A DNA stretch of 54,493 nucleotides from assembly GCF_019104945.1 (NCBI RefSeq), contig NZ_JAHRWW010000039.1:1-54493 (forward strand). The letters run 5' to 3'. Source of the DNA: Thermomonas sp. GTDB lineage: Bacteria > Pseudomonadota > Gammaproteobacteria > Xanthomonadales > Xanthomonadaceae. Shown piece after piece: positions 1-54,493 of this stretch. The position numbers were made by a program, and so were the translations under genes. Below the pieces are notes generated by a model. The model saw only the letters and a program-made list of their open reading frames with translations. It had not been told where the DNA came from and did not search any database. How positions within the stretch are numbered: the first letter of the stretch is position 1; every line of letters begins with the position of its first letter.

Positions 1-1
1 C

Positions 2-796
2 ATTACCGCACCGACGCACCCGCGCCAACTACCTGCCCCCGTACACGGCGAAATCCATTTCGATAACGTAACCTTTCACTACCCACAGCGCCCGGACGCA
101 CCGGCGTTGGAAGGTTTTTCGCTACACGTGAAACCCGGTGAAACCGTTGCACTGGTAGGGCCATCGGGGGCTGGGAAAAGCACCGTCATTTCGATGTTGC
201 TGCGCTTCCACGACCCGGACGCAGGCCGCATTGTGCTAGATGGCGAAACAATTACTGCCTTGGACCCCTCTGATCTGCGCAGCGCCATTGCCATTGTGCC
301 GCAAGCGCCCGTCATTTTTGCCAGCAGCGCAGCCGACAACATCCGCTATGGCAAGCTGGAGGCGACCGATGCCGAAGTGCGCCGTGCGGCCGATTCGGCC
401 AAAGCGAGCGAGTTTCTTGACGCCCTTCCCGATGGCTTTGCCAGCGAACTGGGCGAACGCGGCGCGCGCCTCTCGGGCGGCCAACAGCAGCGCATCGCGA
501 TTGCGCGTGCACTGCTCAAAGACGCGCCGATCCTGCTCTTGGACGAAGCCACCTCCGCACTCGATGCACAGAGCGAGCGCGACGTGCAGCAGGCACTGGA
601 AAACCTGATGGCCGGACGCACCACGCTGGTGGTGGCGCATCGTCTTGCCACCGTACTCAAAGCCGACCGCATCGTGGTGATGGAACACGGCCGTATCGTG
701 GCCGAAGGCACCCACGCCGAACTGCTGGCGCAGGGCGGGCTCTATGCCGAGCTCGCCAAGTTGCAGTTCTTAGGTGAAAGCTCGGTCACTGCATAA
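2..796 (+). CDS. ABC exporter, C-terminal ATPase part (5' end outside window)
   Basis: This is the 3' end of an exporter-type ABC half-transporter. The frame is open from base 2, so the start and the membrane domain lie upstream of the window. The visible part is the nucleotide-binding domain. It opens with the usual strand [19 protein letters not shown], followed by Walker [11 protein letters not shown]-loop (IVPQAP), ABC signature [16 protein letters not shown], Walker [13 protein letters not shown] and the switch His in VAHRL. The order and spacing fit MsbA/multidrug or lipid exporters in which the ATPase is fused behind six membrane helices. The substrate cannot be told from the ATPase alone. 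The stop overlaps the end of the convergent hydroxybutyrate dehydrogenase gene by 11 bp, with no room for a separate terminator. Confidence 0.9.
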
Positions 797-1610
797 ACCA
801 GCCGTGGCTAACCACTAGCGACTGCCCAGTAAGCGCATTACTAGGCCACGCGGCAAAAGTCAGCGCGGCTTGGGCCACATCATCTACCGTGGTGAACTCA
901 CCATCCACGGTATCTTTGAGCATCACCGTCTTCACCACATCGGCTTCGCTAATGCCAAGCTCCTGTGCCTGTTCTGGAATTTGTTTTTCCACCAGCGGCG
1001 TGCGTACAAAGCCAGGGCAAATTACATTGCTGCGAATGTTATAAGCCGCGCCCTCTTTGGCGATCACCTTGGCTAGCCCCTCCAAACCGTGCTTGGCCGC
1101 CACGTATGGGCTCTTTAGCTTCGATGCCTCTTTAGAATGCACCGACCCCATAAACACGATGCTGCCGCCACGCTTAGACGCGATCATCTGCCGCATCGCC
1201 GCACGCGCGGTTAAAAATCCGCCATCTAAATGCACCGCAATGAGCTTTTTCCAATCGGAAAAACGAAACTCTTGCAGCGGCGCCACAATTTGAATACCGG
1301 CATTACTGACTAACACGTCAATCGCGCCCAGCTGCTTGTTGACCAGCTCAAACCCAGCATCTACCGCTGCTTCATCGGTCACATCCATGGCAACAGCCAG
1401 CGTGCGCACGCCCTTGCTTGCGATCGCATCGGCTGTTGCCTGTGCCTGCTCCAGCTTTAGGTCGGCGATCACCACATTCGCGCCTGCATCGGCAAACACT
1501 TCGGCAATCCGCTTGCCAATGCCGCTGGCGGCCCCTGTTACCAATGCTGTTTTTCCCTTTAGGCTCAACTGCGTTGTTGCACTGACCGTTTGATTCGTTA
1601 CATCGCTCAT
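786..1610 (-). CDS. hbdH: 3-hydroxybutyrate dehydrogenase (SDR family)
   Basis: A classical short-chain dehydrogenase of 274 aa, predicted to interconvert D-3-hydroxybutyrate and acetoacetate with NAD in the cytoplasm. It has the nucleotide motif TGAASGIG (25-32), the NAG motif (103-105), a catalytic Ser near 156 in GSVHSK and the YxxxK pair Tyr169/Lys173. The GSVHSK stretch and the tail SHGWFMQ are what I associate with 3-hydroxybutyrate dehydrogenases rather than FabG. The ATG at 1610 is preceded by AGGAG. The patatin-like gene lies upstream on the same strand with a 44-bp gap, so the two are probably cotranscribed. The pair suggests use of hydroxybutyrate or short PHB. No PHB synthase is visible here, so substrate choice rests on family resemblance. 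Confidence 0.85.
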
Positions 1611-1654
1611 CTTGATGCTCCTTGATTTCTAGCAAAACCATCTAGCCAAATGTT

Positions 1655-2815
1655 TTAGCGACTGCTGCGCACCGTTGCGCCATCGCTCTGATAATCGATC
1701 ACGCAGAACCCACCTGCACACGGCGCACGTTGCTGGCCAAGCAGCCCAAGCGACGCTGCCATGTCCACCTGTCCGGCCTGCCAATGCTCATGAATCGACA
1801 GGCGCGAAAACTCGTAGTCTTTGTTGTGCGTTTCATAAGGCTTGGGATGGTGGATTACGTGCACCAAGGTGACCGCAGGCAAGCGGCTGCGCGCCAACAA
1901 AGCCTGCACCTGCGGGCTTTTGCGCTGGGCTGGTGAAAGCTGCTCGGCAAGCTCACGCAATAAATGCCGAAGCTCATGCCGCTCGCGCACTAGGTTACTG
2001 ATCATGCGCGTCCGGCTGGAGAACTGGATGTCTTTACTGCGCTCGGCCACATCCAGAAGCGTTTGCGGGACTTGGCCGCGTGCGCTGAATAAATCCACTT
2101 GGAACACCGTTGCGTGTTCGCCCGAGTGCTCTTCTAAATCGCGCATGAGCCACGACAACGGTGTATTGGATACTAGCCCGCCATCCCAATAGTGCCGCCC
2201 ATGTATTTTGACCGGCGCAAACCCTGGCGGCAGCGCGCCGCTGGCTAGTACGTGATCCACGGTAATGTGTTCGTGCGTACTATCGAAGGTGACAAAATTC
2301 CCTGTTTCCACATCCACCGCACCCACCGAGTAGCGCAAGGGGCCGTGGTTCAGCAGCTCAAAATCCACCAGTTGTAGCAGCGTTTCACGCAGTGGCGCGG
2401 TGTCGTACACGCTTACCGGCATGCGCGGCCACCATTCCCACCACGGACGCGGGCTAAAAAATCCGGGGACACCATGCACCGCCCCCCATTGCGCGGCAAA
2501 CGCATCCCACCATTCGCGCAGCTGTTCCGGTATTTGCACCGCCTCTGCCAATGGCAAAAGGCGCAGCCCTACGCGATCCCAAAATGCACGCAGGCGCTCA
2601 ACGCGAAGGGGTTTGGGGTTGCCGGCAATAATCGCCGCATTGATCGCGCCAATGGAGATCCCTGCGACCCAATCAATATCATCGGGCCGCGCTGCCAGCG
2701 CTTCATACGCGCCGCCTTGGTAGGCCCCTAACGCGCCGCCGCCCTGTAACACGAGCGCATTTAAGGAGGTAAAGCCGTCGGCCTGTTTTGAAGCCGCTTG
2801 ACGGGTGCGGGGCAT
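1655..2815 (-). CDS. Patatin-like phospholipase
   Basis: A 386-aa patatin-family acyl hydrolase. The oxyanion-hole loop QGGGALGAYQGG (24-35), the nucleophile elbow GISIG (Ser54) and the catalytic Asp211 in the DGG motif form the complete Ser-Asp dyad. The C-terminal third, after about residue 290, looks like the DUF3734 extension that often follows this patatin subtype. No signal peptide is evident, so a cytoplasmic or membrane-surface location is expected. It is the upstream partner of the 3-hydroxybutyrate dehydrogenase gene. I recall this pairing in other proteobacteria, which suggests a role in lipid or hydroxyacyl ester turnover. The true substrate is unknown. Confidence 0.85.
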   Translation of the reverse strand: MPRTRQAASKQADGFTSLNALVLQGGGALGAYQGGAYEALAARPDDIDWVAGISIGAINAAIIAGNPKPLRVERLRAFWDRVGLRLLPLAEAVQIPEQLREWWDAFAAQWGAVHGVPGFFSPRPWWEWWPRMPVSVYDTAPLRETLLQLVDFELLNHGPLRYSVGAVDVETGNFVTFDSTHEHITVDHVLASGALPPGFAPVKIHGRHYWDGGLVSNTPLSWLMRDLEEHSGEHATVFQVDLFSARGQVPQTLLDVAERSKDIQFSSRTRMISNLVRERHELRHLLRELAEQLSPAQRKSPQVQALLARSRLPAVTLVHVIHHPKPYETHNKDYEFSRLSIHEHWQAGQVDMAASLGLLGQQRAPCAGGFCVIDYQSDGATVRSSR

Positions 2816-2894
2816 AAGCGCTCGGCTAATTGTTGCGATACAGCAACGCTACTCGCCCCGGCGAAGTAGCGTTGTGAAGAAGCCGATGAAGCGC

Positions 2895-3518
2895 TTATTT
2901 TTGCTTCCACGCGCCGCCAGTTTGATACCACCAGCCAGATTTCGCGCTAGACACCCACTGCTTGGCAAATACACCGCGAATTTGCGTTTCCCATTCCGGA
3001 TGGCCGTTGGCCACCGCGACTTCGCGATACACCGCATTGCGGTCGCGGTTATCGTCGGCCACGGCCGAGTTCAGCGCCACGCGGTCTTTTAGCTCCACCT
3101 TCGACGCATCACGCACGCTGATAAGGCCATCAGCGGTAAAGCCCAGCGCACCGCTATCAAACCCCGCGCGCAGGCTACTGCTAAAACGTGATTCCATGCG
3201 CGACTGGATCGCTTGAATGGCAGGAGTTTTGATGCTGATATCCGGCGCAGACTGCGCGCGTGCGCTGCCCACACCCACCAGCACCCACGGATCGAAGCGC
3301 GACAAGTCCAGTTCGATGCGACGATCCAGCACGGCCATGCCGCCACCGCTCGCAGGCTCTTGTTTGATCTGCACTTTATCGGCGTCATTGATGACTTTTT
3401 CAACAAATTCCTTCGCCGCTTCCTTGGCTTCCGCCGCTGGGAAATACACATTAATGGTGACGCATGCGCTGAGCAGCAACGCGCCTGCAACCGGTACACC
3501 CATCCACTGTTTCATCAT
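2895..3518 (-). CDS. YdbL-like DUF1318 lipoprotein
   Basis: A 207-aa protein with an N-terminal lipoprotein signal (MMKQWMGVPVAGALLLSAC, lipid-modified Cys19) followed by VTINVYFPAAEAKEAA, a segment typical of lipoprotein members of the DUF1318 (YdbL) family. I chose the ATG at 3518 because GGGAG lies 4 nt upstream; a longer frame starts with a weak TTG at 3539. The gene follows the YdbH-like gene by 25 bp on the same strand. In E. coli ydbH-ynbE-ydbL is a three-gene operon in which YnbE is a small outer-membrane lipoprotein and YdbL a soluble periplasmic modulator. Here no separate ynbE is present and the YdbL-like protein itself carries the lipid anchor. Whether it does both jobs is inference. 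Confidence 0.75.
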   Translation of the reverse strand: MMKQWMGVPVAGALLLSACVTINVYFPAAEAKEAAKEFVEKVINDADKVQIKQEPASGGGMAVLDRRIELDLSRFDPWVLVGVGSARAQSAPDISIKTPAIQAIQSRMESRFSSSLRAGFDSGALGFTADGLISVRDASKVELKDRVALNSAVADDNRDRNAVYREVAVANGHPEWETQIRGVFAKQWVSSAKSGWWYQTGGAWKQK

Positions 3519-3543
3519 CTTGCTCCCTAACTTCGTCAATGGT

Positions 3544-5565
3544 TTATTCGATCACGGGGGCCACATCCCCCCTACCCGCGGCCATCAGGCGTTCCAACAA
3601 TGTTGGCCAAGCCACGGCTCGGTTGTATCCAATCACGTCCAACTGCGGCACGCCCTTTCCTTTTACGATAGTAAAGGCATTGCCAGCTGAATGTAGGCCA
3701 GACATCGCACAAATCTGATTTTCCAAGCGGCAGCCAATACCAATCTGGCGGTAGCCAAAATCGGAAAACAGGCCAATCAAGCGCCCCTGCAGGCTGCTAA
3801 AGAAAGACGCATCGCCCACGCTGCTGATGTCTTGCACGGCGCGCTGGCTGATGCGCTGCTTCACGCCTTTTTTAGCGTCGGTGATAAAACGCGCATCAAA
3901 CGCTACCGGCTCCCAGTTCACCAAGCGAAACCCTGTCATGCGCCCATCGAGCTTACCGCTGATACTGCCAAAACCCAGCACTTCGGTGAGCCGTGTTAGG
4001 TCTAAGTCGTCCATCTCAATATCCGCACTCAGGCTGGGCGCGGTGCCAAAAGGGCGTTCTAGGGAAAGTGATGAAAACGCCACGCGGCCATCAAAAATTT
4101 GCATGGAAAGACCGCCATCAAAATCGATGCGATCATTAGCATAATGTGCACTGGGAATATCGCCGCCAAGCCGCCCCTGAAATGCCGGAAGTTCCAAGGC
4201 CTGCGACAGCTTGCCAAAATCTAGGTCGGCCAGACGCATACCAAAACGAATATCCATGCCCTCGTTGGCTTGCGGAGGGCGAATGACTACGTCGCGCAAG
4301 GTAAGCGTCCCATCCAAGAATGGTATTGGCACTTCTTCGCGCACACGCAATTGACCATGTGCACTAGTAAACGGCATCACCGTCGCGCCAAACGCCAAGC
4401 CATAGAGCTGCCCGCCGTTCCAACGCAGTGCGCTCTCTACCTGCTGCTTAGCAGAATAGACGACGCTTCCCTGCAGGCCATCAAATACAAAGCGCCCAGC
4501 CGGGTCATCAACCGTAACCCCCTCCAGCTCCGCCTGCACACTTTCTAACCCTTGTTGGTTCACCTCCGCACGCACACTTGCCTTGCCACGCAGCTCAACA
4601 CCAGACAGCCCCACCAGCCCCATCCAACCCGATAGGTAGTGCGCCTTGAGTGGCGTCATATCTTGGCTTTGCGCGCGCACAGCCAGCGTTTGCAAAGCAC
4701 CATCCGCACTGAGCTGGGCCGATGCTTGCGCGTTTAGTGTTTGCCCATCCTGCCAGGTGATCTTCGGCAATACCCAGCCTTCCTGCCCATGCTGGGTTGC
4801 GTCTAATTGAAACTTCACTGGCGCTTGCGGCAGCGCCACGTAGGTGTTTCCGGCCAAAAACTCACCGCGCAGCAGCTCGCCCTCAAGTTGTAGCTGCGCC
4901 TGCGCGGGGCGGCTGAGGTAGTTGAGTTGAAGCGCGGCTCCAAGCCCTTCAGCAACGATACTGCTATCGCTGTTTTCTAAACCAACACCCTGCACATCCA
5001 GCGTTCCGACTATCTGTAACGCGTCGCGACTCGGTGCGGTTACTGCTAAGCGCCCGCTCAATAAACCGGCTTTCAAATGGCTATCCGCCCAAGCTTGGGT
5101 CGCCAGTGCTTGCGCCCAGGCTAGCGGCACTTGGGTCAAATCAAGCGTGGTGAGATCCGGCGTCTTTGCGCGCTGCGCAAGTGTGATGCGTGCGCGCCCC
5201 TGCGCCAAATCCACCCGCGTCATATCGGGCGCTAGCTGCACCGCAAGCTGCATCGGCGGCGCTGTGCCGCTGCGTAATGGCCCCGCACACTGCCAGCCCG
5301 CGGCTTCACTATGTTGCAAAGGGCACTGCCATTGCACATTGCGAAAGTGGTAACCCAAACTCGGTGCATCGACCCTTTTTGCCAACAGCTGCAGTGTTCC
5401 AAAGGCCTGCGTGCTTGGCCAGTCTAGGCGCAGCTGCACGTGCTCCAACGTGCCAACCGGCGTGGTGATCTTGGCCGCTTTTAGCTGCGCACTGCGTGCC
5501 GCCACGGGCGTCGCCGCCAGCACTGTTACAAGGCCCAGACAAAAGGGTACGATCATTCGCAGCAT
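3544..5565 (-). CDS. ydbH: YdbH-like AsmA/TamB-type envelope protein
   Basis: A 673-aa exported protein with an N-terminal signal or anchor (hydrophobic residues 2-22) and a long run of beta-rich segments without enzyme motifs. This matches the AsmA-like superfamily that includes YhdP, TamB and YdbH, whose long grooves carry phospholipid between the membranes. The C-terminal 250 residues, with the stretch around SSVGDASFFSSLQGRLIGLF and a Cys pair near the end, look like the YdbH C-terminal domain (Pfam name dicarboxylate transport). The DUF1318 lipoprotein downstream supports the YdbH assignment. It is shorter than E. coli YdbH (about 880 aa). The divergent receiver-HPt gene starts only 33 bp away, so the promoters must overlap. 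Confidence 0.7.
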   Translation of the reverse strand: MLRMIVPFCLGLVTVLAATPVAARSAQLKAAKITTPVGTLEHVQLRLDWPSTQAFGTLQLLAKRVDAPSLGYHFRNVQWQCPLQHSEAAGWQCAGPLRSGTAPPMQLAVQLAPDMTRVDLAQGRARITLAQRAKTPDLTTLDLTQVPLAWAQALATQAWADSHLKAGLLSGRLAVTAPSRDALQIVGTLDVQGVGLENSDSSIVAEGLGAALQLNYLSRPAQAQLQLEGELLRGEFLAGNTYVALPQAPVKFQLDATQHGQEGWVLPKITWQDGQTLNAQASAQLSADGALQTLAVRAQSQDMTPLKAHYLSGWMGLVGLSGVELRGKASVRAEVNQQGLESVQAELEGVTVDDPAGRFVFDGLQGSVVYSAKQQVESALRWNGGQLYGLAFGATVMPFTSAHGQLRVREEVPIPFLDGTLTLRDVVIRPPQANEGMDIRFGMRLADLDFGKLSQALELPAFQGRLGGDIPSAHYANDRIDFDGGLSMQIFDGRVAFSSLSLERPFGTAPSLSADIEMDDLDLTRLTEVLGFGSISGKLDGRMTGFRLVNWEPVAFDARFITDAKKGVKQRISQRAVQDISSVGDASFFSSLQGRLIGLFSDFGYRQIGIGCRLENQICAMSGLHSAGNAFTIVKGKGVPQLDVIGYNRAVAWPTLLERLMAAGRGDVAPVIE

Positions 5566-5598
5566 GGACTAAGCATACTCAGGAAGGACGCCAACACA

Positions 5599-6291
5599 AT
5601 GAACCTCCCCACACCCAATATGCCGCGCATCCTTTTGGCTGAAGATGACCCCGTCAGCGCCGCATTTCTACTTGAATCTATCAGCCGCCTGCCCGCACAA
5701 GCCGTATTGGCGACAACACGTGCAGAAGCACGTACGGTGGCCAGTACAGCGTCTTTCGATCTGCTGCTACTCGATGCCAACCTTCCCGACGGCAGTGGCA
5801 TTCAGCTGCTGCACACACTACGCCACCAAGGGATCACCGCCACCGCATTAGCGCATACGGCCGACTGCGATCCACAAGTTCATGCGCAGCTAGTAGAAGC
5901 AGGATTTGTGCAGGTATTACACAAGCCGATACCCGTACCAACGCTGCTGCACGCGCTGCAGCTGCACTTACCAGCGCAGGCGTTTCCCATATGGGACAAC
6001 GCCGCGGCCCTCGCCGCTATGGGGGGCAAGCCGGAGCACGTCAGCACGCTGCGGGCGCTGTTTTTGCAGGAGCTTAGTGGCCAGCAGCAGCGCATTATCA
6101 GTGCAGCTCAAAACTCGGATGAAGCCAGCATTCGTGCCGAACTGCATCGCCTCGCCGCTGCCTGCGGCTTCGTGGGTGCTGCGCGCCTACTCAATACCGT
6201 ACGCCAGCTGCAGGCCTCCCCTCTAAGCGCCCATGCACTGCAAAATTTCGAACACGAATGCCAATCAGCGCTCCGCGTTGATGACCTCTAG
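5599..6291 (+). CDS. Response regulator with C-terminal HPt domain
   Basis: A 230-aa two-domain signalling protein. Residues 10-125 form a receiver domain with acidic pocket E15-D16-D17, phospho-acceptor Asp59 in [13 protein letters not shown] and the conserved Lys109-Pro110. Residues 135-225 look like a histidine phosphotransfer domain with candidate His183 in [12 protein letters not shown]. The usual HPt motif is HxLKG; here the Lys and Gly are both Ala, so phosphotransfer activity is uncertain. There is no histidine kinase or output domain nearby, so it is an orphan. The frame ends inside the 3' end of pgi on the other strand (27 bp overlap). It could pass phosphate between a hybrid kinase and another regulator. 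Confidence 0.75.
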
Positions 6292-7773
6292 CAACTGCCG
6301 GGTGACTGGGTCTTTCGCTACCGTTTCACCACGCAGCGCTGGCAGCAGCGAATTGGCCACCTGCTTGCCAAGCTCCACACCAAACTGGTCGAACGCATTG
6401 ATGCCCCATAGCACCGCCTGCAGATAGACGCTGTGTTCGTACAGGGCAATCAACATGCCAAGGCTATGCGGTGTGAGTGTATCGAGCAGCAGCAACGTGC
6501 TGGGGCGGTTACCCGGATAGCGACGGTGCGGGTCTTCGCTGTCTTGCCCATTCGCCAGCGCTTCGGTCTGCGCCAGCAAATTGGCCAGCAGTGCGTCATG
6601 GTTTGCCTTAAATGGGTGGTCGGCATGCGCCACACCGATAAAATCGGCGGGCACTATTTGCGTGCCTTGGTGCAGCGCTTGGAAGAAGCTGTGCTGGGTA
6701 TCCGTTCCCGCGCCGCCCCACCACACCGGCACGGTATCGGTCGGCACCGCGCTGCCGTCGAGGCGCACACGCTTACCTAGGCTTTCCATCACCAACTGCT
6801 GCAGATATTTTGGCAACAGCTGCAGACGGTCGTCATAGGGCAGCACCGCCTGCGTGGCGGCGTGCAGACCATTACGGTTCCAAATCGCAGCAAGTGCGTG
6901 CCACACCGGCATGTTTTCGCGCAGTGGAGCCTTCTGCGCGTGCGTATCCATGGCCGCAGCGCCTTCTAACAAGTCTTCGAAGCGGTCCATCCCCAGCGCC
7001 AGCGCAATCGGGAAGCCCACCGCCGACCACAGCGAATAGCGTCCCCCCACCCAGTCCCACATCGGCAGGGTACGCTCGGGTGGAATGCCGAAATCGGCCA
7101 CGCGCTGCGCATTGGTACTCACCGCATAGAGGCGCTCATCGTTACCTAACCACTGCCGCACGATGCTGCCGTTGAGCAGGGTTTCTTGGGTGCCAAACGT
7201 TTTCGAGATCATGATCGCGGCTGTTTTCGCCGGATCAAGTTTGGCCAGCACGCGGCGCGCCGCATTGCCGTCCACATTGGAAAGAAAATGCACGCGGAAA
7301 CGCGCACCGGGAAGTGCCAGCGCATCCACCACCAAGCGCGGCCCAAGATCGGACCCACCAATCCCAATGCTGACGATATCGGTGACATTGGTGCCCGCCA
7401 GCGCGTCGATCAATTCACGCATGCGCAGCTGGGTGGACACCGCCTGCGCACGCGCCGCCAGCGCAAACGCAGAACCATTACCATTGTTGCCGCGTAGCGC
7501 ACTATGCAGGGCCGCACGGTCTTCGGTGCTATTGACGGCTTCACCGCCCAATAACTGGCACATAGCGCCCGCAAGATCGGCACGCTGGGCGATATCGAAC
7601 AAGGCGTCCAGCGCACTGCGGTCGTAGCGTTGGCGCGCAAAGTTAGCGTAGAGGGCGCCGCAGCGCACGGAAAAATCCTGCGCACGGGCGGCGTCAGCGG
7701 CTATTAGCGCCGACAATGTCGTGCTGGACAGCCGTTGTGCATGAGCAGAAAGACCATCCAGCAAATTCGTCAT
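6265..7773 (-). CDS. pgi: Glucose-6-phosphate isomerase
   Basis: Interconverts glucose 6-phosphate and fructose 6-phosphate in the cytoplasm. The 502-aa protein has both PGI signatures: [14 protein letters not shown] and, near the C-terminus, [10 protein letters not shown]. It also has the phosphate-binding stretch [10 protein letters not shown] and the catalytic-His region HPFKANHD. I chose the ATG at 7773, which gives MTNLLDG and normal length; the open frame runs 36 codons further but overlaps panD. The start is 2 bp after the panD stop, so pgi is the last gene of the pcnB-folK-panBCD-pgi transcript and is probably translationally coupled. Confidence 0.95.
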
Positions 7774-7775
7774 CG

Positions 7776-8156
7776 TTATGCGGCCTGCTTGGGCATTGAG
7801 TGGTTGGTGTGGGTCATGCGATTGTCTTTGTCCACATACACACAGGTAGGCTTGTGCGCTTTGGCCTCTTCGGCCTCGCACTGCACGTAGGCGCAGATGA
7901 TGACGAGATCGCCCACCTTGGACTTATGCGCAGCTGCGCCGTTGACCGAAATTACGCCACTGCCTTCTTCGCCACGAATGGCGTAGGTGGAATAACGCTC
8001 ACCGCTGGTGACGTCGTAGATATGGATCTGCTCGTATTCGCGGATTCCGGAGATGTCCAACAGGCGACCGTCGATGGCACAGGAGCCTTCGTAGTGCAGC
8101 TCGGCATGGGTGACGGTGGCGCGGTGAATTTTGCCCTTGAGCAGGGTGAGTTGCAT
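7776..8156 (-). CDS. panD: Aspartate 1-decarboxylase proenzyme
   Basis: Makes beta-alanine from L-aspartate for pantothenate. The 126-aa chain starts [16 protein letters not shown] and carries the self-cleavage site Gly24-Ser25 (HYEGSC), where Ser25 becomes the pyruvoyl group. Conserved Lys9, Tyr58-region and the [11 protein letters not shown] segment are present. The start at 8156 is set by homology; the frame is open 24 codons upstream. It sits between panC and pgi, with 2 bp to pgi. Maturation in gammaproteobacteria often needs PanM (PanZ), which is not in this window. Confidence 0.95.
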
Positions 8157-8251
8157 GGTGAGCTCCGGTGAAACGGTAAAAATGCTGAAACGTGGGTGTT
8201 CGCAGTATAAAACGCATTTTTTGCGCACTGCAACAATTGAGCCACTAGAAA

Positions 8252-9106
8252 CTATCCGGGCAAAATAAATTCAAGGTTATCAATTAACCGTGTCCGCCCC
8301 AGACGAGCTGCAATGAGTGCCACGCGCGCACCGCTTTCGCCTTCGTTGGGCGCGCTAAAATCGGGCTTGCGCAGCACCGCGTAATCGGGGACGAAACCTG
8401 CACTGCGCAGTGTCGCCTCGGCTTCGGCTTCCACCTGTGCCCGCGTCTGTCCAGCCTTTGCAGACGTACACATGGCTTGTAGTGTGCGATGGATCACGGG
8501 GGCCAACTGGCGTTCCTGCGCGCTGAGGTATTGATTGCGCGAGCTCATGGCCAAGCCATCGGCCTCACGCACGATGTCCCCGGCCAAAATCCACATCGGC
8601 ATATGCAAATCTACCACCAGCTGCCGAATGACCGCCAGCTGCTGATAATCTTTTTTGCCAAACGCGGCTACGTCGGGCAGCACTTGGTTGAACAGGCGCG
8701 TGACCACGGTACACACGCCGTCAAAATGACCCGGACGACACGCCCCTTCGAGCACAGCGCTCACACCGGGCACATGCACCTTCGACGCCAGCTCAACGCC
8801 AAACGGATACATCGCCTCCACTTCGGGCAGCCACAGCACATCGCAACCGGCTTCCGCCAGCCCAGTGGTATCGGCTTCCGGCGTGCGCGGGTAGCGGGTG
8901 AAATCTTCACTTGGGCCAAACTGGGTGGGGTTCACAAAGACGCTCGAAACCACCCGGTCGGCGTGTTGGCGTACCAGCTCCACTAGGGAAAAATGGCCTG
9001 CGTGCAAGTTGCCCATCGTGGGTACGAAGCCTACGCGTAGCCCTTCACGGCGCCAGCCAGCGACGCGCTCACGCAGCACAGCGAGTTGGGTGATGGTTTC
9101 AATCAT
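8252..9106 (-). CDS. panC: Pantothenate synthetase
   Basis: ATP-dependent ligation of pantoate and beta-alanine. The 284-aa protein has the HIGH-like motif MGNLHAGH (31-38), the FVNPTQFG pantoate site, GKKDYQQ and the KMSKS-like stretch MSSRNQYL, all typical of PanC. The ATG at 9106 is 7 bp after the panB stop. Upstream codons in the same frame translate into a shadow of panB and are not part of the protein. It belongs to the panBCD block, which makes the complete pantothenate branch from ketoisovalerate and aspartate apart from ketopantoate reductase (panE), which is not seen here. Confidence 0.95.
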
Positions 9107-9113
9107 GGTGTTC

Positions 9114-9932
9114 TCAGCTGTACGCGTGTTCGGAATCGGGGAAGCGGCCGCTGCGCACCGCATCGGCATAAGCCTCCACGGCACCTTGGATCGAGCCACC
9201 TTCGGCAAGAAAATCTTTGACAAATTTAGGTTTGCGATGCCCGGTATTGATGCCCAGCATGTCGTGCAGCACCAGCACTTGGCCATCGCACTCGGCACCC
9301 GCGCCAATACCAATCGTGGGAATGGGGCTGGCCTTGGTAATTTCTGCCGCAAGTTTGGCGGGCACGCCCTCTAACACCAATAGCGCAGCACCGGCCTCGG
9401 CCACCGCCAGCGCTTCACCGCGCAGGCGTTCTGCGGCCGACTGTTCACGCCCCTGCACCTTGAAACCGCCCATCGTTAGCACTGACTGCGGGGTAAGCCC
9501 AAGATGCGCGCAGACGGGAATTTCACGCTCAACCAAATAGCGGATTGTGGCCAGCTTATGACCCGCGCCTTCCAATTTCACCATGGCCGCGCCCGCTTGA
9601 ATAAAGCGTACGGCCGCCGCATGCGCCTGTTCGGGGCTGGCATCGGCGCCAAACGGGAAGTCGGAAATTTTCAGCGCCCGTGTTGCCCCGCGCGCCACCG
9701 CCTCGGTGTGATAGACGATGTCCTCCACCTGCACCGGCAAGGTGGAATCGCGCCCCTGCACCACCATGCCCAGCGAGTCACCAATCAAAATTAAGTCGAT
9801 ATTCGCCCGATCTAAAACACGCGCAAAGCTCGCGTCGTAACAGGTCAGCATCACTAATTTTTGGCCAGCAGCACGCGCCTGCTGCAGCTGCGGCACGCTC
9901 CAAGCGGCTTTTTGTTCGGCATGAACGCTCAT
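9114..9932 (-). CDS. panB: 3-methyl-2-oxobutanoate hydroxymethyltransferase
   Basis: Transfers a hydroxymethyl group from 5,10-methylene-THF to 2-ketoisovalerate to form ketopantoate. The protein (272 aa from the ATG at 9932) shows the TIM-barrel motifs [19 protein letters not shown] (metal Asp52), VKLEGAG and [17 protein letters not shown] with the catalytic Glu. The ATG has GGAA about 8 nt upstream; a GTG at 9947 would add five residues. A 69-bp gap separates it from folK, the longest gap in this operon, so a second promoter there is possible. Confidence 0.95.
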
Positions 9933-10001
9933 TGCAAATTCCGACACGGCGGGCGTGCATTATCGCCCGATTTCACGAAGCACCGCGCGCACTACAGAGA
10001 A

Positions 10002-10514
10002 TCAGCGTTCCAAATGAACAGCTTCAACGCCGCTGGCATCGATCAGACGCAACGCTTCCGCTACGCTGCCATAGCCGGGAAACGCAGCATTGGGCGCAAT
10101 TTCCGCCAACGGCACCAGCGCAAAAGCGCGTTCGTGCAAGTGGGGATGCGGCACGCGTAGCCCTGGCTCATTGAGTTTGCGATCGCCATAGAGCAACAGA
10201 TCAAGATCCAGCACGCGCGGCCCCCAGCGCATCGACGCAATTTCGCTATCACGGGTGCGGCCTGCTTTGCGTTCAATATCCAGAAGGTGATGCAATAGCT
10301 CCATTGGCCGAAGCTGCGTACGCAGCAGCGCGGCGGCATTGATGAAGTCAGGCTGATCCACACGCCCCCATGCGGGCGTGCGATATAGCCGCGAAGCGGC
10401 TACAAGCGTGGTTAGCGGCAGCGCACGTAAATCGTCAAAGGCCTGTTGGATGGCCGCAATCGGTTGACCGATATTGGCACCTAAGCCGATACAAACATCG
10501 ATTAGTTGCGTCAT
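10002..10514 (-). CDS. folK: 2-amino-4-hydroxy-6-hydroxymethyldihydropteridine pyrophosphokinase
   Basis: Pyrophosphorylates hydroxymethyl-dihydropterin in folate synthesis. The 170-aa chain has the N-terminal IGLGANIG strand, the SRLYRTPAWG loop, DFINAA, and the HPPK signature around residues 95-107 (MRWGPRVLDLDLL) with metal-binding Asp103 and Asp105, followed by PHPHLHERAF. The start ATG overlaps the pcnB stop as ATGA, so the two are translationally coupled. pcnB-folK-panB-panC-panD is a conserved order in gammaproteobacteria. Confidence 0.95.
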   Translation of the reverse strand: MTQLIDVCIGLGANIGQPIAAIQQAFDDLRALPLTTLVAASRLYRTPAWGRVDQPDFINAAALLRTQLRPMELLHHLLDIERKAGRTRDSEIASMRWGPRVLDLDLLLYGDRKLNEPGLRVPHPHLHERAFALVPLAEIAPNAAFPGYGSVAEALRLIDASGVEAVHLER

Positions 10515-11857
10515 TGCCCATCTCCCGAACGTGGCCGCCTGCGCCGACGGCGGCGCGGTGCCCCCGCATCCTCGCCGCTCGCCATGTCTTCGTCCAGTGC
10601 CTGCGCTTCGCTGCGCACTACGGCCGCCTCCGGCTGTAACTGCGCGTCGCGCCAGAAGGCCACGTCGTCGGCATGCAGCGGCGAGGCCACGAGGCGCAGT
10701 TCGAGAAAATCAAACGCGGCGCGGAAGCGCGGGTGCGATAGCAGACGGAACACGCGCTTACGCTGGCGCAGGGTAAAGCGCGGTTGCAGCAACCAAATTT
10801 CCTGCATGGGCATCGAGAAGCGGCGCGGTAGTGCCACCCGTGCCACTTGCTGCACGGTGACGCGGTCAGCCGCGCGCTGCTGGGCTTCCGTCAAATGCAC
10901 ACCTTGCGCTTGCAACTGAGCCAGCGTGCGGCAATAGGCGGGCCACAACAAGACGGCATACAGGAAGGCAGGAGACACCGCCTGCCCCGCTGTCACGCGC
11001 GCATCGGTATTGCGTAGCCCCTGCAGCAGCATATTGCGCAGTGCACCCGACTTGTTCGATGTCAGCGCCTGCGCCGTCCCCGGCAGCAGCACTGGCAGCA
11101 AACCATGCACTTCTAATAGCTTGAAACAGGCTTCTGCATGCCCGGCCAGAAACATTTTTAAGGTTTCTTCAAACAACCGCGCCGGAGCGGCCTCGGCCAG
11201 CAGCGGAGCCAGCTTGGCAATGGGCTCGGCAGTAGCAGGGTCAATGGTGAAGCCCAGTTTGGCCGCCAGCCGCGCCGCGCGCAGCATGCGTACCGGGTCT
11301 TCACGGTAACGCGCTTCGGGCTCGCCAATCAGGCGCAAGCGACGCGCCTGTACGTCTTCAAAGCCCCCCACATAATCACGAACGGAGAAATCTTCGATCG
11401 TGTAGTACAGGGCATTGGCGGTGAAGTCACGGCGCACCGCGTCTTCTTCGATGGTGCCGTACACGTTGTCGCGCAGTAGGCGGCCACCGTCGTCGGTTAA
11501 ACGGTCACCTTCGTCATCGCCGCCATTGGCGCGAAACGTGGCCACTTCGATAATCTCTCGGCCATAGACCACATGCGCCAAACGGAACCGGCGGCCAATC
11601 AAGCGGCAGTTGCGAAACAGCGCCCTCACCTCTTCCGGCGTGGCATTGGTGGCTACATCAAAGTCTTTCGGTGCGCCGCCCACCAATAGGTCGCGCACGG
11701 CGCCACCGACTAAATAACCTTCAAATCCAGCTTCGCGCAGGCGGTACAGCACGCGCAGCGCATTCGCGCTCATGTGCTTGCGCGACAGGCCGTGCACATC
11801 CCTTGGGATGACGTGTAATTCAGAAGGCGACAACGGTTGTGAGCTGGAATCGGTCAT
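10511..11857 (-). CDS. pcnB: Poly(A) polymerase I
   Basis: Adds 3' poly(A) tails that target RNA for decay. The 448-aa protein has the class II nucleotidyltransferase head with GGAVRD (51-56) and the catalytic DFD (65-67) in KDFDVATNATPEE, then the RRFRLAHV and RDFTANALYY segments shared with CCA-adding enzymes. The long basic C-terminal tail ending RRRRRRRPRS is typical of PcnB rather than Cca. The first gene of the leftward operon; its promoter must lie within the 60 bp before the rightward tRNA-Glu promoter. The C-terminus overlaps folK by 4 bp. Confidence 0.93.
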   Translation of the reverse strand: MTDSSSQPLSPSELHVIPRDVHGLSRKHMSANALRVLYRLREAGFEGYLVGGAVRDLLVGGAPKDFDVATNATPEEVRALFRNCRLIGRRFRLAHVVYGREIIEVATFRANGGDDEGDRLTDDGGRLLRDNVYGTIEEDAVRRDFTANALYYTIEDFSVRDYVGGFEDVQARRLRLIGEPEARYREDPVRMLRAARLAAKLGFTIDPATAEPIAKLAPLLAEAAPARLFEETLKMFLAGHAEACFKLLEVHGLLPVLLPGTAQALTSNKSGALRNMLLQGLRNTDARVTAGQAVSPAFLYAVLLWPAYCRTLAQLQAQGVHLTEAQQRAADRVTVQQVARVALPRRFSMPMQEIWLLQPRFTLRQRKRVFRLLSHPRFRAAFDFLELRLVASPLHADDVAFWRDAQLQPEAAVVRSEAQALDEDMASGEDAGAPRRRRRRRPRSGDGQ

Positions 11858-11892
11858 GCGCTGCTATAGGCAACAAAGGAGACAAAAGGGCG

Positions 11893-11922
11893 TTGCCAGC
11901 GGCAGACGCAGCCCTCTATACT
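11893..11922 (+). promoter_or_regulatory. Putative sigma-70 promoter of tRNA-Glu
   Basis: TTGCCA at 11893-11898 and TATACT at 11917-11922, separated by 18 bp, each match consensus at 5 of 6 positions. Transcription would start near 11929, giving a 5' leader of about 60 nt that RNase P would remove. This is the best promoter match upstream of the tRNA. Confidence 0.6.
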
Positions 11923-11991
11923 AGCAAGCTCGCTGCGGTTTCCGTAAAAAAACGGGCTGATCGTCCCTTCAGCACCGCCGCCAAAACTTAT

Positions 11992-12067
11992 GCTCCCTTC
12001 GTCTAGAGGCCTAGGACGTGGCCCTCTCAAGGCTAAAACACGGGTTCGAATCCCGTAGGGAGCGCCA
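11992..12067 (+). tRNA. tRNA-Glu (anticodon CTC)
   Basis: A 76-nt tRNA with encoded CCA. The acceptor stem pairs GCTCCCT with AGGGAGC; the D-arm carries TCTAGAGGCCTAGGAC, as in bacterial tRNA-Glu. The anticodon arm is TGGCC-CTCTCAA-GGCTA with CTC at 12026-12028 (one G-T wobble in the stem), and the T-arm is ACGGG-TTCGAAT-CCCGT. It reads GAG. A tRNA-Glu(TTC) to read GAA must lie elsewhere in the genome. Confidence 0.95.
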
Positions 12068-12071
12068 AATA

Positions 12072-12105
12072 CTAAAAACCCCATGCAAACGCGTGGGGTT
12101 TTTAG
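12072..12105. terminator. Bidirectional intrinsic terminator
   Basis: A perfect 12-bp inverted repeat, CTAAAAACCCCA (12072-12083) and TGGGGTTTTTAG (12094-12105), with a 10-nt loop. The A/T flanks give a U-run in both directions, so it can end the rightward tRNA-Glu transcript and also the leftward amidohydrolase transcript that stops at 12114. Confidence 0.9.
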
Positions 12106-12113
12106 TTTTCTTT

Positions 12114-13772
12114 TTACGGCTGTGCTTTGAATACGGGCTTGCCGTCCACATAGGTGGCTTTAATCGTTAACGAACGCAGCGTTTTTGCTGGCTCGGCCAA
12201 CGGATCTTCTGCCAGCACTACGAAATCAGCGCGTTTGCCGGGGCTGAGGCTACCGATTTCATTTTCAGCAAACCCCGCGTAGGCCGCCTCCAGCGTGAAG
12301 CCGCGCAATGCTTCAAAGGCGGTGAGCTTTTCGTCTGGGTACCAGCCTCCCGCCGGAAGCCCCTGCGCATCGCTGCGGGTGACCGCCGAATACAGACCTA
12401 GCCTTGGGTTCACCGACTCCACCGGGAAATCTGAGCCAAACGCAAGATGCGCGCCACTGTCACGCAACTGCCGCCACGCATACGCACCCACGATGCGCTT
12501 GGCGCCAACGCGGTCTTCCGCCCAGCCCATATCGCTGGTGGCATGGGTGGGTTGCATCGAAGCAATGACGTGCATTTGCGCAAGCCTTGGCAGGTCTTCT
12601 GGCGACAAAATCTGCGCGTGCTCAATACGCCAGCGGTGATCGCCCTGCACATCCGGCCCCAAGGCTTTGGCGTAAGCATCCAGCGTCATGCGGTTACCAC
12701 GGTCGCCAATGGCGTGCGTGGCCGCCTGCACGCCGCAGCGGTGCGCTTTTTCGGTGGCCGCGGCCATCGCCTCTGGGGTTGTTACCAGTAAGCCGCGATT
12801 GCCGTGGTCGTCGCTGTAATCTTCTAGCATCGCCGCGCCACGGCTGCCCAATGCGCCATCGGCAAACAGCTTCACCGCGCGCATCTGCAAACGCCCAGAC
12901 GGGTGGTGATACAGCCCGTTTTGGCACAGCCACTCCAGCGCTTCGCCGTCGCCATTGGCCATGGCATAGATACGCATAGGCATTTGCCCACGATCGGCCA
13001 GCCGCTGGTACGCCCGCAGCTCTTCCAGCGGAATGCTGGCGTCGTGCGCACCCGTCAAGCCATTGGCAACCGCCGCCTGCATGCCCAGTGTGAGTGCTTT
13101 CTCGCGCATCGCATCGTCCATGGGCGGCAAGACGGCTTCCATGATGTCCATCGCGTTATCAATAAACACTCCATTCGGATTACCCTTAGCATCGCGTCGC
13201 ACCACCCCACCTTCAGGCTGCCACGTTCCGTTCAGGTCACGCTGCACGCGCTTCATTGCACTGCTATTGGCCCAGCCTGCGTGACCATCCACGCGGCGCA
13301 GCCATACCGGGCGATTAGGAAACGCGGCATCCAGATCTGCTGCCGTTGGGAACACTTTTTCCGGCCAGCGGTTTTGATCCCAACCGCGGCCAATCAGCCA
13401 TTCCCCTTCTGGTAGCGTTTTTTCAAACACTTTGAGTTTTCCCAGAATTTCTTGTTTGCTGGTGCTTCCGTCGAGATTGACCTGCATAAAGGTCATCCCC
13501 AGCCCCAGCACGTGGCCGTGTGCGTCGATCAGGCCCGGGATCACCGTGGCTGGCCCCACGTCAAGACGCTCCGCCTTCGGGTAACGCGCCTGCAGTGTTT
13601 TGATATCACCCAGTGCCAGTAGCTTACCGGTGTCATCATAGGCAAGCGCCGTTACCTGCGGTTGAGCGCGGTCCATCGTATGGATCCGGTGCGCGCTTAG
13701 CACGGTCACAGACCCCGCCAGCAGCGGAGCCGAGGCGAAACTCAATAACAAAGCACCAACCAACTTTTGCAT
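12114..13772 (-). CDS. Exported amidohydrolase (YtcJ-like)
   Basis: A 552-aa metal-dependent amidohydrolase with an N-terminal signal peptide (MQKLVGALLLSFASAPLLAG), so probably periplasmic. The metal-site motif GLIDAHGH, the HAIGDRG and RIEHAQ histidines and the closing FGSDFPVE Asp identify the Amidohydro_3/YtcJ group. I set the start at the ATG at 13772, with GGAG upstream and the signal peptide immediately after; the open frame extends 38 codons further into the divergent phoH leader. YtcJ-like enzymes act on amides, imides or carbamates, and the substrate cannot be named. It is divergent from phoH. Confidence 0.85.
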   Translation of the reverse strand: MQKLVGALLLSFASAPLLAGSVTVLSAHRIHTMDRAQPQVTALAYDDTGKLLALGDIKTLQARYPKAERLDVGPATVIPGLIDAHGHVLGLGMTFMQVNLDGSTSKQEILGKLKVFEKTLPEGEWLIGRGWDQNRWPEKVFPTAADLDAAFPNRPVWLRRVDGHAGWANSSAMKRVQRDLNGTWQPEGGVVRRDAKGNPNGVFIDNAMDIMEAVLPPMDDAMREKALTLGMQAAVANGLTGAHDASIPLEELRAYQRLADRGQMPMRIYAMANGDGEALEWLCQNGLYHHPSGRLQMRAVKLFADGALGSRGAAMLEDYSDDHGNRGLLVTTPEAMAAATEKAHRCGVQAATHAIGDRGNRMTLDAYAKALGPDVQGDHRWRIEHAQILSPEDLPRLAQMHVIASMQPTHATSDMGWAEDRVGAKRIVGAYAWRQLRDSGAHLAFGSDFPVESVNPRLGLYSAVTRSDAQGLPAGGWYPDEKLTAFEALRGFTLEAAYAGFAENEIGSLSPGKRADFVVLAEDPLAEPAKTLRSLTIKATYVDGKPVFKAQP

Positions 13773-13874
13773 GGAGCAACTCCGCAATGGATACCCCTTG
13801 CACCTTGCAACAAGCGCATCGTTCAGACAAGTGACGTAGCGGACAGCGCCGCATCGCGCTACCCTTCCCGGCCT

Positions 13875-14852
13875 ATGCAACAGCACGATTTCACACTTGA
13901 ACCCGAAGACACCGAGCGCTTGGCCAATTTAACAGGCCCGTTCGATGCCCATTTACGCCTGATCGAACTGCGCCTTGGCGTGGAAATTGCCAACCGTGGC
14001 GCGGTGTTTCGCGTTCAGGGCGATAGCGAGGCCACGGTGAACCAAGCCGAGCGCCTGCTGCGCGAGCTGTATGCCGATGCCGCCAGCGAAGTGTTGGACG
14101 AACACAGTATCCACACCCGGCTGGGCGCTTATGCCGACGACGCGCCCGCCCCTGTGCGCCATGCAGAGCATGTACCGCAGGATGTGGAAGTGCGGGTCAA
14201 GCGCGGCACCCTGCGCGGACGCGGCGGCAACCAACGCAAATACCTACACGCTATCGCCACCCACGACATCAATTTTGGTATTGGCCCTGCCGGTACCGGC
14301 AAAACCTTCCTCGCAGTGGCAATGGCGGTGGATGCACTGAACCAGTCGCGCGTGCAGCGCGTTATCTTGGTGCGTCCTGCGGTTGAAGCAGGTGAAAAGC
14401 TGGGCTTTCTCCCTGGCGATCTCACCCAAAAAGTTGACCCCTATCTGCGCCCGCTGTATGACGCACTGTATGAAATGCTGGGTGTGGATAAGGTGGCACG
14501 CCTGCTTGAGCGTAACGTAATTGAAATCGCGCCACTGGCCTATATGCGCGGCCGCACGCTGAACGATGCTTTCGTAATTCTGGACGAAGCGCAGAACACC
14601 AGCATCGAACAGATGAAGATGTTTCTCACTCGGCTTGGTTTTGGCAGCACCGCAGTGATCACCGGAGACCTCACCCAGATCGACCTTCCCAAGCACCAGA
14701 AGTCTGGCCTGAAAGACGCCACCGAAGTGCTGCGCGGCGTGGAGGGCGTGAGCTTTACGTTCTTTGAAGCGCGCGATGTTGTGCGTCACCCGCTGGTCGC
14801 ACGTATCGTGAACGCTTATGAGGCGCGCGATGCCGTTACAAAACAGGGGTAA
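13875..14852 (+). CDS. ybeZ: PhoH-family ATPase (YbeZ)
   Basis: A 325-aa PhoH-like ATPase with Walker A GPAGTGKT (137-144), Walker B VILDEAQN (234-241) and the conserved VRPAVEAGEKLGFLPGD and TGDLTQIDLP segments. The family partners with the YbeY endoribonuclease in ribosome and RNA maturation, which fits ybeY starting 3 bp after the stop. The start is the ATG at 13875 (MQQHDFTLEPED), matching the family N-terminus; an upstream in-frame extension reads through the region complementary to the amidohydrolase start. In many gammaproteobacteria miaB precedes this gene; it does not here. Confidence 0.92.
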   Translation: MQQHDFTLEPEDTERLANLTGPFDAHLRLIELRLGVEIANRGAVFRVQGDSEATVNQAERLLRELYADAASEVLDEHSIHTRLGAYADDAPAPVRHAEHVPQDVEVRVKRGTLRGRGGNQRKYLHAIATHDINFGIGPAGTGKTFLAVAMAVDALNQSRVQRVILVRPAVEAGEKLGFLPGDLTQKVDPYLRPLYDALYEMLGVDKVARLLERNVIEIAPLAYMRGRTLNDAFVILDEAQNTSIEQMKMFLTRLGFGSTAVITGDLTQIDLPKHQKSGLKDATEVLRGVEGVSFTFFEARDVVRHPLVARIVNAYEARDAVTKQG

Positions 14853-14855
14853 GAT

Positions 14856-15344
14856 GTGGCTATGACCAAAGGTCCTGTTCGTCTTGATGTGGCTGTGGGG
14901 TACGCGGTATCACGCGCGGGCGTTCCTGCGGCAGTGAGTTTTCGCAAATGGGTCGCCGCCGCGTTAAAGGGGCGCATTCGTGAAGCTGATTTAGCGCTGC
15001 GCTTGGTGGATACCTCTGAAGGCCGCGCGCTGAACCAGCACTATCGCGGCAAAGACTACGCCACCAATGTACTGAGCTTCCCCGCGGACATTCCGCCGGG
15101 GCTGCCGAAGGGCGTCAAACTTCCACTACTGGGAGACCTTGTGATATGCGCCCCAGTGGTGGCGCGCGAGGCCAAAGAACAGGGCAAGCCCCTGCACGCC
15201 CACTACGCCCACCTGACCGTTCACGGCTGCCTGCACCTTTTGGGTTTAGATCATGAAGACCCGCAAGAAGCTGAAGCCATGGAACAGCTCGAGCGCGAGA
15301 TTTTGGCAGGGCTGGGTATTGCCGACCCCTACCAAGACGCCTAA
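14856..15344 (+). CDS. ybeY: Endoribonuclease YbeY
   Basis: A zinc-dependent single-strand endoribonuclease for 16S rRNA 3'-end maturation and ribosome quality control. The 162-aa chain has the metal motif [11 protein letters not shown] with His123, His127 and His133, and the upstream NVLSFPAD segment. I chose the GTG at 14856, with AGGGG 6 nt upstream; an ATG two codons later is an alternative. It is coupled to ybeZ. The C-terminus overlaps the convergent TPR lipoprotein gene by 4 bp, so the transcript must end inside that gene. Confidence 0.95.
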
Positions 15345-16819
15345 GGCGCAAACCCCAGCTCGCGCAAAATCGCGGTAAACCGTGCGTCGCTGGAATAGCG
15401 CGAAATATAAGGCATGTAACGGATTTCCATGAGACCAGGATCGCGCGCTTGACGCGCCACGTCTAACCAACGAAACATGGATTCTTCGTCATCACGCTGG
15501 GCATAGACCCCGGCGATCTGGGTTGCGGCTTCGCTCGCGTGCTCGTCAATCAACACCTGCAGCTCACGATCAGAGGCTGCGCGCTCGCCATTGACCCAAT
15601 ACGCCATCGCTAACGCGTAATGCCGCCACAGCGCCTCCGGCTCCTGCTGAGCCATTTTAATGGCCTCAGCACTGCGCCCTTGCTGAAATACCGCCATTGC
15701 CAGAAATGCGTGCGCCAAAGGCAGTTTAGGCTCCAGCGCAAGCGCCTGTTCAAACTCGTGCTCGGCCTGCTCGTAATTGGCCAACCCCAGATACACGCTT
15801 CCCAATGTGTAGTACGGCCCAGGCGATAGCGGGTTGTACTTGATCGCCACACGTAGCGTTTCCAGCGCAGCATCGAGCTTTCCAAAACCAATCTGGCGCA
15901 CCGCCAACGCGCTTTGCAGCGCCGCATCGCTCGGGCGCAGCGCAACGGCTTTCTGCATTTCTTGTAACCCTAGCGCGGGGCTGCTGCCAAGATCAGCCAG
16001 CCAAACCGACATGGCCCAATGGGCTTCCGGCAGATTTGGCGCACGCTGCAGCGCTGCTTCGGCTTCTTGCTTGGCCTGCGCGCGCTCACGCTCCATTTGC
16101 CCGCTGTACAGCGCTGGAAACTGCTGCAACTGCCGCACGCGCGCCATGCTCAAGCGTGCGCTTGCATAGGCGTACTGAGGGTCACTTTGCAATGCGGCTT
16201 GAAAAGCCTTTACCGCCGACTGGATGGAAAAAACGTCGATTCCTTGCAACTGCTGCTCGCCCTCAAGCACCTGCTGATAGGCCGCAAGGCGTTTACTTGG
16301 GGGGCGATCATCGGGCGCCGATAGATCCAGTGGCTCGAGCTGAAGCGCTTGCGCAACCGACTGCAGCACTTCATCTTGCAGGGCAAAGACTTCTTTCTCG
16401 GTGCGCTGATAGTGCTGCTGCCAAAGCGTGCTGCCGTCGGCTGTTTGAATCAGTTCTACCGCCAGCGTGAGCGTGCCATCGCTACGTTGCAGCGTGCCGC
16501 GCAGTAGGTGCGTAGCCCCTAATTTTTCACCGATCACACTATTGAGTTCGCTGCTATCGCGAAAACGAAATGCTGACTCTGGGCTAATCACCGCCAACGC
16601 CTGTTGCTGGCCGAGTACGCGCGCAAAATGGCGGGCCATCCCATCGGCCAACGTATCTTCTGCGGCCAGCGGCAACACGGCCACCACCGCGCGCAGCGTC
16701 GGCGCAACGGGCGCAGGAAGAGGGGCGCTAGGTGCAGGTGGAGCAGGCTTCGAACAGGCGACAAACAGCCCAATGGATGCGATCAACACGGCTGCAATTA
16801 CGCGACGCACAGCGCCCAT
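15341..16819 (-). CDS. TPR lipoprotein with TolB-like N-terminal domain
   Basis: A 492-aa exported protein. Residues 1-22 form a lipoprotein signal ending LFVAC (Cys22), followed by a Pro/Ala linker. Residues 45-150 contain [21 protein letters not shown] and [11 protein letters not shown], as in the TolB-like region attached to CadC/adenylate-cyclase-type sensors. Residues 190-420 hold several tetratricopeptide repeats (for example [31 protein letters not shown]). No DNA-binding or enzyme domain is present. It reads against ybeY and corC and sits between them, splitting a normally continuous cluster. The function is unknown; a scaffold or sensor role at the envelope is likely. Confidence 0.7.
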
Positions 16820-16964
16820 CCGAAAAGCCCCCTGCCGTTAAAATTCACGTCTATCACGAAAACGCATGCCTTCGCAAAAAACGGACATTTACCCAACATC
16901 CTGCCATAAGCCGCAAGATTCGCTAGACTTTACCCCTGTTACAAGCCACAAGACCCCACACCCC

Positions 16965-17843
16965 ATGTCCGAGGACGACAGTCGGCAATCCGCCGACTCC
17001 GACGAAAAATCTGCCGATAAGCCCCACCGATCGTGGTTAGACCGCATCAGTGCTGCACTATCGGGCGAGCCTTCCAGCCGTGAAGACTTGATCGAACTTC
17101 TGCGCGATGTGCAGGCCGACGGCGTTATTGGCCCAGACACCCTGCGCATGATCGAAGGCGCCATTGGCATTGCCGAGATGACCGTAGGCGATGTGATGGT
17201 GGCGCGCGCGCAAATGGTGGTACTGCCTGCCGACGGCAAGCTACTTGACCTGATGAAACAGGTGGTAGAGTCGGGCCACTCGCGCTTCCCTGTACACGGT
17301 GAAGACAAAGACGAGATCCTCGGCATCTTACTGGCCAAGGATTTGCTACGCGGCGTTGTTGCCGACAATGGCCCAGCCAGCATTCACGCCCTGCTGCGCC
17401 CTGCGGTGCTCATCCCAGAATCGAAAAATCTCAATGTGCTGCTGCGTGAGTTCCGCCTATCGCGCAACCATATGGCGATTGTGATCGACGAATACGGTGG
17501 TGTTGCGGGGCTTGTCACCATTGAAGACGTATTGGAGCAGATCGTTGGTGACATCGATGACGAGCACGATGACGCTAATGATGAATCCAAGCTCATCGCC
17601 GTACAGGCCGACGGCCAGTTCGTGGTGGACGCACTGACGCCCATTGAAGATTTCAACGAACGCTTCAGTGCCGACTTCCCAGACGATGAATACGACACGA
17701 TTGGCGGTTTGATTACCGCAGCCATTGGCCACCTCCCAGAAGCGGGCGAAGAGCTCACGCTTAATCGCTTCGTGTTCCGCGTCACCAGCGCTGACGCGCG
17801 CCGCCTGCTGGCCCTGCATGTGAGCGTTCATGCGGAAGAGTGA
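16965..17843 (+). CDS. corC: CorC/HlyC-family CBS-domain protein (YbeX)
   Basis: A 292-aa cytoplasmic protein with paired CBS domains (about 65-190, including SGHSRFPVHGEDKDEILGIL and IVIDEYGGVAGLVTIEDVLE) and a C-terminal CorC_HlyC domain (about 205-285). There is no DUF21 membrane domain, which is the short YbeX/CorC form linked to Mg2+/Co2+ efflux and to ribosome function. I chose the ATG at 16965 (MSEDDSRQSAD), which restores the family N-terminus; the frame is open 33 codons upstream. The 3' end overlaps the DUF4105/Lnb-like gene by 14 bp. CorA two genes on supports a divalent-cation theme. Confidence 0.92.
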   Translation: MSEDDSRQSADSDEKSADKPHRSWLDRISAALSGEPSSREDLIELLRDVQADGVIGPDTLRMIEGAIGIAEMTVGDVMVARAQMVVLPADGKLLDLMKQVVESGHSRFPVHGEDKDEILGILLAKDLLRGVVADNGPASIHALLRPAVLIPESKNLNVLLREFRLSRNHMAIVIDEYGGVAGLVTIEDVLEQIVGDIDDEHDDANDESKLIAVQADGQFVVDALTPIEDFNERFSADFPDDEYDTIGGLITAAIGHLPEAGEELTLNRFVFRVTSADARRLLALHVSVHAEE

Positions 17844-19053
17844 TAGCCCATTTTTCTTCGCGCTTGTTCTAGCCGTCTTATGGGCTTGCCTGCCGTGGCA
17901 AGCTCGCGCACAAGTTCAAGCCCAACCAGCCAAAGCCGTAGCAGCACCGCCGCGTATTGGTGTCATCACCATGGGGCCAGGCGATATTTTTTGGGAACGC
18001 TTCGGCCACGACGCCATCGTGGTGGCCGACCCCACGTTACCTTCGCCCATAAGCTATAACTTTGGCTACTTTGATTTAGAAGAAAGCGATTTCGTCACTC
18101 GCTTTCTGAAAGGCAGCATGCGCTATCGGCTAATGGCGCTACCACTCGACGAAGACCTTGACTACTATCGCGAAGTGGGGCGCGGCGCGCACCTGCAATG
18201 GCTCAATCTTTCACCCGAACAAGCGCGCACACTTGCGGCCGCGTTGCGTGAAAATGCCAAACCCGAAAACGCGCGCTACCACTACGACTACTTCACCGAT
18301 AACTGCGCCACCCGCGTACGCGATGCACTCGACCGCGCCTTGGGCGGGCTGCTGAAAAAACAAACCGAAGGCCGCTCCAGCGGCGACACCTACCGCAGTG
18401 AAGCACTGCGGCTCGCATCGCCCGAACCGTGGATGTGGGTTGGGTTTGATCTTGCCCTTGGCCCCTTCGCCGACCGCGCACTCACTCGCTGGCAGCAAGG
18501 TTTTCTACCACGCCGCCTCGCCGACGATCTGCGTCGCGTGAAGCTTGCTAACGGCCAAGCATTGGTGGAAGACGAAGTAGAGCTTCTACCGCAGCGCCAA
18601 GCGGCAGAACCGATGGACTATCGCGATCCATTCTGGCGCTGGCTCATCCTCGGCAGCGTGCTGGCCGCGTGTGTACTTGCTGCTGGCCAGCGCCAAGAAC
18701 GCGTTCTTGCTGCGGCTGCTGGCGTGTTCTGGTTCATCGGCGGCCTGTTAGGCAGCGTACTCCTGCTGGGCTGGGCCTTCACCGAACACCACGCGATGTG
18801 GGCTAACCGCAATCTACTGCTGCTAAGCCCACTCAGCCTGCTGTTGCTCCCTGGCGCATGGGTGCTGCTGCGTGGGCGCACGCCTTCGACACGCTTTCGC
18901 ATCGTATTGGTCATCGTTGCCGCACTGGCCGTACTGGCCTGCCTACCGCTGTGGCTGCAAGTGAACCCACAGCGCAACGGCCACTGGATCGCCCTGCTGC
19001 TGCCGTTGCACGCAGCGCTGGCTTGGCGCTTTAGCCAACGCACAAACGCTTGA
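17830..19053 (+). CDS. DUF4105/Lnb-like membrane protein, candidate lipoprotein N-acyltransferase
   Basis: A 407-aa membrane protein. After a signal or anchor (1-27) comes a periplasmic domain with the DUF4105 pattern: GDIFWERFGHDAIVV (His60) and YDYFTDNCATRVRDAL (Cys159), a papain-like Cys/His arrangement. From about residue 268 there are four or five membrane helices, with the motif FTEHHAMWANRNLLLLSPL (318-336), as in the C-terminal helical part of Lnb proteins. Lnb of Bacteroidetes is a recently described lipoprotein N-acyltransferase unrelated to Lnt. The gene overlaps corC by 14 bp, the place where lnt lies in many gammaproteobacteria. The activity here is inference; many DUF4105 proteins are uncharacterised and an lnt may exist elsewhere. 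Confidence 0.75.
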   Translation: MRKSDSPFFFALVLAVLWACLPWQARAQVQAQPAKAVAAPPRIGVITMGPGDIFWERFGHDAIVVADPTLPSPISYNFGYFDLEESDFVTRFLKGSMRYRLMALPLDEDLDYYREVGRGAHLQWLNLSPEQARTLAAALRENAKPENARYHYDYFTDNCATRVRDALDRALGGLLKKQTEGRSSGDTYRSEALRLASPEPWMWVGFDLALGPFADRALTRWQQGFLPRRLADDLRRVKLANGQALVEDEVELLPQRQAAEPMDYRDPFWRWLILGSVLAACVLAAGQRQERVLAAAAGVFWFIGGLLGSVLLLGWAFTEHHAMWANRNLLLLSPLSLLLLPGAWVLLRGRTPSTRFRIVLVIVAALAVLACLPLWLQVNPQRNGHWIALLLPLHAALAWRFSQRTNA

Positions 19054-19084
19054 AGCCGCACACAAACGGCGGCAGGATGCTGAC

Positions 19085-20080
19085 ATGACAACACCTCTTC
19101 CAGCACCTACCAGCATTGTTAACTGCGCCAGCTACAGCCGCAGTGGCCAGCGTCGCGACATTGGTTTTGACGACATCAGCGATGTGCTTGCACAAGACGA
19201 CGGCAGTTTTGTGTGGATCGGCCTATACGAGCCTGATGACGCACTGCTGGACAAAATGCAGGAAGAGTTTTCCCTGCACGATCTTGCCATTGAAGACGCG
19301 CGTCACGCCCACCAGCGTCCTAAGCTAGAAAGCTACGAGAACGCGCTGTTTATCGCCGTGCACACCGCCCAGCGGGTCGAAGGCCATGTGCGCTTTGGTG
19401 AAACCCATATCTTCATGGGCGCACGTTTTCTCATCACCGTGCGCCACGGCGCCTCATTAGGTTTTGCCAGTGTGCGTAACCGCCTTGAACGCGAGCCGGA
19501 CATGCTCACCCAAGGCCCCAGCGTGGCGCTGCACGCCGTGCTCGACTTTATCGTGGATAACTACCAGCCCATCGCCGCTGATTTCCAGCTAGAGCTCGAT
19601 GCACTGGAACAGGATATTTTTTCTGAAAGCTACCGCCGCCACACCATTCGCCATCTGTATGACTTACGCAAAGAGCTCACACAGATGCGCATGGCGGTAG
19701 CACCAATGCAGGATATTTTGTCGCAGCTGATGCGCACGCCGTCATTCGCGATTTCTGACGAAGTCAAACCTTATTTCCGCGACGTACTCGACCACGCCGC
19801 GCGCGTGGACGACACCATCGATACGCTGCGTGAAATGGTAGCGGCGGCGATGAACGTCAACCTGTCATTGGTGACGGTCGCGCAAGGCGAGATCGTCAAA
19901 AAACTAGCTGGCTGGGCGGGCCTCTTGGCAGCCCCAACACTCATTACCAGCTGGTACGGGATGAACTTCGAGCATATGCCAGAGCTCGGTGGGCGTTACA
20001 GTTATCTCGTTTTGATCGGTGTGGTGGCACTGGCCTGCATCGGCCTGTATCGCTATTTACGCAAAATTAGTTGGCTATAG
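19085..20080 (+). CDS. corA: Magnesium/cobalt transporter CorA
   Basis: An inner-membrane Mg2+/Co2+ channel of 331 aa. The large cytoplasmic N-terminal domain includes the GxxxH.P-type segment EDARHAHQRPKLESY, and the C-terminus has two membrane helices joined by the selectivity motif YGMN (Gly292-Asn294) followed by FEHMPELG. All core CorA features are intact. It follows the Lnb-like gene by 31 bp, with AGGA before the ATG, so the same transcript is likely, and it ends just before a strong hairpin. Confidence 0.93.
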   Translation: MTTPLPAPTSIVNCASYSRSGQRRDIGFDDISDVLAQDDGSFVWIGLYEPDDALLDKMQEEFSLHDLAIEDARHAHQRPKLESYENALFIAVHTAQRVEGHVRFGETHIFMGARFLITVRHGASLGFASVRNRLEREPDMLTQGPSVALHAVLDFIVDNYQPIAADFQLELDALEQDIFSESYRRHTIRHLYDLRKELTQMRMAVAPMQDILSQLMRTPSFAISDEVKPYFRDVLDHAARVDDTIDTLREMVAAAMNVNLSLVTVAQGEIVKKLAGWAGLLAAPTLITSWYGMNFEHMPELGGRYSYLVLIGVVALACIGLYRYLRKISWL

Positions 20081-20092
20081 CCCCACAGCAAA

Positions 20093-20114
20093 CGGCCCCG
20101 GAAAGCCGGGGCCG
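20093..20114. terminator. Hairpin between convergent corA and S9 peptidase genes
   Basis: CGGCCCCGG (20093-20101) pairs with CCGGGGCCG (20106-20114) over a 4-nt loop. There is no clean U-run on either side, so it may act as a weak or Rho-assisted terminator, or as a 3' end protector for both converging transcripts. Confidence 0.65.
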
Positions 20115-20126
20115 CTTACGTATTGC

Positions 20127-22193
20127 TTACTGGCCAATGTACTTCTTCAACCAAGCATTCACGGTTTCATGCCACTGCACGCTGTTCTGCGGCTTCAGCA
20201 CCCAGTGGTTTTCATCGGGGAAATACAGGAACTGAGATTCCACACCCTTGCGCTGGAGCGCGCTGAACAGTGCGATGCCCTGCTCGGCCGGGATGCGGAA
20301 ATCCTGCTGACCGTGGATCACCAACATCGGCACCTTGAAATTCTTCACATGGTTGGCCGGGTTGTATTTCTGGTAGCCCTCCGGGTTGTCATACGGTGTG
20401 CCGCCGTTTTCCCATTCTGAGAACCACAGTTCTTCGGTGGCATAACCCATTGCGTGGTTTTCAAACACACCGTCGTGGCTTACCAAGCACTTCCACGGTG
20501 AATTCCAATTCCCTGCAATCCAGTTCACCATGAAGCCGCCGTAGCTGGCGCCCAGTGCGCAGGCTTTATCGCCATTGAGGAATGCGTACTTCTGCTGCGC
20601 CGCCGCCCAGCCCTTTTGCAAGTCTTCCAGCGGGCGATCACCCCAGTGCTGGCTAATCGCATCGGTGAACTTTTGGCCATAGCCCGTGCTGCCGTGGAAG
20701 TCGATCATCACCACCGCATAGCCTTGCCCTGCGTAGGTTTGCGGGTTCCAACGATAGCTCCAACCATCACCAAAGCTGCCCTGCGGGCCGCCGTGAATCA
20801 GGAAGGCCACCGGGTATTTTTTACCCGGCTTGTAATTCCACGGTTTCACCACATAGCCGTGAACGGTTTCGTCGTTCCAGCCGGCAAAGCTGAACTGTTC
20901 GTAGTCGCCCCACTCGACGTTTGGCAGCATTTCGCCAGCGCTGGGCGTGATCGGGCGCAGCGATGCCAAACCATCTGTACTGGTCACGGTAATCACGTCG
21001 CCGGTTTTTAGCGAATTACGCGAGAAGGCGAGCGTAGAACCCGCGATATCGAATGCCGAGATGCTGCCATCGCCTACGATTTTCTTCACCTTGCCGGTGG
21101 CGATCTCCACCGCAAACAAAGGATGCTGCCCCATGTCTTGGGCGGTGGTGTAAATCATATGACCATCGCCCGACAGCGTGATGCCGTCGGCGGAGGCGTC
21201 CCACTTCGGAGCAATTTCCTTGGTCTTACCTGTTGCCAAGTTCAACGCCATCAAGCCGAAACGATCGGCCTCAAAACCCGGGCGTGTCATCGCGCGGTAA
21301 TACAGCGTTTTACCGTCCTTCGAAAACACCGGACCTGCGTCCCATGCTTTGTTGGCGGCGGTGAGATTGCGCGCGCCCTTGCCGTCGGCCTTGACCAACC
21401 AAATATCGAAATTGGTGCTCCACGGCTCTTCGCGGTTGGACTGGCGCACACTCATCGCTACCTGCTTGCCATCGGGTGACCAAGCGAAATCGCCTAAATC
21501 ACCAAAGGGTTTGGAAGGAATGTCGCCGTGAATATCGCCGCTCAGCAGCGTGGCCGCGGTCAGCATGTCCGCGCCGCCCAACTTGGCCGCAAACACGCGG
21601 TTCAGGCGACCATCGGCCCAAGTGTCCCAATGGCGAATAAACATATGATCAAACAACATTCCGGTGTTTTTTTGTGCCGCCACGTCATCGGATTTTTTCT
21701 TCGTGCAGGTTAAATCGGCTTTGCACTCGGGATAGACCGAAAACGCCAGCGCCACCTGCTTGCCGTCGGGCGAGAGCTTGTAACCATCAACATCCAACGC
21801 AAAATCGGTGAGCCGCTTGGCTTCCCCGCCTTGGCTCGGCATGGCGTACAGCTGCATAGAGCCGGACTTCGCGCTGAGGAAGTACAGCGTTTGGCCATCG
21901 GGCGAGAAGGCGGGTGAATTCACGTTCCAGCCTTCCGGGCTGATCTGGTGCGGCGGACGCATATCGCGCGTGACAAGGTTGCGCATCCACAATGATGTGG
22001 CCGCTTTATTGGTTTCCTTATCAATCACACGTTTGGCAAACACCAACACACGGCCATCCGGCGACAGTGTGGGCGATGAATAGCGGTCTAAATAGACCAT
22101 TTCCTGCGGCGTCAAGCCGTGCTTGACCGGTGCAGCAACGGCAGACAGCGACAGCGCAAGGGCAAGTGGAAGCAGTGCGTAACGAAGGTTCAT
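20127..22193 (-). CDS. Exported S9 prolyl oligopeptidase-family peptidase
   Basis: A 688-aa serine peptidase with a signal peptide (MNLRYALLPLALALSLSAVA). The N-terminal beta-propeller half carries repeated SPDG.. blades (for example TLSPDGRVLVFAK, AWSPDGKQVAMSV). The C-terminal alpha/beta hydrolase holds the triad Ser550 (GASYGGFM), Asp631 (GQQDFRIP) and His663 (DENHWVLKP). This is the dipeptidyl-peptidase/acylaminoacyl-peptidase type common in Xanthomonadales, acting on oligopeptides in the periplasm. It lies 33 bp after the OPT oligopeptide transporter gene on the same strand, so peptide breakdown and uptake may be linked. Confidence 0.9.
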   Translation of the reverse strand: MNLRYALLPLALALSLSAVAAPVKHGLTPQEMVYLDRYSSPTLSPDGRVLVFAKRVIDKETNKAATSLWMRNLVTRDMRPPHQISPEGWNVNSPAFSPDGQTLYFLSAKSGSMQLYAMPSQGGEAKRLTDFALDVDGYKLSPDGKQVALAFSVYPECKADLTCTKKKSDDVAAQKNTGMLFDHMFIRHWDTWADGRLNRVFAAKLGGADMLTAATLLSGDIHGDIPSKPFGDLGDFAWSPDGKQVAMSVRQSNREEPWSTNFDIWLVKADGKGARNLTAANKAWDAGPVFSKDGKTLYYRAMTRPGFEADRFGLMALNLATGKTKEIAPKWDASADGITLSGDGHMIYTTAQDMGQHPLFAVEIATGKVKKIVGDGSISAFDIAGSTLAFSRNSLKTGDVITVTSTDGLASLRPITPSAGEMLPNVEWGDYEQFSFAGWNDETVHGYVVKPWNYKPGKKYPVAFLIHGGPQGSFGDGWSYRWNPQTYAGQGYAVVMIDFHGSTGYGQKFTDAISQHWGDRPLEDLQKGWAAAQQKYAFLNGDKACALGASYGGFMVNWIAGNWNSPWKCLVSHDGVFENHAMGYATEELWFSEWENGGTPYDNPEGYQKYNPANHVKNFKVPMLVIHGQQDFRIPAEQGIALFSALQRKGVESQFLYFPDENHWVLKPQNSVQWHETVNAWLKKYIGQ

Positions 22194-22226
22194 GGCGTTG
22201 TTCTCTTCTTGAATGGAAAACGTATA

Positions 22227-24197
22227 TCAGGCGTTCGGGTTGGCCTTCGCGCCGGTGCGGTACAGCAGCCAGCCGATCACCGCCAATACCGCAAGGCCCA
22301 CCAGCTGCCCTTGCTGGAAGCTTTCCGGCAAGGCGATCACGTCGGCGCGGCCCGAAACTACAATTGGGATTGCGATCAAAATACCCATCAAGGCTTCGCC
22401 GGTAATTAGGCCCGCCGCAAACAGTGTGCCGGGGCGATGCAGGCGGTCGCGCGCGGCTTCGTCGTGCGTACCCACCATGCCGTGGCGTTTTTCCACCAAG
22501 TAAGCCAAGAGGCCACCGAGGAAAATCGGCACCATGAGTTCTAACGGCAGATAGATACCAATGGCGGCGGCGAGCACCGGCACGCGGAAGCTGGATTTTT
22601 TCGCCTTCAACACTTCATCCAGCGCAATAATCGCCGCGCCGATCACAGCACCAATACCAATAATGGTCCACGGCAGCTCACCACCGAACATGCCCTTGGC
22701 AACCGAAGCCATCAGTGTGGCCTGCGGTGCAGAGAGCGCGTTTGGATGCTCTGCAGTGGGTGCGCCAATGCCGTAGGCCTGTGCCAGCAGGTTCAGCACT
22801 GGGGCCATGATCAGCGCACAGGAAAACGCGCCAATGCCCAGCATCAGCTGCTGTTTCCACGGCGTTGCACCCACGATATAGCCCGCTTTCAAGTCTTGTA
22901 AGTTGTCGCCGCCCACTGCCGCCGCGCAGCACACTACGGCACCGATCATGATCGCGGCCACCGCACCCAGCGGCGCACCGGCAATGCCTACCGCCTGCTT
23001 GCCGCCTTCGCCAAGCAGCACCAAGAGCACAGCCGCTGCAAACAAGATGGTGGCAATGGTGATACCAGACACCGGGTTATTCGACGAGCCGACAAGACCC
23101 GCGAGATAGGCCGATACCGACACAAACAGGAAACCCGCCACGATCATAATGATCGCCATCGGGATGCTCACACTCCACATCCCTACGATGGCCTGATACA
23201 GCAGCAGCAGCGGCACCACGAAGGCGATCAGCGCCACCAGCATCCACTTCATCGGCAGGTCGCGTTCGGTTTCAGCGACTTCTTCATTGCCGCCTTTACG
23301 CGCTGCGGCAATGCCGCTCTTCACGCCCGACAGCAGTGACTTACGCAGGCTGAACAATGTCCACACGCCGCCAATCAGCATCGCCCCCACGCCGAGGTAG
23401 CGAATCTTGGCCGACCAAATCGCTCCGGCAATATCTGCCGCACCCGCGCCAACAATGCTTTGCGCCAATGCTGGATCGGTGCCCATAAAGAATTGGTGAT
23501 AGATCGGAATGGCGAAATGCCAAGACAGAATCGACCCGGAAACCACCACAATGCCGATATTCAGCCCCACGATATAGCCCACACCCAATAGCGCAGGCGA
23601 GAGGTTGGTGCCGATATAGCCAAGGTATTTACCAAAGAACGTTGCACCCGCCGCCGTATCCGGAATCAGGCGCATACCGCTGGCCGCCGCTGCTTTAATC
23701 AGCCCGCCCAAGGTGGCGGACACGGCCAGAATTTTCAGCCCCGGCCCTGGGTTTTCACCCGCTTTCAGCACTTCGGCAGCCGCCTTTCCTTCTGGAAACG
23801 GCAGCGGTTCTTCTACGATCATCGAACGCCGCAGTGGCACCGAAAACAGCACACCCAACAGCCCGCCAAGGCCAGCAATGGCCAGCACCCACGAGTATTT
23901 GAAATCGTCCCAATAGCCCAAAATAATCAGTGCGGGAATGGTGAAGATCACCCCCGCCGCGATTGAAGAACCCGCCGACGCGCCGGTCTGCACGATGTTG
24001 TTTTCTAAAATTGTGCCGCCGCCGAGCAGCCGCAGCACGCCCATCGACACCACTGCTGCGGGAATGGCAGTGGCGATGGTCAGCCCGGCAAACAGCCCGA
24101 GATACGCATTCGCCGCGGAGAGAATCACCGCTAGAACCACCGCCAAAATCACTGCGCGCAGGGTTAACTGCGGCGCCGCTGCACCCGGATTCGCCAT
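22227..24197 (-). CDS. OPT-family oligopeptide transporter
   Basis: A 656-aa inner-membrane protein with about 14-16 hydrophobic segments. Family hallmarks include the N-terminal LTLRAVILAVVLAVILSAAN, the NIVQTGASAGSSIAAGVIF stretch near 65-83, GDNLQDLKAGYIVGATPWKQ and a C-terminal LITGEALMGI. OPT proteins move small peptides or metal chelates with protons. The ATG at 24197 has AGGA upstream. The gene is upstream of the S9 peptidase and is divergent from purB. The substrate is not readable from sequence; peptides are favoured by its neighbour. Confidence 0.88.
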   Translation of the reverse strand: MANPGAAAPQLTLRAVILAVVLAVILSAANAYLGLFAGLTIATAIPAAVVSMGVLRLLGGGTILENNIVQTGASAGSSIAAGVIFTIPALIILGYWDDFKYSWVLAIAGLGGLLGVLFSVPLRRSMIVEEPLPFPEGKAAAEVLKAGENPGPGLKILAVSATLGGLIKAAAASGMRLIPDTAAGATFFGKYLGYIGTNLSPALLGVGYIVGLNIGIVVVSGSILSWHFAIPIYHQFFMGTDPALAQSIVGAGAADIAGAIWSAKIRYLGVGAMLIGGVWTLFSLRKSLLSGVKSGIAAARKGGNEEVAETERDLPMKWMLVALIAFVVPLLLLYQAIVGMWSVSIPMAIIMIVAGFLFVSVSAYLAGLVGSSNNPVSGITIATILFAAAVLLVLLGEGGKQAVGIAGAPLGAVAAIMIGAVVCCAAAVGGDNLQDLKAGYIVGATPWKQQLMLGIGAFSCALIMAPVLNLLAQAYGIGAPTAEHPNALSAPQATLMASVAKGMFGGELPWTIIGIGAVIGAAIIALDEVLKAKKSSFRVPVLAAAIGIYLPLELMVPIFLGGLLAYLVEKRHGMVGTHDEAARDRLHRPGTLFAAGLITGEALMGILIAIPIVVSGRADVIALPESFQQGQLVGLAVLAVIGWLLYRTGAKANPNA

Positions 24198-24311
24198 CGG
24201 ACGTCCTTTTATTGTTTGGGAAAGGCAAGCGTGAAACCGTAACGGCTACAGGCGCGCAAGTCCAGCCCGCGGCTGTTATGCGCGGAGATAAATAAAGAAA
24301 GGCTAAAATAG

Positions 24312-25715
<1,404 letters not shown>

Positions 25716-25716
25716 T

Positions 25717-26919
25717 ATGGTCAGCGCGCGCGCCATCCCGTTTGAAATCGATGCCGCGCGCGGACCCTTCCCGCTCGGCATGTCGCCGGAGGTTTTTCTG
25801 CGCGACTACTGGCAGAAAAAACCGCTGCTGATCCGCAATGCCTTCCCTAATTTTATTTCTCCGTTAGAACCGGAAGACCTTGCTGGGCTTGCCTGCGAAG
25901 AAGGCACACTGGCGCGCTTAGTCGAATACGACCGCGCCAATGATCGCTGGAGCCTGCGCCACGGCCCGTTCGCCGAAGAAGTGTTCCCGGCGCTGCCCGA
26001 TCTCGACTGGACGGTGCTGGTACAGGATGTCGATAAATGGGACGCCGACGTGCGCGCCCTGCTGGAGCATTTCCAATTCCTACCGCGCTGGCGGATGGAC
26101 GACATCATGATTAGTTTTGCCGCCACCGGTGGATCGGTGGGCGCGCATATCGACCAATACGACGTCTTCCTGCTGCAGGCGCAAGGCCAGCGGCGCTGGA
26201 TGATCGACACCGATCCCAACCCGGCCAGCGACTACCGCAATGATGTAGATATTCGCCTGCTGAGCACATTCACCCCCACTCACGACTGGGTGCTGCACCC
26301 CGGTGACATGCTCTACCTACCGCCCGGCGTACCGCATCACGGCGTGGCGGTGGATCCCTGCCTCACCATTTCGGTGGGGCTACGCGCGCCCAGCGCGGGC
26401 GAGCTATTAAGCGACTATGCCGACACCTTAACCGCCGACGCGCCGGATACGCTGCGCTACGTTGATCCCGATCTCAGCCTACCCGCTGACCCGTGCGAAA
26501 TAGACGCCAGCGCACTGGCCCGCGCCGAAGCCGCACTGCGCCAGCTGCATATGGACGACCCCGACCGCTTCGGCGACTGGTTCGGCAGCTTTATTACCAC
26601 CTACCGCTGCGCGGTGATGCCCGCCGCCAGCGAAACGGCGCCCAACCAAGCCCAGTTGGAGCAAGCGTTAAAGACTGGCGCCCTGCTGCTGCGCCATCCG
26701 TGGTCACGCATGGCGTGGCGGCGCGACAGCCACGGTGGTGCACGCCTCTACGTGGGCGGGCAAAGTCACAGTATGGACATTGCCGACGCCCGTCACCTCG
26801 CGGCCGCAGAGGGTATCGGCAGTGCGCAATATACAAGCCTTACCGCGCGCGGCCGCAGCGCCGTTGTTGAGCTACTTGCAACAGGTCACTATCAACTCGA
26901 CAGCGAGGATCTGCCATGA
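25717..26919 (+). CDS. roxA: Ribosomal protein uL16 arginine 3-hydroxylase (RoxA/YcfD)
   Basis: A JmjC-type 2-oxoglutarate and Fe(II) dioxygenase of 400 aa that hydroxylates an Arg of 50S protein L16. The metal triad is His144 and Asp146 (GAHIDQYDVF) with His207 (PPGVPHHG). The DYWQKKPLLIRNAFP N-terminus and the winged-helix C-terminal part are typical of the family. The ATG is 1 bp after the purB stop, so it is translationally coupled to purB. The stop overlaps the next small gene by 4 bp. Confidence 0.9.
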   Translation: MVSARAIPFEIDAARGPFPLGMSPEVFLRDYWQKKPLLIRNAFPNFISPLEPEDLAGLACEEGTLARLVEYDRANDRWSLRHGPFAEEVFPALPDLDWTVLVQDVDKWDADVRALLEHFQFLPRWRMDDIMISFAATGGSVGAHIDQYDVFLLQAQGQRRWMIDTDPNPASDYRNDVDIRLLSTFTPTHDWVLHPGDMLYLPPGVPHHGVAVDPCLTISVGLRAPSAGELLSDYADTLTADAPDTLRYVDPDLSLPADPCEIDASALARAEAALRQLHMDDPDRFGDWFGSFITTYRCAVMPAASETAPNQAQLEQALKTGALLLRHPWSRMAWRRDSHGGARLYVGGQSHSMDIADARHLAAAEGIGSAQYTSLTARGRSAVVELLATGHYQLDSEDLP

Positions 26920-27416
26920 GTGATGCCCCTGCCTCCAACGACCCCATCCGCATTTTGGATCATCCGGCCGCGATTGAGATCACCACACGCATCATTAGCG
27001 ATACACGCCAGCGCGTACTGATCCGTAGCTTGAATCTGGAATCTTGGCTGTTCGACCACGCCGACGTGATGGACGCGCTGCGCTGGGTGGCCACCTCCAA
27101 GCGCGATGCGCGGGTCTTGGTGCTCCTGCACGACGCGGCCGCGCCACAGGCCGCGCATTCCAAGCTATTAGAACTGGCCCAGCGCCTGCCCAGTGTGTTT
27201 GAGTTCCGCGAAGTGGACGACCCGGCCTACCGCGAAGACCGCGCCGCGCTGGTGTCTAACGATGTCGGCGGCTATTACTACCGTCCTCAAGGCGATACCG
27301 CCGTGGGCACCGCCAGCATCGACGCCCGCGCCCGTGTGCGCCAATTACAGGGGAAATTCGGCGAAATTTGGGAGCGTTCCCGACTCATTACTGAATATAG
27401 AGCCCTCGGAATCTGA
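26916..27416 (+). CDS. Conserved hypothetical protein, PLD-like fold suspected
   Basis: A 166-aa soluble protein with no signal peptide or membrane segment. The text RILDHPAAIEITTRIISDTRQRVLIRSLNL, then VMDALRWVATSKRDARVLVLLHDA and a C-terminal FGEIWERS, resembles a degenerate phospholipase D-like half domain. The HKD motif is not visible. It may be the DUF7931 type that elsewhere is fused to or next to GNAT acetyltransferases; I am not certain of that name. It overlaps roxA by 4 bp (ATGA), so it is the third gene of the purB-roxA transcript. Its function is unknown. Confidence 0.7.
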   Translation: MSDAPASNDPIRILDHPAAIEITTRIISDTRQRVLIRSLNLESWLFDHADVMDALRWVATSKRDARVLVLLHDAAAPQAAHSKLLELAQRLPSVFEFREVDDPAYREDRAALVSNDVGGYYYRPQGDTAVGTASIDARARVRQLQGKFGEIWERSRLITEYRALGI

Positions 27417-27468
27417 TGGAAGTCCATTTCTTGACCTGAATCGGGTGCGGTTTAGCACTTCGTGAGGC

Positions 27469-27474
27469 TATAAT
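27469..27474 (+). promoter_or_regulatory. Putative -10 element upstream of sucA
   Basis: A perfect TATAAT at 27469-27474 in the 159-bp gap before sucA. No good -35 sits 16-18 bp upstream; a TTGACC at 27431 is 32 bp away. Activation by a bound factor is possible. Transcription would start near 27481, giving a leader of about 95 nt. The leader holds no clear stem-loop. Confidence 0.35.
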
Positions 27475-27575
27475 TCACATTCTTTGCAAGTGCGCATTCA
27501 GTTTTTCCTGCCACGCGCCTAAGACGACGCGGGGCAGCCTCCTTCCTCCCCAAAACAAAGGTTGCTTGCCACACC

Positions 27576-30413
27576 GTGGACAGTCTCCTCAAGCAGTTTG
27601 CACAAACCTCCCAGCTCGGCGCCAACGGTGCCTTCATTGAAGACCTGTACGAGCAATATCTCGTTGCCCCTGACAGTGTCGATGCCAAATGGAAGCAGTA
27701 TTTCGATGGCCTAAAAGGCCGCGAAGCGGGCGATATCCCTCACTCTGCCGTGATCGAACACATCACGGAAGCCGCCAAACTGGCCGCGCGTGGCCTGCTT
27801 GGTGGCGGCGAAGGCAGTGGCGATGAACGCGAGCGCCACGTTGGCCGTTTGATTACCGCCTACCGTTCGCGCGGCCATTTGGGTGCCAAGCTCGATCCGC
27901 TGGGCCTAACCCCGCCGCTAAACCCGCCGGATCTGGAACTTGGCTTCCACCACCTTGGTAACGCTGACTTGGGCGATGAGTTCAGCACCGGCGGCGTCGC
28001 TGGCCAGCCGCGCATGAAGCTGAAAGACTTGCTCGCGCGCCTGCAAGCCACTTATACCGGTAGCATCGGCGCAGAGTTCATGCATATCTCCGATGTGCAG
28101 CAGCGCCGCTGGATCTACGAACGCCTAGAGGCTACCGGCGGCCAGTACAACCTCAGCCTTGATGCACGCAAGCGCACTTTAGAGCGCCTCACGGCGGCCG
28201 AAGGCTTGGAACGCTATCTGCACACCAAGTACGTGGGCCAGAAGCGGTTCTCGCTGGAAGGCGGCGACTCCATGATCCCGCTCATGGATACGGTGATCCA
28301 AAGCGCCGGCAGCGTGGGCGTGAAGGACATCATCATCGGCATGGCCCACCGTGGCCGCTTGAACGTGCTGGTCAACACCTTGGGCAAGAACCCGCGCAAG
28401 CTGTTCGACGAATTTGAAGGTAAGTTCGACCATGACGAACACGCCGTTGCCGGTGACGTGAAATACCACATGGGCTTCTCCGCCGACGTGGCCACCCCCG
28501 GCGGCCCGGTGCATCTGGCACTGGCGTTCAACCCTTCGCACTTGGAAATCGTCGACCCGGTGGTTGCAGGTTCGGTGCGTTCGCGTCAAGAACGTCGTGG
28601 CGATGCCGCACGCAAGCAAGTGATGCCAATCCTGATCCACGGCGACTCGGCGTTTGCCGGTCAGGGCGTGGTGATGGAGCTGTTCCAAATGTCGCAGGCA
28701 CGCGGGTTTACCGTGGGCGGCACTGTGCACGTGGTGGTGAACAACCAAGTGGGCTTCACCACCTCGAACCCGGAAGACACCCGCTCTACCCGTTACTGCA
28801 CCGACATCGCCAAGATGGTCGGTGCGCCGGTGTTGCACGTTAACGGCGATGATCCGGAAGCGGTGGTGTATGCCGCCAAGCTGGCGTTCGAATTCCGTCA
28901 GCAGTTTGCTAAAGATGTGGTGATCGACCTCATCTGCTACCGCCGTCACGGCCATAATGAAGCCGACGAACCGGCGATCACCCAGCCGCTGATGTATCAG
29001 GTGATCCGCAAGCATAAGACCACCCGCGAGCTATACGCGGCGCAGCTGGAAGGTGCGGGCGTGCTGCCTGCTGGTTCTGGCAACAGCATGGCCGATGCCT
29101 ACCGCAATAAGCTGGATTCTGGTGAAGTCACCACGGATCTTGCCGAAGAAGCCAGCCTGGCACCAGGCGATGCGCTCTACGTCGATTGGCCGAAGTATCT
29201 CTCCGGCAAACTGTCCGACACTGTAAGCACCGGCCTTGCGATGGATCAGCTCAAAGCGCTGGCCACCGAGATCAACACCGTCCCCAGCGATGTGCAGCTG
29301 CACTCGCGCGTGGCCAAGGTGTACGAAGAACGCCTAAAAATGGCCGCCGGTGAGCACGCGGGCGACTGGGGCTTTGCCGAAAACCTCGCCTACGCCACGC
29401 TGGTGAAGGAAGGCTATAACCTGCGCTTGGTTGGCCAAGACGTGGGCCGCGGCACCTTCACCCACCGTCACGCGATCTTGCACGACCAGAAGACCGACAG
29501 CTACTACTTGCCCCTGCGTCAGCTGACCGACAAGCCCGAAAACGTCGCCATTATCGATTCGCTGCTCAGCGAAGAAGCAGTGATGGCTTACGAATATGGC
29601 TTCTCCACCACCGACCCGAACACGCTATGCATTTGGGAAGGCCAGTTCGGCGACTTCGCCAACGGCGCGCAGGTGGTGATCGACCAGTTCATTGCAGCCG
29701 GTGAAGCCAAGTGGGGCCGACTGACTGGCCTTGTACTGCTGCTGCCGCACGGCTATGAAGGCCAAGGTCCAGAGCACAGCTCGGCGCGTCTTGAGCGCTT
29801 CCTGCAGCTGTGCGCGATGGACAATATGCTGGTCTGCATGCCCTCCACCCCGGCCCAGGCCTATCACATGCTGCGCCGTCAAATGCGCATGCACACCCGC
29901 AAGCCGCTGGTGGTGATGAGCCCGAAATCGCTGCTGCGCCACAAGCTGGCGGTGTCCTCACTCGACGAACTCGCCAACGGCGAATTCCAGCGCCTGATCC
30001 CCGACACCACAGCCACCGCGAAGAAGGTCAAGCGTGTGGTGGTGTGTTCGGGCAAGGTCTATTACGACCTACTCGAAGCGGTGCAGAAGCAAGACATCAA
30101 GGACGTTGCGCTGGTGCGCGTGGAACAACTCTATCCGTTCCCACGCCCAGAACTGATCGCCGAACTCAAGCGTTTCGCTTCCGCCACTGAAGTCATTTGG
30201 TGTCAGGAAGAACCGCGTAACCAAGGCGCTTGGTATCAAATTCAGCACCATCTGCACGCCTGCCTGCAGCCCAAGCAGTCGCTCAGCTATGCTGGCCGTC
30301 ACAGTTCGCCGTCGCCGGCGGTGGGCCATATGGCCGACCACCTACGCGAGCTGCAAGAGTTCTTGGCCGACGCGCTCACCAACCCGATTTCCGGCGATAA
30401 GCACGCCGACTAA
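27576..30413 (+). CDS. sucA: 2-oxoglutarate dehydrogenase E1 component
   Basis: The thiamine-diphosphate decarboxylase of the TCA-cycle 2-oxoglutarate dehydrogenase complex. At 945 aa it has the SucA N-terminal segment (ALLKQF-like start, then [19 protein letters not shown]), the catalytic-site segment [10 protein letters not shown], the ThDP/Mg motif around [18 protein letters not shown] and the [19 protein letters not shown] stretch, and the C-terminal transketolase-like domain. The start is GTG at 27576 with only a weak AAAGG upstream; no better in-frame start exists and the next residues match the family. sucB follows after 32 bp. Confidence 0.95.
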
Positions 30414-30445
30414 CCCTTTCATGTTTCTCCGATAGGACACAGTTC

Positions 30446-31624
30446 ATGACCATCGAAGTCAAAGTCCCGGTTCTTCCCGAATCCGTCTCCGACGCCACCA
30501 TCGCCACTTGGCACAAAAAAGCGGGCGACGCGGTAAGCCGCGATGAAAACCTGCTTGATCTTGAAACCGATAAGGTGGTGCTGGAAGTGCCTTCCCCTGT
30601 CGATGGCGTGCTCAAGGAAATCAAGTTTGCCGAAGGCAGCACCGTCACCAGCCAGCAGGTCATTGCGGTGATCGAAGAAGGTGCCGTGGCCGCTGCGGCC
30701 CCGGCCGCTCCCGCTGCTGAAGCACAGAAGGCCGCCGCAGCTGCGGCTGCCGCTCCGGCAGCACCGGCCGCCGCCGACGCACTGCCGCCGGGTGCGCGCT
30801 TTACCGCCACCACCAGCGGCGTGAACCCTGCCGATGTGGCCGGTACCGGCCGCCGTGGCATGGTCACCAAGGAAGATATCGTCAACTACGCCTCCGGCAA
30901 AACAGCACCGCTGGGTGCCAGCGCCCGCCCGGAAGAACGCGTGCCGATGACCCGCATGCGCACCCGCATCGCCGAGCGCCTGATGCAGTCGAAGAACTCC
31001 ATCGCCATGCTCACCTCGTTCAACGAAGTGAACCTGTCCAAGGTCATGCAGATGCGCAAGGAGCTGCAGGACGACTTCCAAAAAGCCAATGGCATCAAGC
31101 TGGGCTTCATGAGCTTCTTCGCCAAGGCAGCCGCCAACGCGCTGCAAAAATATCCGGTGATCAACGCCTCGGTGGATGGTAGCGACATCATTTATCACGG
31201 CTACGCCGACATCTCGGTTGCCGTGTCCACCGACAAGGGCCTCGTCACCCCGGTGCTGCGCAATGTCGAGCGCATGAGCTTTGCCGAAGTGGAACAAGGC
31301 ATTGCCGACTACGCCAAGAAGGCCCGCGACGGCAAACTGTCGCTGGACGACCTACAAGGCGGCACCTTCACGATTACCAACGGCGGCACCTTCGGCTCGC
31401 TGATGTCCACCCCCATCGTGAACCCGCCGCAGAGCGCCATCCTTGGCATGCACACCATCAAGGAACGCGCCATCGTTGAAAACGGCCAAGTGATTGCTGC
31501 GCCGATGATGTATATCGCGATCAGCTACGATCACCGCATCATCGACGGGAAGGAAGCCGTGCTGTTCTTGGTGGACATCAAGAACCAGCTGGAAAACCCC
31601 CACCGCATGCTGCTGGGCATGTAA
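30446..31624 (+). CDS. sucB: Dihydrolipoyllysine succinyltransferase (E2 of 2-oxoglutarate dehydrogenase)
   Basis: The acyltransferase core of the 2-oxoglutarate dehydrogenase complex. The 392-aa protein has one lipoyl domain (1-76) with lipoyl-Lys43 in [10 protein letters not shown], an Ala/Pro-rich hinge (about 80-112), a peripheral-subunit-binding domain (about 113-150, [15 protein letters not shown]) and the catalytic domain with His in [12 protein letters not shown] near the C-terminus. AGGA lies upstream of the ATG at 30446. It is in the sucA-sucB-lpd order; a hairpin separates it from lpd. Confidence 0.95.
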
Positions 31625-31630
31625 TCCAGC

Positions 31631-31655
31631 GAAAGCCCCGCCCAGCGGGGCTTTC
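31631..31655 (+). terminator. Intercistronic hairpin between sucB and lpd
   Basis: GAAAGCCCC (31631-31639) pairs with GGGGCTTTC (31647-31655) over a 7-nt loop, 6 bp after the sucB stop. The 3' arm ends in CTTTC and is followed by TGCTT, a poor U-run, so partial termination or RNA-end protection is likely rather than full stop. It would set the sucAB to lpd ratio. Confidence 0.7.
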
Positions 31656-31681
31656 TGCTTGCAGATAAAGGAACCAATGCA

Positions 31682-33112
31682 ATGAGCGAACAACAGCAAT
31701 TTGATGTCGTCGTTATCGGTGGCGGCCCTGCGGGCTACCACGCCGCGATTCGCGCCGCCCAGCTGGGCCTGAAAACCGCCTGCATCGACGCCGCCCTTGG
31801 CAAAGACGGCAAGCCCGCCCTTGGCGGCACCTGCCTGCGCGTGGGCTGCATCCCGTCCAAGGCGCTGCTGGATTCTTCCCGCCAGTTCTGGAATATGGGT
31901 CATATCTTCGACCAGCACGGCATCAGCTTCGATAAGCCTGCGATCGACGTCGGCAAAATGGTGGGCCGTAAAGACGGCATCGTGAAGCAGTTCACCGGCG
32001 GCATTGCCGCTCTGTTCAAAGCCAATAAAGTCACCGCGTTCTACGGCTTCGGCCAACTGCACGCAGGTAACGTGGTAACGGTGAAGCAGCACGACGGTTC
32101 CGAAGTATCGCTCAAAGGCACCAATGTCATCATCGCCGCAGGCTCGAATTCCATCGAACTGCCGTTCGCCAAGTTCGGTGAGCACATCGTGGATAACGAA
32201 GGCGCGCTGGATTTCACCGAAGTGCCGAAGCGCCTTGGTGTGATCGGTGCGGGCGTGATTGGTTTGGAACTGGGCAGCGTGTGGAACCGTCTGGGTTCAG
32301 AGGTCACTGTGCTGGAAGGCCTGCCGGACTTCCTCGCCGCCGCCGATAAGGAAGTGAGCAAGCTCGCCGCGCGTGAGTTCAAAAAACAAGGCTTGAATAT
32401 CAACCTCGGCTGCAAGGTTTCAGGCACCGAAGTGAAGAAAGACGGCGTGCATGTGGCCTACACCGATGCCAAGGGCGAGGCCCAAACGCTGGTCGTGGAC
32501 AAGCTGCTGGTCTGCGTGGGTCGCCGCGCCGCCACTAAGGGCCTTCTGGCCGAAGGTTGCACTGTGCAGGTCAACGAACGCGGGCAAATCATGGTCGATG
32601 AGCACTGCCACACCGGCGTGGACGGCGTGTGGGCCGTTGGCGACTGCGTGCGCGGCCCGATGCTGGCGCACAAGGGTTTTGAGGAAGGTATCGCGGTGGC
32701 CGAACTGATCGCGGGCCTACCCGGCCACGTCAACTTCGACACCATTCCTTATGTGATCTACACCGAGCCGGAGCTGGCTTGGGTTGGCAAGACCGAAGAG
32801 CAGCTGAAGGCCGAAGGCATTCCGTACAAAGCGGGCAGCTTCCCGTTTGCCGCCGTAGGCCGCGCCGTGGCGATGGCCGAGCCAGCAGGCTTTGTGAAGG
32901 TGCTGGCACATGCCGAAACCGACACCATCCTTGGCATGCACTTGATCGGCGCCAACGTCTCCGAGCTGGTGCACGAAGGCGTGCTGGCGATGGAGTTCAA
33001 GGGCAGCGCCGACGACTTAGCGCGCATCTGCCACGCCCACCCCTCGCTGTCGGAAGCGGTGCACGATGCCGCGATGGCAGTAGCCAAGCGCGCAATTCAT
33101 AAGGCGAACTAA
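31682..33112 (+). CDS. lpd: Dihydrolipoyl dehydrogenase (E3)
   Basis: The FAD- and NAD-dependent E3 that reoxidises lipoyl groups in 2-oxoacid dehydrogenases and the glycine cleavage system. The 476-aa chain has FAD motif VIGGGPAGYHAA (11-22), the redox pair Cys51/Cys56 in GGTCLRVGCIPSK, the NAD motif VIGAGVIGLELGSVW and the C-terminal His-Glu pair in HAHPSLSEA. The ATG at 31682 is preceded by AAAGGA. It follows sucB after a hairpin, and a strong terminator follows. Confidence 0.95.
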   Translation: MSEQQQFDVVVIGGGPAGYHAAIRAAQLGLKTACIDAALGKDGKPALGGTCLRVGCIPSKALLDSSRQFWNMGHIFDQHGISFDKPAIDVGKMVGRKDGIVKQFTGGIAALFKANKVTAFYGFGQLHAGNVVTVKQHDGSEVSLKGTNVIIAAGSNSIELPFAKFGEHIVDNEGALDFTEVPKRLGVIGAGVIGLELGSVWNRLGSEVTVLEGLPDFLAAADKEVSKLAAREFKKQGLNINLGCKVSGTEVKKDGVHVAYTDAKGEAQTLVVDKLLVCVGRRAATKGLLAEGCTVQVNERGQIMVDEHCHTGVDGVWAVGDCVRGPMLAHKGFEEGIAVAELIAGLPGHVNFDTIPYVIYTEPELAWVGKTEEQLKAEGIPYKAGSFPFAAVGRAVAMAEPAGFVKVLAHAETDTILGMHLIGANVSELVHEGVLAMEFKGSADDLARICHAHPSLSEAVHDAAMAVAKRAIHKAN

Positions 33113-33129
33113 GCCCATTGCACGCCTGT

Positions 33130-33156
33130 CACAGGCTCGCCATGAGCCTGTGCTAC
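33130..33156 (-). repeat. Putative GTAG-headed REP-like palindrome
   Basis: On the minus strand the element reads GTAG, one base, then ACAGGCTC, the loop ATGGC and GAGCCTGT(G): arms CACAGGCTC (33130-33138) and GAGCCTGTG (33144-33152), with the tetranucleotide at 33153-33156. A GTAG foot on a GC-rich palindrome is the layout of RAYT-associated REPs known in Stenotrophomonas and relatives. Only this one copy is seen in the window, so family status is unproved; it may simply be an extra hairpin after lpd. Confidence 0.45.
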
Positions 33157-33161
33157 ACGTA

Positions 33162-33194
33162 AGGGGGAGCGTGCCGCTGGCGCCTCCCCTTTTT
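33162..33194 (+). terminator. Intrinsic terminator of the suc-lpd transcript
   Basis: GGGGAGCG pairs with CGCCTCCCC (one bulged C) across a loop of about 8 nt and is followed by TTTTT (33190-33194). It lies 50-80 bp after the lpd stop and 25 bp before chaA. Confidence 0.8.
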
Positions 33195-33218
33195 CATTCA
33201 AGGAGACCTCCTAAACCG

Positions 33219-34307
33219 ATGCCTCATCTCGTCAAACACAATCCGCTCTGGGCGGTCGCACTGCCGCTGCTTGGCCTTGCCATTTTGGGCGTCAATGCAG
33301 CCGCTCCTGCCCTACCCGGCCTTATTTTCGTCCTCGTTATCGCCTTGATCGGCGGTGTGATCGCCGCGGTGCACCACGCCGAAGTGATCGCCCACCGCGT
33401 TGGCGAGCCGTTCGGCACCTTGGTGCTGGCTCTGGCAGTTACCATTATTGAAGTCGCGCTGATTGTATCGATGATGATGGGCGGCGGCGCAGCCACTGCC
33501 GGGCTGGCGCGCGACACCGTGTTTGCAGCCGTGATGATTATTTTGAACGGACTGATTGGCGCCAGCCTACTCGCCGGAGGACGCCGTCACGGCGTGCAGG
33601 GCTTCAATCTAGAGGGCGTTAACGCCGCGCTTGGCACTCTGACGGTGATCGTGGTGCTCACTTTAGTTGTGCCGAACTACTCCACCAGCGCGCCCGGCCC
33701 GGTCTATACGCCCGCCCAGCTCATTTTCGTGGCCGTGGCCACGCTGGTGCTGTTTGGTGCATTTACCCTATTTCAAACCGTCAAGCACCGCGATTACTTT
33801 CTGCCCGAACCCAATGGCGATACGCCCGACACCCACGCCGAATTGCCCAGCAACCGCGAAGCACTGTCTAGCCTCGCCCTTTTGCTGGCCGCCCTCGTCA
33901 CCGTGGTGCTTAGCGCAAAAGCCATTTCACCGTCGATCGAAGCGCTACTCGCCAGTAGCGGCGCGCCGCCGGCCGCCCTCGGTATTTTGATTGCGGCGAT
34001 TGTGCTGCTTCCAGAAGGCGTGGCCGCCGTGCGTGCGGCCTTGCGCAATCGCCTGCAAACCAGCCTCAACCTTGCCGTTGGCTCGGCCATCGCCAGTATC
34101 GGCCTCACCGTCCCCACGGTGGCGATGATCGCCGTTGTCACCGGCTGGCCGCTGGAACTTGGGCTCAGCATGAAGTCCACCATCTTGCTGCTACTCTCGT
34201 TGTTTGTGGTTTCCATTTCACTGCGCACCGGCCGCACCACTGTGCTGCCCGGCCTTGTGCATTTAGTGCTCTTTGCTTCCTACCTCTTTTTGAGTTTTGT
34301 TCCCTGA
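33219..34307 (+). CDS. chaA: Calcium/proton antiporter ChaA-type
   Basis: A 362-aa inner-membrane protein with about 11 helices, of the CaCA superfamily. The two inverted alpha-repeats are visible, each with its key acidic residue: Glu78 in ALAVTIIEVALIVSMM and Glu266 in IAAIVLLPEGVAAVR. A charged loop (about 190-215) divides the halves. ChaA exports Ca2+ or Na+/K+ for protons. The ATG at 33219 is preceded by AAGGAG; the frame is open upstream through the terminator, which is not coding. The stop overlaps the LOG gene start by one base (TGATG). Confidence 0.88.
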   Translation: MPHLVKHNPLWAVALPLLGLAILGVNAAAPALPGLIFVLVIALIGGVIAAVHHAEVIAHRVGEPFGTLVLALAVTIIEVALIVSMMMGGGAATAGLARDTVFAAVMIILNGLIGASLLAGGRRHGVQGFNLEGVNAALGTLTVIVVLTLVVPNYSTSAPGPVYTPAQLIFVAVATLVLFGAFTLFQTVKHRDYFLPEPNGDTPDTHAELPSNREALSSLALLLAALVTVVLSAKAISPSIEALLASSGAPPAALGILIAAIVLLPEGVAAVRAALRNRLQTSLNLAVGSAIASIGLTVPTVAMIAVVTGWPLELGLSMKSTILLLLSLFVVSISLRTGRTTVLPGLVHLVLFASYLFLSFVP

Positions 34308-34936
34308 TGACTGCCCCCTCTTCATTGCGCGCGCTATGCGTGTACTGCGGCTCCAACGCCGGTAGCAACCCCGCCTACGCCGAACTCGCACGTGTGCTTG
34401 GCGCGCGGCTGGCCAACGATGGCATCACCCTTGTCTATGGCGGCGGCAATGTTGGCCTAATGGGCATCGTTGCCGACGCGGCGCTGGCGGCGGGCGGTGA
34501 GGTGATTGGCGTGATCCCCGAGCAACTGGTGAACTGGGAAGTGGCGCATAAGGGTGTTACCCGGCTGGAAGTAGTGGACTCCATGCACACCCGCAAAATG
34601 CGCATGTTTGAACTTTCAGATGGCTTCATCGCCCTGCCCGGTGGGTTTGGCACACTGGATGAAATGTTTGAAATGCTCACTTGGCGCCAGCTGGGGCTTG
34701 GTAAAAAGCCTTGCGCCTTCCTCGATTCCAACGGCTTCTGGCAACCCTTGATGCAAATGCTCGATACCATGGTGCGCGAGTGCTTCTTGCATGCGGAGCA
34801 GCGTGACGATATGTGGCAGGGCAGCGATATCGACGCGATGCTGACATGGATGCAGCGCTATCAGCCCGCACAGGCCGACAAATGGCTGGATGAAAAACGC
34901 CGCAGCCAACTGAAAACCCCTTCGGAGCCCGTATGA
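34307..34936 (+). CDS. LOG-family nucleotide phosphoribohydrolase (TIGR00730)
   Basis: A 209-aa Rossmann-fold protein of the LOG / lysine decarboxylase-like family. It has the nucleotide motif YGGGNVGLMG (44-53) and the catalytic signature PGGFGTLDE (111-119) with RKMRM just before. Such enzymes release the base from cytokinin or other nucleoside 5'-monophosphates; in most bacteria the true substrate is not settled and AMP is common. It overlaps chaA by 1 bp and acuI by 4 bp, so the three form one translationally coupled unit. Confidence 0.88.
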   Translation: MTAPSSLRALCVYCGSNAGSNPAYAELARVLGARLANDGITLVYGGGNVGLMGIVADAALAAGGEVIGVIPEQLVNWEVAHKGVTRLEVVDSMHTRKMRMFELSDGFIALPGGFGTLDEMFEMLTWRQLGLGKKPCAFLDSNGFWQPLMQMLDTMVRECFLHAEQRDDMWQGSDIDAMLTWMQRYQPAQADKWLDEKRRSQLKTPSEPV

Positions 34937-35937
34937 CTCTCCCCGCCCAGTTCCGCGCCTTCCGTATTCATAACGATGCCAATGGCTACCGCAGCGGCAT
35001 TGAAACGCTGACACTTGAAGACCTTAACCCCGGCGAAGTGGTGATTAAAACCGCTTATTCTTCGGTCAACTACAAAGACGCATTGGCGGGCACAGGTAAG
35101 GGCAAAATTCTGCGTCAGTTCCCATTGGTGGGCGGGATCGACGTTGCCGGGCATGTGGTGGCCTCGACCGATGCCCGCTTCAAGGAAGGCGATGCTGTGC
35201 TGGTCACCGGCAGCGGCCTCTCCGAAACCCGCGACGGCGGCTATAGCGAATACGCCCGGCTCGATTCCCAATGGGTGATCCCTCTCCCCGATGGGCTGAG
35301 CCTACGCGAAGCCATGATCCTTGGCACTGCGGGCTTTACCGCGGCGCTAGGCCTGCTGCGCATGATCGATAACCGGCAAACGCCTGCGCTTGGCCCACTG
35401 GCGGTCACCGGCGCCACCGGCGGGGTGGGCTCCTTGGCCGTGGCGATCTACAGCCAAGCGGGCTACGAAGTGGCGGCAATCAGCGGCAAACCCGAGCACA
35501 GCGATTATTTGCGCTCGCTGGGGGCCCACACCGTACTGGGCCGCGATGCACTGTCCACCACCAAGCCGATGGACAGCGCGCGCTTCGGCGGCGGGCTGGA
35601 TAACGTGGGCGGGCCGATGCTAGCGGCTCTATTGGCGCACACTGCCCCTTACGGCAACGTGGCCAGCTGCGGCCTAGCCGCTTCGCCGGAGTTACACGCC
35701 ACGGTGATGCCCTTCATCATTCGCGGTGTTTCTCTACTGGGTGTAGCCTCGGCGGGCACCGCGCGCGATATTCGCAATGAAGTCTGGCGGCGCTTGGCCA
35801 GCGATTGGAAACCCGCCAATCTCGATGCCATCTGCACCCACGAGACATCTCTTGACGGCCTGCCGAGTGTATTCGCCCATATGTTGGAAGGCGGGTCACT
35901 TGGCCGCACCGTGGTGCGCATCACAGCTTCCCATTAA
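34933..35937 (+). CDS. acuI: Acrylyl-CoA reductase AcuI/YhdH
   Basis: A zinc-free medium-chain dehydrogenase of 334 aa that reduces toxic acrylyl-CoA to propionyl-CoA with NADPH. Family markers are SSVNYKDALAGTGKGKIL, the GGIDVAGHVV stretch, the Rossmann motif VTGATGGVGSLAV and the ARFGGGLDNVGG region. The frame overlaps the LOG gene as ATGA. No DMSP-lyase or propionate gene is present nearby, so a detoxifying role is likely. Confidence 0.9.
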   Translation: MTLPAQFRAFRIHNDANGYRSGIETLTLEDLNPGEVVIKTAYSSVNYKDALAGTGKGKILRQFPLVGGIDVAGHVVASTDARFKEGDAVLVTGSGLSETRDGGYSEYARLDSQWVIPLPDGLSLREAMILGTAGFTAALGLLRMIDNRQTPALGPLAVTGATGGVGSLAVAIYSQAGYEVAAISGKPEHSDYLRSLGAHTVLGRDALSTTKPMDSARFGGGLDNVGGPMLAALLAHTAPYGNVASCGLAASPELHATVMPFIIRGVSLLGVASAGTARDIRNEVWRRLASDWKPANLDAICTHETSLDGLPSVFAHMLEGGSLGRTVVRITASH

Positions 35938-35953
35938 GCGCATGACTTCGTAC

Positions 35954-35981
35954 TTGCAGCCTGCGCCGCGAAGGCTACAAT
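35954..35981 (+). promoter_or_regulatory. Putative promoter of the PilH-like gene
   Basis: TACAAT (35976-35981) is a good -10. TTGCAG (35954-35959), 16 bp upstream, is a weak -35. Transcription would start near 35988, just before the ATG at 36007. No sigma-54 GG/GC pair fits here. Confidence 0.4.
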
Positions 35982-36006
35982 TCAAGCCGAACACTCGGGG
36001 ATTTTC

Positions 36007-36387
36007 ATGGCACGCATCTTAATTGTTGACGATTCACCTTCGCAGCTGATGAGCATTCGGCGAATTGTCGAAAAGCTTGGCCACGACGCACTGACCGCCG
36101 AAGACGGCGCCGCCGGTGTGGAAGCGGCCAAGCGTGAGATTCCAGACCTCATTTTGATGGACGTGGTCATGCCGAACCTGAATGGGTTTCAGGCCACACG
36201 CTCGATTAGCCGCGAGCCCACCACCAAGCACATTCCGGTGATCTTGGTGACCACGAAAGACCAAGACACCGACCGCGTATGGGGCATGCGCCAAGGGGCC
36301 AAGGCATATATCACCAAGCCGTTTAGTGAAACCGAACTCTCCAACTTGATCAGCCAGTATGTGAGCAGCGGCCCCAGCGCGGCCTAA
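36007..36387 (+). CDS. pilH: PilH-like single-domain response regulator
   Basis: A 126-aa receiver with Asp8-Asp9 pocket, phospho-acceptor Asp52 in [12 protein letters not shown], Thr82/Thr83 and Lys104-Pro105. The sequence [14 protein letters not shown] and the region [19 protein letters not shown] closely resemble PilH of the Pil-Chp type IV pilus chemosensory system. PilG is the alternative, but the [15 protein letters not shown] text favours PilH. No other pil gene is nearby. The stop overlaps the convergent cbpA by 4 bp. Confidence 0.75.
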
Positions 36388-37283
36388 TCCCTGCGCCAAT
36401 CGTTGCCAAACGCATCGCGCATTTTTGCGTAGGCCTTGCGCTGCGTTTCGGTATGCGCTTTGGGTGCAAGAATTTCTAGCTCCACAATCTGATCACCCGC
36501 CGTATTGCCGCTTCCGGGCAGGCCGCGCCCGCGCAGGCGCAACTTGCGGCCCGATTCAGAATCGGCGGGAATCTTCAGCTCCACCGCGCCACCAAGCGTG
36601 GGCACGCTCACTGTCGCCCCTAAGGCCGCTTCCCAAGGTGCCACCGGCAGGCTGTAAATAATGTTGCGGCCATCGACCTCAAACTGCGGGTCGGCGGCGT
36701 ATTCCACTTCCAAGAGCAAATCGCGCCCGCCGTTGCCTTGTTTCCCAAGGCGGATCACCTGCCCCGGCTTGACGCCCTTCGGCACCTTTACCTCCAGCGT
36801 GCGTCCGGCCACGGCGATGCGCACGCTGCTGCCGTTGTACACCGCCGCAAGTGATACGGCGAGCTTGGCACGCGTATCGCCTGCAGGCTGCGCGCGCCTC
36901 GGCCCAGCACCGGCGCGGCCGCGCCCAAACATATTCTCGAAGAAATCCGAAAACCCGCCGCCCGAACCGCCGCCGGCAAAGATTTCGTCAAAATCAAACC
37001 CCTGTGCCCCGCCTGCGCCGTGACCAAACCCACCCGGTGGCGGGTGAATTTCATCACCCGGCCGATAGCCACCCGCACGTAGCTGGTCGTAGGCCTTACG
37101 CTTGGCCGGATCACGCAGCGCTTCATAGGCTTCGTTGACCGCCTTAAACTGCTCCTCCGCGCCCTTTTCCTTGCTTACATCGGGGTGGTATTTACGCGCC
37201 AACCGCCGGTAGGCGGTTTTAATCTCGGCATCGCCTGCGCTGGGTTCCACCCCAAGAATGCCGTAGTAATCCTTAAATTCCAT
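36384..37283 (-). CDS. cbpA: Type II DnaJ co-chaperone CbpA
   Basis: A 299-aa J-protein with an N-terminal J domain (6-70) carrying His33-Pro34-Asp35, a Gly/Phe-rich linker (80-125, [19 protein letters not shown]) and two C-terminal substrate-binding beta domains without the zinc finger. That is the CbpA/DnaJ type II layout, assisting DnaK in refolding. The ATG at 37283 ([12 protein letters not shown]) is right for the family; five upstream codons in frame are not needed. No cbpM is adjacent. Confidence 0.9.
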
Positions 37284-37381
37284 GATTGATCCACACAAAG
37301 AGCTGCGTATCAGGGTACTGCATCGCCCTTTATTTCCGCAGCTTGGTTAGACTGGTATATCCCCATTAATGAGGCTGCAAA

Positions 37382-37864
37382 ATGACGATTCAAGTCGGCG
37401 ACACCCTTCCGGAAGCCGTTTTGCAGTACATCGACAACGGCGTGCACCGGGTCGATACGCATTCGCTCTTCCACGGCAACAAAATGGTGCTGTTTGCCGT
37501 CCCCGGCGCATTTACACCTACCTGCTCCGAGCGCCATCTGCCGGGTTTTATCCAGCACCTTGACGCCTTCCGCGCGCGCGGGATCAGCGTGGCCTGCATG
37601 GCGGTCAACGATGCCTTTGTCATGCAAGCGTGGGGCAAGTCGCAGAACACCCCCGCAGGCCTGCGCATGCTGGCCGATGGCAATGCCGATTTCACCCGCG
37701 CATTGGGCCTTGAGCTTGATGCCAGCGGCTATGGCATGGGGGTGCGCTGCAAGCGCTTTGCGCTGTATGCAGAAGACGGCGTGGTGCGCGGGCTGTGGGT
37801 AGAAGCCCCCGGTGAATTCCGCGTATCCTCCGCCGAGCATGTGCTGAGCCAGCTCCCAGGCTAA
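37382..37864 (+). CDS. Peroxiredoxin (Prx5-type)
   Basis: A 160-aa thiol peroxidase reducing hydrogen peroxide and organic peroxides. The peroxidatic Cys48 is in the PGAFTPTCSERHLPGF motif that marks the Prx5/AhpE-like atypical family; Arg123-region RFALYAEDG follows. Two other Cys (72 and about 122) are present, so a resolving Cys is possible, otherwise glutathione or glutaredoxin is the reductant. No OxyR-like site was recognised upstream. It ends 6 bp before the convergent serine hydrolase. Confidence 0.9.
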   Translation: MTIQVGDTLPEAVLQYIDNGVHRVDTHSLFHGNKMVLFAVPGAFTPTCSERHLPGFIQHLDAFRARGISVACMAVNDAFVMQAWGKSQNTPAGLRMLADGNADFTRALGLELDASGYGMGVRCKRFALYAEDGVVRGLWVEAPGEFRVSSAEHVLSQLPG

Positions 37865-37870
37865 TACGGG

Positions 37871-39439
37871 TTAATTTTCACACTCGCCAATGCGGGTGAA
37901 GGCGAAGTCTTCGTAGTCCGAGCTCCAATCCCCATCGGGGTTGATCTTGGCCATATGCAGCTGGCGCGTTGCGCCTTCGCCGCTGAAATTTAACCAAGGG
38001 TTTTCATCCACGCCTTCATCATCCCAGACGAGGACATAACGCCCATCGAGCGTGCTAATGCGGCCGTGCATTTTGGGCGATTTTGCCGAGCGCCATTCCA
38101 CCTGCTGCCCCACCGGGCAAATGCGCACCTCACCAAACCACGGGTCGCGCCAAACGCCTAGCCACTGCTGCATGTGCGCGGGCTTCACCGGCTTGCGTTT
38201 GGCGATGTCGGGTATGTTTTGCTGAGCCGCAGAGGCTTTCGAGGCCGGCTTCTCCAGCGCATCGGCATAGCCATTCACACCTAACGATTGCTCCGGTGCG
38301 GTAAACAGTTTTAATAACACCTCGCCCAGCACGGTGCGCGCCCGGTCGCCTTCTCCATTGATCATAAAAACAAAGCCCGATTTCTGATCGGGGAGCAGCA
38401 TCATCATGGAATACATGCCGCCAAGCGTACCGGTATGTGAAACCGTCCATTGGCCATCTACATCAGCCAGACGAAAGCCGTAGGCATAGGCGTAGAAATG
38501 GGTGTTATCCCACTGCTTTTTCTGCTGCGAGATGGGCATGATCGTACGCGCCTTCCACAGCTCGGCGCGCTGGCGATCCTCTAGCCAAACCTTTTGCGCT
38601 TCGGTGGGCGCTAAAAAATTATTCGCCCATACCAGCATGTCGCTTAGGGTGCAGCGGATCCCGCCTGCTGGAGCGGAGGCGAGCGCGGCGACTTCGGCAT
38701 CATCTGCGCGAGTAGGCACCACCTTGCCCGCGTCCATGCCGTGCGGCTGAGCGACGCTTCCTGCGTCCTTCAGCGCGAACGCGCCTACCTTGCAGCCGTG
38801 CAGCGCGAGTGGTGTAAATACCTCACGCTGCATCAACGTTTCGTAAGAAGCACCACCCACCGCTTCCGCCACCATGCCCGCCACCACATACAGTAGGTTG
38901 TCGTAGGCGTAGCCAGAGCGAAACTCATACGCGGGCTTAAAGTAACGCAAACCATGCAGAATATCGCTGCGCGTGAAGAGATTGGGTTCCGGCCAGAACA
39001 TCAGGTCCCCGCCGCCCTGCGGCAGGCCGCTGTTGTGCACCAGCAGATCGCTGACGGTCATATGCTGGGTGACCCAAGGGTCGTGCATCGCAAAATCGGG
39101 AAGATGCTTGATGACCGGATCATCCCAGCGCAGCTTTCCTTGTTGCACCAGCCGCGCCAACAGAGAGGCGGTCATGGCTTTGCTATTGGATGCAATTTTG
39201 AACAAGGTATTTTCGGTAATGGGGTCGCCACTGCCATACACCGTTTCACCATAGCCTTTGGCAAACACAATGCGGCCGTTTTCAATCACCCCCACGGCGA
39301 TACCGGGCAGTTGATAGCGCTTAATCGTTGCTTGGACAGCCGCATCAATGCTTGCAACCTCTGGCCGATGCGGCGGAGTGTGTGCCGCAGCCGATCCGAT
39401 CACGCAGAACAACGCTGCGGTAAGTAGAGACGTTTTCAT
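37871..39439 (-). CDS. Exported serine hydrolase, class C beta-lactamase fold
   Basis: A 522-aa exported protein (signal MKTSLLTAALFCVIGSAAA). It has the penicillin-binding motifs: SxxK at Ser84-Lys87 (IASNSKAM), YxN in SGYAYDNLLY and a KTG-like HTG in VSHTGTLGGM. The C-terminal 140 residues look like a DUF3471-type lipocalin-like domain. This is the D-aminopeptidase/esterase/PBP4* group rather than a true AmpC. The ATG at 39439 overlaps the lysA stop (ATGA), so it is coupled to lysA. Its product may trim D-amino-acid peptides, which is inference. Confidence 0.85.
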   Translation of the reverse strand: MKTSLLTAALFCVIGSAAAHTPPHRPEVASIDAAVQATIKRYQLPGIAVGVIENGRIVFAKGYGETVYGSGDPITENTLFKIASNSKAMTASLLARLVQQGKLRWDDPVIKHLPDFAMHDPWVTQHMTVSDLLVHNSGLPQGGGDLMFWPEPNLFTRSDILHGLRYFKPAYEFRSGYAYDNLLYVVAGMVAEAVGGASYETLMQREVFTPLALHGCKVGAFALKDAGSVAQPHGMDAGKVVPTRADDAEVAALASAPAGGIRCTLSDMLVWANNFLAPTEAQKVWLEDRQRAELWKARTIMPISQQKKQWDNTHFYAYAYGFRLADVDGQWTVSHTGTLGGMYSMMMLLPDQKSGFVFMINGEGDRARTVLGEVLLKLFTAPEQSLGVNGYADALEKPASKASAAQQNIPDIAKRKPVKPAHMQQWLGVWRDPWFGEVRICPVGQQVEWRSAKSPKMHGRISTLDGRYVLVWDDEGVDENPWLNFSGEGATRQLHMAKINPDGDWSSDYEDFAFTRIGECEN

Positions 39440-40695
39440 AGCGCGTTCCAATGGTTTGCTGGCTGTTCTTCCGCAAGAATGGCGTCTAGCGTTTGGCGGC
39501 GGCGAATCACCGCATAGCGCTCATCATCAACAAGCACTTCTGCAGGCAGCGGCCGCGAGTTATAGGTCGAGGCCATCGACATGCCATACGCGCCCGCGCT
39601 CATTACCGCGACAAGATCGCCAGCCTCACAGCGCGGCAGCGTGCGCTGCACGGCAAAAGTATCGCCGGTTTCACATACAGGCCCAACCACGTCGTATGCC
39701 AGCGCCTCACGCGTGGCATTGCTGCCCACGCGAACAATGTCGTGCCATGCTTCATACAAACTAGGCCGCAGCAGATCATTCATGGCGGCATCCAGCACCA
39801 AAAAGCGTCGCGCCTGCCCCTGTTTTTCTAAAATGACCCGCGACAGCAGCACGCCAGATTCCGCCACCAGCCAGCGCCCAGGTTCCACCAAAATGCGCCC
39901 AGTAAAGCCGTGCAGCGCTTCTCTAATTGCCTGTGCATAGTCGTGCGCATCGGGGGCTTGCTCGCCATCGCGATAGCGAACGCCCAAGCCGCCGCCCACA
40001 TCAATACTGGCGATCGTATGCCCAGCGGATTCTAACGATTTCCAAAAACCCGCCATGCGGGCCAAGGCTTCTCGCACGGGCGCAAGATCAAGCAGCTGCG
40101 AACCGATGTGCATATGCAGCCCATCAAGCTGCACATTCGGCCACTGATCTTTGCCTTCAAACCATGTGCGTGCTTCATCCATGCTCACGCCAAATTTATT
40201 CTCAGCTTTCCCTGTAGAAATTTTGGCGTGCGTTTTTGCATCCACATCGGGGTTGATCCGTACCGAAGCGCGCGCCATTTCGCCGCGCGTCGCCGCAATG
40301 CGTTGGATCGCCTCTAGCTCAGCGCGCGACTCTAAATTAAACCGGCCAATGCCTGCATCCAATGCGAGACTAATTTCCGCATCGGTTTTGCCAACACCTG
40401 AGAACACGATATTTTCTGCCGCGATACCTGCACGCAAGGCGCGTTGCAATTCCCCTCCAGAAACAATATCCGCCCCCGCACCTTCTTTTGCGATCAACTG
40501 CAAGATTGCGCCATTGCCATTGGCTTTGACTGCATAGCGAATGCCCGCATCCAAGCCATTAAGCGCTTCGCGCAGCGACCGCAGTTTATTGAGGATGGCC
40601 GGCGCGGAATACACATACAACGGTGTTCCCTCTTGGCTTGCCAGCTTGTGAAGATCCAATGCAGGAAATAGTTCGGCGGTTGCGTCGTTCAACAT
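39436..40695 (-). CDS. lysA: Diaminopimelate decarboxylase
   Basis: Decarboxylates meso-DAP to L-lysine with PLP. The 419-aa protein has the Schiff-base Lys57 in RYAVKANGNG, HIGSQLLDL, the GGG phosphate loop IDVGGGLGVRY, EPGRWLVAESG and the C-terminal AGAYGMSMASTYNSRP. All are typical of a single-function LysA. The ATG at 40695 has GAGG upstream. A terminator for the TonB receptor gene lies 15 bp before it, so lysA needs its own promoter in the 40-80 bp upstream. The serine hydrolase is coupled downstream. Confidence 0.95.
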   Translation of the reverse strand: MLNDATAELFPALDLHKLASQEGTPLYVYSAPAILNKLRSLREALNGLDAGIRYAVKANGNGAILQLIAKEGAGADIVSGGELQRALRAGIAAENIVFSGVGKTDAEISLALDAGIGRFNLESRAELEAIQRIAATRGEMARASVRINPDVDAKTHAKISTGKAENKFGVSMDEARTWFEGKDQWPNVQLDGLHMHIGSQLLDLAPVREALARMAGFWKSLESAGHTIASIDVGGGLGVRYRDGEQAPDAHDYAQAIREALHGFTGRILVEPGRWLVAESGVLLSRVILEKQGQARRFLVLDAAMNDLLRPSLYEAWHDIVRVGSNATREALAYDVVGPVCETGDTFAVQRTLPRCEAGDLVAVMSAGAYGMSMASTYNSRPLPAEVLVDDERYAVIRRRQTLDAILAEEQPANHWNAL

Positions 40696-40705
40696 GGGGG
40701 AGCCT

Positions 40706-40741
40706 CAAATAAAAAGAGGCGGCCTAAAATTTCAGGCCGCC
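40706..40741 (-). terminator. Intrinsic terminator of the TonB-dependent receptor gene
   Basis: The inverted repeat GGCGGCCT (40718-40725) / AGGCCGCC (40734-40741) is followed on the minus strand by a T-rich tail, TCTTTTTATTT. It lies 41 bp after the receptor stop and before lysA. Confidence 0.85.
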
Positions 40742-40782
40742 GTCAAGGGGTACAACAGCACGGGAGGAACGTACAACAACGA

Positions 40783-43700
40783 TTAGAAGTTATAGGTCAA
40801 CACCAACTGCGCCGAGCGCGGCGCCGTCCAATTGGAGCCTTCACCAAAGGTTTCACGATACACCCCAGGGGTGACCTCATAGCGTGTGCGAACGCGTACT
40901 TCGGTCTGCTGATTGAGCAGGTTGAACACCGAGAAACGCACCTTCAGATCTACGTCCGGCACCGGCAGCGTCCATGTGACGCTTGCACCTAGATCGTATG
41001 TCCAAGGCATACGACCAAATGCCCCTAGCTCGCTGTATTGATAGGTGCGCTGCGCATAAGGCGCTGTGCAATTACTCACACAAATCCAGCCCGAACCGCC
41101 GCCGCTAAATTCGCCGGAAGAACCTGCCGCCCGGTTATCGCCCGGCCAGTAGGTGCCGTATGCGGTAATCGGCCCACCAGAAAGCACGGTCAACGTTGAG
41201 CCAAACGACCACATATCGTTCAACTTATAGCTACCGCGCAGCTTGACCTGATGACGGTGATCGTTAAACAGCACACCATAGCGCTCGTTCACCGCTGGGT
41301 GGTCGTAGTACTGCACCATGCCGGTGTCGTTATAACCGGTATCCGAATTCACCGGGCCTTCGAAGTTACCGGTGGACTTCGACCACAGATAGCTGGCATT
41401 GAATGCCCACTTACCATCCCAAGCACGGTCAATCTGGAACTCAACCGCCTTATATTCGCGCTTCGGTCGCTTGTAACCAATAATTTCACCATTGGTTTTC
41501 TTATAACCATCCACGCTGGTATCCAGCTCAACCCAGCCGCCTTGACCATTGCCCGTATCGTCACACCACAGCGTATTTTTCTCACCCGGGTTGATGATCG
41601 GCCAGTTGAAACCAGAAGGACAGTTGGCCGCCGTGGTGATGCGCGTATCTTCAATCGTACGCGTCATCCGGCGATAAGTGGCATTGACACCCCACGACCA
41701 CGCCTCGTCGATCGCACGCTCATAGCCAAGGATGGCTTCATCCTGAAACACCGCCTTCAGATCTTTCGGGAAGATACCGCGCAGATCATCGCCGCCGGTA
41801 TTCATACTGGTATCGGTGGGGCCAATTTGTGTGCCAACTTTCGGCGTCAAATAGGTGGCGCCCGTTTCCGGATTGGTGGCCTGTTCCCAACCTAAGAGGT
41901 TGTAGAAGCTGTACTCATCCACCATGCCGCCTGCAAACGAGGTGCTGATGATATTGGTCACCGGCAGGTAGTAGCGCCCCAAGTTACCGTAGAGCTTGGT
42001 GGTGCCATCGCCCTTCATATCCCAGCTGAAGCCGCCGCGCGGTGCAACAAGGTTTTTAATATCGATAAACGCACCGCCACTCGCGGTTCTATTCTGAAAG
42101 CTATCAATACGAACACCCAAGTTCAGCAAGAAGCTATCGGTGATGTTCCAGTTATCTTCGAGGTAATACGCGTTGTTGACGGTTTCAAACGAACCCCCAG
42201 ACACCTTATGGCGCTTGCGGATCACATCGGTATTTTGGCTGAGAAACACGCCCGAACCATCCACAATTTCCACGCCAGCGTTGAGTGTCATCGCCAGCAA
42301 CGCATCGCCACCCGGCCCCGGATAGAACAAGCTTTGATCGGTGGTGAGCTTTTCTTGATCCAAACCAAAGCGCAGCAAGTGGTTGCCAAGGCTCCATTCA
42401 AAATCCATGCGGCCAATCTTGCGCGTGTTATTCATCTTGGTAACCGAGCTGCCCGTTGGGTGGCAGCCAACGGTTTTACCCACTAGAGCGGCGGCACCGG
42501 CATAACTTGCGTCCACCGAAATCGAGTTGCACGCATCATCCAGTAGCGAGTGGGTATAAGCATTACGGTCGTTCTCACCGTACATCGCCTTGGCTACAAA
42601 GTTTTCGCCAAAATGACCGGTATAGGTTAGCGTCCAGTTCTTACCGCCAAAATCGTTGAGCGTGTCGCCGCCGTAGCTGCCCTTCGCTGCACTGTCCCAG
42701 TCATAGGCATAGGCAGACGCAGTTGAGTCACCCTTATCGGAGAACGCCATAAACGACAGCGCGTGGTTATCGGTGAGATTCCAATCTAGGCGCGTGCCCC
42801 AGAAGCCATTACTCGACTCGACTTCGCTCCAATCAGAACCCGTGTTATCGGTGTTGCCGGAGCTGAAATCCTGATTTTCAAACATCGCAAAGAAGAACAG
42901 GCGATCTTTCAAAATAGGGCCCGATGCCCAGACGTTGGTTTTTGTCAGGCTCGAACGGTCATGGCTACCACGCACATAAGTAGTGGGCGCTGTGGGATGC
43001 GTGAATACATGATCGTCGGTCTTGGCATTGAACGCAGCGGGCTCAAACGTCAGCTCGGCACCACCGTGAAACTCATTGCCGCCCGAGCGCACCGAGGCGT
43101 TGATGACGCCGCCTGTGCTGCGCCCAAATTCCACCGAATAGCCGCCGGTTTTGACTTGGAACTGATCGAAGAACGCGAACGGCGCACTGGAGTTGCCCTG
43201 ACGGCGGTAGAAGTCCGTCACGTTCAGTCCGTTAATGTAAATCTGATTTTCAGCAACGGAAGAACCACCAAACGAGATACCGCCAAACGACGAATTACCC
43301 TTGATGACGCCCGGCGCTAGCAATGCAACCGACCCCATGCTTTGCGCCACTGGGAGCCGCGCAAGTTCTTGGCGATCAATGACGGTGGCTGTGCCGGTTG
43401 AATGCACGTCCACATGATTGACCACACCACTCCCAATCACCTGCACAGCATCTAGATTGGTGAGCCCTGCATCACTGCGCACATTGACGGTAGTGGTGCT
43501 GCCCAGATCCACAGTGAAGGCCACCGGCGCAGCGGCGCCAGCGGTGAGCTTGTAGTTACCCGGCGGCAACTGGCCAATACGGTAAGTACCGTCTTTATTG
43601 ACGGTGGCGGTTCGGCTTAACCCTGTTGCGGTGTTGACCACCACAACGGTATCGCCTGCGCTGGCGCGTCCGGCGACACCACCCGTTGCGGTTTGTGCCA

Positions 43701-43785
43701 ATGCTGGCGCGGCAACCAAAGATGATAGGCACAAGCCCAGCGCCGCAGTGAGCATGGACTTACGCATAGAACGGCTACAACGCAT
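40783..43785 (-). CDS. Oar-like TonB-dependent outer-membrane receptor
   Basis: A 1000-aa outer-membrane protein. The signal peptide (to about residue 31, ending APALA) is followed by a carboxypeptidase-regulatory-like domain (35-85, DGTYRIGQLPPGNYKLTAG), then a plug domain (to about 260) and a long beta-barrel ending LVLTYNF with the usual terminal Phe. This is the Oar/TonB-receptor type of Xanthomonadales. The ATG at 43785 has GGGGAG; the frame is open 126 codons further but that stretch is non-coding. The ligand is unknown. It is divergent from the NlpC/P60 gene, which suggests muropeptides; oligopeptides are the alternative. Confidence 0.88.
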   Translation of the reverse strand: MRCSRSMRKSMLTAALGLCLSSLVAAPALAQTATGGVAGRASAGDTVVVVNTATGLSRTATVNKDGTYRIGQLPPGNYKLTAGAAAPVAFTVDLGSTTTVNVRSDAGLTNLDAVQVIGSGVVNHVDVHSTGTATVIDRQELARLPVAQSMGSVALLAPGVIKGNSSFGGISFGGSSVAENQIYINGLNVTDFYRRQGNSSAPFAFFDQFQVKTGGYSVEFGRSTGGVINASVRSGGNEFHGGAELTFEPAAFNAKTDDHVFTHPTAPTTYVRGSHDRSSLTKTNVWASGPILKDRLFFFAMFENQDFSSGNTDNTGSDWSEVESSNGFWGTRLDWNLTDNHALSFMAFSDKGDSTASAYAYDWDSAAKGSYGGDTLNDFGGKNWTLTYTGHFGENFVAKAMYGENDRNAYTHSLLDDACNSISVDASYAGAAALVGKTVGCHPTGSSVTKMNNTRKIGRMDFEWSLGNHLLRFGLDQEKLTTDQSLFYPGPGGDALLAMTLNAGVEIVDGSGVFLSQNTDVIRKRHKVSGGSFETVNNAYYLEDNWNITDSFLLNLGVRIDSFQNRTASGGAFIDIKNLVAPRGGFSWDMKGDGTTKLYGNLGRYYLPVTNIISTSFAGGMVDEYSFYNLLGWEQATNPETGATYLTPKVGTQIGPTDTSMNTGGDDLRGIFPKDLKAVFQDEAILGYERAIDEAWSWGVNATYRRMTRTIEDTRITTAANCPSGFNWPIINPGEKNTLWCDDTGNGQGGWVELDTSVDGYKKTNGEIIGYKRPKREYKAVEFQIDRAWDGKWAFNASYLWSKSTGNFEGPVNSDTGYNDTGMVQYYDHPAVNERYGVLFNDHRHQVKLRGSYKLNDMWSFGSTLTVLSGGPITAYGTYWPGDNRAAGSSGEFSGGGSGWICVSNCTAPYAQRTYQYSELGAFGRMPWTYDLGASVTWTLPVPDVDLKVRFSVFNLLNQQTEVRVRTRYEVTPGVYRETFGEGSNWTAPRSAQLVLTYNF

Positions 43786-43885
43786 AACGACTCCCCAAAT
43801 GGTTGGCTTCAATATGTGAACTGTCCGATGCCCGTCCTCACCTTGACGCGCTCCGCCAACAGCGGGCAGGCATTCGTTAAAGAGA

Positions 43886-43914
43886 TGTGTACCACGGCAA
43901 ATAAGGCTGGTCAA
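43886..43914 (-). promoter_or_regulatory. Putative leftward promoter of the TonB receptor
   Basis: On the minus strand, TTGACC (43909-43914) and TACACA (43886-43891) are separated by exactly 17 bp. The leader to the ATG at 43785 would be about 95 nt. The -35 overlaps the -35 proposed for the opposite direction. Confidence 0.4.
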
Positions 43915-43946
43915 TAATTTATTCTTAGCGTATATATGTGAAGAAT
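43908..43946 (+). promoter_or_regulatory. Putative rightward promoter with 26-bp palindromic operator
   Basis: TGGTCA (43908-43913), 17 bp, then TATATA (43931-43936) would start the NlpC/P60-epimerase operon near 43943. A 26-bp imperfect palindrome spans 43921-43946: outer arms ATTCTT and AAGAAT, with 10 of 13 base pairs matched and TATATA at the centre. A protein bound here would cover the rightward -10. It is a natural candidate operator for the RpiR-type regulator encoded in the operon. Confidence 0.45.
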
Positions 43947-44019
43947 CACCTATTACGCAACCACTGCAGCCAGCCCTTAAAATGACGACAACATCCCATT
44001 CCACTGCCGTGGTAAAGAC

Positions 44020-45447
44020 ATGAATCCGCCGTATCGACACCATCGTTATCGCCATGCCGCACCGCTGCTTGCTGCTGCGCTCGCCATGGCATTGCATGTG
44101 CTGCCCGCTGCGGCGCAAAACGCACCGCTGCCAGTTCCAGCAAGTGGGGTGATTGGCATGCAAGACGCCTATCTAACACCCGAATTTTGGATCCACCGCC
44201 AGCAGGCTCCAGACGCCATTTTGTTGCCGCGCAGCACGATCAATGCGCGCAATACGCGGCTGCTGCAACAAGATCCTTCCATGCATAACATCGCGGCATT
44301 TCCAGCCACGCTCTCTCGGGCCAAGGTGGAAGCATGGATCACCAACCTCGCCGCACCGCCCAGCAAACCGCTTTGGGATGAAGCCAGCAAACCCATCAGC
44401 AAAACCACGCTGGATGCGGTTATGGCCAACCGCGCCCTTGCTGCAATTCCGGCAACCCAGCCCACGCGCTACGGCCTGGCCATCCACCGCACCGATCAGC
44501 GCGCGTTTCCAACCTCATTCCGGGTATTTTCAACGCAGGGCGAAACCGATATTGACCGCTTTCAAGAAAGCGCCCTATTTCCCGGTGACGCAGTGGTGAT
44601 TGCCCATACCAGCCGCGACGGCAAATGGCTGTTTGTTGTAAGCGAACGCTACGCTGCATGGGTTGAAACCAGCACGATTGCGGAAGGCACACGCGACGCC
44701 GTTTTAGGCTATGCCACACGCTTACCCTACCGCGTCATTACCGGCGCAAAACCCAGCACCGTATTCACTCGCGAGCAGCCGCAGCTGTCCGAACTGCAAC
44801 TTGATATGGGCACGCGTGTACCGTTGGCTAGCGCAGCACCTGATCAACCCGTTAACGGGCAACACCCGTACACCGCATGGATAGTTGACCTACCGCTACG
44901 CGGCACCAATGGCAAACTGCAATTTGCCCCTGCATTACTACCGCGCATTGCCGACAGCAGCGCCGATTATCTGCCACTGACACACAGCACTATCGTGCGT
45001 CAAGCCTTCAAATTTTTAGGCGAACGTTACGGCTGGGGGCATTCGTACAACGCGCGTGATTGCAGCGGTTTTGTCTCCGACGTGTACCGCAGCATGGGCG
45101 TGCAGATGCCGCGCAATACCAGTGCGCAGGCTGTGAGCCCTGCTTTTAAGCGCACTGCGTTCACGGCCAATAGCAGCCGCGCCGAACGCATGGCCGCAGT
45201 CGCTGCGCTCGATGTGGGCGATCTCATCTACATCCCCGGCCACGTCATGATGTATATCGGCACGATCGACGGCCAGCCTTGGGTCATTCACGACACCAAC
45301 GGCGGCAGCTATCTCGGCCAAGACGGCAAGCTGCACAGCATGCATTTGAACGGCGTTTCCGTCACACCGCTCCTTCCTTTGCGCTTCAACAAAACAACCG
45401 ATTACGTGGATCGCATCACCAATATCGTGCGAGTAACCCAAGAATGA
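44020..45447 (+). CDS. Exported NlpC/P60 endopeptidase with SH3 domains (YkfC-like)
   Basis: A 475-aa cell-wall peptidase with a signal peptide (1-33). Residues 150-310 form SH3-like bacterial domains (WLFVVSERYAAWV; YTAWIVDLPLRG). The C-terminal NlpC/P60 domain has Cys348 (RDCSGFVSDVYRSMG), His408 (PGHVMMYIG) and His424 (VIHDTNGG). The layout matches YkfC-type gamma-D-glutamyl-diaminopimelate endopeptidases that release L-Ala-D-Glu from murein peptides. The next gene, coupled by ATGA, is the epimerase for exactly that dipeptide. The peptidase acts in the periplasm, unlike cytoplasmic YkfC of Bacillus. Confidence 0.88.
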   Translation: MNPPYRHHRYRHAAPLLAAALAMALHVLPAAAQNAPLPVPASGVIGMQDAYLTPEFWIHRQQAPDAILLPRSTINARNTRLLQQDPSMHNIAAFPATLSRAKVEAWITNLAAPPSKPLWDEASKPISKTTLDAVMANRALAAIPATQPTRYGLAIHRTDQRAFPTSFRVFSTQGETDIDRFQESALFPGDAVVIAHTSRDGKWLFVVSERYAAWVETSTIAEGTRDAVLGYATRLPYRVITGAKPSTVFTREQPQLSELQLDMGTRVPLASAAPDQPVNGQHPYTAWIVDLPLRGTNGKLQFAPALLPRIADSSADYLPLTHSTIVRQAFKFLGERYGWGHSYNARDCSGFVSDVYRSMGVQMPRNTSAQAVSPAFKRTAFTANSSRAERMAAVAALDVGDLIYIPGHVMMYIGTIDGQPWVIHDTNGGSYLGQDGKLHSMHLNGVSVTPLLPLRFNKTTDYVDRITNIVRVTQE

Positions 45448-46550
45448 AAATTACTGATATCCGCTTTGGCATGCTGCGCGTGCCGCTGAAAACGCCCTTC
45501 AAAACCGCGCTACGCACCGTCAACCAAGTGGAAGACGTCGTGGTGACCATCCATACCGATACCGGCAACACCGGCTACGGCAGCGCCCCGGCCACCGCCG
45601 TGATTACGGGCGACACCCACGGCTCAATCGTTGAAGCCGTGCGCCTATACATTGCACCGCGCCTGATCGGGCAAGAGATCGCCAACCTCAACCACCTCAC
45701 CTACTTGGTGCAAGGTGCAATGGAGAAAAACACCAGCGCCAAAGCCGCTGTAGAAATTGCGCTATACGACCTTTGGGGCCAGCTGTATAAGGCCCCCGTC
45801 TATCAGCTACTGGGCGGCGGCGAACCGGCCATTACCACCGACATCACCATTAGCGTGGACTACATCGACAAGATGGTGGCCGACGCATTAGACGCCGTTA
45901 ATCGCGGTTTTGAATCGCTCAAAATCAAAGTAGGTAAGGATATTGGCCTGGATATTGAACGTACCAAGGCCATTCATGCCGCGGTGGAAGGCCGCGCCCT
46001 GCTGCGTCTTGACGCCAACCAAGGCTGGACCGCTAAGCAGGCCGTATATGCCCTGCAAACGTTGGAAGATGCGGGGGTGAAACTGGAGCTGGTGGAACAA
46101 CCGGTAAAAGCGCACGACCTTGCCGGGATGCGCTATGTCACTGAGCGCGTACACACCCCAGTAATGGCCGATGAAAGCGTGTTCGGCCCGCGCGAAGTGG
46201 TGGAATTGATCCGCATGCGCGCTGCCGATATCGTCAATATCAAGCTGATGAAAACCGGCGGCATCTCGAATGCAGTGAAGCTCGCCGACATCTGCAGCCT
46301 CTATGGGATTGATTGCATGATCGGCTGTATGTTGGAATCTAGTATTGGGGTGGCCGCTGCCGTGCACTTGGCCGTGGCAAAATCGGACGTTATCAGCAAG
46401 GTGGATTTGGACGGGCCTTCACTATGCCAATACGATCCGGTTGCCAGTGGCGTTATTTTCAACGAATCGGAGATCAGCGTGACCAATGCACCGGGCTTAG
46501 GCATTCGCAGTATTGATGGGTTGACGCCTGTCCAAGAACTGGCCGCCTGA
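45444..46550 (+). CDS. ykfB: L-Ala-D/L-Glu epimerase
   Basis: A cytoplasmic enolase-superfamily enzyme (368 aa) that converts L-Ala-D-Glu to L-Ala-L-Glu, so that the dipeptide can be hydrolysed. Catalytic Lys160 and Lys162 (KIK), metal ligands Asp190, Glu218 and Asp243, Lys267 on the other face and the dipeptide-amine motif Asp321-x-Asp323 (DLDG) are all present. Arg24, thought to bind the Glu side chain in the Bacillus enzyme, is also at 24. The start at 45444 overlaps the NlpC/P60 stop (ATGA). No peptidase for the product is adjacent. Confidence 0.92.
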   Translation: MKITDIRFGMLRVPLKTPFKTALRTVNQVEDVVVTIHTDTGNTGYGSAPATAVITGDTHGSIVEAVRLYIAPRLIGQEIANLNHLTYLVQGAMEKNTSAKAAVEIALYDLWGQLYKAPVYQLLGGGEPAITTDITISVDYIDKMVADALDAVNRGFESLKIKVGKDIGLDIERTKAIHAAVEGRALLRLDANQGWTAKQAVYALQTLEDAGVKLELVEQPVKAHDLAGMRYVTERVHTPVMADESVFGPREVVELIRMRAADIVNIKLMKTGGISNAVKLADICSLYGIDCMIGCMLESSIGVAAAVHLAVAKSDVISKVDLDGPSLCQYDPVASGVIFNESEISVTNAPGLGIRSIDGLTPVQELAA

Positions 46551-46559
46551 GGCAACCGC

Positions 46560-47405
46560 GTGACAACGGCGCTCACTAAAATTCGCTCCGAACGCGACCA
46601 GATGTCGGCCATCGAGCGCCGCATTGCCGACTTCATCATCGACAATGCTCAGCTGCTGCGCGACTACTCCTCCCAGCAACTGGCCAACGCACTGGGCATC
46701 AGCCAATCCAGCGTAGTGAAGTTTTGCCAAAAGCTGGGATTTAAGGGCTATCCCGATCTAAAGCTTGCGATCAGCGAAGCGGTAATCCGCGCGGATACAG
46801 GCGCAGCGCCCAGCCCGCCAAAAGGTGCATCGCCCACCAGTGTGCAGGGCTATGACCTATGGCTGCGCAAATCTGAGGCGGAAGAGGCCACGCGTTTAAT
46901 CAACCCTGTTGGCACGCTTGCGCAAGTGGCGTCGATGATCGGCCAAGCGCATACCGTGTTTATTATTGGCCTTGGTGAAGACGACCTGCACGCGCGCACG
47001 CTTGCGCTGCGGCTAGCGCAGCTGGGTATTTTGACGGTGCACAATTTCGACACCGCACACATGACCGCCAGCCTCTCGGCCGCCAAGCCCGATGATGTGC
47101 TGTTGGCTTTTTCTGAACATGGATTACAGCCCACGCTAAGCCAACTCGCGCGGCACATGCGCAGCCAACAGGGCAAAGTGGTGACCATCACCCGCCACAG
47201 CGCCAACGCTCTGCGCGCGCACGCCGATATTCCGCTGCTTGTTGCCGCGCACGACGACCGCCCGCAGATCGAACCGTTGCTCTACCACTCGGCCCTGCAG
47301 CACCTTTTAGATCGCCTCTTCATTCGCCTTTACGAAGCCGACGACAGCCGCCGCACGCGCCTGCAGCAGACATTGGAGCTCACCCAACGCTGGTTAGAGT
47401 CCTGA
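46560..47405 (+). CDS. RpiR/MurR-family transcription regulator
   Basis: A 281-aa regulator with an N-terminal winged HTH (about 1-78, LANALGISQSSVVKFCQKLGF) and a C-terminal SIS domain (about 115-250). GTG at 46560 is the start, with GAGG 8 nt upstream. MurR, a family member, controls MurNAc use in E. coli. In this SIS domain the phosphosugar loops are altered: GLGEDD (137-142) in place of GxGxS and FSEHG (184-188) in place of SxSG. The effector may be something other than a phosphosugar, perhaps a murein peptide. It lies inside the salvage operon. Confidence 0.88.
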   Translation: MTTALTKIRSERDQMSAIERRIADFIIDNAQLLRDYSSQQLANALGISQSSVVKFCQKLGFKGYPDLKLAISEAVIRADTGAAPSPPKGASPTSVQGYDLWLRKSEAEEATRLINPVGTLAQVASMIGQAHTVFIIGLGEDDLHARTLALRLAQLGILTVHNFDTAHMTASLSAAKPDDVLLAFSEHGLQPTLSQLARHMRSQQGKVVTITRHSANALRAHADIPLLVAAHDDRPQIEPLLYHSALQHLLDRLFIRLYEADDSRRTRLQQTLELTQRWLES

Positions 47406-47424
47406 CCTGCTCATTGGATTATTT

Positions 47425-48201
47425 ATGCCGACATATCGCTTTGCCGCTGCACTCCTTGCCATGTCCACATTAACCGCCTGTGCCCACATGCCTGCCTCTG
47501 CTTCAAGCGAAGCCTCGCACTGGGCCAATGCCGCGCAAATGGTCGTGGTGACCCCCGCCAACTGGGAGGCCACCAGTGCCACGTTGCGCCGTTTTGAGCG
47601 TCACGATCAGCACTGGCAGCAAGTGGGCAGCGCGGTTTCTGTCACGCTTGGCCGCACCGGCAGCGCTTGGGGCATGGGGCTAAATGCCACGCGTAACGAT
47701 GGCCCAGTGAAGCGTGAAGGCGACGGCAAATCCCCCGCTGGCGTGTTTGCACTAGGCAGCGCATTTGGCTACGCCGAGCGTATCGCTACTGGCCTGCACT
47801 ATCAGCCGATGACCACCAACGACTGGTGCATCGATGTTCCCGCATCCAATTATTACAACCAGATCATCGACCGTAGCGTGGTGAAAGCGCCCTACCTCGA
47901 CCAGTCCAGCGAGCCCATGCGTCGCGACCTGCACGAAAACGGCGACCAACGTTATCGCGAAGGGTTCGTGATTCAACACAATGTCGACGGCAAAGCGCGC
48001 CAAGGTGGTAGCTGCATCTTCGCGCACCTATGGAAAGCACCCGGCGAAACCACCGCGGGCTGCACGGCGATGGCACCCGAGAGCATGGACACACTACTGG
48101 CGTGGCTGGATGAAAAGCGCCACCCTGTTTTTGTCTTGCTCCCCACCCCACAATACAGCGCACTACAGGCCTCTTGGGCGCTTCCGGAGATCGCCCCATG
48201 A
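47425..48201 (+). CDS. L,D-transpeptidase (YkuD-fold) lipoprotein
   Basis: A 258-aa exported protein with lipobox TLTAC (Cys19). It resembles the COG3786 branch of the YkuD/ErfK catalytic fold: a His201 region (GGSCIFAHLWKAPG) and the nucleophile Cys213 in AGCTAM, with the NRNDGPVKREGD-like N-terminal region seen at 89-100. Such proteins form or cut L,D-peptide bonds at DAP in murein. A carboxypeptidase role is as likely as transpeptidation. It follows rpiR by 19 bp and overlaps the symporter gene by 4 bp. Confidence 0.82.
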   Translation: MPTYRFAAALLAMSTLTACAHMPASASSEASHWANAAQMVVVTPANWEATSATLRRFERHDQHWQQVGSAVSVTLGRTGSAWGMGLNATRNDGPVKREGDGKSPAGVFALGSAFGYAERIATGLHYQPMTTNDWCIDVPASNYYNQIIDRSVVKAPYLDQSSEPMRRDLHENGDQRYREGFVIQHNVDGKARQGGSCIFAHLWKAPGETTAGCTAMAPESMDTLLAWLDEKRHPVFVLLPTPQYSALQASWALPEIAP

Positions 48202-49427
48202 GCCAAACCACGCGCGTATTGAGCGGTCTTGTTGGCGGCATCGTGCTGGGCATTTTGCTGGCGTGGCAATCGCCCGCAATGGGGCTTACCGTGGCCAGCA
48301 TCGTGGAGCCGTTTGGAAAGCTTTGGCTCAATGCGCTGCAAATGACTGTGGTGCCGCTGGTATTCGCACTGGTGGTCGTGGGAATCAACCAAGCCTCTGA
48401 CGCCGCCCATTCCGGGCGCGTGGCGCGGCAGGCCATCATTAGCTTTGTCATTTTGCTCACCGCCGCTGCAACGCTTGCCGCCGTGCTGGCCCCCGCAATC
48501 CTTGGCATGCTGCAGCCCGACCCCGCCGTTGCCGCAGCGCTGCGCGGACATACCGAAGCGATCTCTGCACCTAGCGGCGGCTGGGCCGATGCGCTGGTAG
48601 CAATGGTGCCCAGTAACGCAATCTCCGCCGCCGCCAACGCGGCCATGCTGCCGTTGGTGACGTTTGCGCTGTTCTTTGGCTTTGCCCTCACTCGGCTTGA
48701 ACCCGAGCCGCGTGCGCAGGTTGTTGGGCTGCTCAAAGCCATCAGCGACGCCATGATCATCATTGTGCACTGGGTGCTCTGGGCCGCGCCGGTGGGCATC
48801 TTCGCGCTAGTGCTCGCGCTCACTGCGCGCGCCGGGCTGGGCATGCTGCAGGCACTGGGCATTTATATCCTGCTGGAATGTGCGCTGTATGTGCTGTGCG
48901 TGGTGCTGCTAATTGGTGTCGCGGTGGCTTTTGGCAAGCAGCGGCTAGGGCATTTCATGAGTGGTCTCGTGCCGGTGCAGGCGGTTGCCGCAAGCACCCA
49001 ATCGTCGCTGGCTACCCTGCCCGCCATGCTTGATAGTGCGCAAAATCGCTTGGGCATTCCCGCCCGCGTTTCGGGCTTGGTACTGCCGATGGCGGTATCG
49101 CTGTTTCGCATCACATCCCCCATCCAATACCTCGCCACTGCCTGCTTCATCGCGTGGGCGCTTGGGGTGGCGCTTACGCCCTCGCAGCTGGCCACCGGCG
49201 TGGTGCTGAGCGTTTTGGTGAGCATGGGCTCGGTGGGCCTGCCCGGTCAAGCCATTTTCCTCGCCACCAACCTACCTATCACCACCGCGATGGGCCTGCC
49301 GATTGCGCCGCTGCCGGTACTCATGGCGGTCGATGCCATCCCCGACGTGCTCGCCACCGTGGGCAACGCCACGGGCGACATGACCGTCACCACCGTGGTG
49401 GCCGCGCGCAATACCGATCAGGAATAA
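48198..49427 (+). CDS. Dicarboxylate/amino acid:cation symporter (DAACS)
   Basis: A 409-aa inner-membrane protein of the GltP/DctA family with about eight helices and two re-entrant loops. SSLATLPAML (AASTQSS loop) and the MAVSLFRITSPIQYLA and GLPGQAIFLATNLPITTAMGLP stretches are the substrate and ion sites. The family carries glutamate, aspartate or C4-dicarboxylates with Na+ or H+. The usual helix-7 NMDGT motif reads SLFRI here and is not seen, so the substrate may differ. The ATG at 48198 overlaps the previous stop. Uptake of L-Ala-D-Glu or glutamate is suggested by the operon. Confidence 0.85.
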   Translation: MSQTTRVLSGLVGGIVLGILLAWQSPAMGLTVASIVEPFGKLWLNALQMTVVPLVFALVVVGINQASDAAHSGRVARQAIISFVILLTAAATLAAVLAPAILGMLQPDPAVAAALRGHTEAISAPSGGWADALVAMVPSNAISAAANAAMLPLVTFALFFGFALTRLEPEPRAQVVGLLKAISDAMIIIVHWVLWAAPVGIFALVLALTARAGLGMLQALGIYILLECALYVLCVVLLIGVAVAFGKQRLGHFMSGLVPVQAVAASTQSSLATLPAMLDSAQNRLGIPARVSGLVLPMAVSLFRITSPIQYLATACFIAWALGVALTPSQLATGVVLSVLVSMGSVGLPGQAIFLATNLPITTAMGLPIAPLPVLMAVDAIPDVLATVGNATGDMTVTTVVAARNTDQE

Positions 49428-49450
49428 CTCGTTCCACTCGCAACAACCTC

Positions 49451-49480
49451 TTGACAACTCCCGCTGCAGTGCAGCAAAGT
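49451..49480 (+). promoter_or_regulatory. Putative thr operon promoter
   Basis: TTGACA (49451-49456) is a perfect -35. The matching -10 is poor: GCAAAG at 17 bp or CAAAGT at 18 bp. If used, transcription starts at 49486-49488, at the thrL ATG. It begins 23 bp after the symporter stop. Confidence 0.45.
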
Positions 49481-49487
49481 CGAAACT

Positions 49488-49565
49488 ATGTCCCGCCGCA
49501 TGACCACCACCACGACCATTACCACCGGTACCATTACCTCGGTGCGGTCGGTCATGCCTGGATAA
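49488..49565 (+). CDS. thrL: thr operon leader peptide
   Basis: A 25-codon open frame, ATG to TAA, whose residues 6-17 read TTTTTITTGTIT: eight Thr and two Ile in 12 codons. E. coli ThrL (21 aa) has the same Thr/Ile density. It lies 81 bp before thrA and just after TTGACA. The ribosome would stall at these codons when charged Thr or Ile tRNA is short, changing RNA folding downstream. A second ATG at codon 5 (49500) could also serve. No strong Shine-Dalgarno is present upstream. It is too short for ordinary gene callers. Confidence 0.88.
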   Translation: MSRRMTTTTTITTGTITSVRSVMPG

Positions 49566-49646
49566 ACCTTCCCAGACAACGGCCCCGCAGCGAAGCAAGC
49601 GGGGCGCAAATCCCGGTTGCCGCGAGCGGGCCCCATAGGAGCCCCA
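49566..49646 (+). promoter_or_regulatory. thr attenuator / RBS-masking region
   Basis: GCCCCGC (49582-49588) pairs with GCGGGGC (49599-49605). The same GGGGC could instead pair with GCCCC at 49630-49634, or with GCCCC at 49641-49645 directly before the thrA ATG. No U-run follows the first hairpin. The AGGAG of thrA (49637-49641) touches the last segment, so a fold there would hide the ribosome site. Competing pairings following a Thr-rich leader fit attenuation; whether control is transcriptional or translational is open. Confidence 0.6.
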
Positions 49647-52151
49647 ATGAACGCAGCACTGCAGCAGGACGATTCAGACCCATCCAAACGCACCGCACAC
49701 TGCCGAACCCATAAGTTCGGCGGCAGTTCATTGGCCGATGCTGCGCGTATTCGTCATGTTGCAGACCTGTTGATTGCCGACGACGCGGCCCAGCAAATTG
49801 CCGTGACCTCGGCCATGCAAGGCACGACCAATGCCCTGATTGCACTCAGCGAAACCGCAGCGGCGGGAGGCGACTGGAAGAGCGCGTTAGAACATGTGCG
49901 GCAGCGCCACGTCGATACTGCGCATGCCCTACTGCAGCAACCTGAAGCCATGCAGGCACGCGTCAATGCACTATGCGATGAACTAACCGAACTGCTGCAC
50001 GCCACCGCCCTGCTGCGCCAACCCGGGCGCGCGGCACTAGAGCGCGTGCAGGGAATGGGTGAAGTACTCTCTACCACCCTGCTCAACGCGCATCTGTGCG
50101 AACGCGGCCACGACTACGCGCTGCTCGACGCGCGCGACGTGCTGGTGGTCAAGCACACCGACCTTGGTGCCGTGGTGGATTGGGAAGCCAGTGCGAAGAA
50201 GCTCGCAGAATGGCGCAATCAACACCCGCAGCCACGCGTCAACGTCACCGGCTTTGTGGCCAGCGACGCAAACGGCATGCCCACGACGCTTGGCCGCAAC
50301 GGCAGCGACTATTCCGCCGCTATTTTTGCCAGTCTGTTTGATGCCGACGAACTGCATATCTGGTCCGACGTGGACGGTGTGCTCTCGGCCGACCCACGCG
50401 TGGTGCCAGAAGCGGTGCCACTTACCGCGATGAGCTATCGCGAAGCCTGCGAACTGGCGTATTTCGGTGCCAAGGTCATCCACCCGCAGACGATGACACC
50501 CGCCATCGCGCGCGGCCTGCCTATCTTGATGCGTAATACCTTCCGCCCCGAGTTCCCCGGCACGCGCATCGATGCCGAAGGCGATCGCGCCAGCACCGGC
50601 CCGGTCAAAGGCCTCACCTTAGGCAATCATCTTGCGCTGCTGTGCTTGGAAGGCACCGGTTTGATCGGCGTGCCCGGCACGGCCGAGCGCGTATTTGCGG
50701 CGTTACGCGCTGCACATGTATCGGTGGTGATGATTTCGCAAGGCTCCTCCGAACATTCCATTTGCTGTGTGGTGCACGAACAAGACGCTGCGCGTGCGCG
50801 TGAAGCGCTGCGTGAAGCCTTTGCCAATGAGATCGCCAGCGAACAAGTACACGGTGTCCGCATGGGTACCGGCATCAGTGTGCTGGCCGCCGTGGGCGAC
50901 GGCATGGCAGGCACCCCCGGTGTGGCCGCACAGATGTTCGATGCATTGGCGCGTGCACGCGTTAATATCCGTGCCATTGCGCAAGGTGCCTCCGAGCGCA
51001 ATATCTCGGTGGCCATCAGCAGCGAAGACGCCACCCGCGCACTGCGCGCCGTACACGCCTCGTTCTGGCTATCACCGCAGACCATTGCACTGGCCGTCAT
51101 TGGCCCAGGCAAAGTGGGCAGCGCCCTGCTCGATCAACTGCAAACCGCACTGCCACGCCTGCGCGCCGTACACAACATCGACCTGCGTCTGCGCGCGCTG
51201 GCCACCCGCAACAAGCTCTGGCTGCACGAACACGGCAACGACGCCGATTGGCACGCGCGCATGCAAACGCCGCCCGCCGAAGCCAATCTTGACCATCTCG
51301 CAGAGCACCTTCTCGACACCCACCTTCCGCACGCCGTCATCATCGACTGCAGCGGTAGCAATAACGTGGCCGAGCACTATCCCAAATGGTTGGCCGCCGG
51401 CATCCACGTCATCACCCCCAACAAGCAAGCGGGTGCAGGCCCGCTGCAGCGCTACGCCGACATTCGCAGCGCCTGTAAAACCAGCGGCGCGCGCTTCCGT
51501 TATGAAGCCACGGTGGGTGCTGGCTTACCCGTGATTTCCACCCTGCGCGATCTACTGGATACCGGCGATGAGCTGCTCAGCATCGAAGGCATTTTCTCTG
51601 GCACGCTTGCATGGTTGTTCAATAAATTTGACGGCAGCAAACCGTTCTCTGCACTCGTGCGCGAAGCCCACACACTGGGCTATACCGAACCCGATCCGCG
51701 TGATGACCTCTCCGGCACCGACGTTGCACGCAAGCTGGTGATCTTGGCGCGCGAATCAGGCATGCCCATCTCTTTGGATGATGTGCAGGTACAAAGCCTT
51801 GTTCCCGAGGCCTTGCGCGGTGCTGATCGCGATGCATTTATGGCGGGCCTTGAAGCACTCGACGCACCGATGCAGGCGGCGCTAAATGCCGCCAAAGCGA
51901 ACGGCTGTGTGCTGCGCTATGTCGCTTCACTTGATCACAACGGCAACGCCAGCGTGACGCTGAAAGAACTTCCCACCACACATGCGTTCGCGCATCTGCG
52001 TCTCACCGACAACTGCGTGTCGTTCACGACCCGCCGCTACTGCGATAACCCACTGGTCGTGCAAGGCCCGGGCGCTGGCCCCGAAGTTACCGCCGCAGGC
52101 GTGTTCTCCGATCTGCTGCGCCTTTGCGCCGCACTGGGGGCCAAGCTATGA
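49647..52151 (+). CDS. thrA: Bifunctional aspartate kinase/homoserine dehydrogenase I
   Basis: The fused enzyme for the first and third steps from aspartate to threonine. In 834 aa: an aspartokinase domain with KFGGSS (23-28) and the catalytic [11 protein letters not shown] loop, a central ACT region (about 320-470, with [14 protein letters not shown] and [15 protein letters not shown]) for threonine feedback, and a homoserine dehydrogenase domain with the Rossmann motif [12 protein letters not shown] (about 484-495) and [13 protein letters not shown]. The ATG at 49647 has AGGAG upstream; the frame is open ten codons earlier. It is coupled to thrB (ATGA). Confidence 0.95.
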
Positions 52152-53080
52152 GCGCTGCACGTCAAGAAGCGCGCGCCTTCGCGCCCGGCTCGGTGGGCAA
52201 TATCGGCGTAGGCTTCGACATCCTAGGCCATAGCATCGCCGGGATTGGCGACACCGTGATTGCACGCAAAATTGCCGAACCCACCGTGCGCATTTCCGCT
52301 ATTCGCGGCACCGTGGTTGAATTGCCACGAGAGGCCGAGCGTAATACCGCAGGCCAAGCGCTCATTGCGCTGCGCGAAGCGCTGGCGCTGCCGTTTGGGT
52401 TTGACATTGAAATTGAAAAAGGCATCCCGCTGGGCTCCGGCCTCGGCGGTTCGGCCGCCTCCTGCGTCGCCGCGCTGGTGGCCGCCAATGCTCTGTTAGA
52501 CGACCCACTTTCAGCGCACGCACTGTACGACTTTGCGCTTGCCGGTGAAGCCGTGGCCAGCGGCGGCAAGCACGGCGATAACATCGGCCCCATGCTGCTG
52601 GGCGGCGTGGTGTTGGCCACGGCTACACGCCTCACCCGCGTGCAGGTTCCGCACGCTTGGCACGCCGCCGTGGTGCACCCACATGCCGTGTTAGAAACCC
52701 GCCACGCACGCGCCGCCTTGGCCGGGCATTACGCGCTGCACGAATTTGTGGAGCAAAGCGCCAACCTTGCACAAGTACTACTGGGCTGCGAACGCGGCGA
52801 TAGCGAACTGGTGCGCGCTGGCCTGGCTGATGTCTTGGTAGAACCACGCCGCGCGCCACTGATCCAAGGGTTTGCCGAGGTCAAACAGGCCGCACTTAAT
52901 GCAGGTGCGCTTGGTGCCAGCATTTCCGGCGGCGGCCCCAGTGTGTTTGCGTGGTTTGAATCTAAAGCACATGCACAGCATGCCGGTAACGCGATGGCCC
53001 AAGCCTTTGCAGATGCAGGCGTTGGCAGCGACATCCATATCACCCCCATTGCTGGCCCAGCGGCCAAGGTCCTGTTATGA
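52148..53080 (+). CDS. thrB: Homoserine kinase
   Basis: A GHMP kinase (310 aa) that phosphorylates L-homoserine. The ATP loop [12 protein letters not shown] is at 94-105, the N-terminal [16 protein letters not shown] at 12-27 and the C-terminal [15 protein letters not shown] motif near 265-279. The ATG overlaps the thrA stop by 4 bp, so the open frame beginning 24 bp earlier is not used. It is the middle gene of thrABC. Confidence 0.95.
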
Positions 53081-54369
53081 ACGCGTATAGCACCCGCGGG
53101 CAAGCGCCCTCCGTTTCCATTGCCGATGCCATTGCTGCAGGCCTCGCCCCCGACGGCGGGCTCTACCTGCCGGAGCACTGGCCCCAGTTTAGTACCCACG
53201 ATTTTGACGGCGCAGCATCGCTCACCGAAATTGCCACGCGTTTTCTAACGCCCTTCTTTGCGGGCGATGCCTTGCAAGCGGCACTGCCTTCCATTTGTGC
53301 CAATGCGTTTGCCGTCACGCCGCCACTTGCCCCATTTGGCAAGCCCAATGACTACATCCTTGAACTCTTCCACGGCCCCACCGCCGCGTTCAAAGACTAC
53401 GGAGCAGCCTTTCTTGCAGGCTGCCTCTCCGCACTGCCGCGCGGCGATAAGCCACTCACGATTGTTGTGGCCACCTCTGGCGACACTGGGGCCGCCGTTG
53501 GCGCCGCCTTCCACAACAAACCCGGCGTGCGCGTGGCGATTCTTTACCCAGATGGCCGCGTCGCGCCACGGCAAGCGCATCAGCTTGGCTGCTTTGGCGA
53601 TAACGTGCGCGCCTTCCGCGTGGACGGCAGTTTTGATGACTGTCAGCACCTTGCCAAAACCCTGCTGGCCGACGCCGAATTTCGTCGCGAAGTTCCGCTG
53701 GGCTCGGCCAACAGCATTTCCCTAGGGCGCTTACTGCCGCAGGCCGCGTACTATGCCCATGCGGCACTCACCCACTTCCGTAGCACCGGCCACACACTCA
53801 ATTTCGTGATCCCTACTGGCAACCTCGGCAACGCACTGGCCTGCCTACTCGCCAAGCGCATGGGCCTGCCGGTGGGCGAAGTGGTGCTGGCCAGCAATGC
53901 AAATACCGTATTGCCCGATTTTTTTGCAGGTGGCAAGTACACGCCTCAGCCCAGCCTCGCCACCCTTGCCAATGCAATGGACGTGGGTGCACCGAGTAAT
54001 TTCGAACGCCTGCAAGCACTTTACCCAGACGCCACCGAACTGCGCCGCGTGCTGCGTGCAGAAGCAGTTAGCGACGACCAGATTCGCGCCACCATCGTCC
54101 GTACACGCGACACCCGACAGCAGGTGATCTGCCCGCATACCGCCTGCGCGGTTGATGTGCTCGAACGCCTGCGCGCGTGCGGCGAACAGGGCAACTGGGC
54201 CGTGGTGTCCACCGCACACCCGGCGAAGTTCCCCGAAGTCGTCGAACCACTGCTGGGGCAAGAGGTCCCCCCCCCGCCCGCACTAGCCACCATGCTCACC
54301 CGCGCAAGTCACGCAGAAGCACTGCCCAATGATGCAGCAACACTGGAAAACACCTTGCGAAATTGGTGA
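53077..54369 (+). CDS. thrC: Threonine synthase
   Basis: A PLP enzyme (430 aa) that makes threonine from O-phosphohomoserine. The PLP Lys106 is in [10 protein letters not shown], with [13 protein letters not shown] and the phosphate-binding IPTGNLGN downstream. The N-terminal text [21 protein letters not shown] is normal for the short bacterial form (ThrC type 2). It overlaps thrB by 4 bp. A run of nine C (54267-54275) lies 31 codons from the end and could be prone to slippage. No terminator is obvious in the 96 bp that follow. Confidence 0.95.
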
Positions 54370-54405
54370 TTTTCTACGGCAATGCGCAAAGACACATCCG
54401 ACGTT

Positions 54406-54455
54406 TTGACATTATCACCGGCAAATTGTTCAAACCTGCGCATAGCTGCAATAAT
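54406..54455 (+). promoter_or_regulatory. Putative promoter(s) of the terminal tRNA gene
   Basis: TTGACA is at 54406-54411 with TTCAAA 17 bp on (54429-54434). A second choice is TTGTTC (54426-54431) with AATAAT (54450-54455), 18 bp apart, which would start about 4 nt before the tRNA. The rest of the 96-bp gap shows nothing else. Confidence 0.4.
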
Positions 54456-54465
54456 AATTGGTCAT

Positions 54466-54493
54466 GGCCCCGTAGCTCAGCTGGATAGAGCGT
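54466..54493 (+). tRNA. tRNA, probably tRNA-Arg (3' end outside window)
   Basis: The window ends after the first 28 nt: acceptor 5' arm GGCCCCG, TA, then the D-arm GCTCAGCTGGATAGAGC. The D-loop text AGCTCAGCTGGATAGAGCG is typical of bacterial tRNA-Arg. The anticodon is past the window edge, so the isotype is inference. Confidence 0.75.

What the first reader, a model, noticed from the sequence alone, without database searches (positions are those of the whole stretch)
40783..49427. Outside-in murein-peptide salvage locus
Seen: divergent TonB receptor; then secreted NlpC/P60 peptidase, L-Ala-D/L-Glu epimerase, RpiR regulator, L,D-transpeptidase-fold lipoprotein and DAACS symporter, mostly with 4-bp overlaps. 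Known: YkfC-type peptidases free L-Ala-D-Glu and the epimerase acts on it; E. coli and Bacillus versions work on recycled peptides in the cytoplasm and use ABC uptake. Inference: here peptide is taken in at the outer membrane, cut in the periplasm and carried by a secondary symporter, which would be a different route for feeding on foreign or own peptidoglycan.
Basis: partly seen in the sequence, partly recalled or inferred. Interest (0 to 1): 0.75.

Follow-up and report, generated by a model that had tools for sequence, protein, structure and literature searches.

The report
Murein stem-peptide uptake and breakdown regulon
A bacterial gene cluster, conserved across many relatives and marked by a shared DNA control site, looks built to capture cell-wall peptides from outside, cut them up and turn the odd amino acids into ordinary nutrients, a route not described in the papers searched.

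Summary
The window carries a divergent TonB receptor and an NlpC/P60–dipeptide epimerase–RpiR–YkuD lipoprotein–SDF carrier operon. Two of four junctions overlap by 4 bp, not most. In named relatives NlpC precedes the epimerase in 78 of 79 loci and a TonB receptor lies divergent in 64 of 71. The strongest new evidence is a tandem operator between receptor and operon (43912-43955). It marks 20 of 20 RpiR-bearing test loci, 17 of 17 without three that duplicate training contigs. It stays with a receptor ortholog on another contig in one relative, precedes rpiR in some Alteromonadales, and in this same genome also sits between a murein amidase and a DUF819 membrane protein. The cluster also holds a second diaminopimelate decarboxylase. 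So the receptor belongs to a regulon for dismantling murein stem peptides. The step 'symporter carries L-Ala-D-Glu' is not established: the SDF protein lacks the substrate arginine and cation motif, is replaced by an APC permease in 15 of 52 loci, and persists in 7 of 7 same-genus genomes without the epimerase. Best reading: a new variant of murein-peptide salvage, probably catabolic, carrier assignments open.

The parts
37871..39439 (-). Serine hydrolase of the penicillin-binding/class C beta-lactamase fold, exported by eye (probable DD-peptidase or D-aminopeptidase)
   Evidence: Pfam Beta-lactamase 218 bits; SNSK, YDN and HTG read by eye; hits to it or to the VanX-hydrolase fusion upstream in 40 of 70 named loci
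39436..40695 (-). Second, monofunctional diaminopimelate decarboxylase (called LysA2 here)
   Evidence: TIGR01048 480 bits, cut-off 298; separate fused aspartokinase/decarboxylase on contig C46; in 10 of 16 epimerase-positive and 0 of 7 epimerase-negative same-genus genomes
40709..40741 (-). Intrinsic terminator between receptor and decarboxylase
   Evidence: GGCGGCCT/AGGCCGCC stem followed by TCTTTTT, read by eye
40783..43785 (-). TonB-dependent receptor with CarboxypepD_reg and Plug domains
   Evidence: Pfam; same subfamily (40% identity or more) divergent in 54 of 71 named loci, hits to either receptor query in 64 of 71
43912..43955 (.). Tandem operator: CAATAATTTATTC and GAATCACCTATTA, starts 31 bp apart; proposed RpiR site
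43914..43942 (-). Sigma-70-like promoter toward the receptor (TTCACA-17-AATTAT), second hexamer inside operator site 1
   Evidence: 1 found, 0.4 expected from shuffles, so only suggestive
44020..45447 (+). c-clip/SH3/NlpC-P60 gamma-D-Glu-mDAP endopeptidase, exported by eye
   Evidence: Pfam SH3_6 and NLPC_P60; AlphaFold mean pLDDT 87; Foldseek best 3M1U then 6SQX; C348, H408, H424 invariant in 24 sequences
45444..46550 (+). L-Ala-D/L-Glu epimerase-like enolase-superfamily enzyme
   Evidence: Best solved relative B. subtilis epimerase 1JPM, 336 bits; R24, K160, K162, D190, E218, D243, K267, D321, D323 invariant in 9 sequences
46560..47405 (+). RpiR-family regulator (HTH_6 + SIS)
   Evidence: Pfam; within 2 kb downstream in 64 of 73 named loci; operator precedes rpiR in some Alteromonadales
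47425..48201 (+). YkuD-fold lipoprotein, proposed LD-carboxypeptidase
   Evidence: YkuD Pfam 23.5 bits, cut-off 23.4; H201 and C213 invariant in 25 sequences; AlphaFold mean pLDDT 84, Foldseek best is Campylobacter Pgp2 (E 2e-3, TM 0.36, weak)
48198..49427 (+). SDF/DAACS secondary carrier of a divergent subfamily
   Evidence: Pfam SDF 256 bits; R397-equivalent is A in 66 of 68, M311-equivalent is R in 68 of 68 ortholog sequences

Best explanation
This is the core of an RpiR-controlled regulon for capturing and dismantling murein stem peptides. Shown by sequence: gene content, conserved order, a shared operator at the receptor/peptidase operon and (same genome, contig C12) between amidase and DUF819 genes, and a second diaminopimelate decarboxylase. 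Inferred: free or shed stem peptides cross the outer membrane through the TonB receptor; the amidase at the second locus frees peptides from MurNAc; the serine hydrolase and the YkuD lipoprotein trim terminal D-Ala; the exported NlpC/P60 enzyme cuts L-Ala-D-Glu from meso-diaminopimelate; secondary carriers (SDF or its APC substitute, plus DUF819) bring the products in; the epimerase turns L-Ala-D-Glu into L-Ala-L-Glu for ordinary peptidases, and the second decarboxylase turns meso-diaminopimelate into lysine. The epimerase would matter because this lineage makes D-Glu with MurL and has no detectable glutamate racemase. I expect RpiR to repress both arms until an effector from the pathway appears. 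Least certain: which carrier takes which product. My order for SDF is D-alanine or another neutral amino acid, then L-Ala-D-Glu, then meso-diaminopimelate; DUF819 is my first candidate for the dipeptide.
For: Order and co-occurrence in named loci with enough flank: NlpC 78 of 79, RpiR 64 of 73, YkuD 52 of 71, SDF 43 of 71, divergent TonB receptor 64 of 71 (own genome: 26 Plug domains in 2.69 Mb, about one per 104 kb). Operator: the palindrome's best match of the whole locus lies inside the divergent gap in 61 of 72 loci against 0 to 31 for 23 permuted palindromes; matrix score: window 54.3, amidase/DUF819 gap of the own genome 44.8, unlinked receptor in G027 46.8, E. coli pieces (51 kb) at most 12.1; site of 33 or more in 66 of 80 named loci; 20 of 20 RpiR-bearing test loci have it (17 of 17 without duplicates of training contigs), 0 of 7 SDF loci of the epimerase-less congeners; a copy precedes rpiR in some Alteromonadales. 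Second decarboxylase in 10 of 16 epimerase-positive and 0 of 7 negative genomes, Fisher p 0.0075. Relatives add amidase, VanX-type dipeptidase, M19 dipeptidase, S66 LD-carboxypeptidase and alanine racemase. MurL over cut-off in the own genome; no glutamate racemase match in it or in 24 congeners. No SBP_bac_5.
Against: No substrate was tested for any transporter or enzyme. SDF is kept in 7 of 7 epimerase-less same-genus genomes; in 4 of the 7 loci fetched no NlpC lies near it (the rest of those genomes was not searched for NlpC). A terminator separates receptor and decarboxylase, so one left-arm operon is not shown, and 6 of 16 epimerase-positive congeners have no second decarboxylase; in G011 it lies on another contig than the epimerase. 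The receptor subfamily differs between orders, so its ligand may not be constant. In 5 of 71 named loci neither receptor query hits within 8 kb on either side (one of them, L124, has a receptor-like ORF by eye). L156, L158 and L159 have RpiR but no site over 25. Solved relatives of the peptidase include PnpA, which acts on sugar-linked muropeptides (PMC7860986, passages), so free peptides need not be the substrate. Species are related, so counts are not independent.
Confidence: 0.72

Rival explanations
1. Own-wall housekeeping: the cluster recovers peptides that the cell's own wall sheds into the periplasm, and the TonB receptor recaptures what leaks or serves another ligand. No feeding on foreign murein.
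For: AmpG and Mpl are present, so the cell can recycle its own wall; in Rheinheimera L153 the cluster lies beside ORFs that look like mraZ/mraW/ftsI/murE/murF (by eye).
Against: Mpl can already reuse tripeptide intact; a second decarboxylase and an epimerase point to breakdown, not reuse. The operator stays with the receptor ortholog even where it is unlinked (G027). 7 of 25 same-genus genomes have no epimerase match.
Confidence: 0.3
2. The SDF protein is an ordinary aspartate/glutamate (or serine/threonine) carrier that belongs with thrABC and is only a neighbour of the murein genes.
For: SDF lies beside thr genes in 5 of the 7 loci of epimerase-less congeners: L067, L068, L070, L071, L073. 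E. coli SstT, a serine/threonine carrier, also lacks the arginine.
Against: Other genera keep YkuD-SDF without thr genes; an APC permease takes the slot after YkuD in 15 of 52 loci and never together with SDF there; the acidic-side-chain arginine is absent in 68 of 68; thrABC has its own Thr/Ile-rich leader peptide.
Confidence: 0.2
3. The receptor imports something else (for example an oligopeptide or an amino-sugar compound) that only signals the presence of dead bacteria, and the peptidase operon acts in the periplasm on peptides that diffuse through porins.
For: Stem peptides are small enough for porins in principle (recalled); another receptor subfamily takes its place in Alteromonadales and some Pseudoxanthomonas; RpiR SIS domains usually bind sugar phosphates (recalled).
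Against: A TonB receptor of one or another subfamily keeps the divergent place in 64 of 71 loci, and its operator is retained where it is unlinked.
Confidence: 0.25

Closest known systems
E. coli MpaA-YcjG (AEE) and Bacillus YkfC-YkfB murein tripeptide recycling
   Same: Same two chemical steps: gamma-D-Glu-mDAP cut, then L-Ala-D-Glu epimerisation. The MpaA and YcjG roles are stated in PMC9928106 (passages); the Bacillus pair is recalled.
   Different: Here the peptidase has an export signal, no SBP_bac_5 was found, and a TonB receptor, a second decarboxylase and a shared operator are attached.
Chlamydia trachomatis YkfC with OppABCDF (PMC9928106, passages)
   Same: NlpC/P60 peptidase of murein tri- and tetrapeptide.
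   Different: Cytoplasmic peptidase behind an ABC permease; no TonB receptor in the passages seen.
DvLysin (3M1U) and PnpA of Photobacterium (6SQX; PMC7860986, passages)
   Same: Four-domain c-clip/SH3/SH3/NlpC build; [quoted passage not shown]
   Different: PnpA is described as a secreted enzyme without an uptake cluster in the passages seen. PnpA and DvLysin differ at positions E183 and Y211, which are invariant here.
Tannerella forsythia use of external peptidoglycan fragments through AmpG (PMC7670621, passages)
   Same: Scavenging of external wall fragments by a Gram-negative bacterium.
   Different: Sugar-based AmpG route; 'TonB' does not occur in that paper's main text.
TonB receptor utilisation loci (for example GlcNAc clusters of Caulobacter, PMC13046382, passages)
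   Same: Receptor, inner-membrane carrier, enzymes and regulator in one cluster.
   Different: A peptide rather than a sugar substrate is inferred here.

Membership tests
L-Ala-D/L-Glu epimerase (enolase superfamily) | MR_MLE N and C domains | tested here: met
   70 and 181 bits, over cut-offs
L-Ala-D/L-Glu epimerase (enolase superfamily) | Catalytic Lys/metal ligands and substrate R24, D321, D323 of the B. subtilis enzyme (roles recalled) | tested here: met
   Aligned to 1JPM; invariant in 9 of 9 sequences
L-Ala-D/L-Glu epimerase (enolase superfamily) | NCBIfam equivalog cut-off | tested here: inconclusive
   Best model NF041118 (named Thtga): 248 bits, cut-off 500; PRK15129 113 bits, cut-off 343
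L-Ala-D/L-Glu epimerase (enolase superfamily) | Epimerase activity on L-Ala-D/L-Glu | not testable with these tools
   Needs an assay
NlpC/P60 gamma-D-Glu-mDAP endopeptidase, DvLysin/PnpA group | c-clip, SH3 and NlpC build | tested here: met
   AlphaFold model matches 3M1U chain A over 455 columns, TM 0.71/0.78
NlpC/P60 gamma-D-Glu-mDAP endopeptidase, DvLysin/PnpA group | Cys-His-His active site | tested here: met
   C348, H408, H424 invariant in 24 of 24
YkfC proper (free N-terminal L-Ala recognised) | Glu83/Tyr118-type S2 site | tested here: inconclusive
   E183 and Y211 invariant and different in 3M1U and 6SQX, but not aligned to 3H41 itself
Opp/MppA-type ABC murein peptide recycling | SBP_bac_5 peptide-binding protein | tested here: not met
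   0 matches in own genome, 95% complete
DAACS/SDF carriers | SDF domain | tested here: met
   256 bits
Characterised acidic amino-acid DAACS carriers (GltPh, GltP) | TM8 arginine (R397) and NMDGT motif | tested here: not met
   A in 66, S in 1, C in 1 of 68; FRITSP-like in place of NMDGT
YkuD L,D-transpeptidase/LD-carboxypeptidase fold | YkuD domain with catalytic Cys/His | tested here: met
   23.5 bits at cut-off 23.4; H201 and C213 invariant in 25; their catalytic role is inferred
YkuD L,D-transpeptidase/LD-carboxypeptidase fold | Activity: carboxypeptidase or transpeptidase | not testable with these tools
   Foldseek best hit Pgp2 is weak
MurR/RpiR regulators | HTH_6 plus SIS | tested here: met
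   84 and 49 bits
MurR (MurNAc-6-P sensor) | MurR equivalog cut-off | tested here: not met
   94 bits, cut-off 408
TonB-dependent receptor | Plug and barrel | tested here: met
   Plug 37.6, OMP_b-brl_4 96.5 bits

The most novel reading that the evidence does not exclude
A TonB-dependent system for murein stem peptides: one RpiR regulon, spread over Lysobacterales and parts of Alteromonadales and Microbulbifer, couples an outer-membrane receptor, periplasmic dismantling and two non-ABC carrier families (DUF819 and an arginine-less SDF clade) whose substrates are wall products, with meso-diaminopimelate routed to lysine by its own decarboxylase. Two transporter families of unknown or mis-stated substrate would gain a function.
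Probability: 0.5. Interest if true: 0.78.

Novelty: new variant of a known kind. Interest (0 to 1): 0.64.

Why it matters
Murein peptide recycling is known mainly as a cytoplasmic route behind AmpG or Opp. A receptor-led regulon that breaks the peptide down outside the inner membrane would be a feeding route on wall debris in soil, water and predatory bacteria (Lysobacter enzymogenes carries most of the cluster, L112; what fills its SDF/APC slot was not identified). It gives testable substrates to a TonB receptor subfamily, DUF819 and a divergent SDF clade, and a defined DNA site with which to find the rest of the regulon. It would also explain why lineages that make D-Glu with the one-way enzyme MurL, and lack glutamate racemase, keep an L-Ala-D-Glu epimerase.

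Tried and rejected
Rejected: 'mostly 4-bp overlaps' (2 of 4). Rejected: a proven single left-arm operon receptor-decarboxylase-hydrolase, because of the terminator. Rejected: SDF as a plain glutamate/aspartate symporter. Considered: that SDF is only a thr-operon neighbour; set aside because other genera have it without thr genes. Void: the counts (a closure bug in my script made the loci share one feature list; redone) and the alignment (wrong strands; redone). Led nowhere: the Rfam scan of 36000-54493 gave only a chance hit. Paper searches returned no paper that I could recognise as describing this locus or regulon (I saw listings and abstract starts, and passages of PMC13046382, PMC7860986, PMC9928106, PMC5808125, PMC12671195, PMC8142540 and PMC7670621); the library is open-access only and no regulon database was consulted, so this is not proof of absence.

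Limits of the operator test. The matrix was trained on named loci; the window, L167 and L077 were not in it, but three test loci (L043, L045, L054) are the same contigs as training loci L127, L090 and L138. Without them the count is 17 of 17. Rows dropped: one search left out L052 (contig starts at NlpC) and L065 (paralogous epimerase); L058 and L059 count there as RpiR-negative with a site, although L058 has an RpiR at 34% identity, just under my 35% cut. denominators leave out loci whose contig ends too near. The Fisher test uses the 23 same-genus genomes, not all 25. The 68 SDF sequences include a few duplicate contigs.

Full report
What is there. The window is one contig (C23) of a 2.69-Mb genome, 95% complete. 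Relatives found by the epimerase are named Luteimonas, Lysobacter, Pseudoxanthomonas, Stenotrophomonas, Rhodanobacter, Dyella and the like, then Rheinheimera-type and Microbulbifer species. Contigs of same-genus genomes reappear there, by length, under titles such as 'Lysobacteraceae bacterium' and 'Lysobacterales bacterium isolate UWPOB_THERMO1'; the genus was not established. Two junctions overlap by 4 bp (NlpC/epimerase and YkuD/SDF); the other two have gaps of 9 and 19 bp. On the minus strand, beyond the receptor, lie a diaminopimelate decarboxylase and a penicillin-binding-type serine hydrolase that overlap by 4 bp. A terminator, read by eye, stands between receptor and decarboxylase, so how those two are transcribed is open.

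The parts. The peptidase has an export signal by eye, SH3_6 and NLPC_P60 domains, a confident model (mean pLDDT 87), and its best structural relatives are DvLysin (3M1U) and PnpA (6SQX), then the Bacteroides BT_1314 and BACOVA_00612 enzymes. PnpA cuts gamma-D-Glu-mDAP in sugar-linked muropeptides (PMC7860986, passages). E183 and Y211 are invariant in 24 of 24 sequences here and different in both solved relatives; they may correspond to the L-Ala site of YkfC (Glu83, Tyr118, named in PMC9928106, passages), but I could not align them to YkfC itself. The epimerase aligns over residues 1-355 with the B. subtilis enzyme and keeps the residues recalled as catalytic and substrate-binding. The YkuD protein is a lipoprotein by its LTAC box, keeps Cys213 and His201 in 25 of 25, and its model resembles, weakly, Campylobacter Pgp2 (E 2e-3, TM 0.36), an LD-carboxypeptidase (recalled). 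The SDF carrier differs from characterised acidic amino-acid carriers: of 68 ortholog sequences, the R397 position is Ala in 66, Ser in 1, Cys in 1; the M311 position of NMDGT is Arg in 68; the amine ligand D394 is kept in 68 (roles recalled). E. coli GltP, DctA and TcyP have the arginine; SstT does not.

Comparative genomics. Counting only loci with enough flank: NlpC directly upstream 78 of 79; RpiR within 2 kb downstream 64 of 73; YkuD 52 of 71; SDF 43 of 71; APC permease 16 of 70; SDF or APC 57 of 70; DUF819 upstream 19 of 75; divergent TonB receptor 64 of 71 (same subfamily 54 of 71; either strand and side 66 of 71); transglutaminase-like protein 50 of 74; second decarboxylase 23 of 70; serine hydrolase or VanX-hydrolase fusion 40 of 70; M19 dipeptidase 10 of 70; amidase 7 of 70. 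The species are related, so these are not independent. With 26 Plug domains in the own genome, about one per 104 kb, an 8-kb stretch would hold one by chance in roughly 8% of cases. In the 52 loci with YkuD and enough flank, the carrier found after it is SDF in 36, an APC amino-acid permease in 15, both in 0, neither in 1 (three APC proteins checked by Pfam). Such replacement suggests that the slot serves an amino-acid-like product. Other families seen in chosen relatives: amidase, M19 dipeptidase, transglutaminase-like protein, alanine racemase, S66 LD-carboxypeptidase, VanX-type dipeptidase fused to a serine hydrolase.

Same genus. Of 25 same-genus genomes (own included) 18 have the epimerase and 7 have no match at E 1e-3. 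All 7 have SDF; in the loci fetched, 4 have YkuD beside it and 3 a divergent NlpC about 50% identical. This speaks against SDF serving the epimerase alone. The second decarboxylase is in 10 of 16 epimerase-positive and 0 of 7 epimerase-negative genomes (23 examined, Fisher p 0.0075); in G011 it is on another contig than the epimerase. All 23 also have a second match of 35-40% identity in a long frame, taken to be the fused aspartokinase/decarboxylase; only the own copy, cut by a contig end, was tested and is over the cut-off of that model. A dedicated extra decarboxylase is the best evidence that meso-diaminopimelate is a product the cell uses.

The operator. Aligning the receptor/NlpC gap of 12 same-genus loci with the window showed a conserved core. 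It is a pair of 13-bp near-palindromes, CAATAATTTATTC and GAATCAnnTATTC, whose starts are 31 bp apart. In 61 of 72 named loci the best match to GAATAAnTTATTC in the whole locus is inside the divergent gap (65 counting ties); 23 permuted palindromes gave 0 to 31, the highest being a shifted form of the same core. A 44-bp matrix trained on named loci scores the window 54.3, the amidase/DUF819 gap on contig C12 of the own genome 44.8 (L167, 8589), and the gap in front of the receptor ortholog that lies on another contig in relative G027 46.8 (L077); 51 kb of E. coli gave at most 12.1 and one relative without the cluster (L075) 21.2. Of the 80 named loci 66 have a site of 33 or more. Extra sites of 24 or more in named loci lie, in L115 and L126, between receptor 2 and amidase (46.0 and 41.4; L115's other site, 45.4, is its amidase/NlpC gap), in L133 between two receptors (27.2), in the Alteromonadales at rpiR, and in L125 twice more (25.5 between receptors, 24.4 elsewhere). 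With a matrix that excludes Alteromonadales and Microbulbifer and allows one base of spacing, Rheinheimera-type loci still show the site before NlpC (25 to 27) and, in L132, L137, L140 and L153, a second one about 56 to 63 bp before rpiR (24 to 25); in L134 the rpiR site scores 17 and in L148 none was listed. An E. coli piece reached 19.3 in that looser scan, so these are weaker calls. In whole-genome relatives, 20 of 20 loci with RpiR have the site (17 of 17 without three that are the same contigs as training loci) and 5 of 7 without RpiR lack it; the two exceptions are L058 and L059, of which L058 has an RpiR just under my identity cut; the 7 SDF loci of epimerase-less congeners lack it. Against: among 65 named loci of the matrix set, L156, L158 and L159 have RpiR but no site over 25. 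That RpiR binds the site is inference from co-occurrence and from the copy at rpiR.

Physiology. The own genome has AmpG and Mpl, hence the means for ordinary own-wall recycling, and no SBP_bac_5 protein. It has MurL over its cut-off and no glutamate racemase at E 1e-3; none of 24 congeners has a match either, and 1 of the 60 genomes examined has one over the cut-off. MurL showed no activity from D to L (PMC5808125, passages). So D-Glu from murein peptides has no obvious way back to L-Glu except through the epimerase. DUF819 beside a murein-type peptidase has been drawn before: an M15-DUF819 pair in meningococcal genomes, without a function given to DUF819 in the passages seen (PMC12671195).

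How it most likely works, and what is shown. Shown: gene content, conservation, shared operator, second decarboxylase, carrier replacement. Inferred: ligand of the receptor, substrate of each carrier, LD-carboxypeptidase role of YkuD, repression by RpiR.

Verdict. The parts are known families; the assembly, the operator and the extra decarboxylase make a new variant of murein-peptide salvage. Interest 0.64.

Noticed in passing
window 49488-49565 (+): A short ORF MSRRMTTTTTITTGTITSVRSVMPG upstream of thrABC looks like a threonine/isoleucine attenuator leader peptide; Rfam found no leader family there.
   Followed up: partly
own genome contig C12, L167 7755-9840: Divergent N-acetylmuramoyl-L-alanine amidase lipoprotein and DUF819 membrane protein with the same tandem operator between them.
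   Followed up: yes
own genome contig C46, L168 11226-15613: A MurD-type ligase, MurL and the fused aspartokinase/diaminopimelate decarboxylase lie in a row at a contig end.
   Followed up: partly
L041 16864-18840 and other relatives: A D-Ala-D-Ala dipeptidase (Peptidase_M15) fused to a beta-lactamase-fold hydrolase lies beside the cluster in many relatives; at that place the window has ORFs that look, by eye, like a peroxiredoxin and a DnaJ-type protein.
   Followed up: partly
L063 9559-10661: The epimerase of relative G012 reads as two overlapping pieces, a possible frameshift or assembly error.
   Followed up: no
L060 and L062 (G010, G004): Two same-genus genomes carry a more divergent epimerase (68% and 58% identity) with NlpC, YkuD and SDF but without receptor or RpiR in the locus and without the operator.
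   Followed up: partly
L153 3096-18666 (Rheinheimera): The NlpC-epimerase-RpiR genes sit close to ORFs that look like the mraZ/mraW/ftsI/murE/murF cell-wall cluster (by eye).
   Followed up: no
L124 3337-7470 (Pseudidiomarina): A carrier-like ORF (by eye), a serine hydrolase and an alanine racemase precede NlpC and the epimerase.
   Followed up: no
L069, L071, L072 (epimerase-less congeners): A DUF3228 gene lies beside YkuD-SDF, divergent from a DUF819-NlpC pair.
   Followed up: no
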